Origin: Candidatus Poribacteria bacterium
GTDB lineage: Bacteria; Poribacteria; WGA-4E; WGA-3G
Direction: 5' to 3'
DNA length: 55,403 bases
Assembly (NCBI GenBank): GCA_022821965.1
Contig: JAJECN010000018.1
Span: 1-55,403, forward strand
Below are positions 1 through 55,403 of this stretch, one piece after another. A program made the position numbers and the translations under genes. The notes beneath the pieces were generated by a model. That model was not told the origin of the DNA. It did no database searches and saw only the letters and a list, made by a program, of their open reading frames with translations. Each line of letters opens with the position of its first letter. Within the stretch, counting starts at the first letter, position 1.

Positions 1-153
1 ACACTTTCTTCTCTCCTTTTTCGCGGAGAGACACCCCAGAGGGGATCCGCTTTGGAAACCCCTCGGAAACTGACTTTCTCACATACAAACCTGACAAAAT
101 CAACTACAATCTACCCTCGAAAAAAAATGGGGGTAAGTGACGAAATTAATTAT

Positions 154-245
154 GTTGCGTTTTAAAGGTAACGCGTTGCGTTTTAAAGGTTAAAAGCGAA
201 ATTATGTTGCGTTTTAAAGGTAACGCGTTGCGTTTTAAAGGTAAC
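154..245. repeat. Four iterons, left-end origin set
   Basis: Four copies of GTTGCGTTTTAAAGGTAA (the second differs only at its end) begin at 154, 175, 206 and 227. Spacing is 21, 31 and 21, so the array is a 52-bp duplication of a pair set two helical turns apart. Direct repeats phased with the helix are typical binding sites of theta-plasmid Rep initiators. The unit differs from the repeats upstream of rep at 54.15 kb, so this set may serve incompatibility or copy control, or bind another protein. Confidence 0.75.
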
Positions 246-261
246 GCCCTCTCGTAAACAT

Positions 262-345
262 AGGTGTGACGTGGGTTGGCGAACCTCTTAAAGTCTTTAA
301 AGAATTAATTAAAGTATTTAAAGGGTTTCGCTCACGATAAAAATT
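262..345. other. AT-rich stretch next to iterons, possible unwinding element
   Basis: Just right of the iterons the sequence is rich in TTTAAAG/TTAATTAAAG words (about 285-330). An AT-rich block beside iterons is the usual layout of a DNA unwinding element. This is a positional inference. No gene is seen between 1 and 418, although the frame continuing from rep is open from base 1 to the TAA at 163-165. Confidence 0.35.
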
Positions 346-530
346 GGTCAAATCCAACGCGGACATCGACCGAGTTGTTTCAGATTAAGAAAGAGAAAGA
401 TGCGATTACGCAGGAAGGTTAAGCACCGCTGCGGATTGTGCCGTCGAATCCCATGAACCCTTCTATGATATCAATCTCGCTGTGCGGCTCATAGAACGCC
501 GCGTCACCCTCTATCTTGAAGTTGATGGGG

Positions 531-827
531 TTAGCGGGTGAATTGGGTGCGCTGTTGGCGTAGGATGCCAGCGGAGATGAATTCTGAAAGCACGACTTCG
601 ACTGTGATGCCACGGGCCGCGGCGATGTTTCTGATGGTTGCCCAGTCCTCGGGACTCAGGAACGTCTGACGGAGGTTCTTTTTTAGTCGCGCGATTTCGT
701 TTCGGATCGCATTCCGCACGACGTCTGCTGAATAGAGGCCTGCTTGTTCTGCGACGAGCGACAAGTCTCTGTCCATCCGCCTGGATATTTTCAGTTTTAA
801 CTCTTTTTCTAACTTCTGCTTTGCCAT
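531..827 (-). CDS. Small ribbon-helix-helix-like DNA-binding protein
   Basis: 98 residues, Lys/Arg-rich at the N-terminus (KLKISRRMDRDLSLVAEQAG), followed by amphipathic helices. The short basic strand, then a helix with ADVVRNAIRNEIA, resembles ribbon-helix-helix regulators of plasmids and toxin-antitoxin loci. This assignment is by pattern only. It is divergent from the HicA-like gene with only 19 bp between starts, so the promoters must overlap the coding ends. A GTG-initiated frame (419-613, minus) overlaps its 3' end and carries on past it. That frame may be a translationally coupled or frameshifted tail, but it is low-complexity and is not called. Confidence 0.5.
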   Translation of the reverse strand: MAKQKLEKELKLKISRRMDRDLSLVAEQAGLYSADVVRNAIRNEIARLKKNLRQTFLSPEDWATIRNIAAARGITVEVVLSEFISAGILRQQRTQFTR

Positions 828-846
828 TTCTAAGAAATCTCCCTGA

Positions 847-1056
847 ATGATGTGTAAAAGATTTGTAGAGGATGCCCGAGGTGTGTGGGTTTTGTCGGAA
901 TCTCTACAGATGAAAAAAGAAAGAATAAGAGGGAGTCATAGGCAGTTTCACCATCAAGTGAAACTGGGAACAGTGACGGTTGCTGGAAAAATGAGCTCGG
1001 ATGTGCGTCGTGGCATCCTCAACAGCATCCTTGAACAGGCGGAACTGAAGCGTTGA
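847..1056 (+). CDS. hicA: HicA-like mRNA interferase toxin, altered N-terminus
   Basis: The C-terminal half carries the HicA signature: RIRGSHRQF, then KLGTVTVAGK and a helix ending in SILEQAEL. In HicA the His of GSH lies in a dsRNA-binding-like fold and cleaves mRNA. HicB follows after about a dozen bases, the usual toxin-antitoxin order. The N-terminus is odd. Family members usually have about five residues between the GW and RGSH, but here GVWVL is followed by an extra stretch (SESLQMKKE). There is no clear ribosome site before 847. Either the gene has a small insertion or it is decaying. An ATG at 910 would give a toxin lacking helix 1. Confidence 0.65.
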   Translation: MMCKRFVEDARGVWVLSESLQMKKERIRGSHRQFHHQVKLGTVTVAGKMSSDVRRGILNSILEQAELKR

Positions 1057-1069
1057 GGTGGGCAAACTG

Positions 1070-1315
1070 ATGGAATATGTTGTTATTTTTGAAGCAGATG
1101 AAAAGGGTTGCAGTGCGTATGTCCCGGATCTACCGGGCTGCGTCGCTGCGGGTGACACACTACAAGAAGTGAAGGTGTTGATTTCGGAAGGGATTGGGTT
1201 TCATATTGAGGGGCTCCGGGCATCTGGGGCGGTTGTGCCAGGTGCCTCGTTGATGTTTGGTGTTCCAATTCCCAATGCCCCGGGTGTCTCATTTGAATTA
1301 ATCAAGGTTCGGTAG
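1070..1315 (+). CDS. hicB: HicB-like antitoxin
   Basis: 81 residues beginning MEYVVIFEADEKG and containing SAYVPDLPGCVAAGDT, the HicB partial RNase H-like core that masks HicA. The ATG at 1070 is preferred over an upstream GTG at 1058 because GAGGTGG lies 8 nt before it. It is a short form with no C-terminal DNA-binding domain, so autoregulation might rely on the neighbouring ribbon-helix-helix-like protein. The pair probably stabilises the replicon. Confidence 0.8.
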   Translation: MEYVVIFEADEKGCSAYVPDLPGCVAAGDTLQEVKVLISEGIGFHIEGLRASGAVVPGASLMFGVPIPNAPGVSFELIKVR

Positions 1316-1366
1316 TGGCAATCAGATAAGAACGGGCAATGAATGGTCTCCCTACTACGAACAAGG

Positions 1367-1406
1367 AGTTTTGGGAATCGCGAGCACAGCTCGCTCCTAC
1401 GGAAGA
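1367..1406. repeat. REP-like short palindrome, copy 1
   Basis: GGGAATCGCGAGCACAGCTC followed by GCTCCTACGGAA forms a small hairpin (GCGAGC/GCTCGC). It resembles the elements at 5727 and 53769, which share the '(G/C)xCCTAC' end. It lies in the gene-free stretch 1316-1619. Confidence 0.4.
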
Positions 1407-1542
1407 CGGAGGCGGTTTCGGAAAACTTTCGTCAAAGTCGGTCATTAGATGGGAATGATAGTCTCTATTCTCGGTCAGTGATTGGAAATGACGGCGCAAT
1501 TTGTTTTTACGTTATCTTGTTGTTTGTGAAGTTTTTTTGGAC

Positions 1543-1618
1543 TTAATCATGCAAAAAGGGACGCAATTTTCAATTAAAGGGCCTTAATTACATATTGGAT
1601 GGACTTTTGCATGATTAA
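1543..1618. repeat. 14-bp inverted repeat after the helicase gene
   Basis: TTAATCATGCAAAA (1543-1556) and its exact complement TTTTGCATGATTAA (1605-1618) flank a smaller near-palindrome (AATTAAAGGGCCTTAATT, about 1571-1588). The structure sits immediately past the helicase stop. It could be a transcription end, a recombination or resolution site, or a replication element. No T-tract follows in the helicase direction, so a classic terminator is unlikely. Confidence 0.5.
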
Positions 1619-1619
1619 C

Positions 1620-4600
1620 TCATTTTTTTTGATAATGTCCTCTCTTTATTCGGGAAATCGCTCCGGTATCTACCAATTTTTTGAGTGCTGTGGAAACATT
1701 TTGGTGCGTAAAGCGTGAATGTTTGACAATATCAGGTGTTTTCCATACTTTCCCATCGCTGAGAATACTCAAGACATCCTTTTGTGCTGGTGAAGGGGGT
1801 TTGATGCCTTTGCACCATTTACGGATCGTCTTGGGATCCCGATTCAGACTTTGGGCGATGGATTTGATTGTTTCGCCGCTTTCACGCCGGGACCGAGCAA
1901 CAGATTTTAACTCGGCATCGGGATCGGGGAGTGCTGTGGGTCGGAATGAAATGTTGAGGTGTGGGGGTAGGTTGTCGGGTGGACTCGGCTGGTGTCTTAA
2001 CCATCGTTGGAAGGCGGCGAGTCGCAGATGAAGGTTTTTGGCGGGGGCGAGTGCGAAGTGCGGGTGTCGCTTTTGGATGCGGGCGGGGTACCACTCGGAG
2101 ATGAATTGCGATGCCCAGTCAACGATCCGAGTGTCGTCTGCGGACGACAGGAAGCGGGCTTTGCGGTATTCACTCGCACCGAGCGCGCCGCGGAGGATCT
2201 CTCCGATGAAGGTCCGTCCGTTTATCCGCTTCTTTTTGAATACTTCTCGGATTGTGGTGGCGAGTGAGGCGGCATCAAACACTTTTCCGTGAAGCCGATC
2301 GAGGAGGATGTGTAGGAGTTCGCCACGGAATCGGTCATCTTGGATGGCGGTCGGCTCAATGCCTGAACCGTTATCGACTAAATCGCTTTCGGTGTTGGTG
2401 AGTGCGGTTTGCAGTGTGTATGCTGTCCAGTTCGGGAAGTGGACAGCGATGTATCCGCGGCGGTGTTTGGCGAGTTTTTCAGCGTTGATGCTTTTTTCGG
2501 CGAGTGCGACGGCGGTGCGGATGTCTGTTTCGTCTAATTTCGGATTTGCTGTGTCGTTCCAACCGACGGCAGCGGCGTATCTGTTGGCGGTTTCGTGAGC
2601 GAGCTGTTCGTCTGGCGATATTTCACCCTTGTTGCTGCGGACTCGGATCTGAGACGAAGTGAGTAGATTTCGGGTTTTCAACAGGTGGATAGCATGCGCC
2701 AATTTCTTTTTGCGCTCAGTGTGTATGAGGATGCGTCGGCGTTCAGAGATGAGAATGATCTTATTTTCTGAGGGGCTCAAAGCAGAGGCGTGATGAACAG
2801 CCATGTTGCCGACGGTGCCGAGATGATAAGAAATGAAGGTCTCAAGTTGGTGATCTGTGAGGGATGCCAATGCCTCGGCACGTGCTATCTTTTTGATGCT
2901 GTCTGCTGGTAGATGTGAGCGTTCGTTTTCTGCGATCTTGAGTGCTTCGTGATAGAGATTGGTGGTCTCTGTCTCGGTGGGTTTGACGGGTAGAGACAGT
3001 TTATATTCTGTATAATGCAGAGAGCCGCCGCGACGTCCGCGATCGCGCGCATTCACCTGAACGAGCATGTTTGCGTCTCGAGAACCGTAATTTAGCCGTG
3101 AAACGGTCACTGTCCGTGCCTGTGGGTCTAATATGGAGATGCCGACACCGGCGGCGGATGTGGCGATAAACAGGGGACTATCGGTCAATTTTTGATTTTT
3201 TAGGACGGCGTCGGCGCGTTTGTCGCCTTTGGTGTAGGCATTGTAAATCACAGGATTCAGATCGGCAAACAGTGCGGCGATGATGTCCCCATCGCGACGT
3301 GAAGAACAGAAAACGTAGACGTTGTGTCCGGCGGATAGAAACTCAGAGATGTCGTCTATCGCACCGGCGAGAACGGCGTTGGATTTCCCTTGAATGTCGG
3401 CATGGCGGTGCATCACAATGTTTCCGTCACTCGGCGGTGCGGTGTTGTAAAATCCTTGGACCTGTTCAGCTTCCAATTCTGCAGCCAACGCCTCGAGTGC
3501 GAGGGTCGATTCGGTTTGTCCGCTGACGACCAAGCCGGTGGTCTGGAGGGCGCTACGTATGCATTTTTTGACGGCGGTGGCTTGTTCAACTGAAAGCGAA
3601 AGCAGATTATACGCGAAATCGACTTCATCTATTGCGATGTAGAGGTCCTTGACACCGGCATCTGTCGCAGACTGGACGGCGCGCGGCAGTGAAGGCAGGC
3701 AGACGATTGCACCGTATTTACCGATGAAACGGTCGGCGTGATTGACCCCTTCATGCCACAACCCCCAAGCCCGGTACCCATCACGCCGGCGGAGATAGTG
3801 AGCGAGAAATCGGGCGAGCGAGATGCGAGGCACAACAATAATCCCTTTTTTTAGTTGTTGTAATGCGAGCGTGATCATTGCTTTGTAGAGTTCGGTTGAC
3901 TTCCCTGTGGACATCGCTGCGCCGAGATGTGTGAGCATGCCGGGTTCCCAGAGTCGGAAATCGAGAAACTCAGGATCGTCACCGAGAAACCCTTGATAAT
4001 CGCTTTCGATAGAGTTTGGGAGTTTTCGGGCGAGTTCGAGTTCGAGATAGGATCCGAGGGGGTAGTCGGTGTGGCAGCCGTCGCAATAGAAACCGGCGGT
4101 CAGCTGATAGCAATCTATCCATTTTGCGGTGGGTGCTCCGCAGATTTTGCAGTTCCCGAAGATCGTCAACCAGACGCGATGCTTTTCGATCTCACTGGGT
4201 TGCCCGTTAAGTGCAAACTTGTTTGTGAGTTTATACAGATGTTCATACTTGGTTGCGAACACGGGTGTATGACCGTGCCAGCCGGCATCGGGTGAAATGT
4301 CTAACACTTCGTCAACGACCCTGCGTTCTTCTTCGGAGAAATGAGGGAAGGAGGGCGTTTCGCGGACTTCTATTGCGGAGGCTTTGTCTATGCGTCTTTG
4401 GGGCGTGTCGGGTTTTTTGACAATCCAGGGCTGTCGGCAGTTGTGGCAGAAAGCGTCTATCTGTCCGTTTGTCTGCTGGTAGTATTGTGCTGCGCCGTGT
4501 GATTTTTTATGTTTTGTGACTTGGCACGGATAGTCCCCGCGGACGGATTCAAGGCTTCCGTCTTTGCGTTTTCGCCATGTGATGCCTTCCGGTAAACCGT

Positions 4601-5444
4601 CAATGCTGTTTACACTATATTTATCATTGGAAGCGGTATTCTGCTTTTTAGATGGGTATTTCGGGGTGCGAATGGGTTTGGTTTTTTCGGGGCGTGGTTC
4701 GCTGATTTGTTCGCGGAGTTCGTTGACGATTTCAAAAAGGGCGTGAGGGTCTATGACGGGAATATCTAAGAGACTGCCAGTGTAGATTTCGTAGCGTGCG
4801 TCGTATCGGGATAACCCCTTTTCTCCGAAGATCTCTAAATAAAGTTCTTTATGCTCGTAGTTGTTTTCCCATGTGGCGATGTATCTCTGATTGGTCTTGG
4901 GGTGGACGTATCCAGGCGTTCGGCATTCATAGCGAAGACCGCCGGATTTGCTGATGACGAGGAGCGGGTTTTCTGTGAGGGCGCATAACCGAGTGAGAGC
5001 GTTGAAGAATAGCTGCGGGTAATCGCGAATGATTGCGTATTCGAAATCGAGGCTCGTGATGTATCCACTGGGTTCGCCGGTATAGATTTGGATGCCGTAA
5101 GAATCGCGCCAACTCTTTGGTTTCCAATCCGAAACACCGTAGGTGGTTTCCCAGTTTTTGTCAGAATTCGGTGGGGTGTAATACTCCAAACAGTGCCCTG
5201 ATTTCCCGATGGGCAGGAATCCGAGCCTTGCGCGCGCGAGTTTTTCAGGGTCGATGGTTTTCCCGGCGGCGTAGGCGACGGCGTATCGTGCGTATCGTTT
5301 TTGGTGTCCATCTCGGTGGTGGAAAACACGCGTTTTCAGGACAACAAGTGGACTTTTATGTCGTTGAATGCATCGTTGAAGGTCAAAACTATTCTTGACG
5401 ATGCCATCTTTTTTTTGACAAATTTCGTCAAATTGTGTTAGCAT
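1620..5444 (-). CDS. Plasmid replication protein: AEP-like primase fused to helicase
   Basis: About 1274 residues. The N-terminal ~270 residues look like an archaeo-eukaryotic-type primase/polymerase (SLDFEYAI acidic motif, then VISKSGGLRY and LYLEIFGEKG). Two zinc-ribbon-like segments follow (CHNC; CKICG...CDGC). Next is a helicase core with Walker A GAAMSTGKST, Walker B AIDEVD and motif VI-like QVNARDRGRRGG, resembling origin-binding helicases. The C-terminus has two helix-turn-helix-like segments (TIKSIAQSLNRDPKTIRKW and HQNVSTALKKLVDTGAI). The start at 5444 is chosen for GGAAGA about 8 nt upstream; 5474 is also open. It probably primes and unwinds the replicon together with Rep. The gene stands alone on the minus strand. 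Confidence 0.75.
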   Translation of the reverse strand: MLTQFDEICQKKDGIVKNSFDLQRCIQRHKSPLVVLKTRVFHHRDGHQKRYARYAVAYAAGKTIDPEKLARARLGFLPIGKSGHCLEYYTPPNSDKNWETTYGVSDWKPKSWRDSYGIQIYTGEPSGYITSLDFEYAIIRDYPQLFFNALTRLCALTENPLLVISKSGGLRYECRTPGYVHPKTNQRYIATWENNYEHKELYLEIFGEKGLSRYDARYEIYTGSLLDIPVIDPHALFEIVNELREQISEPRPEKTKPIRTPKYPSKKQNTASNDKYSVNSIDGLPEGITWRKRKDGSLESVRGDYPCQVTKHKKSHGAAQYYQQTNGQIDAFCHNCRQPWIVKKPDTPQRRIDKASAIEVRETPSFPHFSEEERRVVDEVLDISPDAGWHGHTPVFATKYEHLYKLTNKFALNGQPSEIEKHRVWLTIFGNCKICGAPTAKWIDCYQLTAGFYCDGCHTDYPLGSYLELELARKLPNSIESDYQGFLGDDPEFLDFRLWEPGMLTHLGAAMSTGKSTELYKAMITLALQQLKKGIIVVPRISLARFLAHYLRRRDGYRAWGLWHEGVNHADRFIGKYGAIVCLPSLPRAVQSATDAGVKDLYIAIDEVDFAYNLLSLSVEQATAVKKCIRSALQTTGLVVSGQTESTLALEALAAELEAEQVQGFYNTAPPSDGNIVMHRHADIQGKSNAVLAGAIDDISEFLSAGHNVYVFCSSRRDGDIIAALFADLNPVIYNAYTKGDKRADAVLKNQKLTDSPLFIATSAAGVGISILDPQARTVTVSRLNYGSRDANMLVQVNARDRGRRGGSLHYTEYKLSLPVKPTETETTNLYHEALKIAENERSHLPADSIKKIARAEALASLTDHQLETFISYHLGTVGNMAVHHASALSPSENKIILISERRRILIHTERKKKLAHAIHLLKTRNLLTSSQIRVRSNKGEISPDEQLAHETANRYAAAVGWNDTANPKLDETDIRTAVALAEKSINAEKLAKHRRGYIAVHFPNWTAYTLQTALTNTESDLVDNGSGIEPTAIQDDRFRGELLHILLDRLHGKVFDAASLATTIREVFKKKRINGRTFIGEILRGALGASEYRKARFLSSADDTRIVDWASQFISEWYPARIQKRHPHFALAPAKNLHLRLAAFQRWLRHQPSPPDNLPPHLNISFRPTALPDPDAELKSVARSRRESGETIKSIAQSLNRDPKTIRKWCKGIKPPSPAQKDVLSILSDGKVWKTPDIVKHSRFTHQNVSTALKKLVDTGAISRIKRGHYQKK
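5415..5444 (+). promoter_or_regulatory. Possible sigma-70 promoter antisense to helicase start
   Basis: TTGACA (5415-5420), 18 nt, then TAGCAT (5439-5444) reads on the plus strand inside the first helicase codons. A perfect -35 box with a partial -10 is suggestive only. Confidence 0.3.
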
Positions 5445-5450
5445 ATTTAA

Positions 5451-5674
5451 GTCTTCCATGTAAAAAATACCCATTTATGTGGAATGACGTAACAAACGCC
5501 CTTGGGAACCGATTGGCTCTCAATGGGTGTTGTTTTTGGGTCGATTGCCACAGGGACACGGCAATCGATGCCTCGGAATGGATTCAGGCGTTGAACTCGC
5601 TCCGCCTCAATCTGGTAGGATACACACCTTACGTTATCACCTTGCCCGGTTTCCATGCCGGGCTTCTTTTTTTT
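5451..5674 (+). ncRNA. Candidate antisense RNA over the helicase leader
   Basis: A transcript from the plus-strand promoter at 5415 to the terminator at 5644 would be about 220 nt. It would be complementary to the ribosome site and leader of the primase-helicase mRNA. This is the layout of antisense copy-number control in plasmids. No protein-like frame is convincing in the interval. The call is inferred from promoter and terminator signals only. Confidence 0.25.
5644..5674 (+). terminator. Rho-independent terminator
   Basis: GCCCGG, an 8-nt loop, CCGGGC, then a run of T (TTCTTTTTTTTTT-like). The stem is perfect and the T-tract is only on the plus strand, so a plus-strand RNA ends here although no plus-strand gene precedes it. 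Confidence 0.65.
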
Positions 5675-5726
5675 AAGAAAAGGCATTTCAGAGAACGATG
5701 CTGTTTTAAGCGTCACAATACAGTCA

Positions 5727-5756
5727 GCGTCGGGAGTCGGAGTTCCCGCCTACAAG
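5727..5756. repeat. REP-like short palindrome, copy 2
   Basis: CGTCGGGAGTCGGAGTTCCC then GCCTACAAG. It is close kin to the copy at 53769 (GTCAGGAATCGGAGTTCCGTCCTACAG). The rest of 5757-6331 is AT-rich with a palindrome near 5840 (TATGATAAATATATCATA) and no supportable gene. Confidence 0.45.
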
Positions 5757-6331
5757 TTATGGATGCGACACGGATGCAGTTCTGTGATTGAATGGCTGTT
5801 TGCGAGTTTATGGTGTTACACCTTAAATATATATTATTCTATGATAAATATATCATAAGTTTAGCAGAAAGTCAAATGTGTTTTTTATTTTCATATGTCG
5901 AAGCAGCGCGAGGTAGAAAACACTGAAAGTCTCTATAAAATTGTTCAGAAACTCTTGACAAGGTCCGGCAGTTTTCAGACGAAAATTCAGATTTTACTTT
6001 TTCGATTTTGCACCCAAATTGTTGAAAAGATGTGTCCTCTATTATAAAAGGCAATCTGATTGCTAAGTGTGTGGTTTGTTATGTGGCATAAAGCCAAGAG
6101 CTCTAGCGGAAGTAGAATACGAAGTGCCTGTTCAGTAGAAGAGTAATTTAAGCCATACATGTCCAAGCGTAACTCGGGGTCCAAACTTACCCATTAGACA
6201 AATATTAGTCCGTTATTGTCAAAAGTGGTTCGACAGATGCTACATAGACGCTAGTTTCAGATCTCAACTCACCCTATCAAATCAACTTTGTAGGTCGAGA
6301 AAATGAATTCCTTAGCAGTAAGCCTATCGCG

Positions 6332-6403
6332 GATAATTATTATCGGTTAGTCAAGCAACAATGTCAGCATTACGGTTGGAATATTGAATACAGAAGAGAA
6401 AAA
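6332..6403 (+). pseudogene. C-terminal remnant of a GT2 glycosyltransferase
   Basis: This frame encodes DNYYRLVKQQCQHYGWNIEY followed by RREK. It matches the last residues of the GT2 encoded at 16435-17484 (DYYQLSKDQCELYGCNIEYRRQK). An 18-nt stretch, AATATTGAATACAGAAGA, is identical in both. The upstream part of the gene is gone. It is therefore the scar of a third related glycosyltransferase lost by deletion or recombination, directly in front of the intact GT2 at 6430. Confidence 0.7.
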
Positions 6404-6429
6404 AGTGTGAAAAACAAAAGGATATTGAA

Positions 6430-7893
6430 ATGGGATTGGACGCAAGTTTAGTCATACCTACTTATAATAAGAAAGAATTTCTTGAGTTGACGCTGACATC
6501 TCTCGCCAATCAAACCTACCCACTTGAGAACTTTGAAGTGATTCTCGTTGATGACGGTTCAACAGACGGCACTCATGATCTTTTCTCGGAAACCTTGATC
6601 CATTTTCCGTTCCAGATGGAGTATGTCAAGCAGGAAAATGCAGGACGTGCTGCAGCGAGAAATGTAGGTATTCTAACGGCGCAAGGGAAAAATGTAATTT
6701 TTATTGACGACGATCAAATTGTCCCACCACAGTTTATCGAAAACCATTTGAAGTTACATCAAGAAAATCGAAATCTGGTTGTCGGTGGGTACCGTTCGCA
6801 TGTTTTTTCTTTTTCTCCATCTGCCCCAGAACACCAAGCGATTCTTTCCTATTTGCGAGAATCGTCCCCAATTAAGGAGGAACCCCTGGATGTAACTCCG
6901 GGTTGTCCTCTCATTAGAGCAGAGGACATCTATTCCGATTTTAATAGAGTTATCCGTCTTTCCTACGGGATGGACACCAATTTTGAAAGAATAAGCAGGT
7001 TTTACGGAGAAAACCTAAAGGAATGCTTTATCCCCTGGATTTTCTTTGTAACGAGCAATGTTTCTGTGGCCAAAAGTCATTTACTTGAAGTAGGCTTATT
7101 TGATGAAAATTTCACCGGGTGGGGTGGTGAGGATTACGAACTCGGTTACCGCCTATATCAACACGGGATCGAATATCAACTCTGCCGCGAAGCTATCAGT
7201 TATCATCAACACCACTCTAGAAATTTTGCACGGTCAGGTGAAAGCGAACTACTGAACTATCAATACTTCTGGAAAAAGCATCCTGATATTGCAATTTTTC
7301 TATATTGGCGGAAGACCTATGATGGTTTAAGCATTCAAAATTATAACGACATCGTCCGTGAAGCCTATCAACTCACTGAAACCAAACCTGATTCTCATTT
7401 TCTCACAGATTACAAAGTCCTCATACAACATGACCTTGAAACATCAGGTTTTGACCTCGCTCGAAGGCAACAATACAGGCAATTACCAACTCTAGCAGAA
7501 AAAAGGTTGCAGGACAAAAGTTATGAAACGGCGATGAAGTTCGCTTTGAGATATATTCACCTCAACGCACATCGTGCCGATGAACAGCAACGCACACTCC
7601 AGACATTTCCAACCCCCGAGCAGTGGGGAAGTTATTCGCATTTGAACAACGTAGCTCGATGTTGGTGGGTAGTTGCGAACGTCTATGATGCCAGAGGTGA
7701 GCACCGGAAAGCAGAGGAAGCAAGACACCAAATTGTGGCAAGATATCCTTATGCGCAATACTGGAATGATAAGGATGGATTTGTTAAACTCGCAGCAGTC
7801 GTGAAGGAAACCGAAAATCGGGCACGAGTTGCACACGGGGAAAGCCAACAGCAGTCTAATTCGCAACCTTCTGCACTACGCAGAATATCTTAA
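6430..7893 (+). CDS. GT2-family glycosyltransferase with helical C-terminal extension
   Basis: 487 residues. The GT-A fold starts at residue 5 with SLVIPTYNKKEFLELTL and has LVDDGSTDG, GRAAARNVG and the metal-binding FIDDDQ near residue 95. A galactosyltransferase C-terminal-type motif, GWGGEDYELGYRL, lies near residue 235. The last ~120 residues are helical and TPR-like (NNVARCWWVVANVYDARGEH), unlike the two other GT2 enzymes here. AAAGG lies 8 nt before the ATG. It probably transfers a sugar to the island's product in the cytoplasm. It is first in a plus-strand unit with the next GT2, a CBM9/DUF5916 protein and an ABC exporter. Confidence 0.85.
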   Translation: MGLDASLVIPTYNKKEFLELTLTSLANQTYPLENFEVILVDDGSTDGTHDLFSETLIHFPFQMEYVKQENAGRAAARNVGILTAQGKNVIFIDDDQIVPPQFIENHLKLHQENRNLVVGGYRSHVFSFSPSAPEHQAILSYLRESSPIKEEPLDVTPGCPLIRAEDIYSDFNRVIRLSYGMDTNFERISRFYGENLKECFIPWIFFVTSNVSVAKSHLLEVGLFDENFTGWGGEDYELGYRLYQHGIEYQLCREAISYHQHHSRNFARSGESELLNYQYFWKKHPDIAIFLYWRKTYDGLSIQNYNDIVREAYQLTETKPDSHFLTDYKVLIQHDLETSGFDLARRQQYRQLPTLAEKRLQDKSYETAMKFALRYIHLNAHRADEQQRTLQTFPTPEQWGSYSHLNNVARCWWVVANVYDARGEHRKAEEARHQIVARYPYAQYWNDKDGFVKLAAVVKETENRARVAHGESQQQSNSQPSALRRIS

Positions 7894-7985
7894 CAGTTTT
7901 GACATGTTTTGTCAAGTGAAAATACGCTAAGGCAGGTCTCACATTCACGATCTAAAGATGCCTGGTTTTAGACCTAAAGGAAATT

Positions 7986-8051
7986 ATGATAAATTCTGTT
8001 TTAACAATGTCACTTGCGTGTTACCTTCGTGAAAGGAGTAGAATTTTATGA
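7986..8051 (+). CDS. Possible 21-residue leader peptide coupled to GT2
   Basis: An ATG with AAAGGAAATT just upstream opens a 21-codon frame. Its TGA overlaps the ATG of the next gene (ATGA at 8048-8051). The peptide MINSVLTMSLACYLRERSRI(L) matches nothing I recognise. The overlap suggests translational coupling; a tiny precursor peptide is a less likely reading. Confidence 0.3.
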   Translation: MINSVLTMSLACYLRERSRIL

Positions 8052-9142
8052 GCATTGAAGTTAGTGTGGTTATCCCAACTTATAATGATAGGGCTGCGCT
8101 GGAATTAACACTGACTGCCTTTAATTGTCAGACGTATCCGTCCGATAGATACGAAGTTATTATTGTTGATGACGGTTCAACAGACGGCACAAAAGCCCTC
8201 GTGGAAACATTTCAAACCTCCTATCCGCTCGTTTATTTCTGGCAGCATAATGCAGGACGTGGCAAGGCACGGAACGCTGGTATCGCAATGGCGAAAGGAG
8301 ATATTCTTATCTTCAACGATGCAGATGGTATTCCGGTTCCTGATTTTATTACTCAACATGTAAAATCTCATTCCTCTAATAACAACGCAGTTGTCATCGG
8401 CGCTAAATACGATCTACTCGCGCGATGGCAAGAGGGCATCCCAAAACATCACTTAGACAAACTATTAGCCGTATCAGGGCAGTTTGAAGAGGTGCAGCAA
8501 AACATCAAACTAGCAGAACACGGACAAGCAACTTCATTTATTACCAAAGCAGACATTCAGATAGACTTTAACCGCGTCAAACGATATGTTTTTCGTAAAT
8601 CCTACCACAACTGGGATGATGTTTACCACGTTTACTCAGAGACTCTTGATGGCTTTGTTATCCCTTGGATGCTACTAGTGACGATAAATGTTTCTATCCG
8701 TAAAGCACTTCTGATGAGAACAGGATTCTTTGATGAATCCTTTATAGGATGGGGATTAGAGGATACGGAGATGGGATACCGACTCCACCAATGTGGCGCG
8801 CAGTTCGTCTATAATGAGACAGCTGCTAATTATCATCAAGTCCATCCTAACGATTCCGAAAAACGGTGGAGAGAACATGCTCGAAACTACAAGTACTTCT
8901 GCCAAAAGCATCCCGTTTTGGAAGTTTTCCTCCATTGGCGTTTCACAGTAGGGCTGATGTCTGCCAAAAAATACAATGATATTGTTAAAAACTATCATCA
9001 ACTTCATGATTTAGGGTATGAAAATGTGCTTGATGATTATATCAAACTAAACAAGAAATTGGCTGTCGGCTTTGGACAAAATGAAGTTTTCATGAGTAGT
9101 TTTCCGAGGCCTGTACCTGAATCACTTCGAGTGGAGGATTGA
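8048..9142 (+). CDS. GT2-family glycosyltransferase
   Basis: 364 residues, clearly paralogous to the enzymes at 6430 and 16435. It has VVIPTYNDRAALELTL at residue 7, VDDGSTDGT, GRGKARNAG, an acidic FNDADG in place of the usual DDD, and GWGLEDTEMGYRL. GAAAGGAG lies 9 nt before the ATG. The likely role is sequential sugar transfer with the upstream GT2. It is followed directly by the CBM9/DUF5916 gene, whose start lies 2 nt past its stop. Confidence 0.85.
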   Translation: MSIEVSVVIPTYNDRAALELTLTAFNCQTYPSDRYEVIIVDDGSTDGTKALVETFQTSYPLVYFWQHNAGRGKARNAGIAMAKGDILIFNDADGIPVPDFITQHVKSHSSNNNAVVIGAKYDLLARWQEGIPKHHLDKLLAVSGQFEEVQQNIKLAEHGQATSFITKADIQIDFNRVKRYVFRKSYHNWDDVYHVYSETLDGFVIPWMLLVTINVSIRKALLMRTGFFDESFIGWGLEDTEMGYRLHQCGAQFVYNETAANYHQVHPNDSEKRWREHARNYKYFCQKHPVLEVFLHWRFTVGLMSAKKYNDIVKNYHQLHDLGYENVLDDYIKLNKKLAVGFGQNEVFMSSFPRPVPESLRVED

Positions 9143-9144
9143 TA

Positions 9145-11130
9145 ATGTCTCATTTCATTCCTTATTGGAAACTTTTACCTAATTGTCTCCTGTTTTTCCT
9201 ATTCTCGACGCTCGTTGCTGATTCACAGACGATAGAGGCAGTTAAATTCCAAACTTCACCTGTGATTGATGGTAAACTCGATGACAGGTGTTGGAAAAAC
9301 GTAACAGCAGTGGACGCGTTCAAAATAGCAGAATTGGAGATGGCTGTTCCGGACAAAACTGAAACGTATCTTGGGTATGATGACGAAGCAATTTATATTG
9401 GTTTTCGTTCTGCTCAAGAGGAAGCATCCATAATCGCGAATCAGACACGAAGGGATGGAAGTTTTCAATACGAAGACCATGTTGCCGTGTATCTTGATAC
9501 ATATCATGATCGCCGTCGCTCCTATTGCTTTGCCGTGAGCCCTCTCGGCACACAACGCGACGAGAAACAGGGCGACTTGGGTTGGGACGGTGAATGGTTT
9601 GCCGCTGCAATTGTAGAAGCATCTGCCTGGAATGTTGAAATAAAAATTCCATTCGACATACTGGATTTGTCACAATCCGCAAATCAAACATGGGGACTTA
9701 ACCTCGTGCGCCGCCATCAAAGTCTCGATCGAACCAGCATCTGGGCAGATACCGGTGTTAATGTTTCTGATGCAAATCAATTTGGGACGTTAACAAACAT
9801 CACGTTTAATCCGAGGGACACTGGAAAGAAGTTTCAGATCGAGGGATACTTTTCTGGTAAAGCTGAAGATTTTATAGACTCAGAGGATCTATCCACACAA
9901 TTAGCGGCAGCCATAGGCGGCGATATCGCTTATAAACTGACAACTGGTACCTCCTTCATTGGCACCGTGAATCCTGATTTCAGCCATATTGAATCCGAGG
10001 TTCAAGGAATTGTTTTATCTGATCTGGAACAACGACTCACCGACCGGCGTCCCTTCTTTCAAGAAGATGGACAGATTTTTAGAGCACCTATCTCCCTTTT
10101 TTACAGCCGACGCATTGATGAGATGACTTACGGGGCAAAACTCATTGGTAAAACCGGAAGGGCAACCTACGGATTGATGAATGTCAAGGAGAAAGCTGAT
10201 GAGAGCCATAACGTTTTGCTACGCGGACTTTGGGATGCTGGCAATGCCTCCTCACTTGGACTCTTTTTTGCCTCGAAAGAGATACCAGGGAAATATAACA
10301 GATCCGTTGCCTTTGATGGTTCCATTCGCTTACCAAAGGCACTGAACTTTGTCACATCCTATGCGGGAAATTGGGAACCGGAAAAAGACCACACACGCGC
10401 CTTCCTCGCGGAGATATACCGCAAGGGCAATCCCACGCTCAGTCTCGTCTATCGCGACTTCTCTGGAGGCTTCAATCCTGTCAATGGATACGTTCGGGTC
10501 GCGGACATCCGGCAGCCCAGTCTCTGGGGAGTGTACAGTTGGCCTGTTGAGAAGAGGTTTTTGCGGAGTATCAACTTTGAATCTGTCCAATCTGTGACGT
10601 GGAACCAAGACGGAGAAAAAACACGAGGCAACCATTTCCAACTCATCGGTTTCGATTTGGGAGAAAAGATACAAACCGGATTCTTCTACAGAAACTGGTC
10701 TTACGATGTCTACTCAAATTGGGTAGTTGCAGCGCAGACAACGTATAATCGCCAAAGTCCCGACCGTATCTTTGTTGTATACCAACACGGTGAATTCGAG
10801 GGTGCAAAATCGACATTCGTCACAACCGCAATGAATATAATTCCATTCCGCTTTTTGTCGATAGGTATCGAAGGTGAAAATCTCTGGCAGATCTTCCCAA
10901 ATGGACGTAAGACCCACGATTTTTCTCTCCGTGCCAGTATGAACCTTGAGATTGGAACCGAAAGGTGGATAACGGTTCGGCTGCGTTCATCAGGAGACCA
11001 TAAGCCTAATTTCAACGCTGTCTTTAAATATACTTTTATTGAAAATCTTGTGTTGTACATTGTCTATGGAGACCAACATGCCAAAGAGACAGTCAACCAA
11101 ATTTTCACCAAGATTGCCTTCAATTGGTAA
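9145..11130 (+). CDS. CBM9-like / DUF5916 outer-membrane protein
   Basis: About 661 residues. An N-terminal signal peptide (CLLFFLFSTLVADS) leads to a CBM9-like domain (SPVIDGKLDDRCWKN, YLGYDDEAIYIGF, DHVAVYLDTYHDRR). This is followed by a DUF5916 segment (NPDFSHIESEVQ, DRRPFFQEDGQIF, LFYSRRID) and a long strand-rich region that probably forms an outer-membrane barrel. ATG 9145 is chosen for GGAGG 8 nt upstream. The position between glycosyltransferases and an ABC exporter suggests a role in export or surface display of a glycosylated product. The family's function is not known. Confidence 0.75.
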   Translation: MSHFIPYWKLLPNCLLFFLFSTLVADSQTIEAVKFQTSPVIDGKLDDRCWKNVTAVDAFKIAELEMAVPDKTETYLGYDDEAIYIGFRSAQEEASIIANQTRRDGSFQYEDHVAVYLDTYHDRRRSYCFAVSPLGTQRDEKQGDLGWDGEWFAAAIVEASAWNVEIKIPFDILDLSQSANQTWGLNLVRRHQSLDRTSIWADTGVNVSDANQFGTLTNITFNPRDTGKKFQIEGYFSGKAEDFIDSEDLSTQLAAAIGGDIAYKLTTGTSFIGTVNPDFSHIESEVQGIVLSDLEQRLTDRRPFFQEDGQIFRAPISLFYSRRIDEMTYGAKLIGKTGRATYGLMNVKEKADESHNVLLRGLWDAGNASSLGLFFASKEIPGKYNRSVAFDGSIRLPKALNFVTSYAGNWEPEKDHTRAFLAEIYRKGNPTLSLVYRDFSGGFNPVNGYVRVADIRQPSLWGVYSWPVEKRFLRSINFESVQSVTWNQDGEKTRGNHFQLIGFDLGEKIQTGFFYRNWSYDVYSNWVVAAQTTYNRQSPDRIFVVYQHGEFEGAKSTFVTTAMNIIPFRFLSIGIEGENLWQIFPNGRKTHDFSLRASMNLEIGTERWITVRLRSSGDHKPNFNAVFKYTFIENLVLYIVYGDQHAKETVNQIFTKIAFNW

Positions 11131-11215
11131 GCCACTTTTTTTACTGACTTAACAGCGAGGTACCACCTGATGCGATTTCCTCGCTCTAGAACTTATTAAC
11201 CTAAGAGGATTAAAA

Positions 11216-12976
11216 ATGTCAAATGAGCATCCCAAATCTGTAGAAAAGCGATTCCTAAAGTGGGTTGTACCCTATTGGAAACAAATTGTTAAAGCAATGT
11301 TGTGCATGACAGCAATGGTCGGACTTTCTTTGCTAATACCACTGTTTACAAAATGGGTAATAGACATAGCAATTCCACAAGAAAATCAGAAGTGGCTCTG
11401 GATAGTCTTCTTTGGTGGCATCGGTGCCATTGGGGTGTTCGTCCTACTTTCGCTGATACGTGACCGATATTATATCTATACAACGAGGCGTATTTTACTT
11501 GATTTTCGGAATCGTTTTTTTCAACATCTCTTACGCCTGCCAATGTCTCGCGTCACAAAAAGACAAACCGGCGAGTTTGCGTCTATGACTCTCAACGATG
11601 TAGATGCTATCCTTACAAGTGGCACCTATAATGTTCTCCATTTCTTTACAGACACTTTGTCAACAGTGATCATTATTATGATAATGTTTTACTTTAACTG
11701 GCGTTTGGCTTTAATTTCATTAATGGTCGTTCCTCTCAATGGACTCACTTACGTTCTTTTTCGACAACCCCTTCATGATGCGACGCTGAAGAACCAAGAG
11801 GCGACAGCATCAATGCTTTCTTATGCTCAACAAACCTTATCAGCGATTCGCTTGGTGAAATGTTTTTCGGCAGAGAAACATCATGATCGTTTCTTCTTTC
11901 GGGAATCAAAAACCTACCTTTTTGCCGGCGCAAAAGCTTCCGTTTTGCAATCAATCGCCGGAAACATAAGCCAGTTTGTTGTTCGTATTCAACCCGTGGC
12001 CATCCTTTGCTTCGGTGGAATGGAGGTCTTAGCGGATAGATTGACAATTGGTGAATTAGTCGCCTTCTCTGCCTACCTTGAATACCTTTCTGCTCCTGTC
12101 TATCGACTCCTTCACTTTCATCTGGGAGTAGCTGCGATGCAAGCTGTCTTACAGCGTCTGTTCCAAGTTCTCGATTTAGGGGCTGAACAGAGTGAAGCGG
12201 ATCATGAAAAAAAGAAAAAGCTTGATTATATTGCTGGAAAGGTTCAGTTTCAGTCTGTGAGTTTTGCATATGATGATGTCAATGTGCTCAAAGACATTAA
12301 TTTGGATGTCACACCAGGTAGCACTGTCGCACTTGTTGGTCCTTCAGGTTCCGGGAAAACGACACTCACCAATTTAATTCCTCGTTTGTATGCGCCTAAC
12401 GCTGGTAGTCTCCTGCTGGATGGACATGATTTACAAACACTTGAGTTGAGATTTCTCAGAAGACAGATCGGCATTGTGCCGCAAGAACCCGTTTTATTTG
12501 ATGTCAGTCTCAAGGAGAATATTCGTTATGGGCGGTCCGCTGCGACAGACGAAGAAGTCTATGCTGCTGCGCGCGCTGCTAATATACATGATTTCATTCT
12601 CTCCTTACCAGATGGGTATGAGACTCGCGTGGGGGAACGGGGTTTTAAACTTTCTGGAGGCCAAAAACAGCGTGTCGCCATTGCCATGGCAATCTTGAAA
12701 AATCCGAAGATTCTAATCTTGGATGAAGCAACAAGTTCTCTGGATTCGCAATCCGAGTCCCTCATCCAAGAGGCACTTGAAAATGTGATGAAACAGCGTA
12801 CGACATTTGTTATTGCTCATCGGCTCTCTACGATTCAGAACGCTGATCAGATAGTCGTTATGGACAAGGGAGAGATCGTCGAAATTGGTAGTCATTCTGA
12901 TTTGTTAGCCTCGGGCAAACTCTATAGCCAATTATACCATGAACAGTTCAAATCTTTTCTTGATCACCACAAATAG
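11216..12976 (+). CDS. ABC exporter, fused membrane and ATPase domains
   Basis: 586 residues. An N-terminal six-helix exporter domain (about 25-320) precedes an ATPase with Walker A GPSGSGKTT, signature LSGGQKQRVAIA, Walker B ILILDEATS and switch His in AHRLST. This is the MsbA/LmrA type that works as a homodimer to expel lipids, drugs or peptides. There is no N-terminal C39 peptidase domain, so it does not trim leaders itself. AAGAGGA precedes the ATG. It is last in the plus-strand unit and is probably the exporter or self-protection pump of the island. Confidence 0.9.
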   Translation: MSNEHPKSVEKRFLKWVVPYWKQIVKAMLCMTAMVGLSLLIPLFTKWVIDIAIPQENQKWLWIVFFGGIGAIGVFVLLSLIRDRYYIYTTRRILLDFRNRFFQHLLRLPMSRVTKRQTGEFASMTLNDVDAILTSGTYNVLHFFTDTLSTVIIIMIMFYFNWRLALISLMVVPLNGLTYVLFRQPLHDATLKNQEATASMLSYAQQTLSAIRLVKCFSAEKHHDRFFFRESKTYLFAGAKASVLQSIAGNISQFVVRIQPVAILCFGGMEVLADRLTIGELVAFSAYLEYLSAPVYRLLHFHLGVAAMQAVLQRLFQVLDLGAEQSEADHEKKKKLDYIAGKVQFQSVSFAYDDVNVLKDINLDVTPGSTVALVGPSGSGKTTLTNLIPRLYAPNAGSLLLDGHDLQTLELRFLRRQIGIVPQEPVLFDVSLKENIRYGRSAATDEEVYAAARAANIHDFILSLPDGYETRVGERGFKLSGGQKQRVAIAMAILKNPKILILDEATSSLDSQSESLIQEALENVMKQRTTFVIAHRLSTIQNADQIVVMDKGEIVEIGSHSDLLASGKLYSQLYHEQFKSFLDHHK

Positions 12977-13001
12977 AACATTGACATACTCACCCGCTAA
13001 G

Positions 13002-13343
13002 CATGCGGATTTGGATGAGCACACCGACAGTCAACTTTCCAAAGTCCGACACCTTGGACTCTGCAAACGTATTCAATCATTGACAATTTCCGATGAAGTT
13101 GGTGTTAGGAAACCGAACATCAAAATGTTCCATGTCGCTTGTGAGCGTGCCGAGGTTTCACCCAAAGATTCTATGTGTGTTGGTGATTCCATTCAAAATG
13201 ATATCGTTGGTGCTAATTCTGTCGGGATGACAAGCATTCACATCAATCGAAAATCAGATTTATTGATACCTAAAATGGGGAATGAACATCCGGACTATTC
13301 AATCTCAAATCTATACGATATTTTGTCCTACTTATGGAAACAA
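13002..13343 (+). pseudogene. 5'-truncated HAD-family hydrolase remnant
   Basis: The frame encodes the C-terminal half of a HAD phosphatase: QLSKVRHLGL, then SDEVGVRKPNIKMFHVACER (motif III Lys) and MCVGDSIQNDIVGAN (motif IV). Motif I (DxDxT) and the N-terminal half are missing. The frame runs from the end of the ABC exporter gene without its own start signal and is cut off by the convergent HprK-like gene. It marks a junction between the two halves of the island. Confidence 0.75.
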
Positions 13344-13357
13344 AGCGGAACGGGATT

Positions 13358-14428
13358 TCATGCCAAGGTACTTTGGACTAACTCGGAAGCTTCCTGTAGC
13401 AAGGTCATACTTTGTTTCAGCCGGAAAAAGGATGCTGTGCGTAGAAGTCTTTCGGCTATGTCAACGCGGGTTTCTTTACCTGTATCAGTGTACCAATCAC
13501 GAAGAAAAGGATCATTCTCAACGGCTTTATCTTCAATATGAGGTAGAATAAGTGCAGCTGCCTCGGTTGGATCAATTTCGCGCAAGTAAGGTTTATCAAC
13601 TGAATCATCGAAATGTGGAAAGATGACCGCTTTGACCTGCGACTCCCTCGTTGTCGTTGACCCAAGAGTTTTTGTCAACTCCGCTGGGTACACCCAGATA
13701 AAACTCGGAAAATTTTGATTGCTCGAACACATTACGCGTTGATTGTGGGAATCGGGCCACCTATTAGATGGATGTTTTGCCTCTGCCACGAGTTTGAAAA
13801 ATTCAGGTTTCGATTGTTGCAGTGCCGTAACGGTATCTGTTCGGACGTTTACGGTGCGTGGCCATCCATATCCGATAAGGTGCCCATTTTCGACTCTGAT
13901 TGTCAGGTCATCATTTGACACAAACCTTGAATCTGTAGTAAGAAGTGCTGCACAAATTGACGAAGTTTTTCCAGCTTTTTTCTCACCTACGTAAGCGATA
14001 CCAGAGCCGTTGATATCGACTAAGCCTGCATGGAGAAAAAGGTCACCTGCCACAAATACCTCCCACCGGAGAATATTCCGAATCGTACGCAGCATCTGTA
14101 GCGTTCGCCAAGATCCAACCGGTTCTGCTATGAGAATCTTGCGTGTAGAATGGTCAACGAACAAAATCCTATCGGGACCATACTCGGACGGGTAGACAAT
14201 GCGTTCCCATGACTCGGAGATAGGTATGGTATCACTACCGATAATAATTGGCACATTGTGGCTGTGATTTTTGGCAGATACTGCCGATATATTAAGGAAG
14301 TCACGACACAAATTAGTTAGGTCGTTGATTGTTTTTTCGTCCGAGACGACCATCACACTACTGTAATATCCATGTATATACACCGAGTGCATATCGTCAA
14401 CAGGGAGGGAGCTACTGTGTTTGTCCAT
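13358..14428 (-). CDS. HprK-like (HPr-kinase-fold) kinase
   Basis: 356 residues. It has the HprK-type P-loop, LHAGLVDINGSGIAYVGEKK then AGKTSS (about 135-156), and an acidic FVSNDDLTI downstream. Such stand-alone kinases accompany RiPP clusters: in paeninodin-type lasso clusters a homologue phosphorylates the peptide's C-terminal Ser. Start 14428 is chosen for AAGGAAC 8 nt upstream, since the upstream ATG at 14470 has no ribosome site. It is last in an eleven-gene operon that also holds an NTP_transf_5 protein, the usual partner of such kinases. The substrate is unknown. Confidence 0.75.
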   Translation of the reverse strand: MDKHSSSLPVDDMHSVYIHGYYSSVMVVSDEKTINDLTNLCRDFLNISAVSAKNHSHNVPIIIGSDTIPISESWERIVYPSEYGPDRILFVDHSTRKILIAEPVGSWRTLQMLRTIRNILRWEVFVAGDLFLHAGLVDINGSGIAYVGEKKAGKTSSICAALLTTDSRFVSNDDLTIRVENGHLIGYGWPRTVNVRTDTVTALQQSKPEFFKLVAEAKHPSNRWPDSHNQRVMCSSNQNFPSFIWVYPAELTKTLGSTTTRESQVKAVIFPHFDDSVDKPYLREIDPTEAAALILPHIEDKAVENDPFLRDWYTDTGKETRVDIAERLLRTASFFRLKQSMTLLQEASELVQSTLA

Positions 14429-14471
14429 AGTGGTGTTCCTTAACGATTGATTATGCAGACTAGATAGCATT

Positions 14472-15185
14472 TTAGCGTTCAGCTGCGAAAGGTTGTTTTA
14501 GCCATTGTATACAAGTTTCCCTTAGGTCGTTCATTTCATTACCGTCTGCTGGATTCTTGGACCAAGGTAACTGGGCGAGAAGTGGCAACCCGATGTCTGC
14601 TGCTATCTCAGGGACTAATTCGGTGTCATACATAGCCTGCTTTTCACCACAACAGGAACATGAAAAGTGGGAATAGTTCTCAAGGATTCCGAGCATCGGC
14701 GTCTTTAGGCGCTTGTAGAAAGAGATTTGGCGTATACAGTCGGCAGCCGCTAATGGGGAACCGGTCGTGACAAATAACACGGTAGCACTCGGAAACAATT
14801 CATGAATTGCAAGGTGTATTTTTCCAGAACCAGGAGGCATGTCTATAATTAGCAAATCAAGATGACCCCACGTTACATCCTTGACAAGTTTTCGGAGTGT
14901 GCTTTGTATTACTGGGTCCGACCATACTAACGCCGTCTCTCGCTGAGCGATCCCTCCCAAAGTGACTACTTTTACACCATCAACATAAGCCGGAACGATT
15001 TCATTGTCAATGACATGCAATGGTTCGGTTTGAAATAGAATGGATTGATTCGGTCCTGATAGGTCAGCATCTAAGATTCCGATCTTTTTTCCAGCAGCCG
15101 CGAGAGACCGAGCTAAGCCAGCTGTTACTGTGCTTTTCCCAATGCCGCCCTTACCTCCGGCCACTAATAAGCATTTCTGAGGCAT
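14472..15185 (-). CDS. Mrp/MinD-family P-loop ATPase
   Basis: 237 residues with the deviant Walker A GGKGGIGKST at residue 10, ILDADLSGPNQ, LIIDMPPGSGK and a cysteine motif SCSCCGEK near residue 165, as in Mrp/NBP35 iron-sulfur carriers. It could load a cluster onto a partner, but no obvious iron-sulfur enzyme is in the operon. A plasmid-partition ParA is less likely because Mrp signatures such as GPN and CxCC are present and it sits deep in a biosynthetic operon. GGAG lies 6 nt before the ATG. Confidence 0.85.
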   Translation of the reverse strand: MPQKCLLVAGGKGGIGKSTVTAGLARSLAAAGKKIGILDADLSGPNQSILFQTEPLHVIDNEIVPAYVDGVKVVTLGGIAQRETALVWSDPVIQSTLRKLVKDVTWGHLDLLIIDMPPGSGKIHLAIHELFPSATVLFVTTGSPLAAADCIRQISFYKRLKTPMLGILENYSHFSCSCCGEKQAMYDTELVPEIAADIGLPLLAQLPWSKNPADGNEMNDLRETCIQWLKQPFAAER

Positions 15186-15197
15186 AAGTTACTCCGT

Positions 15198-16244
15198 TTA
15201 TAAGGTATGTGTAAAATTCAACTGATTCCACCAATCGGATACGATCCCAGGGAGTCCAAGGATCTGCTGCATGATATGTTCATCTTGTTCACAGCGAATG
15301 AAACTCAGTAAAATAGATTCCCACCATGCCCCTAATACGTGCACTGGCAACCATTTTAATTCCAAATTACTGAGTCGGCTGATGGCTTGGTAATTTTGCA
15401 AAAATGCGTGTGTCTCTTTGACAGGTAAGTTCAATCTAATACCTTTTCTTAATTGTGAACTTTGCCCGAGATAGTCAAGGGCGAAGAACGCGACAATTGC
15501 TTCACCCAAGTCGTGTAAGCGAGAGTCCATACAGCAATTGTCGAAATCGTAAATTGCTGTTACCTCGTTATTATGAAAAGCGATGTTCCACGGAATAAAA
15601 TCTCCATGGACAGGGAACAGAGGAAGTGATTCAGGTATTATCAAGGATTGTTGGCAATATGCCTCAAGTGTATCTAAAATACGAGAGACACCCGGTGTAC
15701 AAGTCGGTTGTTGACGCGCTAAGTTGATGTGGCTGGCAACAATCTGCGGTAGAGACTCATGAGGACTTTGTACGTCAAAATTGCATTGCGAGCCTGCCAG
15801 GTGTATTTTAGCCAGTGTCTGAGCAATCGTCTGGTTTTCAGCCGTTTTTCCTTGGTAAGAGTTCCCTGCGATATACTCAGTTAAAGTAAACTTACTGCCC
15901 TTAATTTCTATCCATGTAGTTCCCGAAGAACTCGTCAACAATCGTGGGACCGGAAGCCCCGCCTGAGCAAGGTGAATTGTAAGTTTGTGCGAAAACGCTA
16001 CAGATTGTAAATCATCGCAATACCATGGAATTTGTTTCAAGAAATAGCGTCCCTTGGAAGTTTCAACAGCCATTTTTCGACTAGTTTGGGTCTTCTCACC
16101 TAATATAACGATTCGATCGCCTTCAAGCACTACGCTATTGGCTTCGAGTAAGTTACCAACATCATAATTGGCGACCACTGTATTGAGTAGTGTTTCATCG
16201 AATAGGTCGAATTCTAATTCGATAGGCTTGCTCTTGAGTGGCAT
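15198..16244 (-). CDS. APH-family small-molecule kinase 1
   Basis: 348 residues of the aminoglycoside phosphotransferase/CotS fold. ATP-binding Lys is in GRYFLKQIPW, the catalytic loop is VHGDFIPWNIAF (about 215), and the metal-binding motif is AIYDFDNCCMD. All core residues are present, so it should be active on a hydroxyl of a sugar, amino alcohol or antibiotic. Its gene ends 12 nt before the Mrp gene. In this cluster it could phosphorylate an intermediate or inactivate the product for self-protection. Confidence 0.75.
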   Translation of the reverse strand: MPLKSKPIELEFDLFDETLLNTVVANYDVGNLLEANSVVLEGDRIVILGEKTQTSRKMAVETSKGRYFLKQIPWYCDDLQSVAFSHKLTIHLAQAGLPVPRLLTSSSGTTWIEIKGSKFTLTEYIAGNSYQGKTAENQTIAQTLAKIHLAGSQCNFDVQSPHESLPQIVASHINLARQQPTCTPGVSRILDTLEAYCQQSLIIPESLPLFPVHGDFIPWNIAFHNNEVTAIYDFDNCCMDSRLHDLGEAIVAFFALDYLGQSSQLRKGIRLNLPVKETHAFLQNYQAISRLSNLELKWLPVHVLGAWWESILLSFIRCEQDEHIMQQILGLPGIVSDWWNQLNFTHTL

Positions 16245-16303
16245 TTGGTATTAGTTCCAAGTTGTGAGGGTTCTGGTTAATGCGATATTGCGGAGGTAGG
16301 TAG

Positions 16304-16434
16304 CATACCCTCTTGATTACACCCACCGTGCAATAAAATATACAGAAGATGTTATTGAAGCTCCAATTTACTCATCACTTCATCGGGAAATCAAAAACCT
16401 TACCTTAGATAGGCGAAGAATATCAATTCCTTTA
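16304..16434 (+). pseudogene. Possible gene fragment between APH and GT2 genes
   Basis: In the 190-bp gap the plus strand is open and reads protein-like (HRAIKYTEDVIEAPIYSSLH, then REIKNLTLDRRR). There is no start or ribosome site, and the frame continues into the antisense of the GT2 gene. I do not recognise the family. It may be another remnant, like those at 6332 and 13002, or chance. Confidence 0.25.
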
Positions 16435-17484
16435 TTATCTGCCCTTTTGTCTTCTGTATTCAATATTACATCCATAAAGTTCACATTGATCTTTGGAGAG
16501 TTGGTAGTAGTCTTTCATAATTTGTTGGTTCTTATCTACTAAGTTATAGTATTGCTGAACCGTCAGATTATAAGTGTGTATGTCCCATTGTCCGGTACTT
16601 AGACGCCAATGGTGGTAGATCTCAATGCTCGGATGCTTTTGGCAAAAATAGATATAATTGCGGACTTTGCTCGCGACGTAGTCTCCATGCGATTCCCTAG
16701 AATGCATCAACCTGTAAATAACGGGATCTTTATGCAACATGAAGTTGAGACCGTGTTTATATAAACGATACCCAATCTCATAGTCTTCTAACCCCCAACC
16801 TTTAAAATTCTCATCAAAAAGACCGACTTCTACGCAATGCTTTTTTTTCACAGAAACATTCCCGGTCGTGAACAATAACCATGGAAGAACAAACTTATTC
16901 ATGTTAGCTGCATAAGTGGTGTAAACCTGATTCCAGCGCTCTTTCTCACCTGCATAAGACAATTGAACGATCCTATCTAAGTTACAACGAATATCTTGAG
17001 CGCAAATCAACATTTCGTTTTCAGGTAAATTCATCAAGTCGTATAATTTATGAGTATTCAAGAGACCCATTAAAACGGGCTTATAAGGATTAGTTTCCCG
17101 AAGCATTTGCACGTAAGTTCTATACTTATATCCAAGGATGACATGATTATCATTCCCGTGGTGATATAACATGTGGTTTTCTATGAACGTTGGGGCAGGA
17201 ACGCAGTCATCGTCAATGAAGATTATCGTTTCTCCCCTTGCATAGTGTATACCTTGATTTCTTGCCCCAGAGCGCCCTCGATTTTCTTGTTGCGTATAGT
17301 TAATTTCATAGGGGACAGACAGAGATGAAACAAGTTCTTCGGTTTGATCAGTTGACCCATCGTTGATAACGACAACTTCAAATTTATCCATCGGATACGT
17401 CTGTAACCCAAGTGCTACCAGTGTAATTTCGAGAAAATCTTTCTTGTTATATGTTGGAATGACAACACTAACGTCAATATCCAT
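16435..17484 (-). CDS. GT2-family glycosyltransferase
   Basis: 349 residues, third intact paralogue in the island. It has VSVVIPTYNKKDFLEITL at residue 4, INDGSTDQTEE, GRSGARNQG, the metal site FIDDDCVPAP and GWGLEDYEIGYRL. ATG 17484 is used because conserved residues begin there and it lies 14 nt after the preceding stop; the longer frame overlaps the upstream gene. Its C-terminal residues are copied in the remnant at 6332. It probably adds a sugar to the same product as the plus-strand GT2 enzymes. Confidence 0.85.
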   Translation of the reverse strand: MDIDVSVVIPTYNKKDFLEITLVALGLQTYPMDKFEVVVINDGSTDQTEELVSSLSVPYEINYTQQENRGRSGARNQGIHYARGETIIFIDDDCVPAPTFIENHMLYHHGNDNHVILGYKYRTYVQMLRETNPYKPVLMGLLNTHKLYDLMNLPENEMLICAQDIRCNLDRIVQLSYAGEKERWNQVYTTYAANMNKFVLPWLLFTTGNVSVKKKHCVEVGLFDENFKGWGLEDYEIGYRLYKHGLNFMLHKDPVIYRLMHSRESHGDYVASKVRNYIYFCQKHPSIEIYHHWRLSTGQWDIHTYNLTVQQYYNLVDKNQQIMKDYYQLSKDQCELYGCNIEYRRQKGR

Positions 17485-17497
17485 GCCTCTTCTCACT

Positions 17498-19015
17498 TTA
17501 TCCGCTTTTAAGCGGTAAATTTCCAGCCAAAATTGCTTGTACCTCAACTAATCGGGAGGAGACTTGATAAGCAACCCGTTGAATTTCTTTCAAAGTTTCC
17601 TCTTCCAGTTTTCCATCATAAGGACTTTGTGCATAAATTCCGTGAGGTGTAAGTAGTAATTCATACCGATGACCCGCATTCCAAGCCATTATACCCTTAC
17701 CAATCCATGCCACCGAAATTCCAGCCTTTTCAGCAAATTGTTGAACTTTTTGTAGCGAAATACGATTAATCTGCCATCGCTCTGTGCCATTTGAGGCTTC
17801 AATCGGAACAATAACAGTTCGGCGATTGGAATGCGAGGATCGAGTCTTCCGTTGCTTCCAGAGTCGATAAGGTCGTCCTGTCTGAAATAGAAAATACATG
17901 CCTAAAAGCGACTCCTTAACTGCTCTGAGAAAACTCGTGCGTTGGCGATAATAGCGATAAAGGACAAATGATTGTAAAAAGCGTCCTAAAAACAATTGTC
18001 TTCCGCCATGGAAGTTCAGGTTTAGTTTTCCGGGTCTAAAGATAAATTTTGAAGCGAGTCTCTCAAATCGATCAGGCTTCAATTTTGACGTGATTTCTTC
18101 GGGGAGTTTCGCCTCGTAATCACTTTCAAGCCGCTTTAATATCCCATACAGGATAGTTTGGAGCGTATTTTTCCGGGAAAAGTGATATAGATAATCCCAG
18201 TCCAAGTTATATTCGGTATATCTTAAACCCGCATAAATATCATTAAGCTCCTTTAAAGGAGTATATCCGTGGCGTGTAACATGCGCACATGTAATTAGAA
18301 TGCAGTCTTCCAAAGAGGGCATCAACACCTCTTGGCTACCCACCAGAAATGTGGTGGCACGCTCCCATATCTCCGATTCCAAAATGCTATCACCACATCC
18401 TGGAAATGACCCAAGATGTATATCAAACGCCCCACGATATCCATCCAAATCCATCATTTGGACAATCCCAAGTGTGTTAGCATAAACTTCTGTTGATGCC
18501 AACTCAGAGTATGGATGACTTTCCAGACGAATTCTCTTCGGATGGTACCGAATATGTTTGAAGATATCAATTCCTTTCCAAACAGTCTCTTTAGAAATCA
18601 CCAAATCTACATCTTTAAACTGTCGAAAAGATTCACTTGGATATAGATATTGTAGGCATGCCCCTTTGATAACCATGAACTTAACTGATTCTCTTTGGGC
18701 ATGTGTTGCATAGTGTTCCAAATCAGCAAGGAGCATCTCCATAATTTTCTTTTTTCTCTCCAAGTATTCCTCAGCTTGGATAAAGAATTGATCTAAAAAA
18801 GAAACTGTAGAATTTTCTTTTCTTCGACTTTGAAGATTGTAATAAACCTGAGGAACAACTGCCTGAGTCCGTGTAACACTTAATAAAGTTGTTGGATCAA
18901 GATTTTGATGTTCATTAAGTAAACACTCGATTTGATGTATTTCATCTTCTGACGGGAATAGTTTTCCTGCTAATTTCACAAGTTGATTATAAACGCCTTG
19001 ACTTTTATGAGACAT
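17498..19015 (-). CDS. NTP_transf_5-type nucleotidyltransferase
   Basis: 505 residues. FMVIKGACLQYLYPSESFRQ followed by FKDVDLVIS (about 112-140) is the nucleotidyltransferase motif hG(G/A)...R...DhDhhh of this 'uncharacterised nucleotidyltransferase' family. The C-terminal ~120 residues form a separate region (NRISLQKVQQFAEKAG...GKGIMAWNAG). Family members occur with HprK-like kinases in lasso and other RiPP clusters and can modify a phosphorylated product. Both partners are in this operon. GGAG lies 6 nt before the ATG. No lasso cyclase or leader peptidase is present. Confidence 0.75.
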   Translation of the reverse strand: MSHKSQGVYNQLVKLAGKLFPSEDEIHQIECLLNEHQNLDPTTLLSVTRTQAVVPQVYYNLQSRRKENSTVSFLDQFFIQAEEYLERKKKIMEMLLADLEHYATHAQRESVKFMVIKGACLQYLYPSESFRQFKDVDLVISKETVWKGIDIFKHIRYHPKRIRLESHPYSELASTEVYANTLGIVQMMDLDGYRGAFDIHLGSFPGCGDSILESEIWERATTFLVGSQEVLMPSLEDCILITCAHVTRHGYTPLKELNDIYAGLRYTEYNLDWDYLYHFSRKNTLQTILYGILKRLESDYEAKLPEEITSKLKPDRFERLASKFIFRPGKLNLNFHGGRQLFLGRFLQSFVLYRYYRQRTSFLRAVKESLLGMYFLFQTGRPYRLWKQRKTRSSHSNRRTVIVPIEASNGTERWQINRISLQKVQQFAEKAGISVAWIGKGIMAWNAGHRYELLLTPHGIYAQSPYDGKLEEETLKEIQRVAYQVSSRLVEVQAILAGNLPLKSG

Positions 19016-19100
19016 AAATCGCTCCGAGAGATAGAAATGTTGGGTTATTGTTTATCATTCAATTGTCATATCTCCATTGCCTTCCACGACCTAAACTACA

Positions 19101-20057
19101 TCAGGAAAAAGTGAACTTGAGCTGGTTTAAATACTCGTCCAATAACTGCAGGAGCGGTCGTTGCCGTCCCCAAGGGGTCACCTGATCTAAGGGTTGTGTT
19201 CCGAAGCGTTCTACGTATGAAAGGATCACATACGCACTCAACGCTGCATACAGAGACAGCTGCCAACATGGAAAATCTACCAGAGAGAGTAGTCTTTCCA
19301 AAACGGGTGTTTCATCAAGATGAATGAGAGCTTCTCCATAAGGATGCACTGGATCCCCGTGCCACACTACAGGTATATTGAGCATCACCAGATCGCGATG
19401 CGGAGACGTCACCATAAAATTCCTACTGTTGACATCCGCTGGAATTAGAAAGGGGTGACGTGTGAGAGGTTCTAACATTTCATCAGCCCTCTGAAATGCT
19501 TTATGGATTGCCTCAAACCGGAGGGATGCCAATCGTGGGGCTTTTTTCTTTTGACCTTTAAGATAATCTTGCATGAACATCATCCACGATGTGTACGACG
19601 GAAAATTTTCAGCCCGGGATCGACCGAATCCGGTAACAGGAACCTCGGAAAGTCGTGTAAAAATTTGGTGCATTTGGTTCGCCCACCGATTGGCATCCTG
19701 TAGATTGTAACTTTCATCTTGTAAGACCTGGTCCAGTGACACACCGTTGAGATATCGAGAGATGACCAACACCGATCCATCATCACACTGTCTCACCTTG
19801 TCTATAGGATGAAACAGTGGATCAGATCCTAATTGCGAGATGAGACGCTGCTCAAGTAGGGCATCCGAACTTGTATCCGTCAAGTGTTTAACCACGAATG
19901 AATCCGCGGATGTCTCCACTCGCCATACAGTGCTGTTAGAGGTGCTAAGGAGCCTCCACTCTCCAATAGACCCAAGTTCTCGTTGAGTTAATTGCAATAG
20001 TGCTGAACACGGGATTAAGCTCATAAGGTGCTCCGGTATATACCAGTTGTTTTTCAC
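19101..20057 (-). CDS. APH-family small-molecule kinase 2, atypical metal site
   Basis: 318 residues, kinase-like fold with FVVKHLTDTS (ATP Lys), a catalytic-loop equivalent LIPADVNSRNFMV (Asp and Asn kept, the usual HGD replaced by PAD) and WHGDPVHPYGEAL downstream. The Asp of the usual DFD/DFG motif is not obvious (MLNIPVVWHGD). It may be catalytically altered or use a shifted acid. The start overlaps the stop of the cupin gene by 4 nt, so the two are translationally coupled. It is only distantly like the kinase at 15198. Confidence 0.6.
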   Translation of the reverse strand: MKNNWYIPEHLMSLIPCSALLQLTQRELGSIGEWRLLSTSNSTVWRVETSADSFVVKHLTDTSSDALLEQRLISQLGSDPLFHPIDKVRQCDDGSVLVISRYLNGVSLDQVLQDESYNLQDANRWANQMHQIFTRLSEVPVTGFGRSRAENFPSYTSWMMFMQDYLKGQKKKAPRLASLRFEAIHKAFQRADEMLEPLTRHPFLIPADVNSRNFMVTSPHRDLVMLNIPVVWHGDPVHPYGEALIHLDETPVLERLLSLVDFPCWQLSLYAALSAYVILSYVERFGTQPLDQVTPWGRQRPLLQLLDEYLNQLKFTFS

Positions 20058-20959
20058 TCCAATTTAGCATCTGCAACAAGTTGATTTGCAAGCGTTAGAT
20101 AGTCTTGAGAAGTAAAGAAATCCGTTAAATGAGGTAGCAACGTAGCAAATTCCTCCAAGGCAGCGCGCCGTTGTTCGTCGGTACCACATACGCTGTGTGG
20201 GTAATTTCGCCAAGTAGGATCCATGATGAGTCGATTCTCAAGTGCGCGCAATAGGATTCTCAACCAATCTGGTCCTTTCATACAAAATACGAGACTCAGG
20301 CATTCTCCACTTGACTGCGTTTGGTGCCAGAACCCACGGGGTATAAATAATGCCCCGCCGGCCTCTAGGTCAAATGTCTGTGCATCATCTGGCATGTGGC
20401 TGGGAAAAGGTTTAGTGTGTGCCAACTGAAGCTGAAAAGGATCTTTTTGCTTCCGTCCTCCGGAAAGACAGACTTCTGTTTGATTAACAATGTGGTGATT
20501 TGGTGCAAGCGTCCATCGTTTTTTTCCACTAAGCACCAAATGGAAGTTCAGATCAAAGTCGCTATGCATAGATGCACCAGACTCAGCATTTGAACAAAAG
20601 ACTTCACAAGTGATCGAGTTCTTGGGCAATCCGAGGTCTTGAGTTAACTGTGATGCTACCTTATCAAGGCGTGGAACGTACCTTGCGAGGTCTCTCAGAT
20701 AGCATGTGAAGCCGCCGTTGAAAAACTTAACAGCAGTTCTCCCATTAGGCACACGCGCTGTGAAACCATCAGGCCGTTGGAGTGAGACTTCGGATGGATA
20801 GAAGTTTAGAAGTGCTTCTGCTGAATCTAAATAGTCTATCTCGTATAACGGCTGAAAACGGCTGCTTGCTCCAGTTGTCACATAAAGACGATCGGGCCAG
20901 AAATCTGTAATAAATTTTTCCGTTGACAGAGGATGCAAGATTGTCCCTACATCAAACAT
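20054..20959 (-). CDS. Cupin/JmjC-type 2-oxoglutarate oxygenase
   Basis: 301 residues of the Cupin_4/ribosomal-oxygenase-like family. The iron site is visible: SMHSDFDLNFHLVLSGKKRW gives the HxD pair, and LFIPRGFWHQT gives the distal His. Such enzymes hydroxylate Arg, His, Asn or Asp side chains or free amino acids. In this operon, beside an Asx-tRNA-synthetase-like enzyme and a PLP decarboxylase, beta-hydroxylation of the product or a building block is the simplest proposal. GGAGG lies 10 nt before the ATG. Confidence 0.8.
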   Translation of the reverse strand: MFDVGTILHPLSTEKFITDFWPDRLYVTTGASSRFQPLYEIDYLDSAEALLNFYPSEVSLQRPDGFTARVPNGRTAVKFFNGGFTCYLRDLARYVPRLDKVASQLTQDLGLPKNSITCEVFCSNAESGASMHSDFDLNFHLVLSGKKRWTLAPNHHIVNQTEVCLSGGRKQKDPFQLQLAHTKPFPSHMPDDAQTFDLEAGGALFIPRGFWHQTQSSGECLSLVFCMKGPDWLRILLRALENRLIMDPTWRNYPHSVCGTDEQRRAALEEFATLLPHLTDFFTSQDYLTLANQLVADAKLE

Positions 20960-20992
20960 TATGGTAATACCTCCATATTTATAAATTACGTG

Positions 20993-22033
20993 TCAGACAA
21001 CAGCTGCCTCAAGAAGTTCAAGTCGGACAGACTCATCAACGGTCAATCGACATTGTACACCCATGGGAAGAGTCAGTATAGGATCGATGTGACCGAACTC
21101 AATATCCATGGCGATGGGTACTGTTTGTTTAATTGGTAGCCGGTTTATGATGAATTTAACTGCGTCGGTGGACCAACGTTGTGTTGTGAGTTGTCGGAAA
21201 CGTCCCCATGCCAGGGCTGCGACCCAACTAAAAACGTCTAAATCTGCCAGAAGTTCCAAGTCCATACAGAAGGCGTTGAAACTTGTCGTGTCCGATGCCT
21301 CCAAGAGCAACACACACCCTTGTAGGTTGGGAATGTTATCACCCGCACGAAGTATGTTAGCAAATGTGGCAAGGTTCGCTGCGACGAGTGGACCCTCAGC
21401 TACACCGCGACGTAGCGGAAAACGAGCAGTGTGTGCTTTCTGATCACGCCGACGGTCATCCTCAATGTCCCACTCTAAATACTCGGTTACACAAATGCCG
21501 CTTTCTGGCAATTCTCCAACAGGGAGTACAGACGTAACGACAGAGATGAAGTGATTCCATGTGAAGTCAAAGCATCCGCCAACTTCTCCAAACTGGGGCA
21601 GTGCAGCAGGTCCATAGAATGTAATGAGTCCGGTTTGAGCCCAAATCCAAAGAAGCACTGAGGTAGTATCACTATATCCCACAAGGATTGTAGGATGTGC
21701 CCGCAGTATTGATAGATCCAGTTCGGGCAAAATCTCCGAGGCTCCGGTACCACCGATACTTGTGACTATAGCCTTGACTGAGGGATCTATCATCATGGTG
21801 TGTAAATCTTTAGCACGATCTCTGGCTTCTCCAGCTCGCGTGCCTGTATCCAAGCCAGTAGAGACTCCGAGACGTACTTTCAATCCCTTTGATTCGAGAT
21901 ATTCAACGGCTCTTTGTAGCCTACGAGGGCACCGAGCGGCGAGAGGTCCTGAGAGGGATACAATGCCGATCGTATCACCTTCTTGAAGCAACGGGGGCTG
22001 TTGATTGAAAAACGGACTGTCTTTGGGATTCAC
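20993..22033 (-). CDS. MccF-type S66 serine peptidase, likely immunity
   Basis: 346 residues, peptidase family S66. The triad can be placed: Ser121 in VGYSDTT, Glu245 in LLLEASDT and His315 in EFGHIDP. As I recall the literature, E. coli MccF uses Ser118/Glu243/His311 and LD-carboxypeptidase LdcA Ser115/Glu217/His285. The spacing here matches MccF, not LdcA. MccF cleaves the amide between aminoacyl and nucleotide parts of microcin C, giving immunity. Position inside a biosynthetic operon supports self-protection or a processing role; cell-wall recycling is less likely. Confidence 0.8.
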   Translation of the reverse strand: MNPKDSPFFNQQPPLLQEGDTIGIVSLSGPLAARCPRRLQRAVEYLESKGLKVRLGVSTGLDTGTRAGEARDRAKDLHTMMIDPSVKAIVTSIGGTGASEILPELDLSILRAHPTILVGYSDTTSVLLWIWAQTGLITFYGPAALPQFGEVGGCFDFTWNHFISVVTSVLPVGELPESGICVTEYLEWDIEDDRRRDQKAHTARFPLRRGVAEGPLVAANLATFANILRAGDNIPNLQGCVLLLEASDTTSFNAFCMDLELLADLDVFSWVAALAWGRFRQLTTQRWSTDAVKFIINRLPIKQTVPIAMDIEFGHIDPILTLPMGVQCRLTVDESVRLELLEAAVV

Positions 22034-22124
22034 TTGAATCTACTCCGGATGAAAATCGATATGAAAAATGCACGCTACTCTGAGCGTATGTAGTTATACC
22101 TGGGCGATGGCGATCTGACCTTAA

Positions 22125-23156
22125 TTACAACCAAGTTCTCGTATTCTTTAATCTCGGCATGACGTGGAGATCTCGAATATCATTGTGTTGAAGCACCCAG
22201 AGTAGGAATCTTTCAAGCCCTAAACCAAAACCTGCTGTCCGGAGCGGATACTTATTCTTCATCTGCACGTACCATTCGTAGTCGGCAACAGGGACTTGAT
22301 GTTCTTCCAATCCAAGGCGCACGTCTTCACCAGTTGTGTGGCGTTCACCACACCCGACTGTCTCCCCGATACCGATCAGTAAATCAGCACACTCCACGGT
22401 TAGTCCATTGGTAGACTTCGCTTGGTAGAAAGGTGCTATCAAGCGTGGAAAATGTGTTAGCCAGACAACCCCGAAATGATCAATAAGCTTCTTCTCACCT
22501 AATCTTGTGATCAACGGTATACCTTCTGGACTGCGTATGAAATACTCGTCTCCCAAAAACTTCATGGACTCTGCGAAAGTAATTCGTGGAAACTCCGACA
22601 TCGATTGGAGACATTCCAAGTGTGTTATACCACCAGCAACCTGCGAGATATTGTCTACCAAAGGCGTCGCACACAAGGCTATCGTTAGTGAACGTAAATA
22701 GTTCTCAACCAGAACTATAACATCATCGAATCCTCCAACTATCTCAGCTTCAGAGTGGAAGAACTGATTCAGATGCGTAACATCTGAATCTTCACCACGG
22801 AAAGTTGGCATAATATAAAAGGCACCCTCTATACCGTGTCTGAGGAAGAATTCGAGTTGAAACTGCATCGAATCCGCAAGGAAAGTTGGCTCTCCGAATA
22901 ATTCGATCTCTACTGGTAGGCTATCACTACCGATTCCCATAGGGCTTGATATAGAACCAACTGTTATTGGCATGAGAACCGGTATGATTTCCTGCTGACG
23001 GTAGAAGTCAAATGTGGCATTAACAAGAGTAGCATTTACATGTGTGATAAGACGGTACCATGGTTGTGCCATCGCTGCCTCAAAGTGCTGCTCCGGCGAA
23101 GCCCAACAGGATGGCGGTGCCATATTTCCGTTCCAATTTAATGAAGTAAGAGCCAT
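22125..23156 (-). CDS. Stand-alone AsnRS/AspRS-like catalytic core
   Basis: 343 residues with class II tRNA-synthetase motifs of the Asx/Lys subclass: motif 2 in IMPTFRGEDSDVTHLNQFF then HSEAEI (about 113-140), and motif 3 in GFGLGLERFLLWV near the C-terminus. The N-terminal OB-fold anticodon-binding domain is absent, so it should not charge tRNA normally. Such paralogues activate an amino acid as adenylate and pass it to another acceptor, or make asparagine (AsnA-like). Next to an MccF homologue it may build, or be a decoy for, an aspartyl-adenylate-like antimetabolite. AAGGA precedes the ATG. Confidence 0.8.
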   Translation of the reverse strand: MALTSLNWNGNMAPPSCWASPEQHFEAAMAQPWYRLITHVNATLVNATFDFYRQQEIIPVLMPITVGSISSPMGIGSDSLPVEIELFGEPTFLADSMQFQLEFFLRHGIEGAFYIMPTFRGEDSDVTHLNQFFHSEAEIVGGFDDVIVLVENYLRSLTIALCATPLVDNISQVAGGITHLECLQSMSEFPRITFAESMKFLGDEYFIRSPEGIPLITRLGEKKLIDHFGVVWLTHFPRLIAPFYQAKSTNGLTVECADLLIGIGETVGCGERHTTGEDVRLGLEEHQVPVADYEWYVQMKNKYPLRTAGFGLGLERFLLWVLQHNDIRDLHVMPRLKNTRTWL

Positions 23157-23238
23157 AATTTATCCTTGTTATTTGTATTCGTTAATTGTGAAAAAACTTA
23201 TTTTTTCTACACTTGTAGCGAATTCCTGTTTGTCCAGT

Positions 23239-24606
23239 CTATGCATTTGTGGTTTTCGGCGGATCCAAAAAAGCGCTAAAGTCATATTGATAGTAGGCGC
23301 GTAGCATGTCTCGGTGCTCAGCATCGCCGAACAACGTCCGCACACTATTAGAGTCGTAGTAGAGGATCCGTGGAAGTCGGAATGCCCATAATTCGGCGAA
23401 GACAGTCGTATAAGCCCCGCAGTTTAATATCGCGAGTGTCCGCCCTTCCTCACCTATAGGTAATTTCACCTTCTCACAGAGCCGAGAGGGGGCACCGGTA
23501 GAATCACCTACATCATAATCTGTCCACATGGCATTGCTCTTGGGGGGCAATCGAGTCGGTATAGGATGATAAGCTATCTCCTGTAACGGAATGAGTATGT
23601 TTGAACCGAGTTCCGTGATCCGCCAATTCCGTTGGGCATTGCGTTTTTCGCCAGTTACACCCGTCAACCCGACAGCTGCATCAGCAACAATATGTCTACC
23701 AGGTTCAATGCATAACTGAAAATCATATCCAACAGCATCCAATTCCGCTGCGACTACCTCTGCGAACATAGAGGCATCCAATCCTCTGCGCTTTAGCAAG
23801 TATCGCGTATCAAGCCCTCCACCAATGTCAATCATAGAGAAGGAAAACCCAAAGTGCTTTGTTACTTCCTGAGCGACTCTGGCGATTCCACGCATCGTTG
23901 ATCGATAGGTATTGAGGTCGTTAGCGTGAGTTAACTGATGGGCATGGAGTGTGTAGAGTTGGCAGTTAGGCGCATGCAGTGCATTCTCTAACAATCGAAA
24001 AAAACACCCCTTCTCCCAATCAACTCCCAACTTAGAGGATTTGCCAATATAACGAGCGTTATCATCAGCAAGCGGTGTGACTCGAACCCCAATCTTTACC
24101 TGTACCCCCGCTGCTACAGCCGCCGCCGAAACTCTGTTCAGGTCTTCTTGCGAATCAATAACCACCATACCAACCGGAGGGGTTACAGTTGCCTGAACAT
24201 ATGCGGAGGATCTACCAATACCGTTGGAAATGATTTTGTCATCAGGACACCCTAGGGCACGTGCAAGTTCTACCTCCATATGACTCATTACTTCCATTCC
24301 AGCACCGAGCTGCAATAACTCTTCAACTACTGGTCTGAGGTAACATGATTTCAGAGCAAAGTAAGTTTTCAAGGACGGAAACCATCTACGAAAAGCAGTG
24401 TCAATATCAATATAGTTATCCCGAATTCGGCTTGCTATGTAGATGATTAGTGGGACCTGTTCGGCAGAATAGAGATCATGAGCATCCAAGGACCCAACTC
24501 GCAGGCGTCCATCTTCGTACTGAAGAATTGGCAAGAGTTTGTCAATGGCTTCAATTTCGCCTTGTTCAAGACCTTGCAGATCATACGCAGCGGTTTTGGG
24601 ATTCAT
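23239..24606 (-). CDS. Fold-type III PLP decarboxylase (LysA/ODC-like)
   Basis: 455 residues. The PLP Lys lies in TYFALKSCYLRP (about residue 86). Further family marks are MIDIGGGLDTRY, CIEPGRHIVADA (phosphate-binding EPGR) and ILNCGAYTTV. The specificity segment reads VGDSTGAPSRLCEKV instead of the typical CESGD, so the substrate probably differs from diaminopimelate. Decarboxylation of an amino-acid side chain recalls the MccE N-terminal domain of microcin C maturation. GGAGACGTA precedes the ATG. It is second in the operon after the methyltransferase. Confidence 0.8.
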   Translation of the reverse strand: MNPKTAAYDLQGLEQGEIEAIDKLLPILQYEDGRLRVGSLDAHDLYSAEQVPLIIYIASRIRDNYIDIDTAFRRWFPSLKTYFALKSCYLRPVVEELLQLGAGMEVMSHMEVELARALGCPDDKIISNGIGRSSAYVQATVTPPVGMVVIDSQEDLNRVSAAAVAAGVQVKIGVRVTPLADDNARYIGKSSKLGVDWEKGCFFRLLENALHAPNCQLYTLHAHQLTHANDLNTYRSTMRGIARVAQEVTKHFGFSFSMIDIGGGLDTRYLLKRRGLDASMFAEVVAAELDAVGYDFQLCIEPGRHIVADAAVGLTGVTGEKRNAQRNWRITELGSNILIPLQEIAYHPIPTRLPPKSNAMWTDYDVGDSTGAPSRLCEKVKLPIGEEGRTLAILNCGAYTTVFAELWAFRLPRILYYDSNSVRTLFGDAEHRDMLRAYYQYDFSAFLDPPKTTNA

Positions 24607-24640
24607 TACGTCTCCAAAAAGTTCGGACCTTGAGAATTAG

Positions 24641-25474
24641 TTAAGTGTATAATGATGGCTCGTCCCCTGTATTCACTCGACGAAATACCAATATAGAATA
24701 ACTAAGGTACTTCATGTTCTCGTTGAACACATGAAAAATATCAACCAACCGTTCTATGAGCACTTCCTTTGCAGAATCTGTCCAGTCAGTGGCTGCATAA
24801 TCAGCCATTCGCTGGCAATATTCCTTGATTTCGGTGGTGCTGCGTGCCCCAGCTTCAGCATCGAAAACGCAATAGGGCTGCAGGAGCTCGTGCTCGAACA
24901 CTTTAAACCAGTACGAACGGGGATAGCAAGGCACTTCTACCTCTATTACCTCTGATACCTTCTGTAGAAGGGATTTCGGTGGTTGGGTATGGTAATAGAA
25001 CTCTGCATCGGCGAGCAACCCATAAGGGCGTGTCACTCGCACCCATTCCTGAATTGCTCGGGTATGCCCATCAACAAATGCAAGTGCCCCGCCGGAAAGA
25101 ACTACATCAAATGAGTTATCAACAAAAGACATTGATCGCATATCTTGGCATTCATAACTAAGAATATCATCAAGTTCTTCAACCACCATGCGTCTACGTG
25201 CTGCCTCAACCATATCCGCTGAGATATCGATTCCAATGATATTGCATCCAGAACGACGTGCGATCTCTCGGCTTAGGAATCCGGCATTACAGCCGGCATG
25301 TAGAACGCTCACGTCAGAACCAAGGTGACAGTCTAAGATCAAACGTCGTACCGTGTCCAAGCCCCCTGGTGGAAGATTCGATTCACCGAGCATTGCCAAA
25401 AGTTTCACGTATGGCCATGAACGCACTTCTTCAGCAGTCACGGGGGTCATTGAACAATTTTTTCTCATTAGCAT
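24641..25474 (-). CDS. Class I SAM-dependent methyltransferase
   Basis: About 277 residues. Motif I is VSVLHAGCNAGFLSREIA, the acidic loop is GIDISADMVEAARRR, and motif IV is DVVLSGGALAFVDG. It could methylate or, like MccD, move the 3-amino-3-carboxypropyl group of SAM; the sequence cannot decide. Start 25474 is chosen for GGAGGG 13-14 nt upstream; GTG 25528 and ATG 25450 are alternatives. It is first in the eleven-gene minus-strand operon. No copy of the 28-kb regulon motif precedes it. Confidence 0.75.
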   Translation of the reverse strand: MLMRKNCSMTPVTAEEVRSWPYVKLLAMLGESNLPPGGLDTVRRLILDCHLGSDVSVLHAGCNAGFLSREIARRSGCNIIGIDISADMVEAARRRMVVEELDDILSYECQDMRSMSFVDNSFDVVLSGGALAFVDGHTRAIQEWVRVTRPYGLLADAEFYYHTQPPKSLLQKVSEVIEVEVPCYPRSYWFKVFEHELLQPYCVFDAEAGARSTTEIKEYCQRMADYAATDWTDSAKEVLIERLVDIFHVFNENMKYLSYSILVFRRVNTGDEPSLYT

Positions 25475-25568
25475 TAGAGATGTTAATCCCTCCATTGTAT
25501 TGCTGCAGAGTTTGTGTGTTTTTGTCACTATTGTGCCCTAAAAAGTCAATCTCTGCTTCCTAATTATT

Positions 25569-25730
25569 TTATTCATGTCCTTCCTGGGTTAAAGGAGAGA
25601 GGTGAATCGCTGCGATGTCTACATCAATATATCCACTAAAAAATTCAGCCGCAAAGTTCAGTTGACGGCGATCGTTTCCGATGTCGTCGCGCCAGCCCTG
25701 AAATCCCCGGTAGCGGCGCGGCGGGTCAAA
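25569..25730 (-). pseudogene. C-terminal fragment of an unknown protein
   Basis: Starting in another frame across the stop of the ABC permease, about 54 codons stay open to a TAA. They read like real protein (DPPRRYRGFQGWRDDIGNDR, then RQLNFAAEFFSGYIDVD) with G/C-rich third positions unlike the island to its left. There is no start or ribosome site. It is probably the tail of a lost gene at the boundary between the two regions. Confidence 0.35.
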
Positions 25731-27153
25731 TATCAGAACGGAAGAATTTCAGAAACGCCATCATCGTAAATGTTAAACCAAAAAAACCGAGTAAGAACAC
25801 ATCTACTACAGAGCGACGCAATGTGTCCGATAAAGTAGGTTCCGTCAGGGTGGGGGGCGGCAGGATTTTTTCTGTTTCTGATTCAGAAGAATTATTCAGC
25901 CGATTCGCCATTTGTAGGATCTGTTCGAGCGCGTTGTCTGAAATTTCGCTGAAATAAGAGTCATCAAGTTGACTATAATATCTCTCCCCTGTTTGGAAGT
26001 AGAGATCCCTTTTTAACTTACCCGTTTGTGTTAGGTTTATCGCAGAATAGATCAGAGAGGACGTGGGCGCGATCCGAGAGAGCATTTCTCCAACTTGCTC
26101 TTGGCGGTCCTTTTGACGCTGGTATTCCTTGTCAATCTTGTTTGTCTGATTCTGGAACTTCAGTCGAAATTCCTCGTCAATCGGTTTTCTGATCTCGTCC
26201 AAGCTTTTTTCTGTCTCTGGTGTCATATGGAAATTGAGCCCCAGGGTTTCACGCACTTTTTTATCAAACTTCTCTTGTTGATCTTTCGTCAGGTTATTGC
26301 GAAGTGTCATTTTTTCCGTATAAACAACCTGATGTGTTTGGGTAGGTGAAATGAGTTTAGCTACCACAAAAGCACCCCGTGGGGCGATCAACACGGCAAA
26401 CACCCAGAACGTAAAAGCAACCATCAGGGCGGTCTTGGAGCTATCCAGATACACTGAGATGAACATACCTATTGCAAAAAATACCGCAATATAAAGTAAC
26501 GCGATAAGCGTGAGACCCAACACGGGGGCAGCAATCCCGAATTCACCTAAAGGAAATCCCTGCCCGACGAGTATGAGTAATCCTAAGAGGAAAGACACCA
26601 GAAATGGAACGACAAACACAATGTATCCACCGATTAACTTACTCCACAAAAACATGTCTCGAGGCAGGGAATTTGACAGGTTTATCCGAAGCGTACCTGC
26701 TTCTTTCTCTCCAGCAACAGCATCAAACGTGAACAAGAGTGCCAGTAGACTGAAAACCGTCCCGACAATAAATAGGAAATCCAGATTTCCTAATACATAG
26801 GCGAGGGATGCTTGAGTAAGTCCCGTTGAACCCTGCCGAACGCCATTACGCGTCATTCCAAGATAGGTTGGCAGTACCTCGGTTAAACCGTTTGCGAAGA
26901 CGCTCAAAGGTGTGGGTTTGAGAAAAAGTTTGGAAACTTCTGTGTTTGGGTTTTGGGCATTCGGAGGATTTTCCTTGGCTTCTGTCCGTTCGCGTTTCAC
27001 CGACTCTTGATAGGCTGTCAAGTTCTGGCTATACTTGCGATAACTGATAGAAAGGGTAAGTGGGATAAGCAAAATACACATCAGCAGAAGTGCGACAAAT
27101 CGGACACTCAAAACATGATGCATGATCTCTTTCTGAATCAAGGTCATTAACAT
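25726..27153 (-). CDS. ABC-2-type transporter permease with large periplasmic loop
   Basis: About 475 residues. The first transmembrane helix (FVALLLMCILLIPLTLSISY) is followed by a long polar loop, four central helices (about 150-290), another charged Gln/Lys-rich loop and a last helix near the C-terminus. This is the layout of ABC-2 permeases with an ectodomain. It has no ATPase of its own; the only free ABC ATPase is at 38840. ATG 27153 has AAGGAG 8 nt upstream. It is last in the unit that starts with the peptide gene at 33103, so it may move the modified peptide. Confidence 0.75.
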   Translation of the reverse strand: MLMTLIQKEIMHHVLSVRFVALLLMCILLIPLTLSISYRKYSQNLTAYQESVKRERTEAKENPPNAQNPNTEVSKLFLKPTPLSVFANGLTEVLPTYLGMTRNGVRQGSTGLTQASLAYVLGNLDFLFIVGTVFSLLALLFTFDAVAGEKEAGTLRINLSNSLPRDMFLWSKLIGGYIVFVVPFLVSFLLGLLILVGQGFPLGEFGIAAPVLGLTLIALLYIAVFFAIGMFISVYLDSSKTALMVAFTFWVFAVLIAPRGAFVVAKLISPTQTHQVVYTEKMTLRNNLTKDQQEKFDKKVRETLGLNFHMTPETEKSLDEIRKPIDEEFRLKFQNQTNKIDKEYQRQKDRQEQVGEMLSRIAPTSSLIYSAINLTQTGKLKRDLYFQTGERYYSQLDDSYFSEISDNALEQILQMANRLNNSSESETEKILPPPTLTEPTLSDTLRRSVVDVFLLGFFGLTFTMMAFLKFFRSDI

Positions 27154-27207
27154 GATAACTTCTCCTTTGGACACCTTTTACCGAACTCAGGTTATTGTGG
27201 ATTGAAG

Positions 27208-27610
27208 TCAATTGAAGGGTAACACATCAGGGGACACCAATATCGATAGTTGCTGGAGTATATCCTGTCCTTCCTCGGTCCTCAGAAATTCCTCTCCGAG
27301 TTGTGCTTGGAGTTGGGACTGTAGTTGTTCCTTAATCTGATCTATCACCTGTGGTATTGCTTGTTTGAGTAGATCTCTCCCCATTGGCGTTTTGAGAATG
27401 TTTTTTCCGAGTTGTGCTTCAAACTGAGAAACAACTTCTTTTTCCAAGGCACTCAGCAGTTTCGGCACGAATTTTTTCAGGACTAATTCCTCAGTGGCTT
27501 GTTTGAGGTGATCTCTACCTTAGCAAAGTTGCTAACAGAAGTATCACAGTTCTACTCCATACCAACAACTTGACAGTGCTATCTTTAAATTGAAGTAATG
27601 TTTTTAGCAT
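27208..27610 (-). pseudogene. Frameshifted repeat protein with N-terminal membrane segment
   Basis: A 31-codon frame from ATG 27610 (MLKTLLQFKDS then VKLLVWSRTVILLLATLL) ends at a TAG at 27515. One base out of phase, the sequence carries on as GRDHLKQATEELVLKKFVPK and then 86 residues to 27208. Removing one A in CTAAGG near 27519 gives one protein of about 133 residues. It holds three copies of a roughly 35-residue helical repeat, marked by GRDHLKQA, GRDLLKQA and GQDILQQL, with AQLG before the latter two. Gln and Lys abound. It follows the transglutaminase-like gene and could be its substrate. A sequencing error would make it an intact gene. Confidence 0.5.
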
Positions 27611-27647
27611 TTTTGAAATTCTCTTTTGCTTAAAACGTTGGTAAGTT

Positions 27648-29291
27648 TCACTCATATTCTGTCCTTAAACGAATAGCGTGTGGTTCATATTTGGCTGCCT
27701 GATCTGACAATTCTACCGTCCGGTAGGGGCGTTCTTTCACCCACTGTGCAGGGGTCCAAGTTTTTGTAAAATCGACTTCCGCGAAATCGAGGGCATCAAC
27801 AATTTTAATGTAAGCCGTATTGGTTCCGGCAAACAAAGATCCTTCGTTGAGTTGATACCCTAATCGGATCCAATGGTTGTTAAGGTAAACTTCGACCTGA
27901 CTATGTCCAACCATGGAAACTTCAGTAGGAACCGAAGGTGCCTCAAAAGCGTAACTGCCAGCAGCTACCTCTCTATCCAGATTTTTTGTTAAACGTCTCC
28001 TCTCACCGATGCCTTTGTAATAATATAACATTGGGACAGAGATTGACACACGCGCTGGAATCCCAGCAGCTCTCAACATTGTCGCAAAGATCCGAGCCCG
28101 AGAAACACAAGTACCATGCCGTTTTCGCTTGAACATTGAATCCCCAAAGTAATTCACAGCCAATGCTTCTTCAACCTCCGTTTCGGTTACTTTTCTATCC
28201 ATGCTGTCGAAGAATTCTTGGTCGATTACTAATTCTCCGTGATTCATGTAGGTGTAAATAAGTGGTTCGTAAAGAGGCGCAGTTAATTTCATTTGCCCAA
28301 TTTCATGCTGCAATCTGGCGATCACACCAAGCGTATGCGTTTCCTCAGACAAAATCTCCTTTATTGCCATCTGCATTTCAGTGGAGTAATTCAGATCATA
28401 AGAGGGTTCAACATACTTCTTAAATGCTTCAGGGATACGCTGATAGGGATATGGGTTTGGAAGTAGGACATGCGATGCATACGGATAGAGAATAACTTCT
28501 ATCTTCTGATAATTAGACGCTTCCCCCTTCATAAGTCGGGCATCTTGAAAAAGATCGTTCATCGACTCAAGATTCCATGGCGGTTTTATATCAAGAACCG
28601 TCCTGATACTGTAGGTGTATTCTCTTCTTTCATCCCAATCTGCGTCGGATATTCCATCTCCATCACTGTCGGCTGAGGTCGGATCTGTTCGATATTTGCA
28701 ATATTCTTCATAATCTTTTAACCCATCTGCATCCGTATCAGATGTTGTCGAAAAGGTTCCGAGTTCGGCTTCGAGTTTATCATCTAATCCGTCGGCATCT
28801 GTGTCTTGCAAAGTGCCTGAATTAAACGCAGTGATCCGTTTTTGCATTATATCCGAGGGAGCGGTTATAAACGTCAATGCATATTCATCAAGCGGTTTTC
28901 CCCAACGCCCCTTCATCGTATCATCGCTATCTAAACTCCGGTTTAAGTCTCCACTTAAGTTTCCGTTCAAAACAATACTATAAAATGCTCCTGGTTTCAG
29001 CGGTTCTACCAATATTATGGCTAAAATTGTTCGTTCCTCGTTGACCCATTTCGGTTGACCTTTGATCCGCATGCCTCGATGCTGGACGTTTTTTTCTTCC
29101 GTCATCGGTTGGTTAAATACGAACTGAATCTGTTGTGTTTCAATTGGAACGTTCATAGCTGATAGCGCAGGTATCGTCTTGATAACCTTTGGTGCTGGGA
29201 GCAGCCGTTTCACCAGAGATGGAAGTAGTGTCAGACAGAAGATTGAGATAAAAATGATGAGCAAGAGCCGTTCAATTTTGATTCTGGGCAT
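27648..29291 (-). CDS. Transglutaminase-like protein with SbsA and calcium repeats
   Basis: 547 residues. An N-terminal membrane anchor (LLIIFISIFCLTLLPSL) precedes an SbsA Ig-like domain (about 40-150), thrombospondin type-3 calcium repeats (DTDADGLDDKLE, SDTDADGLKDYEE, SADSDGDGISDAD) and a transglutaminase-like domain. The nucleophile is in RHGTCVSRARIFATMLRAAG and the His in MVGHSQVEVYL. The usual third-residue Asp is not obvious (LGYQLNEG). It faces the periplasm and could cleave or cross-link the exported peptide. Its ATG follows the glycosyltransferase stop by about 24 nt with GAGGA upstream. Confidence 0.75.
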   Translation of the reverse strand: MPRIKIERLLLIIFISIFCLTLLPSLVKRLLPAPKVIKTIPALSAMNVPIETQQIQFVFNQPMTEEKNVQHRGMRIKGQPKWVNEERTILAIILVEPLKPGAFYSIVLNGNLSGDLNRSLDSDDTMKGRWGKPLDEYALTFITAPSDIMQKRITAFNSGTLQDTDADGLDDKLEAELGTFSTTSDTDADGLKDYEEYCKYRTDPTSADSDGDGISDADWDERREYTYSIRTVLDIKPPWNLESMNDLFQDARLMKGEASNYQKIEVILYPYASHVLLPNPYPYQRIPEAFKKYVEPSYDLNYSTEMQMAIKEILSEETHTLGVIARLQHEIGQMKLTAPLYEPLIYTYMNHGELVIDQEFFDSMDRKVTETEVEEALAVNYFGDSMFKRKRHGTCVSRARIFATMLRAAGIPARVSISVPMLYYYKGIGERRRLTKNLDREVAAGSYAFEAPSVPTEVSMVGHSQVEVYLNNHWIRLGYQLNEGSLFAGTNTAYIKIVDALDFAEVDFTKTWTPAQWVKERPYRTVELSDQAAKYEPHAIRLRTEYE

Positions 29292-29315
29292 TTTCCTATC
29301 CTCTTCTTAATTTTA

Positions 29316-30980
29316 TTAAGGTATCAGTGTAGATAAAACGCTATCTGCTTTCTCCACATCCTTGAGCATGTATTGCAAAACTACCCGGACCTCCTCGGGT
29401 GTATGCTCTGCTAAGAGCGTCTGCCCCAATCCTTCCTCAACAGTATGCTTGAAAAGACCATCAAGCTGCATCGCACCGCTTCTAATTACATTTTGGGCTT
29501 TGTCGTAGTATGAAGAGAAAGCGACATCGGGATAATTGGGCACTGCGTTCCGCGTTCTTTTTTCATTGAGGGACTTAAACAGTTCTATAATCTCCCGTGC
29601 TGTTCGATCCCAAGAGTAATTGCATGCGACCTCCCTTGCTTTCATTGATAGGGTCGCTCGCGCCTGTGAATCCACCAACAGATTTTCTATTTCTTGTGAG
29701 ACAATAGGGGTCGGAATCACGCATTTACCAGTCGTTGTATCTCGGGTGATCGGTACGGATTTTATACAACCCTCTAAGTCTTCAGGCAAGTTCGCTGAAG
29801 TGAGGGTGAGTGCTGGCACTCCACATGCAAATGCCTCAAGCACCATGGAGAAAGGCGTTCCGATAACCGTCGGAAAGATGATAAACTCACAAGCGTTGTA
29901 AATCCAAGGGAGTGCGACAGTATCTTCTGGTTTCTGAAGGTTGATATAAAAGACATTGCGGGGGTGTTGATATTTCTGATGTGAGAGGATCGGGTCCAGG
30001 ACAATGAACATGACATCCTTATGTAAACTTGCTAATTCCTCTATGATTCCAATGCTATTTTGGGGTTGAAAGCCGTTAATGAATCCGACAAATGGTGCTT
30101 TTAGAATACTTTCTTCGCCAACCATTGAAGCAACCGCTTCTCGCGCTTGTTGGGAATTCTGTGGAGAATACGCTTGTGTATCGACACCGTTGGGAATTAT
30201 GTTTAATCCATTGAAATGAGATCCTGTGAGTGCTTCTAACTCCTCTTCTATCCATGGTGTATCTGGACAAACGGAATCAAATTTACGTTGGAGTGAATGA
30301 TGACTGAGTACCTTGTTCATCGTCGCTTCGCGTAAATTTCTATCACTGTAGGCACGTGAAATAATAGGTATCGTATTATAGCGAAAATAATTCAATTCTT
30401 CATGCGGATGGGGTGAAAGAGCCAAGATCCCATCACAGTCTTCAATTAGAAAACGATTTGAAGCAAGTGTGCGGGTATTCGTATTCGATTCAAAGAGATC
30501 TGATATAAACTGGATACCGAGTTCTATCATCTGCTCTCGATACTTCATAGCAGCAGAGTTTTTGTCAACTTCTACGAACACATCGGCATGCTTGGCAAGG
30601 GATGTCAATAAGTTATAAATGCTGACCTCTATAATTGGGCTTATAATTTCCTTATACCTCATGAACCCATGCGGAACAAAAATCCTTAATCTGGATTCAG
30701 GCATCTTAGGTGCTAAAGCCTGTGTCTCCTCATGTTCAAACAGAAAATCTCCTATATCGCTGCTCAAAGTTTTCAGACCTTCAAGAATCTCGCCTTCTGT
30801 ATATTTGTCCCCCAATCCCTTAAGAACCCCTGCGTTATCATTTGTTCTACATAAAGCTAGAATATCCGCTGTGAGGCGGTCAATTTGAATGACTTCTCCC
30901 ATTTGGAGATTCGCGACATACCAGACCTTGTTTTCTTCAAATATATGAATTTCCTGAAGGTTTCTTGGTAATTTAATCAT
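29316..30980 (-). CDS. GT-B glycosyltransferase with RRE-like N-domain, type B, module 1
   Basis: 554 residues. Residues 1-85 form a PqqD/RRE-like domain (HIFEENKVWYVANLQMGEVI, then an alpha-helical ILEGLKTL part). The middle is GT4-like with PNGVDTQAYSP and the donor site GTPFSMVLEAFACGVP. The last ~100 residues form a domain shared by all four paralogues (VEEGLGQTLLAEHTPEEVR). It is more divergent than type A: EETFGL is replaced by GTPFSM. It probably glycosylates the peptide encoded at 32909 in the cytoplasm. The ATG follows type A by 42 nt with GAGG upstream. Confidence 0.8.
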   Translation of the reverse strand: MIKLPRNLQEIHIFEENKVWYVANLQMGEVIQIDRLTADILALCRTNDNAGVLKGLGDKYTEGEILEGLKTLSSDIGDFLFEHEETQALAPKMPESRLRIFVPHGFMRYKEIISPIIEVSIYNLLTSLAKHADVFVEVDKNSAAMKYREQMIELGIQFISDLFESNTNTRTLASNRFLIEDCDGILALSPHPHEELNYFRYNTIPIISRAYSDRNLREATMNKVLSHHSLQRKFDSVCPDTPWIEEELEALTGSHFNGLNIIPNGVDTQAYSPQNSQQAREAVASMVGEESILKAPFVGFINGFQPQNSIGIIEELASLHKDVMFIVLDPILSHQKYQHPRNVFYINLQKPEDTVALPWIYNACEFIIFPTVIGTPFSMVLEAFACGVPALTLTSANLPEDLEGCIKSVPITRDTTTGKCVIPTPIVSQEIENLLVDSQARATLSMKAREVACNYSWDRTAREIIELFKSLNEKRTRNAVPNYPDVAFSSYYDKAQNVIRSGAMQLDGLFKHTVEEGLGQTLLAEHTPEEVRVVLQYMLKDVEKADSVLSTLIP

Positions 30981-31022
30981 AATAAATCCTCAACTCTTTC
31001 AAAATTGAAATGTGAAAACGTT

Positions 31023-32732
31023 CTACGCCAATGTATTAAGGAAGTTCAGAACCCTTTCAACAATTTCAGAAGCATTCGACCTATCGTCTAACACGTGTGC
31101 GAGAAGGGTTTCAACCTGTTTAGGTGTATGTCGCTTTAGCAGTGTCAGTGCGAGTCCTTCTTCCATCGTTTGAACGTATCCGTTCTTCCCCTGTAAGGGG
31201 GCTTCTAAAAAGGGAGTCAAATTGAGCATCACTGCCCGACTTTCCACTTGATTTTGAAACGCATCATAATGGTTGACGAAACTGATAGATAAATCTGGTG
31301 TGCTTCTCTGGCTCTGTTTGACTTCATCTAATTCTCGGAAAAGTTGAACAAGCCGCTCCGCATTTTTCTCCCATGTAAGCGTCAGCGCGCGATTCCGGGC
31401 TTTCTGTCCAAGTTCGTGGCGGACCCCGTCCTCCAGCAAGACCCTAATGCCCTGAGAAAGCGACGCTGCTGAAACGGTGGCTGCGAAACCTGCTATGTCC
31501 TCTGGTAACTCTTCGGCGTCAACGATGACACCTGCCTCTCCAACAACTTCAGGCAAGCCATCAAACCTGGGAACCACCGAGGGCACACCGCATGCCATCG
31601 CTTCCAAGAGTGTAAGCCCGAAAGTTTCCTCGCCTGCCATTGACGGAAAGCAATAAGCATCAAAAGTATTGTAGAGCATCGGTAACTGTTTTCGAGGTAA
31701 AAAGCCGACATAGATGAGATTATCGGGTAATCGCTGAGATGACGGGCGCAGTAAATAGGACCCACCTACCACAAAAAGTAAGTCTGGATGCATCTCAGCC
31801 AATTGGATAAAGACATGAGCGCCTTTCTCCGGCTGGACGCGCGAGAGAAATCCGACAATGAATTGCTCTTGAATCCGATCGTCTTGCATAAGTGCAGCGA
31901 GATCCGATTTTGCCTCGGATTTGTCCATGGGACTGAAGGTTTGAGCATCTACACCATTTGGATTGGTATAAAATTGGCACGTATCCCCCACAAATTTTGA
32001 ATAGAACTTCGCTACGGAATCCGATGGGGCAGTAAAGGCATCGAAGGGACGCATTAAGGCATGATGCAGCAACGTCGTATTAATTGCCAACCCGGCATGC
32101 CCTCGAGGTGCGTGGTTTTGGATAACAATCGGCACATTAACATTTCGAAGCAAAGGGAGGAGGCTATGATTGCCAGGGATTTGACAAGCTAAGATTCCGT
32201 TGATTTTCAATTCATTGAGTCTTTGGTTGAATCGCCTTGGGGATTCTTGTAGTTCCTCGGTGGTAAGTCTTATTGTGCGAACCCCAGATATGATTTCCTC
32301 TTCCTTTTCTCCAGATATATAAACATCCGCAAACTTTGAAAGACTCTGCATCGTCTGATATAAAGCGATGTTCGTTCCAGCGGAAATTGATTCTGGATCC
32401 GTAAACCATGCTTCTTTGCTTTGTGGCACATAAATTTTAAGTTGATCTCTAATTTGTTCGGGGGGATGCTTTCTTGAAGGTGAATAAAAAATACAGGCGT
32501 TATCTTGAAGATCCCCTAATGCTCTTAAAGTCTCAATCACGGATTGCTTCGGATAGGTTTTGCTTAACCGATCTATTAATTCTGGTGTTTCCAGCGTGGA
32601 GGACAATTCCACAGCATCCCAAGCAATTTGATTGACTTCAACTAACCGGAATAGATTCAGATCTACGAAATATAACCTGTTGTTGTATCTGAATTTGTGG
32701 AAACGACACGTCTCGGTCGGACACTTAAGCAT
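31023..32732 (-). CDS. GT-B glycosyltransferase with RRE-like N-domain, type A, module 1
   Basis: 569 residues. The N-terminal RRE-like domain contains FRYNNRLYFVDLNLFRLVEV and a helical VIETLRALGDL. The catalytic part has HAPRGHAG, TNPNGVDAQTFSP, VGFLSRVQPEKG and ETFGLTLLEAMACGVPSV, a complete GT4 donor motif. The C-terminal domain has MEEGLALTLLKRHTPKQVE. ATG 32732 has AAGGAAAATCT upstream. It lies directly after the peptide gene and two hairpins. Closest relative in the window is the type A enzyme at 47407. A retaining sugar transfer onto Ser/Thr of the peptide is the simplest role. Confidence 0.85.
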   Translation of the reverse strand: MLKCPTETCRFHKFRYNNRLYFVDLNLFRLVEVNQIAWDAVELSSTLETPELIDRLSKTYPKQSVIETLRALGDLQDNACIFYSPSRKHPPEQIRDQLKIYVPQSKEAWFTDPESISAGTNIALYQTMQSLSKFADVYISGEKEEEIISGVRTIRLTTEELQESPRRFNQRLNELKINGILACQIPGNHSLLPLLRNVNVPIVIQNHAPRGHAGLAINTTLLHHALMRPFDAFTAPSDSVAKFYSKFVGDTCQFYTNPNGVDAQTFSPMDKSEAKSDLAALMQDDRIQEQFIVGFLSRVQPEKGAHVFIQLAEMHPDLLFVVGGSYLLRPSSQRLPDNLIYVGFLPRKQLPMLYNTFDAYCFPSMAGEETFGLTLLEAMACGVPSVVPRFDGLPEVVGEAGVIVDAEELPEDIAGFAATVSAASLSQGIRVLLEDGVRHELGQKARNRALTLTWEKNAERLVQLFRELDEVKQSQRSTPDLSISFVNHYDAFQNQVESRAVMLNLTPFLEAPLQGKNGYVQTMEEGLALTLLKRHTPKQVETLLAHVLDDRSNASEIVERVLNFLNTLA

Positions 32733-32776
32733 AGATTTTCCTTTTTCTTTGTAAAAATTCACAAATGATTTGGAAC

Positions 32777-32894
32777 AAGCGGGAAACTGAAAATGGAGAA
32801 ATCGTTGTTGCTCCTTTTGTCTTTCCCGCTTGGATCTGTCAATGTTGATCGCTTTACCTCGACTATCAGCTGACTATAACCGAGGTAAAGCGAT
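32777..32894 (-). promoter_or_regulatory. Two hairpins between peptide gene and glycosyltransferases
   Basis: ATCGCTTTACCTCG/CGAGGTAAAGCGAT (14-bp perfect arms, 32848-32861 and 32881-32894) and AAGCGGGAAA/TTTCCCGCTT (32777-32786 and 32822-32831) follow the peptide stop. Neither has a T-tract in the gene direction. They are likely mRNA stabilisers, processing sites or partial terminators that let the short peptide message outnumber the enzyme message, as in many bacteriocin operons. Confidence 0.55.
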
Positions 32895-32908
32895 TCTAAT
32901 GTGTGACA

Positions 32909-33103
32909 TTAGATTGCCCAAACCAAAGTTCCATTGGAATAGGAAACACTACTTTCGGAAGCCTGGCTCATTGCGAACGCAGCTGCGAAAACACCAATTG
33001 CTGCAGCATTCTTGACACCAACACTACCGGTTTCAGAACGGACAAATTCAGAAATAGTCTTTTTGCCGACTTCTTTAATCCGGTTCAGTTCCATTGCTTT
33101 CAT
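32909..33103 (-). CDS. Putative modified-peptide precursor 1 (prepilin-like leader)
   Basis: 64 residues. A charged N-terminus (1-20) leads to EFVRSETG at 19-26, Lys31, a hydrophobic stretch (32-46, AAAIGVFAAAFA) and SQA at 46-48. The Ser/Thr-rich tail is ESSVSYSNGT followed by LVWAI. The leader resembles Flp prepilins, which are cut after Gly in a DESG-like motif, but Glu+5 is replaced by Lys. It aligns without gaps to the leader of the peptide at 43834. GGAG lies 8 nt before ATG 33103; the longer frame overlaps promoter leader DNA. It is followed by two RRE-type glycosyltransferase genes and preceded by an A24 peptidase gene. Confidence 0.75.
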   Translation of the reverse strand: MKAMELNRIKEVGKKTISEFVRSETGSVGVKNAAAIGVFAAAFAMSQASESSVSYSNGTLVWAI

Positions 33104-33164
33104 GGATTTTTCTCCTTTCATTTGGATTTGAAAGTCCCGTAGTCGAAACATCGCGAATGCGTTT

Positions 33165-33199
33165 GTTGACTTGCGGGTCAACGTGAATTCAATTCACGT
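33165..33199. promoter_or_regulatory. Palindromes in the leader of the peptide operon
   Basis: GTTGAC/GTCAAC (33165-33182) abuts ACGTGAATTCAATTCACGT (33181-33199; 9-bp arms around one base). They lie between the regulon promoter and the peptide start, a good place for an operator or a leader hairpin. Confidence 0.45.
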
Positions 33200-33213
33200 C
33201 CTTTCGTAATTGA

Positions 33214-33246
33214 GGACACACTTTTGGGTGAAGAGGGGTGCATAAT
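33214..33246 (-). promoter_or_regulatory. Regulon promoter-like element, site 1 (peptide 1 operon)
   Basis: Read on the minus strand: TTATGCACCC, 16 nt, GTGTCC. It lies 111 nt before the peptide ATG. It is one of seven copies, each in front of a different transcription unit. I see no gene in 33247-33530. Confidence 0.7.
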
Positions 33247-33530
33247 CCGAGAAGAAGTCAAAACTTAATCTACTTTAATTCAACTTGCCAGTTTGTAGTA
33301 TAATCTGTGAGGTCGTGCATACTATGACGCAGACTAACAGTCTACGCTACACAACTCCTACCAACCATGAACCAGTTTTAATGAAAAGGGGTACTGTCTG
33401 CTTAGAATCGGGTAAGTAGAAATTTGGATCACTTTAGGAATTTAGTCGGGTCATTTACTGATGCCTGGTGAGGTTAGGAAACTGCACTTATCGGGTTTCG
33501 GAGAACACGGAACTACCCAAATACTTTATC

Positions 33531-34697
33531 CTACGCAAAAAATAACCTAACGCTTTCTATGATTTGACTGAGTTCCACACTCTGAATAAAAGAAGGAATC
33601 ATTCCCTTGGCGAGGAAATTTACCAATGCTCCAATGACAATCATAAAAGCGAAAGGAATCTTTTCTTGAATGAGCAGCCCATTTTCCGATTCTTGCAAGC
33701 ACCCGTTCGCGTCAAGTTGGTGTAAGTGCGCTATTTGATCGTGTGTCAAACCCTCGGATGAAACATCAACAACAATGTTATCTTGTGCGGGATTTGCAAA
33801 ACCTGTTGGGACCTTTACATATCTATCGCTCCCTTGTTGTTGAATCTTGACCACACGTTCTGCCGGAATCATGTTAGGTTTAAGATTTTTGATCGGTGTT
33901 GCCTTTGTAAACAAGGAACGGACAAAAGAACCAAATATGAATAGGAATAACGAAAGTAAAAAAATAAAGAAGATTAAGTTCCCAAGGTCAATTAACGAAG
34001 GAATTACCAAAAATATCGTCAAGGGGGCAAAAATTATATGAAACGCGGTCTTATGCTTTTCAGGGATATATTTTTCAACAACTTTGTTAAAGGTAAATAT
34101 GATCGTTGCAAATAAAGCAAGCTGAACAGCAAGATCGAACTCTACTTCGAGTCGTGACGGAATGTAAAAAGCCAGTCCGGCTACCCCTATATACGAAAGT
34201 ATTTGAAGAATTCGCCGAGGAAATTGCTTTAGGTGTGTCATGAAACTTTTGGATATCAGTGCCCGCTGCTGTCGCAGTGGGATTTTGAAGATCGATTTCA
34301 AGGCGACATAGATTAAAAGCAGCACAAAAATATTGACTATTAAAACCAGTGGGTAAAATTGTGTCTCTGGTATCCGGCTAAACGCATCCGGGGGCATCAA
34401 TAAGCTAATTCCCCAAAAGAGTTTAGCGTCTCCTGCCGCCCATATTCCGGTATAGAATAGTGCAAATGCGATCGCTAATCCGCCAAAAAGGATTATACAA
34501 CTATGAGCCCAAGTTATTTCACCTGCGGTTACGAAAAGTGCCTGACTCATAACACCAAAGCCTATCAGGATTAAAGTGTAAATATTGGCGATTTTTCCGT
34601 ATCGGAAATCGGTATACCCGGTATAGAGTCCACAACTCAGGATCGCGAGGAATATTATTTTTTCATGCGTCAAAAATTGGAAAATATCAAAGCCCAT
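33531..34697 (-). CDS. A24 prepilin-peptidase-like membrane protease, module 1
   Basis: 388 residues. Both aspartates of the A24 family are visible: GYTDFRYGKIANIYT near residue 25 and GIWAAGDAKLFWG near 90. Several membrane helices surround them. Unlike TadV/PilD-type enzymes it carries a further ~200 residues: more helices, then a soluble domain (KNLKPNMIPAERVV, GLTHDQIAHLHQLDANG) shared with the enzyme at 44391, and a last helix. ATG 34697 is used because the longer frame would translate promoter site 2. It should cut the prepilin-like leader at the cytoplasmic membrane face. GGAGG lies 13 nt upstream. Confidence 0.8.
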   Translation of the reverse strand: MGFDIFQFLTHEKIIFLAILSCGLYTGYTDFRYGKIANIYTLILIGFGVMSQALFVTAGEITWAHSCIILFGGLAIAFALFYTGIWAAGDAKLFWGISLLMPPDAFSRIPETQFYPLVLIVNIFVLLLIYVALKSIFKIPLRQQRALISKSFMTHLKQFPRRILQILSYIGVAGLAFYIPSRLEVEFDLAVQLALFATIIFTFNKVVEKYIPEKHKTAFHIIFAPLTIFLVIPSLIDLGNLIFFIFLLSLFLFIFGSFVRSLFTKATPIKNLKPNMIPAERVVKIQQQGSDRYVKVPTGFANPAQDNIVVDVSSEGLTHDQIAHLHQLDANGCLQESENGLLIQEKIPFAFMIVIGALVNFLAKGMIPSFIQSVELSQIIESVRLFFA

Positions 34698-34754
34698 ATC
34701 TTTCAGTGAACCTCCGTGAGAATAACTGTCATTGGTAATACTTCCTACTATTAA

Positions 34755-34788
34755 GGACACACCCTTAGATTGGGAAGGGTGCATAATG
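34755..34788 (-). promoter_or_regulatory. Regulon promoter-like element, site 2 (peptidase gene)
   Basis: Minus strand: TTATGCACCC, 16 nt, GTGTCCTTAAT. It lies 58 nt before ATG 34697 and fixes that start over the upstream one at 34784. Confidence 0.7.
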
Positions 34789-34965
34789 GAAAAGATTGTA
34801 AACAGTCAATAGGATGTGTGGTATCGGCAGCCACCAAGCAATCAGCAATTTAAGGAGGAGCGTCTCTGAAGCACTCTATTGTGGTTGGGAACATCTTGTA
34901 GGTGGGCTGGGAACTTATTGGATATGTAGAGAGGACCTTCTTACATTCTCAGAGGACAACATATA

Positions 34966-36342
34966 TCACTCGATCCATTGCATTGTTTCTCGGAGGTGTT
35001 CCTTTGCCTTGGCGTAATCTCGACGTGCCTGATAAAAGACACGTTGCGCCTCTGTAAATTGTGCTTGTGTTTGAAACGCATCGTTATAAGTCATATTTTG
35101 ATACCCGGGTATTTCAACCGTGACTTCATCAAGCACGCGTTCTATGGTTCGTAACCTTTGCTCAAAAATTCGCACGCGTGTTTCTTCGATCTCCGCCCGT
35201 TCTTTGGCATTCGCCACGGCACGGTAGGCACGTCGCACCTCTACGCGGATTGACTTTGTTGTTTCGACGTATTCCAACTGAAGTCGTTCAAGTTCTGCGA
35301 TTTCTACGGCGCGAAGATGCTTCGTTTTGTTCCCATCGTATAACGGAATATTGACGTTAAAGCGCACTTCCCACCCATCTTGTGTCCGTGGACGGGTTTG
35401 AAAAATGCTTGAGGTATCTCGCTCCCGATCGAGTATCACTGGATCGTAGAGTGCCGTCGCATCCCAGGTCTGGTTCTGTTGGTGTTGTTCCAGCAGCACA
35501 TGCAGGTCCTTGTAACGTGCTTCAGCAGAGAGTTCAGGGAATCGGTGCCAGAGGGTCTCTGCGGCGAGCCGCTCTTGACGCAGCATATCGCCTTGTAAAT
35601 CGCGTAAATCGAGGTTGTTCAAAAGCGCGAGTTCAACGGCATTCTCTAATGTCAAGTCGTCTTCGGGAAGCGGGTGTGAGAGCGAGACTTCTGATAGCGG
35701 ATCGAGTCCGGTAAGGCGGATGAGTTCCGCGGTGTCTACATCCAATCTACGCTGCAGCTCATTGAGGGCAAGCTGCTGCTCGGAGAGTTCAAGTTCCGTA
35801 TTGAGGCGACTGAGGAAAGGGATCCGTTTTTCTGCGTGCTTGATTTGTGTGCCTTTCAGTTTTTTATTCAGTTCGACCTCGATCGCACGCCGTTCCTGAA
35901 TCTCTTCCTGTGTCAGGACGATGTTGTTCCAAAGATTGCGGACATCGTGAACACTCTGCTTTTTCGAGCGTTCATATTCAATCTCTGCCTGACGGACATC
36001 TTCCTGTGCGGCGTCAAGACCTTCGGGGATTTCGCCAAATTGGACAAGGAGCATACTCGCTTGTGCGCGGGTGAGATAGTCTCTTTCATCAATATCGCCA
36101 TCTTTTTGGCGTTGATATTCACCGGTGACCCCCACCTGTGGTAGGTAAATGGCTTTGGACACTCGGAGGTTCGCTTTGGCGCGTTCCACTACTTTTTCTG
36201 CCTTTTTCACGGCTTCATTGTTCTGTAGTGCAAGTTCGATAGTGTGTTCAGGTTGTAGCGAGACGAGTCGTTGGACTTGGGCAGAAACATCTATAATACT
36301 GAAAAATAGACAGATTATGCAACCTATCAATCCCTTGTTCAT
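34966..36342 (-). CDS. TolC-family outer-membrane efflux protein
   Basis: 458 residues with a signal peptide (MNKGLIGCIICLFFSIIDVS then AQ) followed by two long helical coiled-coil repeats typical of TolC (TIELALQNNEAVKKAEKVVE; ENAVELALLNNLDLRDLQGD) and strand segments. ATG 36342 is chosen for GGAG 6 nt upstream and the signal peptide. It forms the trimeric channel through the outer membrane and periplasm. It is last in an operon with an ABC ATPase and a NEW3-type membrane protein, suggesting export of the modified peptide. Confidence 0.85.
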   Translation of the reverse strand: MNKGLIGCIICLFFSIIDVSAQVQRLVSLQPEHTIELALQNNEAVKKAEKVVERAKANLRVSKAIYLPQVGVTGEYQRQKDGDIDERDYLTRAQASMLLVQFGEIPEGLDAAQEDVRQAEIEYERSKKQSVHDVRNLWNNIVLTQEEIQERRAIEVELNKKLKGTQIKHAEKRIPFLSRLNTELELSEQQLALNELQRRLDVDTAELIRLTGLDPLSEVSLSHPLPEDDLTLENAVELALLNNLDLRDLQGDMLRQERLAAETLWHRFPELSAEARYKDLHVLLEQHQQNQTWDATALYDPVILDRERDTSSIFQTRPRTQDGWEVRFNVNIPLYDGNKTKHLRAVEIAELERLQLEYVETTKSIRVEVRRAYRAVANAKERAEIEETRVRIFEQRLRTIERVLDEVTVEIPGYQNMTYNDAFQTQAQFTEAQRVFYQARRDYAKAKEHLRETMQWIE

Positions 36343-36500
36343 TACACTCTCCATTTTTGACCAAGATTTATGTGATTTGTGTGATTCCACATGATAGAAT
36401 GATGGTATTTCAATAATCATGGTAAACTTGTGAATCATGTAAATCATCTTTCAGACTTCTTTCTTCTTTTTGAAGTCCTGAAAACATGTGCCGCTATTCT

Positions 36501-38756
36501 TCAACGCCGACTAATACGGACTGTGACGATAACAATCCCAATCATCAAGAGTATCAAGGCACCGAACAGGAGCGTCGTCACCGACATTTGCGTCTGAGAC
36601 TCGATTTGCACCGTTATCGAACGGTCGCGTGCTTCAAACTTACGATTGTCGACAGTGACTTCTGCGTTCAACTTCGCTTGGTATTCTCCCACGCCGATGT
36701 CCATAGGTGGACTCAACGTCAGTTGAATGTCTGTCTCCTCGTTTCGTTCCAATGCGCCGACAACTTCAGGGATAACCGTGTATTTCCAATCCGTGTTGAC
36801 ATCGACAAGCATACGAATGTCCACGAGGTCGCGGGTGCCTATATTCTTCAGCGTCGCTGTCATGTTGACTTCTTCGCCTATCTTGATCGTCTGGAAGGCG
36901 TTCGGCACGAATACCTCGATCTCCGGCACACCCTTGGGAATCAACTCAAACCGCTCGACACCGCCTTGTATACCCGCAATCCTATCGGCAGGTAAATCCA
37001 AGCGATTGCTGACACCCCCGAGTTCATTCGCTTCCGCCTCATCAATCACAGCTACATAGAACTCAAGCGTGTTATCGAGATAGGACGCATCCAGCTCCTC
37101 CGGTAGATAGACAATCAGCGAAAGATCCCGCTTTGACTGTTCCTGCGTGAACTTTACCTGAGACTGCCGAGATGTCGTCTCTGGGTCTTGGAATTCAAAG
37201 GAGAGACGGTTGAGGAGGTTAATGACGCGGAGTTGGAAGGTGTTCTCCGTTTCTGCCAACCGATCGAGCGTCAAATCGTAGGTGACACTGCTTCCCAAGT
37301 TCCCTTCCTGTGAAAAGCGGAGCGAGCTGACGTTTACCACATCCAACGCAGACTCTTTTTGCAGATAAATCAAGCGTGTATCGGGTTCGTCAAGTTCAGG
37401 GTAATCTAACGATACCTTCAGACTTTCTACATCTTTCTGGAGTTGGAACGTCAGTTCCGCGGTTTCATTGTAGCCGAGAACCGAGATCTTCTCTTCATAC
37501 GGTTTAACGATGTTCGTGTCATCGGTAACATCGAGTAAGGAGACATAGATACCGCGAATCTCATTTGCGGCTGCAATCTCTTCAGGGGTCGCGTTGACGG
37601 GCATCGCCTCGGTCGTAGATGTGTTTTTCAGTTGAATCGTCACCATCATTTGGTTGTCGACGCGAAACTTCTTCGCACTCAGGATAGAGATGTAGCGCGT
37701 GTCCTCCTCAAGATGAATTTTGTAGGAGATATCCTTATCCAGGTATTTGAGATTAACGGTGAGATTATCCACATTCCGCCGCAGTTCAAAGTCGAGGGTT
37801 TTCTCCTGTCCGTCTCTCAGCGTTGGAATGCGGGGTTCATAAGGATAGCCGATGATGGATTCGGTGTCGTCTTTAATGGAGACATAGACGTTATTGATTT
37901 CTTGTGCCGTGTTGGCACCTGTTTCTTCTGTTTCGCCTTCCAAGGCACCGTAGGTCAGGACAACTTCCAGACGCCGCCGATCCCCCTCCTTATAACGTCT
38001 CGCCGAGACCACAGAGATATACGGATCATCCTGTTTAAGGTGGATGTTCTTCTGCTCCTCACGCCCCGAGTACGTCAACTCAACGACGACATCCCGCACA
38101 TTCTCTTTGATGAGCTCAAACTCCAGGGTGACAGACTCCTCCTCTTTGAGCGTCTCAATCCGTTGTTCGTAAGGTTCGGTGATGGTCGCTCCGCTTGTGC
38201 CATACCCTTCCTGCTCTTTAATCTCGACGAAGATGTCGTCAATCTGTGCGCTGATGATAATCTCGCGGCCCAACACTTTCGAGCTTTCAACGAGTTTGAC
38301 CGGCACCGAACTGTTCCGCAAGGTAATTGAGAACAACTCCCGCCCATCAGCGGATTCATAGAGTCTTGTCTTTTCAACGGTGATATGCCACTCATCTTGC
38401 AGCGACTCCAGTTCTGTCTGTTGGAGCGTCAATTTTGCCTGTTCATATTCATCGACGGCGCGTTCGTAAGCCTCTTCCGCAGTATTCACCTCCGAGACGG
38501 TGACAATGTTGTTTTCCTCCATCAGCATCGCCTTGAGGTTTTCGAGCTCCACCTGCTTCTTTTTCATCAGATTTTCTGCCAACTCCATCTTCAGGCGATC
38601 GATTTCTATCAGGATTTGGCGGCTCTGTTCCTCTTTCGTTTTTGGATCATTCTCATTGGCGGACTGGACACTTTCTGCAAAAGCCATCGACGTTCCTATA
38701 GATAGCAGTATTCCCATCATGCTGATAAAAACGATTGTAAGTATATTGACTTGCAT
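36501..38756 (-). CDS. Periplasmic coiled-coil / repeat protein with C-terminal anchor (NEW3-like)
   Basis: 751 residues. A signal peptide (FISMMGILLSIGTSMAFA) is followed by a coiled coil (about 35-125, IEIDRLKMELAENLMKKKQV). Then come at least three repeats of a beta-sandwich unit of about 100 residues (VYVSIKDDTESIIGYPYEPR; IYVSLLDVTDDTNIVKPYEE), a NEW3-like domain and a final helix (SVTTLLFGALILLMIGIVIV). It probably bridges ABC transporter and TolC in place of a classic membrane-fusion protein, or acts as a surface scaffold. GAGGGG precedes ATG 38756. It sits between the ATPase and TolC genes. Confidence 0.65.
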   Translation of the reverse strand: MQVNILTIVFISMMGILLSIGTSMAFAESVQSANENDPKTKEEQSRQILIEIDRLKMELAENLMKKKQVELENLKAMLMEENNIVTVSEVNTAEEAYERAVDEYEQAKLTLQQTELESLQDEWHITVEKTRLYESADGRELFSITLRNSSVPVKLVESSKVLGREIIISAQIDDIFVEIKEQEGYGTSGATITEPYEQRIETLKEEESVTLEFELIKENVRDVVVELTYSGREEQKNIHLKQDDPYISVVSARRYKEGDRRRLEVVLTYGALEGETEETGANTAQEINNVYVSIKDDTESIIGYPYEPRIPTLRDGQEKTLDFELRRNVDNLTVNLKYLDKDISYKIHLEEDTRYISILSAKKFRVDNQMMVTIQLKNTSTTEAMPVNATPEEIAAANEIRGIYVSLLDVTDDTNIVKPYEEKISVLGYNETAELTFQLQKDVESLKVSLDYPELDEPDTRLIYLQKESALDVVNVSSLRFSQEGNLGSSVTYDLTLDRLAETENTFQLRVINLLNRLSFEFQDPETTSRQSQVKFTQEQSKRDLSLIVYLPEELDASYLDNTLEFYVAVIDEAEANELGGVSNRLDLPADRIAGIQGGVERFELIPKGVPEIEVFVPNAFQTIKIGEEVNMTATLKNIGTRDLVDIRMLVDVNTDWKYTVIPEVVGALERNEETDIQLTLSPPMDIGVGEYQAKLNAEVTVDNRKFEARDRSITVQIESQTQMSVTTLLFGALILLMIGIVIVTVRISRR

Positions 38757-38839
38757 TTTAATTATCCCCTCATCAGTGTGGGGTATCCGATTCGCCAAAT
38801 CTCAGTTTGGCGAATCGGTTGGCTTGCGTCTCATGAACA

Positions 38840-39574
38840 TTATGCAGCTTCGTCATCCGCAGGTTCGTATCCGGCAACGTAATGCAGATACAACGCCTCA
38901 AGGTCCTCTTTTAGAATTTCTTCGCGGGTTAACTCCAACTCAAGATTGCCTTGCACCAGAATCCCGATTCTGTCGGCGATCTCCTTCGCACGGAAGATGT
39001 CGTGCGTGGACATGAAAATAGATTTTCCTTCCTCCTTCAACTCACGGAGGAGATTCAGGAAGTCAGCACCGCCTTTGGGATCCAAGCCTGAAGTTGGTTC
39101 ATCGAGTAGAACGGCTTGCGCATTTTTCATGATTGTGATAGCTATCCCCAAGCGTTGGCGCATCCCTTTGGAGAAGGTCTTAACGCGTCGTTTAAAGGCT
39201 TCCTTCGGTAAACCGACACGTCCGAGTGTCGCATCAAGTTCCGCGTTGGATACCTTCTTGCGTCCACCGAGTTTCGCGAAGAAGGATAGATTTTGACGCG
39301 CCGTAAAATTTCGATAGAGCTCGACGTTCTCAGAGACGTAGGCGAGATGCTTCTTCGCCTCCAGTGGGAACTTTGGAATCTCAATGTCATTCACCAATGC
39401 GGTGCCGCTCGTCGGTTCGATGAAGTTCAAGAGCATAGACATAGTCGTGCTTTTTCCGGCACCGTTCGCACCGAGGACGACATAGATTTCGCCGTCATCT
39501 ACCCTTAGGTTCAGTTTGTTAACGGCTAAAACGCTTTCGTTATAAACTTTCGTAAGATCACGGGTTTCTAACAT
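38840..39574 (-). CDS. ABC transporter ATPase subunit
   Basis: 244 residues. Walker A GANGAGKST, signature TFSKGMRQRLGIA, Walker B AVLLDEPTSGLD and switch His in MSTHDIFRA are all intact. It is of the ABC-2/NatA type. No permease gene is adjacent; the fitting ABC-2 permease is 12 kb away at 25726 under the same promoter type. AGGAG lies 7 nt before ATG 39574. It is first gene of a three-gene export operon. Confidence 0.9.
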   Translation of the reverse strand: MLETRDLTKVYNESVLAVNKLNLRVDDGEIYVVLGANGAGKSTTMSMLLNFIEPTSGTALVNDIEIPKFPLEAKKHLAYVSENVELYRNFTARQNLSFFAKLGGRKKVSNAELDATLGRVGLPKEAFKRRVKTFSKGMRQRLGIAITIMKNAQAVLLDEPTSGLDPKGGADFLNLLRELKEEGKSIFMSTHDIFRAKEIADRIGILVQGNLELELTREEILKEDLEALYLHYVAGYEPADDEAA

Positions 39575-39743
39575 CAAGTTTCTCCTATGGTTAATCACCT
39601 TTAAATTAATCTAAAGCGTTTTGCAGGGCGGACGCTAACTCCCTGCTTTTGTTGTTCGCTCAGACAGCATATAGAGAAGCGCGTGGCACTTCCGGAAGCG
39701 GACAGTTAACTAACTTCGGTGGAGTTCACCCTTCAAAATTTAA

Positions 39744-39777
39744 GGACACAGTTTTTAAGAGTAAAGGGTGCATAACA
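39744..39777 (-). promoter_or_regulatory. Regulon promoter-like element, site 3 (export operon)
   Basis: Minus strand: TTATGCACCC, 16 nt, GTGTCCTTAAA. It lies 170 nt before the ABC ATPase ATG. The interval 39599-39743 shows no gene. Confidence 0.7.
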
Positions 39778-39869
39778 TGAACGCCCACCGGAAATATGAC
39801 ATCGGGGTTGGGCGTGTTTGTTTTTAAGTGGAGTTTTGATGTTGAGATGGCTGGATGCTGTGGGTACTG

Positions 39870-40502
39870 TTAGTCCAGCTTTGCTCCGGAGAGTAGGTCT
39901 TTACCCGCGTTTCGTAAATCCGAGGCGAGTTTCTCAAGTTGAGCGGCGATCTCTTGAAAATCAACATCAACACCTTGGCGTACCAATTGATAACAGAGAT
40001 CTTCCCATTTTTGGCGTCGCGTCCACGCGATCTTACAGATTTCAATCCAAATATCAGATCCGAGGGGAAGCGAAAGGGGTTGAATCTTCTCAAAATGAAT
40101 ATTCGCCAAAATGCTGAGGGAATCTATAATTGACTTATCCTCGTTAAGCACAAGATTAACGACCTCCCTACATTCTTTTGTTGTTAGGCCTCTCGCCTCT
40201 ATAATCACGATAGCCAATAACCATTGGTCCTCTTCGCACTTCAGGCGAGCGATTTGATAGCCTTGCCCAATTCCGATATGTCCCTCATCTATTTGCCAAC
40301 GAATGCCTTCAGGAAGTTGGAAGATGCGATGTCGCATAATCCAGAACTTGTCGGATTTACCCATTTCCTGTGTAATCGCTTGATAGGTCCCGAATTCCTG
40401 ATATAAGACATCCACTGCCGCTGTGATTTCAGAGGATTTCCTTTGCGGATGTTCAACTATAATCTCTTTTGCGGTTTTTAGATCCATCGGAATAGTTACC
40501 AC
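39870..40502 (-). CDS. Orphan ParB/KorB-like HTH protein
   Basis: 210 residues from a GTG start; ATG 40487 is an alternative. Residues about 38-110 match the ParB central helix-turn-helix: ITQEMGKSDKFWIMRHRIFQ, LPEGIRWQIDEGHIGIGQGY and IEARGLTTKECREVV. The N-terminal CTP/ParB-box domain (GERR) is absent. There is no ParA partner, so a partition role is doubtful; KorB-like transcription control or a nucleoid-binding role is more likely. It lies 10 nt after the sigma-Asp-box gene and so shares its promoter, hinting at a regulator of the same system. Confidence 0.65.
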   Translation of the reverse strand: MVTIPMDLKTAKEIIVEHPQRKSSEITAAVDVLYQEFGTYQAITQEMGKSDKFWIMRHRIFQLPEGIRWQIDEGHIGIGQGYQIARLKCEEDQWLLAIVIIEARGLTTKECREVVNLVLNEDKSIIDSLSILANIHFEKIQPLSLPLGSDIWIEICKIAWTRRQKWEDLCYQLVRQGVDVDFQEIAAQLEKLASDLRNAGKDLLSGAKLD

Positions 40503-40511
40503 CCTGTGGTT

Positions 40512-43460
40512 TTATCGTTTAGCGTTGTCCCTCAATTCCACATTTTCGAGGGACATGTTAAAGATACCTCGCCCCGTGACAGCCCCATAGAGTCTACCGT
40601 TCGTAATAGCGAGGGCATCCACGCCATCTGGCACCTCTGAAGAAATCTGTTCCCAGTGTCCACGGGCATTGCGTCGATATACCCGCGTATCGGCAATACC
40701 GTAAACTTCGGTGCCATTGCGTGCAAATTGGTTGATAACGACGCGCGTATCAGTTCTATCTGTTATCACGCGCCAGTATTCCCCAGTTTCTGAAACCAAT
40801 ACGCCTTTGTCGGTCGCGACGTAAAGGGTTGAACCGGAAAATACTATCTCTTTGAAATACGCAAAGTCAATCGGCAGATTTGATGTAATATCTCTCCAAC
40901 TGTTGCCTTCATCAAGCGACCGAAGTAACTTACCGTCCCGCTTTCCTACGTAGATAGTTTCTCCTGAAACCGCTATTTTGAATCCGTTCCGGGTACCGCT
41001 ATCAAGCGGTTCACCGGTATCGACTAATCCGGTATTTGTCCACTCTGGATCCCCAAGTCGCCATTTGAAAAGGCTCCGTTTGTATTCGAGGTAAAATACA
41101 TCGCGGCTGGCTGTGAGTGTTTTAGTTTTCACACGTCTTTCGGTAGGCAACACTGTAATTTCAGATAAATGCGTCTGTTTTGCGTTCTCACTATCCGTCG
41201 GCAACCCAAGAGATAACGCACCATCGAGAGTGGGAACGTTCCGGACAGGATTTAGTACATTGCCATCCGTAGATAAACGGAAAATTCGTAAGTTGCTTCT
41301 TACGGGTGAAATCAAATAAAGAGCATTATCAGCAATAACTAACTTTGAATTAAAAAGAGGGTGAGCACGAGACGGCTCTTTTGCTATTAATTCGGGTGGT
41401 TCTTGTTCATCACTGACGCGAACGCCTTTCCAAGTCCTACCGCCGTTGATTGACTGAAAGACCTCACTACCGTTATACGCATATAATCTACTATTGAACG
41501 AGACCATATCTTTTATCCTCGTTCCAGCTATTCCATTCATAAATAGGTGCCACGACTCACCACTATCCGTTGTGCGATGAACGCCGAATGCTCCAACTTT
41601 GTAAAACATTCTTTCGTTCACTCCGACAGATGGAATACTATTGAGCATAAAAGCATCTGTATCGACTCCAAGGTCTGTCCAAGTTTCTCCACCATCCGTC
41701 GATCGAAATTGGATGGCACCCAATGCTAAAAGCGTTTCGCCAGCAGCCAAAATCTTTATACCTGACGGCAGACCTGCCGAGCGAGATTCACTTTTAGGCG
41801 TGATTTCGGTCCAAGATGCTCCCAAGTCCTTGGATCGGAAGATTCTGGCTGAATTCGGTTGATTATTCTGAACCATTTGTCGTATGTTCGCAGTTGGTTC
41901 AAACAGAGCAGGGCCGGTTCCAACATAAAGATTACTTTTAAAAACTGTCAAAGAGTAGATAGTTTCTGATGAATCCAGCGGTAATTTTCTCCAGCCCCCT
42001 GAACCCAGACAATGCAGCCCACGGTTTGTGCCAGCAAAGAGGGTGCTTTCAACCGCAGCGATGGCTGAAATCTTTTCGCCTTCCAATCCTTGGTTAAGAG
42101 ATTTCCAGTGTGTACCACCATCTGTGGATCGGAAAACGCCTTCATCTCTAAGTGCAAGATACATTATAATGTCTGTTTGTGAGTCGTGCGTTCGGTCTTC
42201 ATCTATGATGATGAGTCCAACAGGATTACCCCTTGGGCGAGTGCAAAAAACATTCCACGTCTCACCATTATCCATTGACGCGAATATTGCATTAGCAGAG
42301 ACAACATAAAGAACGCCTCGATTTTCTACCATCGGCACTTCGGATTTCCCTATGGGTACATTTAGGTTGATGCGCGTCCATTCGGTTGCATCCGCCGGTA
42401 ACTTATACATTCCTGTTGATGATGCAGCATAGACAGTGCCTTCAGATGTAGCAAATATATCGCGAACATGCCCTCCTGGCGGTGCGTTAGATGGTGTCCA
42501 CTGTGCTGTAGAGAATTTGCGTCGATCCTCTTGCGCATTAGATTTCAAAGTCGCTTCAGAAATCTGTGTGCCAGCACCGATGCTTTTACCAGGAGCAGCA
42601 GATCGTCCGAATTGTTTTCGGAGCGTCGGCTTCGATAGAATATCAATCACGATAGGTGCCTCCACGATTTCAATCGTGGGTTCAGATCGCGCCTCGAAGC
42701 TATAAGGTCTCTGAAAGCGGGCGAGATATTGATTGCCGACACCTAACATTAGTAGCACGAAAACCGCTGCGGCACCGAGAGCCATCCATGGCACCATTGG
42801 TTTTCCGGCTGGTGGCATGAGGGGATTAATTTCGGCGACTTGTCGCATGATGCGCTCGGTGAGATCCGCGGGTAATTGCACGCTGCCAAGGACTTCACGA
42901 ACCAAGGATTCTGCTTCTCGTAGACGCTCACGTCCCCGGCGAAGCCGGCTTTTAATTGTGTTCACCGATACACCTAAGAAGTTACCGATTTCCTTGGTTG
43001 TCATCTCACCGAGAAAATGCAGCGTTACGACTGTCCGTTCACTCTCTGGCAGTTTTTCGAGCAGCGTTTTGGCGACCTCAGAGCGATGTTCTTCGACTTC
43101 TGTCTCACGTTGATCCGACATATAATGCGTATAAGAAGATTCTTCAATCTCTACGATGGGAGTGGCCTCCAGCGATTGTGGGGGGGATTTAGGTTTGGAC
43201 CTTTGAATCCAATTAAGAGAAAGCCGATTTGCGATGACATAAAGCCATCCAGCAAAAGATTTGGGATCTCTCAATGTCCCGAGTTTTTTGTACGCTTGTA
43301 GGAAAGTGTCTTGGGTAACTTCCTCAGCATGGTGAAAATCCCCAATCTTCCGCCACACCAGAGCGTGGACAGATTTCTCATACTTTTGGACTAAGATGGC
43401 AAATGCTGAATCATCGCCTAATAGAGTTTTACGAATCAATTGGACATCATCTTGGAACAT
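40512..43460 (-). CDS. Membrane-anchored ECF sigma factor with Asp-box propeller
   Basis: 982 residues. Residues 10-190 are an ECF sigma factor (region 2 EEVTQDTFLQAYKKL; region 4 GVSVNTIKSRLRRGRERL). One membrane helix (about 222-245, WMALGAAAVFVLLMLGVGN) leads to a large outer part with at least seven Asp boxes of the form S/T-x-D-G-G-x-T/S-W (STDGGTHWKSL, STDGGETWTDL, SLDEGNSWRDI), a BNR/sortilin-like propeller. The sigma domain stays tethered unless released by proteolysis, with the propeller as sensor. GGAGG precedes the ATG. Regulon site 4 upstream suggests autoregulation. Confidence 0.85.
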   Translation of the reverse strand: MFQDDVQLIRKTLLGDDSAFAILVQKYEKSVHALVWRKIGDFHHAEEVTQDTFLQAYKKLGTLRDPKSFAGWLYVIANRLSLNWIQRSKPKSPPQSLEATPIVEIEESSYTHYMSDQRETEVEEHRSEVAKTLLEKLPESERTVVTLHFLGEMTTKEIGNFLGVSVNTIKSRLRRGRERLREAESLVREVLGSVQLPADLTERIMRQVAEINPLMPPAGKPMVPWMALGAAAVFVLLMLGVGNQYLARFQRPYSFEARSEPTIEIVEAPIVIDILSKPTLRKQFGRSAAPGKSIGAGTQISEATLKSNAQEDRRKFSTAQWTPSNAPPGGHVRDIFATSEGTVYAASSTGMYKLPADATEWTRINLNVPIGKSEVPMVENRGVLYVVSANAIFASMDNGETWNVFCTRPRGNPVGLIIIDEDRTHDSQTDIIMYLALRDEGVFRSTDGGTHWKSLNQGLEGEKISAIAAVESTLFAGTNRGLHCLGSGGWRKLPLDSSETIYSLTVFKSNLYVGTGPALFEPTANIRQMVQNNQPNSARIFRSKDLGASWTEITPKSESRSAGLPSGIKILAAGETLLALGAIQFRSTDGGETWTDLGVDTDAFMLNSIPSVGVNERMFYKVGAFGVHRTTDSGESWHLFMNGIAGTRIKDMVSFNSRLYAYNGSEVFQSINGGRTWKGVRVSDEQEPPELIAKEPSRAHPLFNSKLVIADNALYLISPVRSNLRIFRLSTDGNVLNPVRNVPTLDGALSLGLPTDSENAKQTHLSEITVLPTERRVKTKTLTASRDVFYLEYKRSLFKWRLGDPEWTNTGLVDTGEPLDSGTRNGFKIAVSGETIYVGKRDGKLLRSLDEGNSWRDITSNLPIDFAYFKEIVFSGSTLYVATDKGVLVSETGEYWRVITDRTDTRVVINQFARNGTEVYGIADTRVYRRNARGHWEQISSEVPDGVDALAITNGRLYGAVTGRGIFNMSLENVELRDNAKR

Positions 43461-43637
43461 CAGTGACCTCCGGGCTAAGTGATCGGATCCGCACTACATG
43501 CTTACGTTTCACACCTTGAAGCGATATATTCTGGGATCAATTTCTGGTTTCGATCATAAAAAGTATAGCAAATATGAGGACGTGCGGAAACCTAAAAAAT
43601 CCAAAGTGCTTTCCCAGTCCTCACTTTACATAATTAA

Positions 43638-43669
43638 TGACACAGTTTTGGTATAGAAAGGGTGCAGAA
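43638..43669 (-). promoter_or_regulatory. Regulon promoter-like element, site 4 (sigma-propeller gene)
   Basis: Minus strand: CTGCACCC, 16 nt, GTGTCA. It is the most divergent of the seven (final C to A). It lies 178 nt before the ATG. Confidence 0.6.
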
Positions 43670-43770
43670 TATAAACAGAACTTACAAAAATTGAAAAAAA
43701 AGGATATATTTTGCTGAAAATGTCTTGCAGTGAGGGCATTTCGTTTTATTTAACCCGCTAAATTCCCCAA

Positions 43771-43799
43771 CCCCCCTATCCGCCTCATCAGGGGGGTCA
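43771..43799. repeat. C/G-rich hairpin after peptide 2 gene
   Basis: ACCCCCC, 14-15 nt, GGGGGGT forms a strong stem downstream of the peptide 2 stop. No T-tract follows, so it is a processing or stabilising hairpin, or a dispersed palindromic repeat, rather than a simple terminator. Confidence 0.45.
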
Positions 43800-43833
43800 A
43801 GGGAAAAGTATAAGTCGAAAAAAACAGTTAATT

Positions 43834-44088
43834 TCAATCGCACTCAGAATGCCAATCTATACAAGTCCCATCAGATGTTTCCTCACACCAGTATACGCAG
43901 ACCCCTTCCGATCCACAATCGCTATTGCTATAGCACTGAAGCTGGGCTTCGGCAGATGGTGTATGCACTGCTTGTGATAATAGCAAGGCTCCACTGGCGA
44001 CACCTAAAGCTAACGGACCTTTAAGGGTCACCTGTCCAACTTCAGATGTAAGGAACTGCTGAACTTCGTTGCGAAAATCTTGCATCAT
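43834..44088 (-). CDS. Putative modified-peptide precursor 2 (prepilin-like leader, six Cys)
   Basis: 84 residues. The leader has FLTSEVG at 12-18, Lys23, a hydrophobic stretch (25-41, PLALGVASGALLLSQAV) and SAEA at 45-48. The tail from about 49 has six Cys (52, 58, 64, 68, 76, 83), many Ser/Thr and two Trp. Leader positions F, SE, G, V, K, A, GV and SQA match peptide 1 without gaps. Gly18 with Lys+5 suggests A24 cleavage; AEA-Q suggests an alternative signal-peptidase I cut. The ribosome site GAAAGGAGAAAAATCC is identical to that of peptide 1. It is last in the module after two glycosyltransferases and an A24 peptidase. Confidence 0.75.
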   Translation of the reverse strand: MMQDFRNEVQQFLTSEVGQVTLKGPLALGVASGALLLSQAVHTPSAEAQLQCYSNSDCGSEGVCVYWCEETSDGTCIDWHSECD

Positions 44089-44390
44089 TTGGATTTTTCT
44101 CCTTTCTGCTGGATTGCTTATCCAGCGAAGTTAATTTCCCAATTTCTGTTGGGAATTCTGTCACCAGGACCAATGCGTGTGTTTGAATCCACTACCCAAA
44201 CTTTTTTACACAGATGAGAGTTTTGTTCTCCCGCTGGAAACATTTGAAAACCGAATTAACCTCAGTAGACTTTCAATATTGAGAAAATCGCGGGTTAAGT
44301 GTTTTCAAGGTGCTCATATCTATCAATATTCGTCAAATTTCTATAATTATTGGCAAGGATTGCTGATCCCCACTCCTTTCAGAGGTAAAG
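44089..44390. other. Gene-free stretch before peptide 2
   Basis: About 300 bases between the A24 gene and the peptide gene. I see no gene, no copy of the regulon element and no clear terminator. A private promoter for the peptide could lie here but none is recognisable. Confidence 0.4.
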
Positions 44391-45527
44391 TTAGAAAAAC
44401 TGCATCAACTTGAGATAAAAGGGACCTTGGCAAAGGATCGTTAGAAGGACACCGACGGTAATAATCGGGGCAAAGCGAATTGCGGGTTGAACTTTTATCT
44501 GATTGCCAAATTCGGCAAACGCGCCCGCCTCTGTCAGGTGTTGCAATTGCTCGATTTCTTCGTCCGTCAGTCCCGCTGGATCGGGGGAAATAACAACGTT
44601 TTCACCTCGACCCCTTGAAAGTTCACCCCGTTGTTTTTCGTAGCGGCTGCTGCCATCGGGTTGTTCTACCCGAACGATTTGTTCAGCGGGCACCATGCCG
44701 GGCTGGAGACGACTTACCTCAACGGTGCTATCCAACATCATACTCGCCACACTCAGAATTAACTGCTTCGCGACAAAGAAAACCAGAAAATATAACGCGA
44801 AGAAGAAGGCGAAACTGGCGAGAAACACCGGTAGAGATGGAGCCGATTGGATCGCAAGATAGAGACATGCGAAACCAATGACGGCGTAATAGACCGGCGT
44901 TTTCGGCAGCAGCGATAGCAATTTCTGGACCATCGTGAACGCCACCAAGACGAAAATGAGGTTCAAAAACAGGTCAGGTTCCCACCCAATATGCTGCAAC
45001 AGGGATGTCAGCGCGGCACCGACACCGATAAAAAGGATTAGACTGAAAAGGCTTTCGATCACTTTTGCCTTTTGGAAGTTCGACCTGACGAAATAACGAA
45101 GCAGTTCACGTTTATTTTGTATGGATACAAACTTGAAAAGTAGATAACCTAACACGGCTATGGCGTAAGGAATAATGATATTCAGTGCGAGCACCAAGGG
45201 TGCGAACCCCAGAGTGCCGCTGAGGTTTCTAAAAAGCGACAGCGGGAAAATTAAACAGAGTCCCCAAAAGAGTTTGGCATCGCCCGGCGAGAAAATACCG
45301 AACCAATAGAACGCAAAAGCGATCAGCCCGCTGCCGCAGAAAAGTCCTAATATATACAGTGGCGTTGTTGTCCCGAGATACCATGCCATCAATTGGCTCA
45401 GTGTCCCTATATACAGGAGTCCGAGGGAGCAGAAGTTGCGAATCTTATGGGTCTTCAGGTCAGTATAACTGGCGTATCCACAGAAACCGAGTGCCAAAAA
45501 AATTAGAAAATATTCGTAATGAGACAT
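44391..45527 (-). CDS. A24 prepilin-peptidase-like membrane protease, module 2
   Basis: 378 residues. Catalytic aspartates lie in ASYTDLKTHKIRNFC (about 22) and GIFSPGDAKLFWG (about 80). About eight membrane helices are predicted by eye. It has the same soluble extension as the module 1 enzyme (SRLQPGMVPAEQIVRVEQ; GLTDEEIEQLQHLTEAG) followed by a last helix. PilD-type N-methyltransferase cysteines are absent, as in TadV-type peptidases. It is the likely leader peptidase for peptide 2. It follows the type B glycosyltransferase by 39 nt. Confidence 0.8.
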   Translation of the reverse strand: MSHYEYFLIFLALGFCGYASYTDLKTHKIRNFCSLGLLYIGTLSQLMAWYLGTTTPLYILGLFCGSGLIAFAFYWFGIFSPGDAKLFWGLCLIFPLSLFRNLSGTLGFAPLVLALNIIIPYAIAVLGYLLFKFVSIQNKRELLRYFVRSNFQKAKVIESLFSLILFIGVGAALTSLLQHIGWEPDLFLNLIFVLVAFTMVQKLLSLLPKTPVYYAVIGFACLYLAIQSAPSLPVFLASFAFFFALYFLVFFVAKQLILSVASMMLDSTVEVSRLQPGMVPAEQIVRVEQPDGSSRYEKQRGELSRGRGENVVISPDPAGLTDEEIEQLQHLTEAGAFAEFGNQIKVQPAIRFAPIITVGVLLTILCQGPFYLKLMQFF

Positions 45528-45566
45528 CGTGTAAAAAGAACCTTTCGTTAGGTTTGGATATTTAGT

Positions 45567-47390
45567 CTAAGCGGCATCTGCTCGGATCACCCTGTTCCTG
45601 GAGATGTCTTTGGCTTCAGAATCTTCATAATTTCTAAAAAGTGGTTGCTGAATCTGAGACTGATTAAGTTGTTCACCGCTTTCATCTATATCGTTCGGCT
45701 CCCAGGGAGAACTCTGAAACCCATCGTTTTTTGAAAACTGCGTTGATGTTGGAATAGAAGTTTTCGCCTTGAAATGCTTGAAAACTGACGCGACTTCAGC
45801 GGTCTTGTGCTGGGTGAGTAGTGTCTCGCCCAAGGCTTTTTCAAGATGTTCATATCTGTTGATTCCTAATCTATATGCATCGGATGTCGTTTCAAACGTG
45901 TTCGGATTATATCGACGACAGAAAATCGGTGGGAATAAGTTCACAGCTGTTTGATGCGTTCCTGTCTCTAAGGATTGATTCTTCTCAAAGAGTTGCGTGA
46001 GTTTCTGAGCGGTCTTTTGCCACGTATACTTCTGCGGGAATCTTCTTGCAACGCCTTCAAACGCGGCACGCATGTCAGAAGGGACCAATCCTGCATTTAT
46101 GGTTGCTGAAAGTTCACGCATCGGCACATGGAAATTCCCGAAGTTATCCCATTGGCATTCAACACTCACGCCGGCATCCGAAACTTCTGGTGGCAAACCG
46201 TATTTCGTCATAGCGACACATGGAACACCATAAGCCATTGCTTCTAAAACCACCGAGCAGGGCGTGCCTGGCATTGCAGGAAAACAGACCAGGTCGAGTG
46301 CTTGAAAGAAAACAGGTAGAATCGAGGCCATCTCCTGACTATCTGCGCCGAAAATCACGACATTGTCAGGTGGATTCTTATAGTGCTGTGCCAGTACGGA
46401 ATCGTAAACAAAAATGGCAAGGTGTCGGTTGGCGTGGGCAAACTCGGTAATCCACTGGGCACCCTGATTCGGTTCAAAGCCAGAAATGAGTCCAACGACG
46501 GGATGTTGGGTAAACATTGGTTTATGGAAGAGAGTGGCGGTATGCTGTTTTGCTAACGCCTTACTTATCGGTTGAACAACGTTGATACCCTCTGGAATTA
46601 CACATAAGTGTCTCTCGGGGATGCCGAATTCGCTGAGCCATTCTTTCATCCACGATGCCTTGACAACGAATGCATCGCTTTCTTTCTGGGACGCATGGAG
46701 ATGCAGCAGCGTTTCAAGCATAGAATTTTGGAGTTTTTGGGTATTTTCTATACAGTGAACGATTGGAACGTCGGGAATCTGATAGTATGACAGATTATCT
46801 GTCAAGGACTGGGATAGGAGCAGCATACCGTCATACCCCTCTCTGGCATACCAAGCAGACGTGAAGGTATTCTTTTCTCCACTCTCTATCTGACGAATAC
46901 GAATGTCTCCGAGGGCTTCAAGGTTTTTGGAATCCCCGCTGCCGTTTTCGGCATTGGTAAAACCGAGGGTCTCTAACAGTGTGGATTCAGTGAGAGCCGT
47001 CAAAAGTTGGAACCGATTCAGATGCGTGATGTAGTCAAGAGACGACTTCTCTTCGGTAAACTCAAAGGGAACCAATATCTTGGGTTTGTGATCGATGGGT
47101 TGTAAAGCGTTAGGTTGCTTGGCTGAAGTCGGTATCTGCGTTAGCAGTTGTCCGTGCTTGCCAAGCCGTTCCAATCGGGCAATACCATCAAAAATAGCGT
47201 TTACCTTGTATTTTCCCTTCAAGGCTTCAACGATCTGATACTGTGTCTGCATTCCATATCGTTGTAGAATGTCCCATTCCACCCCGTTGACTTCAACGAT
47301 AGCGTTGGTTTCAAGATCGGCGACGTATTTGCGATCGTTTTGTTTAAACTTATGGTGTCGGTTGAGTCGGTAATCGGTATTAAATCTCAC
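45567..47390 (-). CDS. GT-B glycosyltransferase with RRE-like N-domain, type B, module 2
   Basis: 607 residues from a GTG with GAGG 9 nt upstream. The N-terminal domain reads HKFKQNDRKYVADLETNAIV followed by EVNGVEWDILQRYG, again PqqD/RRE-like. The GT core has VIPEGINVVQP, VVGLISGFEPNQG and GTPCSVVLEAMAYGVP. The shared C-terminal domain has EKALGETLLTQHKTAEVA, with an extra polar tail of about 60 residues. It is the counterpart of the enzyme at 29316. Type B enzymes lack the usual EETFGL acid pair, so donor binding may differ or the enzyme may serve as a partner subunit of type A. Confidence 0.8.
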   Translation of the reverse strand: MRFNTDYRLNRHHKFKQNDRKYVADLETNAIVEVNGVEWDILQRYGMQTQYQIVEALKGKYKVNAIFDGIARLERLGKHGQLLTQIPTSAKQPNALQPIDHKPKILVPFEFTEEKSSLDYITHLNRFQLLTALTESTLLETLGFTNAENGSGDSKNLEALGDIRIRQIESGEKNTFTSAWYAREGYDGMLLLSQSLTDNLSYYQIPDVPIVHCIENTQKLQNSMLETLLHLHASQKESDAFVVKASWMKEWLSEFGIPERHLCVIPEGINVVQPISKALAKQHTATLFHKPMFTQHPVVGLISGFEPNQGAQWITEFAHANRHLAIFVYDSVLAQHYKNPPDNVVIFGADSQEMASILPVFFQALDLVCFPAMPGTPCSVVLEAMAYGVPCVAMTKYGLPPEVSDAGVSVECQWDNFGNFHVPMRELSATINAGLVPSDMRAAFEGVARRFPQKYTWQKTAQKLTQLFEKNQSLETGTHQTAVNLFPPIFCRRYNPNTFETTSDAYRLGINRYEHLEKALGETLLTQHKTAEVASVFKHFKAKTSIPTSTQFSKNDGFQSSPWEPNDIDESGEQLNQSQIQQPLFRNYEDSEAKDISRNRVIRADAA

Positions 47391-47406
47391 AGTTTGTATT
47401 CCTCTC

Positions 47407-49155
47407 TCAGGCGGTTGCCTGAATTAATCCACAGACCCTTTTGAGGGTGGCCTTTGCTTCTGTCTCATCTTCGATGACCGCCGTGAGCACCGCCTCTGCT
47501 TCCCGGACAGTATGATCTTTCAAGATACTCAACACAAGCCCGTCCTCAACACGGAGCGGGTAGGCGGCATCCCTTATCAGACAAGGCTCATAACGCTCAT
47601 TCATGCCCAATACAATGGATTTATACTGCGATTCTTGCCTCACTTGATGTGCCGGCCCTCTGCTTCCTAAATCGTGAACCGTCTCAGCGGGCGGTGTGGG
47701 CGCGAACACATTGAGGAGTCTATTGGGACTGACGAGTCGCCTTTTTTCTTGGAGTTCTTCAAACACCTCGACAATACGGCGCGCTGTTTTATCCCATGTG
47801 AAGGACAGGGCGCGTTCTCTGGCTTTTTGGGAAAGCGATTCGCGCCTCTGATCGTCATTCAATAGCCTGTTAATCTGCTTAGAAAAATCTATCGGTGACG
47901 GGTAACTGACAAAAGTCGCTATATCGTGTTGGAAGTTCTCGGCATCGGCAACGATCCCTGCATCGGCGACAACCGATGGCACCCCATCAAAATTGGGAAC
48001 GACCGGTGGCACCCCGCACGCCATTGCTTCAAGCACAGTCAATCCAAATGTCTCCTCCCCTGACATTGAGAGGAAGCAATACACATCGAAGGCATTGTAA
48101 ACCATGGGCAAGGCTTTGCGAGGATGGAAACCGGCGTAGATGAGGTTATCGGGGAGATCCTGTGAAGCATACCGACCGAGGCTCGGTCCTGCGATCAAAA
48201 ATAGGAGGTGCGGGTTCAATTCAGCGAGTTTCAAGTAGACAGACGCGCCTTTTTCAGATTCGACACGAGAGAGGTAACCTACGGTTGGGGTCGTCAGAAT
48301 GCGATCGTCTCCGACGTGGCGTGCGAGTTCTTGCTTGGCTTTCTGCTTGTTCATTGGACGGAACAGTGTCGAATCTACACCGTTGGGTAGCGTATTGAAG
48401 AAACTCACATCCCAGACGTAATCTGCATAGAACTCACGGACATAATCGGAGGGGGCAGTGAAACCATCAAAATCTCGCATTGCGGCATAGTGCCGTAATA
48501 TGGAATTGAGTGCTTCACCGCCATGTCCGCGGGGAGCGTGACACTGAACGAGAATCGGTGGGAGTTCAATATGCTGGTAAAGTGGGAGGAGCCACGTCTC
48601 GTGGTCTCGATGTAAGGTGAGAATACCGAAATAGGTCTCGTTGATGTTTCGGCTGAGCCGTCCAAAGTCAACCACACTGATGTCAACTTCATACAGATTA
48701 TCGGCTATTTTCCGATTTCGGTTGCCTGTGAAGTGGAGATCCACGTATTTGGTGAGATGCTTGAACATATAGGAGAATGCCATATTGGTGCCGGCAGATA
48801 ACGTTTCAATATCAAAGAACGAATCTGTGGCGATGCCGGGTATCGCAACGAGCAATTTCCGCCGTTCACTTGCTATCGCAGCGGTTTCCTTGAGGTCTTC
48901 ACCGCGATTGAATAACAAGCCTGCCCCCTCTAATTCTGCGAATCTCTCAAAGGCTTGAAGAATGTCGGCTTCTACGTAAGAAGTTTTCAGGGCTTCAACA
49001 ATTTCACTATTCGTGTGTGTCTCTGCGAGTTTTAAGATATCGACCATCAGAGCAGAGAGTTCAACGATGGTCGCTTTATCAAGATCTGCGGCATAAAACG
49101 CAGCATCTTCTTCAAACATGTAAAGCGGGTGTAAAGTTTTTGGAAAATTGAGCAA
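47407..49155 (-). CDS. GT-B glycosyltransferase with RRE-like N-domain, type A, module 2
   Basis: 582 residues. TTG 49155 is taken as start because its first residues (MLNFPKTLHPLYMFEED) align with those of the enzyme at 29316 (MIKLPRNLQEIHIFEEN). An AAAGGTAAG lies upstream. The RRE-like domain spans 1-85. The GT4 core has CHAPRGHGG, LPNGVDSTLFRP, VGYLSRVESEKGA and GEETFGLTVLEAMACGVPPV. The shared C-terminal domain contains VEDGLVLSILKDHTVREAE. It is first gene of the module 2 operon behind regulon site 5. Confidence 0.85.
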   Translation of the reverse strand: MLNFPKTLHPLYMFEEDAAFYAADLDKATIVELSALMVDILKLAETHTNSEIVEALKTSYVEADILQAFERFAELEGAGLLFNRGEDLKETAAIASERRKLLVAIPGIATDSFFDIETLSAGTNMAFSYMFKHLTKYVDLHFTGNRNRKIADNLYEVDISVVDFGRLSRNINETYFGILTLHRDHETWLLPLYQHIELPPILVQCHAPRGHGGEALNSILRHYAAMRDFDGFTAPSDYVREFYADYVWDVSFFNTLPNGVDSTLFRPMNKQKAKQELARHVGDDRILTTPTVGYLSRVESEKGASVYLKLAELNPHLLFLIAGPSLGRYASQDLPDNLIYAGFHPRKALPMVYNAFDVYCFLSMSGEETFGLTVLEAMACGVPPVVPNFDGVPSVVADAGIVADAENFQHDIATFVSYPSPIDFSKQINRLLNDDQRRESLSQKARERALSFTWDKTARRIVEVFEELQEKRRLVSPNRLLNVFAPTPPAETVHDLGSRGPAHQVRQESQYKSIVLGMNERYEPCLIRDAAYPLRVEDGLVLSILKDHTVREAEAVLTAVIEDETEAKATLKRVCGLIQATA

Positions 49156-49269
49156 TTTTTATGTCTTACCTTTCTGCTGTTCGCTAAACAACGCTTTCGA
49201 TATTCAAAACATAATGTGCTTGTGGTATAGATGCACAATTTCAGAAAAATATGCCCTATGCCATACACC

Positions 49270-49285
49270 AAAACCGTACGGTTTT
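49270..49285. promoter_or_regulatory. Perfect 16-bp palindrome in the module 2 leader
   Basis: AAAACCGTACGGTTTT lies between regulon site 5 and the glycosyltransferase start. An exact palindrome in a 5' leader suggests an operator. Confidence 0.45.
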
Positions 49286-49304
49286 GTTCAGATTTCAAAA
49301 TTAA

Positions 49305-49337
49305 GGACACAGTTTGACTATGTAAGGGGTGCATAAT
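49305..49337 (-). promoter_or_regulatory. Regulon promoter-like element, site 5 (module 2 operon)
   Basis: Minus strand: TTATGCACCC, 16 nt, GTGTCCTTAATTT. It lies 150 nt before the TTG start. Confidence 0.7.
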
Positions 49338-49372
49338 TTTTAAAAAATATGCACCCCTTACACATTTTTTTC
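49321..49372. repeat. 15-bp inverted repeat overlapping site 5
   Basis: TGTAAGGGGTGCATA (49321-49335) and TATGCACCCCTTACA (49349-49363) are exact complements with a 13-nt AT-rich spacer, then CATTTTTTTT on the plus strand. The element duplicates the TGCACCC half of the regulon motif in opposite directions. It could also act as a plus-strand terminator insulating divergent units. Confidence 0.55.
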
Positions 49373-49438
49373 AGTCTAAAACGGCGTCCATTTCAATATC
49401 AAGGACACGATTCAGTGAACACTTATTTCAGGACACAG

Positions 49439-49473
49439 AATGCACCTTTTCCATCCAAAAATTGTGTCCTTAA
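49439..49473 (+). promoter_or_regulatory. Regulon promoter-like element, site 6, plus strand
   Basis: AATGCACCT, 16 nt, GTGTCCTTAATA. It is the only copy on the plus strand and lies just before the only plus-strand gene of this region (49540). The orientation match is strong support that the element is a directional promoter. Extra GGACAC half-sites occur at 49403 and 49431. Confidence 0.7.
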
Positions 49474-49539
49474 TATAAAAGATATAGGACTCAGGTACCT
49501 CTATTGATCGAACCTACAGCTTATACAAAGGGGGTAAAA

Positions 49540-49776
49540 GTGACTATCAATACACTGGTTAAAACAGTAGAAAATCTCAGTAGACAGATTCACGTTGAGG
49601 TAATAGATGGTATCGTCAGAGTAGGGGGTATAACATATCCAGTGAGAGGTAAATTGAAGTTATTAGGTTTTCAATGGGATCAAAGAAGACGGGAATGGTA
49701 TTATTTGATGTCAGAGACTGATTTAGAAGAGAATAGAACGAATACTGATCCCAACATGATAGATGATTTTTTCTAA
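49540..49776 (+). CDS. Small DUF5710-like protein in the regulon
   Basis: About 78 residues from GTG 49540, with AAGGGGGTAAAA upstream; TTG 49504 is also open. Its core, IVRVGGITYPVRGKLKLLGF followed by QWDQRRREWYYL, matches the small DUF5710-type motif (a short strand, then K-LGF-W-D-K-W-Y) found in plasmid and phage DNA-processing proteins. An acidic tail follows. The function is unknown. It is the only gene of the regulon on the plus strand. Confidence 0.6.
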   Translation: MTINTLVKTVENLSRQIHVEVIDGIVRVGGITYPVRGKLKLLGFQWDQRRREWYYLMSETDLEENRTNTDPNMIDDFF

Positions 49777-49866
49777 AGGATATAGTTTTCGATCGAAAAG
49801 GTGCATAGGACAACAAGAAAAGAATTGAGTTTTCATCAATTTTCAAGGTAAGATTGATGCTTTAAC

Positions 49867-51378
49867 CTATCGACGCAGGTGTTCCTTCTTTCGACGAGAC
49901 TGCTCTTTAAGAAGGACACCGCTTTCCCAGCGAAACTTCGTTTCTCTCCTTCCTCCGAGGCTTTGAAGTTTTTCACTAATTCTCATTGTTTGTTCAATAA
50001 GGAGATTCTCGCTCCCCATAGATTCAACGTTGAGCCGCAACAAGGGTTCGGTGTTCGATTCTCGGAGATTAAACCGCCAATTTCCATGACCATTCGCAGC
50101 AAGTGAGCGGAGACCTGTGTGAAATCTGATCGACAAACCGTCAATCGGCATTTCAATACAAGGATGGTTCCCAAAAGCGTATATTTCTTGTTGGACGGCC
50201 TCCATAGCATCTCGCTTATGATGCTGGGTTTCAAAAGAAAAGTTAATTTCACCTGAAACAGGATACTCGCATCGGAGACGATCCACAGATTCGGCGAGTG
50301 ATGTTCGGTTTACACTCAGGTATTCAAGGATGAGTAATAAAGGAATCATCCCGTTATCCGCGTAGAAATTTTCTTTGAAGTAGTAGTGTCCGCTCGCTTC
50401 TCCGGCGAAGCGTGCACCGGTTTCTCGCATCCGGGATTTGATAAATGAGTGTCCGCACCGGTTGAGAAGTGGTGTGCCATTCGCAGAGACAACGGCGTTC
50501 TCTACCGCCCAGACGGCTCTTGGATCAAAGATGACAGTCCCTTCCCCTTTCTCTTGAAGGAGTTTTTCAGCAAACAATGCTGTAATGTAGCAGCCCTCAA
50601 CAAACGCCCCATTTTCATCAAAGAAGAAACACCTGTCGGCATCCGCGTCCCACGCGACTGCCAAATCTGCTTTTGTTCGTTTAACCGCCTGTGTGGTTAA
50701 TTCTCGATTTTCGGGTCTCAAGGGGTCAGGTCTACCGGCTGGAATTTTGGAGAATGTGCCATCGGGTTGGGTAAACAACCGCTCACATATCTGGATGGGT
50801 GTTTCTGCTAACAGATGTTCGGCAATCTGTCCAGCAAGCCCACTATTGGCATTGATGACAATCCGCTTGCTGGAGAGCTTCTGTAAGTCTGTAAATGAAC
50901 TTAGGTGCTTCAGGTAGGCACCCAGAAATGGAACAGGCTCAGGGATTGCACGACGGTGTATTTTTTCTTTTCGAGACAGAGTACTGTTTTTGAGGGTATC
51001 GCGGATATCAAAGAGACCGGTATCGGCGGATATCGGTGCGGCATGCCGGCGGACGAGTTTCATGCCGTTATATTCAGCGGGGTTGTGAGATGCCGAGACA
51101 ATAATGCCCCCATCTGTCTGGTAGTGCACGACCGAGAAATAGAGCATATCGGTCGAAATCTGACCGAGGTTGAGGATATTAATGCCGGCGTCTATAAGCC
51201 CGGCAGCGACTTGTTGGAACAGTTGGGATGAACTTTCGCGGACATCGTGTCCGAGAGCAACAATCTTCGGTTGGAAGCGATCGGCGAAGGCGCGGGCAAT
51301 TTCATAAAAATCTGTCGGCTCAAAGTCAACGCCGAAAATGCCACGAATATCATACGCCCGAAATATGTCAAGATTCAT
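49867..51378 (-). CDS. Phosphomannomutase / phosphoglucomutase
   Basis: 503 residues of the alpha-D-phosphohexomutase family. Phosphoserine loop IVSASHNPAEYNGMK, metal loop AWDADADRCFF, sugar loop FAGEASGHYYFKE and phosphate-binding RESNTEPLLRL are all present. It interconverts hexose 6- and 1-phosphates (Man or Glc). The start overlaps the preceding nucleotidyltransferase stop by 4 nt. A tail of about 30 basic residues is extra. It likely supplies sugar-1-phosphate for nucleotide-sugar donors of the four GT-B enzymes. Confidence 0.9.
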   Translation of the reverse strand: MNLDIFRAYDIRGIFGVDFEPTDFYEIARAFADRFQPKIVALGHDVRESSSQLFQQVAAGLIDAGINILNLGQISTDMLYFSVVHYQTDGGIIVSASHNPAEYNGMKLVRRHAAPISADTGLFDIRDTLKNSTLSRKEKIHRRAIPEPVPFLGAYLKHLSSFTDLQKLSSKRIVINANSGLAGQIAEHLLAETPIQICERLFTQPDGTFSKIPAGRPDPLRPENRELTTQAVKRTKADLAVAWDADADRCFFFDENGAFVEGCYITALFAEKLLQEKGEGTVIFDPRAVWAVENAVVSANGTPLLNRCGHSFIKSRMRETGARFAGEASGHYYFKENFYADNGMIPLLLILEYLSVNRTSLAESVDRLRCEYPVSGEINFSFETQHHKRDAMEAVQQEIYAFGNHPCIEMPIDGLSIRFHTGLRSLAANGHGNWRFNLRESNTEPLLRLNVESMGSENLLIEQTMRISEKLQSLGGRRETKFRWESGVLLKEQSRRKKEHLRR

Positions 51379-52076
51379 TGAAAGTCTCCGTTTTGGAAGT
51401 GCTGTCGGGCATACGCCAGCCGCTCTGGAACGCCAATGTCAATCCAATCCACATCGGAAACCTGTAGTGTGTAAAGATTACGGACATTTGGGAAAACGTC
51501 CTGCTCAATTGAGAAACTGTCCTGCTGTGTAGGAAATGCGTCGGCAATCGTTTGATTGAAGAGATACACACCGCTGTTGATATAACCCGCACGACAGGTA
51601 GGTTGTTTCTCGCGGAAGGCTGTAATTCTTCCTTCGCCGTCCGCCACGATTTCACCGTAGGGACGAACATCGGGGACACGGATACTCAGCAACAGCCCTG
51701 CCATGTCCCGATAGAGGCTGCTTAACATCTGCTGGGGCGAGAAATTGGCAAGGAGTATGTCGCCATTGAGGACGAAAAAAGGAGATGTGGTGATACGCCG
51801 CATCGCATTCTGAATCGCGCCACCGGTGCCGAGTCGTTTTTCCTCTTTGGCGTATCGGACCCGAACCCCGGCGTAGTGTTGACCTACGCGCGCATAAAGC
51901 ACGTTGTGTAGGTGCCCCGATGCGAGGATAACTTCCTGAACATTCGCGTCTTTTAGCAGTTGGATCTGCCACTCCAATACGGTTCTGCCTGCGATGTCAA
52001 GCAGAACCTTGGGAACTGTTTTTGTGGCATCGCCTAATCTCGTCGCGAGTCCGCCGCATAAAATAATGGCTTGCAT
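51375..52076 (-). CDS. HddC-like sugar-1-phosphate nucleotidyltransferase
   Basis: 233 residues. The signature AIILCGGLATRLGDATKTVP then KVLLDIAG is intact, with LGTGGAIQNA and FFVLNGDILLA downstream. It resembles GDP-heptose (HddC) and mannose-1-phosphate guanylyltransferases. With the phosphohexomutase it would make a GDP- or other NDP-sugar. AGGAGAG precedes the ATG. It is the middle gene of a unit led by the ECF sigma gene. Confidence 0.85.
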   Translation of the reverse strand: MQAIILCGGLATRLGDATKTVPKVLLDIAGRTVLEWQIQLLKDANVQEVILASGHLHNVLYARVGQHYAGVRVRYAKEEKRLGTGGAIQNAMRRITTSPFFVLNGDILLANFSPQQMLSSLYRDMAGLLLSIRVPDVRPYGEIVADGEGRITAFREKQPTCRAGYINSGVYLFNQTIADAFPTQQDSFSIEQDVFPNVRNLYTLQVSDVDWIDIGVPERLAYARQHFQNGDFQ

Positions 52077-52133
52077 TCCAATCTCTCCTTGAGCACTAAT
52101 TTTGCTAGATGCCTCTCAACTGCTAAGGCGTTT

Positions 52134-52850
52134 TCATGCGATCATATTGTTCAAAGGTCCGAGGTCCGTGCCAAACACGTTGTCGAATTCATAAGGATCT
52201 TCTTGATTTGCTAATTCGACCTCCTGGATCTGCATCTCCACGCCGAGTTCTATCATTTGCTGGAGGGCATCTGTGAGTTGATATTCTCCATTCCGCCGCC
52301 GTTTTGACCGAATTAAGTCGTGCAAACACTGAAACAGCAATTGGCTTTCTCGAATGAAGTAGCATCCCGCAATCGCCAAGTCTGTCCGCCGGGGTTTCTG
52401 AATCAAGCACCCAACCATCCCTTCACGTAGTTCTACTAACCCGTAAGGTTTTTCATCAACGACCCGCCGAACAGCAATTGTTGAGTACTCGCTTTGGGAA
52501 AATGATATCCAATCTATATCCAATATGACATCGCCACCTACAATGAGGATAGGTTCTTCATCAGGAATGTAATCACTTGCGAGTGAAACTGTATACCCTA
52601 ATCCTTTGTTCTCCGCCTGTTTGACGAAAAAAACTGGTATCCCATCATAGTTTGCGTCCATGTAGGATTGAATCTCATCGTCCTGATGACTTACAAGAAA
52701 AATGAAGTCAGAAACCGGCAGTTTACACAACGGTTCAAGCAGATGTGCGAGAATTGGTCGTCCGTCGCAAGGCAATAGCGACTGTGGTATGCCATTTTTA
52801 CGCGGCGTTAAGCGCGGCACGTGTTCTGCGAATGGAAAAATTACTTTCAT
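52134..52850 (-). CDS. Sugar nucleotidyltransferase-like protein, degenerate signature
   Basis: 238 residues from ATG 52850 (AGGAAATAG upstream); the longer frame overlaps the sigma gene. The fold is RmlA/GalU-like: SLLPCDGRPILAHLLEPL, ENKGLGYTVSLASD, ILIVGGDVILDIDW, AGCYFIRES. The GGxGTRLxPxTxxxPK loop is replaced by FAEHVPRLTPRKNGIPQSLL, losing the glycines and the usual Lys. It may have unusual substrates, be regulatory, or have lost activity. Confidence 0.7.
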   Translation of the reverse strand: MKVIFPFAEHVPRLTPRKNGIPQSLLPCDGRPILAHLLEPLCKLPVSDFIFLVSHQDDEIQSYMDANYDGIPVFFVKQAENKGLGYTVSLASDYIPDEEPILIVGGDVILDIDWISFSQSEYSTIAVRRVVDEKPYGLVELREGMVGCLIQKPRRTDLAIAGCYFIRESQLLFQCLHDLIRSKRRRNGEYQLTDALQQMIELGVEMQIQEVELANQEDPYEFDNVFGTDLGPLNNMIA

Positions 52851-52941
52851 GATACTATTTCCTGTGAGTCGTATATGATAGTCATTGAATGGAAAAACCA
52901 AGCCTTTAAGTGCCCAGATCGGGCGATAGCGGCACAAACCG

Positions 52942-53571
52942 TCAGACTTCTTTGGGCCTCCTAAAGGGTTCGTCCTGTAGGTAAGGCTGTAGCATGTGCT
53001 GGAGTTTCTGCCGGGCATGGTATAGATGCGATTTGATGGTACTTTCCGACTTGTTCACGTGTGAGGCGATCTCTTTTATCAGGAGTCCGTCTCGGTAATG
53101 AAGCTCAAAAACCTGGCGCTGGTGAAAGGGGAGTTGACGCACACACTGGTTTATGATGCCTCTGAGCTCCTTCTTTTCAAGGATTTCATCGGGACCGGGT
53201 TGCATCTGTGTCATTTGGAGGACATCATCGGCGTTATCAGGTAACTCTTCGCATGCGAAAACGAACTGTCTCTTTTGTTTGCGAAGGTAATCTTTACAAC
53301 AATTGACAGCAATTCGGTAGAGCCAACTGTAAATTAAAGATCCTCCTTTGAACCTCGGCAACGCTTGCCATGCTTTGAGGAATACTTCTTGGCAGAGGTC
53401 CTCCGCTGCTTCGTGGTGGCGAACCCACCGGTAAATAAGTTTATAGATTCTCTCTTGATACATAAGCACGATGGGCGTAAATGCTTCTGTATCGCCCTTC
53501 TGGATTCGGGTGATGAGTTCTGCCTCATTGAGAGAATTGAATTCCTCATGTCCCTTTAAAGTTGCATTCAT
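52942..53571 (-). CDS. Free ECF sigma factor
   Basis: 209 residues. Region 2 is HHEAAEDLCQEVFLKAWQAL, followed by FKGGSLIYSWLYRIAVNCCK. Region 4 is LPFHQRQVFELHYRDGLLIK then EIASHVNKSESTIKSHLYHA. There is no anti-sigma gene beside it. GAGGGAGG precedes the ATG. Regulon site 7 ends 52 nt upstream, so it may drive its own transcription and the other six units. The three sugar-phosphate genes follow on the same strand. Confidence 0.9.
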   Translation of the reverse strand: MNATLKGHEEFNSLNEAELITRIQKGDTEAFTPIVLMYQERIYKLIYRWVRHHEAAEDLCQEVFLKAWQALPRFKGGSLIYSWLYRIAVNCCKDYLRKQKRQFVFACEELPDNADDVLQMTQMQPGPDEILEKKELRGIINQCVRQLPFHQRQVFELHYRDGLLIKEIASHVNKSESTIKSHLYHARQKLQHMLQPYLQDEPFRRPKEV

Positions 53572-53622
53572 AATTTGCCTCCCTCACGCCACTCTTAGAG
53601 TGTGATGCTCTTTTGTAATGAA

Positions 53623-53654
53623 GGACACAATTTTTGCGGGAAAGGGTGCATAAT
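53623..53654 (-). promoter_or_regulatory. Regulon promoter-like element, site 7 (ECF sigma unit)
   Basis: Minus strand: TTATGCACCC, 15 nt, GTGTCCTTCAT. The spacer is one shorter than in the other six. Confidence 0.7.
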
Positions 53655-53768
53655 AGGTTTGCTATGTCTCGTCATTTTTGTGATTTAGGGAATGGCGATC
53701 AGCAGTCGGCAGTCAGGGGAATAGTTGTCAGCTTGCATTGCAGTGAGACTTATCGGTCGTCAGTTAAG

Positions 53769-53797
53769 AGTCAGGAATCGGAGTTCCGTCCTACAGA
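53769..53797. repeat. REP-like short palindrome, copy 3
   Basis: GTCAGGAATCGGAGTTCCGT then CCTACAG, kin to copy 2 at 5727. No gene is seen between 53655 and 54341. Confidence 0.45.
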
Positions 53798-53842
53798 AAG
53801 CAGTCGGAAACCTTGCCAGCGAGTGGTGAAAGGGAAGGGCAG

Positions 53843-53890
53843 AAGGGTGGAAGAAGGGAAGGGTGGAAGAAGGGAAGGGTGGGAAGAGAT
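53843..53890. repeat. 16-bp purine-rich tandem repeat
   Basis: AAGGGTGGAAGAAGGG occurs at 53843 and 53859, with a third partial copy from 53875. The block is almost purely purine on this strand. Role unknown; it may be slippage-prone filler between regulon and origin. Confidence 0.6.
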
Positions 53891-54004
53891 TAGAGAGTGT
53901 CGGTGAAGCGAGGCAGCGGTAATTTGGACGCACAGGCTCTGTTATTGGAGTCGGGAATGGGGGTTGCTTTTGTGGAAGAGGACTTCAATTCTTTAAATTT
54001 ATTT

Positions 54005-54075
54005 ATTGTTAAACAACAAAAATAGGGACCCTTCTCTGAAAAAAGAGACCGTTTGGGTGCATGTTGTTTAACAAT
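54005..54075. repeat. 14-bp inverted repeat in the origin region
   Basis: ATTGTTAAACAACA (54005-54018) and TGTTGTTTAACAAT (54062-54075) are exact complements. Inner arms ACCC/GGGT and TCTCT/AGAGA extend the pairing to a long cruciform. It lies between the regulon and the rep iterons and may be a replication or copy-control site. Confidence 0.55.
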
Positions 54076-54148
54076 TTTAATATGTTTAAGAATGTTTAAA
54101 TGTTTTAAGGGGGCGATGCGACCACGCCACACCTACGTTTGCGGATTT

Positions 54149-54285
54149 TAAGGCATAGGTTTATATCGCTAAAGGCATAGGTTTATATTGAGACCTCTAA
54201 AAACCTACTGCTGGTGGGGGCAAAAGATGGGATTTTTGAGGTTTAAGGCATAGGTTTATATCGCTAAAAGCATAGAAATTATTGG
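54149..54285. repeat. Iterons upstream of rep
   Basis: AGGCATAGGTTTATAT begins at 54151, 54173 and 54246, with a degenerate fourth at about 54268. Pairs are 22 nt apart. Located 60-190 nt before rep, they are the expected binding sites of the Rep_3 initiator for both replication and autorepression. Confidence 0.75.
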
Positions 54286-54341
54286 TAAAATTTATACTTT
54301 TATGATAAAATATTAACAAATATCCGGAGGAGGTAGGATGA

Positions 54342-55403
54342 ATGAACTTAGAGAAAGTGAATGAAGTCATCAAAGCGAGCCCAGCCATCCAGATTCAGAG
54401 CAGGATTTCGCTTTTACAACGTCGGGCATGGAATGTGTTGCTGGCAAACGCCTACAACGAGCTTCCAGATAAAGACATCCATAGTGTGAGTATGGTAGAA
54501 CTCGCGGCGAAACTCGGTTTCGGCGATGGGAATCAGGAATATCTGAAAGAGGTGTTAAAGTCAATTGTTGATTGCACGGTCGAATGGAATGTTCTCAATA
54601 AAGACAATAAGGAGGTCTGGGGTGCTGCCAGCCTCTTAGCATTTGTAGAGATAGAAGATGGTATCTGTTGTTACCAGTTTCCACATCCATTGCGGCTGAG
54701 ACTCCACAACCCCCGTGTCTACGCCAAGTTGAACCTACGGTTACAAAACCGGTTCACCAGTAAATATGCGCTCGTTTTATGGGAGGTCTGTTTCGACTAT
54801 TTCGATATTGCGCGGGATCAAGGCGAAACGCCATTCATTCCACTTGAAACCTTCCGGGAGTTGATGGGGTTGCCAACCGACGATTATACAACATTTAAAT
54901 CCTTAAATCAGTGGGTGATTAAACCTGCGATTAAGGAAATTAACGACTTGACGGACTACTGTGTTGAGATGGAACAGAAACGTGTTGGACGGAAGATCGG
55001 GTTCCTGAAGTTCCGTATCACGCGAGCCGAGCAGGTTGCGATTCAGGAGTCGCTGTTCCCGGATATAGAGAACTTGCCGGTTATTGCTGTGGAACTTGTG
55101 CAGGCGGGTATTGATCGGAAAGTGGCGCTGCGTATTGCTGAAGAAGACTGGGACTTCGTGAATCCTGCGAAGTTGCCGTCTCCGGGGAGTTATGCTGATT
55201 TTCTGTCGTATATTTCGGAGAAGATAGAGATGTCGGTGGAATCGGCGAGTGTGAAGAATCGTGCGGGTTATATTGTTGAGGCGATCCGTGAGAACTATGA
55301 GGACGCTGAACTCCAAAAGGCGCGAGAGATACGCGCCGAAAAGGCGAAAGAAAAGGAACTGGAGGATTTGACGACGGAGTTCAACGCGAAAAAGAGAACC
55401 CTG
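54342..55403 (+). CDS. Rep_3-family plasmid replication initiator (partial, runs off end)
   Basis: 354 codons visible with no stop. The N-terminal winged-helix domain includes SLLQRRAWNVLLANAYNELP. The second has SKYALVLWEVCFDYFD, PLETFRELMGLPTDDY and QWVIKPAIKEINDLTDY, classic for Rep_3/RepB-type initiators that bind iterons. A helical charged C-terminal part follows (from about 230). ATG 54342 has GGAGGAGGTAGG upstream and overlaps an 8-codon mini-frame starting at 54338. If the molecule is circular, the frame continues from base 1 and stops at 163-165 within the left iterons, giving about 408 residues. Confidence 0.9.
   Translation, partial: MNLEKVNEVIKASPAIQIQSRISLLQRRAWNVLLANAYNELPDKDIHSVSMVELAAKLGFGDGNQEYLKEVLKSIVDCTVEWNVLNKDNKEVWGAASLLAFVEIEDGICCYQFPHPLRLRLHNPRVYAKLNLRLQNRFTSKYALVLWEVCFDYFDIARDQGETPFIPLETFRELMGLPTDDYTTFKSLNQWVIKPAIKEINDLTDYCVEMEQKRVGRKIGFLKFRITRAEQVAIQESLFPDIENLPVIAVELVQAGIDRKVALRIAEEDWDFVNPAKLPSPGSYADFLSYISEKIEMSVESASVKNRAGYIVEAIRENYEDAELQKAREIRAEKAKEKELEDLTTEFNAKKRTL

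Follow-up and report, generated by a model that had tools for sequence, protein, structure and literature searches.

The operon that runs along the minus strand at ~13358-25528 of the window (the whole 55,403-nucleotide stretch of DNA analysed here, from a Candidatus Poribacteria bacterium) is probably, at roughly 72%, a cluster of the AgnA type that makes a P-N-linked inhibitor of the aminoacyl-nucleotide class and confers MccF-type immunity to it. Its genes look suited to producing and withstanding a small molecule that blocks protein synthesis by mimicking an activated amino acid. An earlier note on this DNA had pointed to four adjacent genes, for an S66 peptidase, an Asx-tRNA-synthetase-like core, a decarboxylase and a SAM enzyme; all four were found on the minus strand at 20993-25528. 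They belong to the following run of genes, listed with the permease gene upstream of it.

25726-27174, minus strand: ABC-2 permease (PF12679; 0 homologues in the compared loci), upstream of the SAM enzyme gene; a possible exporter whose membership of the cluster is uncertain
24641-25528, minus strand: SAM-dependent enzyme assigned by sequence to the AgnB1/MccD family (295 aa, start codon uncertain; Methyltransf_11), predicted to modify the phosphate of a nucleotide
23239-24606, minus strand: PLP-dependent decarboxylase of LysA fold with an altered substrate motif (455 aa; Orn_Arg_deC_N)
22125-23156, minus strand: AgnA-type synthetase by homology to AgnA, an AsnRS-like class II catalytic core without anticodon-binding domain (343 aa)
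20993-22033, minus strand: MccF-type S66 serine peptidase (346 aa; best PDB sequence matches MccF), predicted immunity enzyme
20054-20959, minus strand: JmjC/cupin_8 2-oxoglutarate dioxygenase (Cupin_8 and JmjC_2; HxD...H present, with HSD and FWHQ in the sequence), predicted hydroxylase
19101-20057, minus strand: APH-type kinase 1 (PF01636; homologue in the Streptomyces CB02923 cluster, locus L004, E 1.6e-57)
17498-19015, minus strand: NTP_transf_5 nucleotidyltransferase-like protein (PF14907, E 7e-26; 0 homologues in the compared loci)
16435-17547, minus strand: GT2 glycosyltransferase (PF00535, E 1.6e-28)
15198-16244, minus strand: APH-type kinase 2 (PF01636; homologues in Streptomyces loci L002-L006, E 4e-50 to 3e-32)
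14472-15185, minus strand: Mrp/NUBPL-type P-loop ATPase (PF10609, E 4e-60; homologues in Streptomyces L002-L006)
13358-14470, minus strand: HprK-related P-loop protein, the last gene of the run (weak TIGR00679; L004 homologue, E 1.7e-73)

Glycosyltransferases and an outer membrane efflux protein are also encoded near the operon.

By its sequence, the protein at 22125-23156 falls in the AgnA-type synthetase family, having an AsnRS-like core and grouping with AgnA, the synthetase for agrocin 84 encoded on plasmid pAgK84, to which it is 39% identical over 93%. In the tree, the two proteins lie on one branch (98/98), apart from AsnRS, AspRS and LysRS. The motif 2 Arg120 and the motif 3 Arg316 are retained, the family motifs are invariant from AgnA through to the window synthetase, and the N-terminal anticodon-binding domain is absent, in agreement with the earlier description of a core lacking its tRNA-binding domain; the predicted fold matches AsnRS with a Z of 32. 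It is unlikely that this protein is instead an enzyme of the asparagine synthetase A type, passing an acyl-adenylate to ammonia to yield Asn or an amide from which another metabolite is built. Its best NCBIfam models are those named asparagine synthetase A (PRK06462, 219 bits), its predicted fold also matches archaeal AsnA (Z 26-27), and the host genome contains no AsnRS that could be found and no AsnB above the cut-off, so that AsnB is not clearly present. However, 219 bits is below the curated cut-off of 322, AsnRS cores fit the protein better, it shares its family with AgnA of agrocin 84, and the homologues accompany MccF-type peptidases and extra aminoacyl-tRNA synthetases. In addition, among the 85 genomes searched in the phylum, the agnA-like gene occurs in 1 and is absent from the other 84; it is therefore an accessory gene and not the asparagine source of the lineage. 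A plain asparagine synthetase, which the earlier note had named as fatal to its interpretation, is thus improbable.

Within the AgnA-type reading, a doubtful sub-model is that all AgnA-type enzymes use one common Asn/Asp nitrogen or acyl donor and that a second synthetase-like protein brings the specific amino acid; since the window has no such second protein, the product would be a nucleotide of the Asx type directed against AspRS or AsnRS. AsnRS and AspRS bind the side chain of Asx through the Arg of their GGSxR motif, and the counterpart of this Arg, Arg272, is conserved in 23/23 AgnA-type members, AgnA included, which is consistent with a common donor, as are the truncated Ala- or Pro-type synthetases linked in some other AgnA-like loci. 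On the other hand, the conserved Arg may serve another role, and the AsnRS 'EG' motif has lost its Glu, at a place where model confidence is low.

The S66 peptidase (20993-22033) is assigned to the MccF clade by sequence, triad, Trp186 loop and predicted fold. Among PDB sequences, MccF matches it best (E 2e-44), the Ser121/Glu245/His315 triad, whose spacing the earlier note had called MccF-like, is present, and so is the extra Trp loop of the MccF type (Trp186). The sequence tree places the enzyme as sister to the S66 protein of L004 (100/100) and is too deep to separate MccF from LdcA, so the fold comparison was used for placement: the predicted fold gives Z values of 42-45 against MccF-clade structures and 32-35 against LdcA. 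The NCBIfam LdcA equivalog scores 84 bits against a cut-off of 378, and grouping with LdcA, the second outcome held to be fatal, was not obtained on the predicted fold. MccF splits the bond joining aspartyl to AMP (PMC7916415); by analogy, cleavage of an aminoacyl-nucleotide and a role in immunity are predicted for the window enzyme.

The assignment of the SAM enzyme to the MccD family appears sound by sequence: nearly full-length blastp alignments were obtained with AgnB1 (31%, E 7e-44) and with E. coli MccD (25%, E 2e-22), a kinship with MccD that had been proposed, and its homologues adjoin many AgnA-like genes. As for the decarboxylase, the LysA-type fold claimed earlier was confirmed, whereas a kinship with MccE is not supported: the fold family is shared, but the protein is nearer to LysA than to MccE and groups with the decarboxylases of Streptomyces AgnA clusters (94/95, moderate support), away from MccE. 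It is not assigned to DAP decarboxylase (LysA) either, as TIGR01048 gives 158 bits against a cut-off of 298; the CESxD substrate motif of DapDC is lost and the PLP Lys is retained. These data also bear on a cell-envelope locus, in which an LD-carboxypeptidase (the S66 enzyme) and a DAP decarboxylase would stand amid glycosyltransferases. The nearby glycosyltransferases and efflux protein and the depth of the S66 sequence tree would fit such a locus, but it is scarcely credible: the S66 fold is ~8 or more Z units nearer to most MccF structures than to LdcA, the housekeeping LysA is separately encoded in the same genome (G000:C19) while the window decarboxylase lacks the DapDC motif, and aminoacyl-tRNA synthetases occur in many related clusters.

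The pairing of the AgnA-like and S66 genes is conserved in other genomes. The two genes are near each other in 19 of the 23 loci, which span phyla, and the S66 gene lies no more than ~10 kb from the AgnA-like one in 13/13 genome-collection loci and 6/10 plasmid loci; against a chance expectation of roughly 0.2-2% per locus, for loci that are not fully independent, this pairing is not due to chance. Such loci were found in Streptomyces, Xenorhabdus, Peribacillus, Bradyrhizobium and a methanogen. In Streptomyces L002-L006, the AgnA-like protein (57-59%), S66, Mrp and APH2 are present in 5/5. Homologues of the decarboxylase and SAM enzyme accompany them in L002, L003, L005 and L006, and six window genes are common to these four loci; L004, which has APH1 and HprK homologues, likewise has six window genes in common. 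A second aminoacyl-tRNA synthetase (LeuRS, AlaRS, full-length CysRS or GlyRS) is often present in AgnA-like loci. Searches of an open-access library, which covers few subscription papers and preprints, found no paper that describes this AgnA-type family.

From the homologies, the retained catalytic residues, the fold class and the conserved linkage, we infer the following chemical steps, product and target. The AgnA-like synthetase, with ATP, would link an amino-acid-like carboxamide, by its nitrogen, to a nucleotide at the 5'-phosphate, and the resulting N-acyl phosphoramidate would be a non-hydrolysable mimic of an aminoacyl-adenylate, made without peptide precursor or MccB. The MccD/AgnB1-family enzyme would next alter the phosphate with an aminocarboxypropyl or methyl group, and the PLP decarboxylase may cut the added group down to aminopropyl, comparable to the aminopropylation carried out by MccD and MccE in microcin C (PMC10491745). 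The JmjC enzyme, the kinases, the glycosyltransferase and the nucleotidyltransferase-like protein may decorate the molecule, and the MccF-type peptidase would guard the producer by severing the acyl group from the nucleotide. The target would be some aminoacyl-tRNA synthetase of competitors. The earlier note had seen no MccB-like adenylase and had let the synthetase-like protein stand in for it; indeed, the domain scan found no ThiF/MccB adenylase among the 34 window proteins, and the results support the idea, in which the chemistry is predicted. It is very unlikely that the AgnA-like protein takes MccB's place in a microcin C-like pathway and modifies a ribosomal peptide at its C-terminal Asn. 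The MccF-type and MccD-family proteins would both suit such a pathway; however, ThiF is missing, the operon gaps contain no convincing candidate for an MccA-like short ORF (ending in Asn, with a ribosome site), and agrocin 84, the characterised product of the family, carries no peptide (PMC4392301, PMC7916415).

Some findings count against the AgnA-type reading: no self-resistant aminoacyl-tRNA synthetase was found, the decarboxylase is probably no relative of MccE, and the other agrocin genes compared are unmatched. None of the 34 window proteins is a second aminoacyl-tRNA synthetase beside the AgnA-type one, and a search of the host genome with AspRS/AsnRS/LysRS, class Ia (Ile/Leu/Val/Met) and class IIa (Ser/Thr/Pro/Gly/His) domains found no extra cluster-linked synthetase. 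The host genome is 95% complete, and a missing gene is therefore weak evidence. Its 145 PhyH matches are in keeping with a Poribacteria-like host. A divergent IleRS-like paralogue at C7 was rejected as a resistance gene; it occurs genus-wide and across much of the order.

Few phosphoramidate nucleotide antibiotics are known. The present results point to the AgnA synthetase as marker gene for a far broader family, whose members occur in Streptomyces, enterobacteria, bacilli, rhizobia and a methanogen as well as in this Poribacteria-like bacterium. The second synthetase in many AgnA-type loci would reveal the enzyme hit by the product, so that genomes could be mined directly for compounds inhibiting Ala-, Cys-, Gly-, Leu- and Pro-type synthetases. 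To our knowledge, AgnA's own reaction is predicted and has never been reconstituted so far; the breadth of the family makes it testable on many homologues.

Agrocin 84, a biocontrol antibiotic against crown gall, is the closest comparison. Its cluster contains AgnA, AgnC5 (annotated 'MccF-like'), an AgnB1-type SAM enzyme and the self-resistant LeuRS AgnB2, and the likeness lies in the AgnA-type core without anticodon domain, the AgnB1-type enzyme and the MccF-like S66 protein. When the agrocin genes were compared with 15 window proteins, no match was found beyond agnA, agnB1 and agnC5. The window thus does not contain the agrocin 84 cluster proper, with its AgnB2-type LeuRS resistance gene and other agnC genes; it adds the PLP decarboxylase, JmjC, Mrp, the HprK-like protein, two APH kinases and NTP_transf_5. 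The uncharacterised Streptomyces clusters L003, L005 and L006 differ from it in a second full-length CysRS. The window cluster is a variant of the known pairing of AgnA with an MccF-like protein and is not unprecedented. PMC4392301 (citing Kim et al. 2006) had already proposed AgnA to be a truncated homologue of AsnRS that became an enzyme of antibiotic biosynthesis, and the 'new route' of the earlier note does not stand, although its interpretation, partly supported here, was mostly right. TM84 has a 5' N-acyl phosphoramidate (PMC5059758). The likeness to microcin C (mccABCDEF) comprises the MccF-type peptidase, the MccD-family enzyme and a PLP decarboxylase gene adjoining the SAM enzyme gene; the window differs in having no precursor peptide, no MccB/ThiF and no acetyltransferase domain, and its decarboxylase is no closer to MccE than to LysA. 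Phosmidosine of Streptomyces, a phosphoramidate nucleotide, is of the product class predicted for the window cluster. We tentatively regard it as possible that the cluster is a hybrid of agrocin and microcin C, in which an AgnA-type P-N bond would be formed without a peptide and an MccD-type SAM enzyme and a PLP decarboxylase of other descent would add the aminopropyl; an aminopropylated aminoacyl-nucleotide, possibly of the Asx type, would then come from an uncultured phylum, as a branch within a broad AgnA-MccF family that includes archaea and in which the linked synthetase names the target.

The four genes from which the earlier note had read a microcin C-like locus were all confirmed in the window, adjacent to one another on the minus strand, and the run continues in the same direction:

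24641-25528, minus strand, SAM enzyme
23239-24606, minus strand, PLP decarboxylase
22125-23156, minus strand, Asx-synthetase-like core
20993-22033, minus strand, S66 peptidase
beyond the S66 peptidase, minus strand, JmjC/cupin_8 protein, then APH kinase, then NTP_transf_5 protein
thereafter, minus strand, GT2 glycosyltransferase, second APH kinase, Mrp-type ATPase and HprK-related protein, the run ending at 13358

The gene spacing suggests that this run is a single predicted operon of about 12 kb. Elsewhere in the window (40512-43460), a single protein combines sigma-70 regions 2 and 4 with a Vps10/BNR beta-propeller, and the 5.7 Mb genome holds 145 phytanoyl-CoA dioxygenase (PhyH) domain matches, a number that, taken with the genome size, would be in keeping with Poribacteria.

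In a search of plasmid records, the window synthetase matched the agnA product, "Agrocin84-synthetase" (39% identity, 93% query coverage), and further homologues were found in Peribacillus, Exiguobacterium, Xenorhabdus, Pantoea, Streptomyces and Bradyrhizobium. By superposing its predicted model (mean pLDDT 80.8) on solved structures, an AsnRS/AspRS core fold was recognized, with Z 32 and 3.1 Å over 318 residues for 1x54, and Z about 26-27 for archaeal asparagine synthetase A. In a tree, 23 AgnA-like proteins, AgnA of pAgK84 among them, form a group apart (98/98) from AsnRS of E. coli and from the AspRS and LysRS encoded in the same genome as the window, and the window synthetase clusters with four close Streptomyces proteins, the protein of Streptomyces CB02923 (locus L004) and one alphaproteobacterial protein (99/99). 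The members have in common the motifs SSPMGxGSDSxP, HSE after motif 2, and GxGER, which E. coli AsnRS lacks, and they retain Arg120 of motif 2, Arg316 of motif 3, and Arg272. Judged by sequence and model, the window synthetase is AgnA-like. A passage in a review (PMC4392301, citing Kim et al. 2006) describes agnA as a truncated AsnRS homologue without the anticodon-binding domain and reads it as an antibiotic biosynthetic enzyme. The earlier proposal that the synthetase core takes the place of MccB is very likely right. In Pantoea agglomerans plasmids (L021, 11413-13008), a fusion protein carries, on the N-terminal side of its AgnA-like domain, a region annotated as GNAT acetyltransferase.

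The claim of an MccF-type S66 peptidase also stands, by sequence and by model. Among solved structures, MccF proteins are the top matches (E 2e-44), whereas LdcA-type enzymes follow at about 1e-13 to 1e-9. The Ser121/Glu245/His315 triad is intact, and the loop with the Trp aligned to MccF Trp186 is kept, whereas E. coli LdcA lacks it; the MccF numbering (Ser118, Trp186) is consistent with the titles of MccF mutant structure entries. Trp188 is almost invariant among S66 proteins linked to AgnA-like genes. The predicted model (mean pLDDT 90.5) gives Z 42-45 (one at 38) against MccF-clade structures and 25-35 against LdcA-type structures. In the sequence tree the protein pairs with that of L004 (100/100), the MccF-versus-LdcA depth lying beyond the tree's resolution.

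The SAM enzyme, likened earlier to MccD, matches MccD at E 2e-22 and AgnB1 (our label for the SAM enzyme coded between agnA and agnB2) at E 7e-44, near full length, and by sequence it groups with the MccD and AgnB1 family. Its relatives adjoin AgnA-like genes in Peribacillus, Xenorhabdus, Exiguobacterium, Streptomyces and Methanovirga. In microcin C, the phosphate receives an aminopropyl group from MccD and the PLP domain of MccE (PMC10491745), and the window likewise has a PLP decarboxylase gene adjoining the SAM enzyme gene. The decarboxylase, however, which the earlier note had likened to that of MccE, is probably no MccE relative: it shares the fold family but lies nearer LysA than MccE. 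It clusters with decarboxylases of Streptomyces AgnA clusters (94/95, long branches), has lost the DapDC CESxD motif and retains the PLP-binding residues, and a separate LysA is encoded elsewhere in the genome. Aminopropylation by the window enzymes is therefore a reasonable inference from position and chemistry, not from ancestry.

The AgnA-like/S66 linkage is conserved. An S66 gene lies near the AgnA-like gene in 13 of 13 genome-collection loci (one S66 being a fragment at the stretch end) and in 6/10 plasmid loci, against a chance expectation of about 0.2-2% per locus, several loci being close relatives. L004 has in common with the window the AgnA-like gene, S66, Mrp, both APH kinases (APH1, APH2) and HprK; L002, L003, L005 and L006, also from Streptomyces, have the AgnA-like gene, S66, Mrp, APH2, decarboxylase and SAM enzyme. 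The association seen in the raw sequence is real and meaningful. In the methanogen Candidatus Methanovirga (L013, 2356-8276), an AgnA-like gene shares its locus with genes for an S66 peptidase, a SAM enzyme of the AgnB1/MccD type and a pair of ATP-grasp proteins; by gene content, this is an agrocin-type cluster in an archaeon. On a Calothrix plasmid (L044, 472-2427), the gene for a 335-aa LysRS-like protein immediately precedes that of an S66 peptidase, and the two may represent a parallel system built on another synthetase core. A Cytobacillus megaplasmid (L032, 5992-10123) encodes an S66 protein that shares 36% identity with the window peptidase, with a methionine--tRNA ligase gene close by.

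Many related AgnA-type loci contain a second aminoacyl-tRNA synthetase, in keeping with the way in which AgnB2 is known to confer self-resistance (PMC5059758, PMC7916415). A LeuRS is linked to the AgnA-like gene in pAgK84 (the resistant form) and in Xenorhabdus. AlaRS is linked in Peribacillus (L022, 7810-14430) and Exiguobacterium (L027, 7945-18856), whose plasmids encode a truncated AlaRS-like protein as well as an additional, complete AlaRS, which suggests products directed at AlaRS. A fused alpha-beta GlyRS copy in L011 (1351-6791), with a homologue in L014 (13331-18735), adjoins S66 together with an AlaRS-like fragment. Three Streptomyces genomes encode a second full-length CysRS in addition to a CysRS that scores better and a third homologue of MshC size; the cluster common to Streptomyces stelliscabiei, scabiei and alanosinicus (L003, 10997-19382, and relatives L002, L005 and L006) comprises the second CysRS, a thymidylate-kinase-like protein, decarboxylase, SAM enzyme and S66, and its compound is a candidate CysRS inhibitor. 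The window holds no second synthetase, and searches of the organism's genome for AspRS/AsnRS/LysRS, class Ia and class IIa domains found none linked to the cluster; a divergent second IleRS-like protein (contig C7, 43537-46194) is present across the genus and in much of the order.

The analysis shows homology, intact active sites, fold class and gene linkage; the mechanism that follows is a proposal built on these. The AgnA-like enzyme would convert an acyl carboxamide and ATP to an N-acyl phosphoramidate, whose phosphate would be modified by the SAM enzyme, possibly together with the decarboxylase; JmjC, kinases, GT2 and NTP_transf_5 may add decorations, and S66 would hydrolyse the product within the producer. 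Because Arg272 is invariant, even in AgnA, one common Asx substrate for AgnA enzymes is an idea worth testing; with no second synthetase-like protein present, the window cluster might then make an Asx-type inhibitor.

Only 1 of the 85 genomes searched within the phylum has the AgnA-like gene, which is therefore accessory and probably horizontally acquired. In the open-access literature searched, no description of the AgnA-MccF family was found; its breadth, the gene combination and the host lineage are what is new here. The route itself, which the earlier note had called new, is not: replacing MccB with a synthetase core is the solution already known from agrocin 84.
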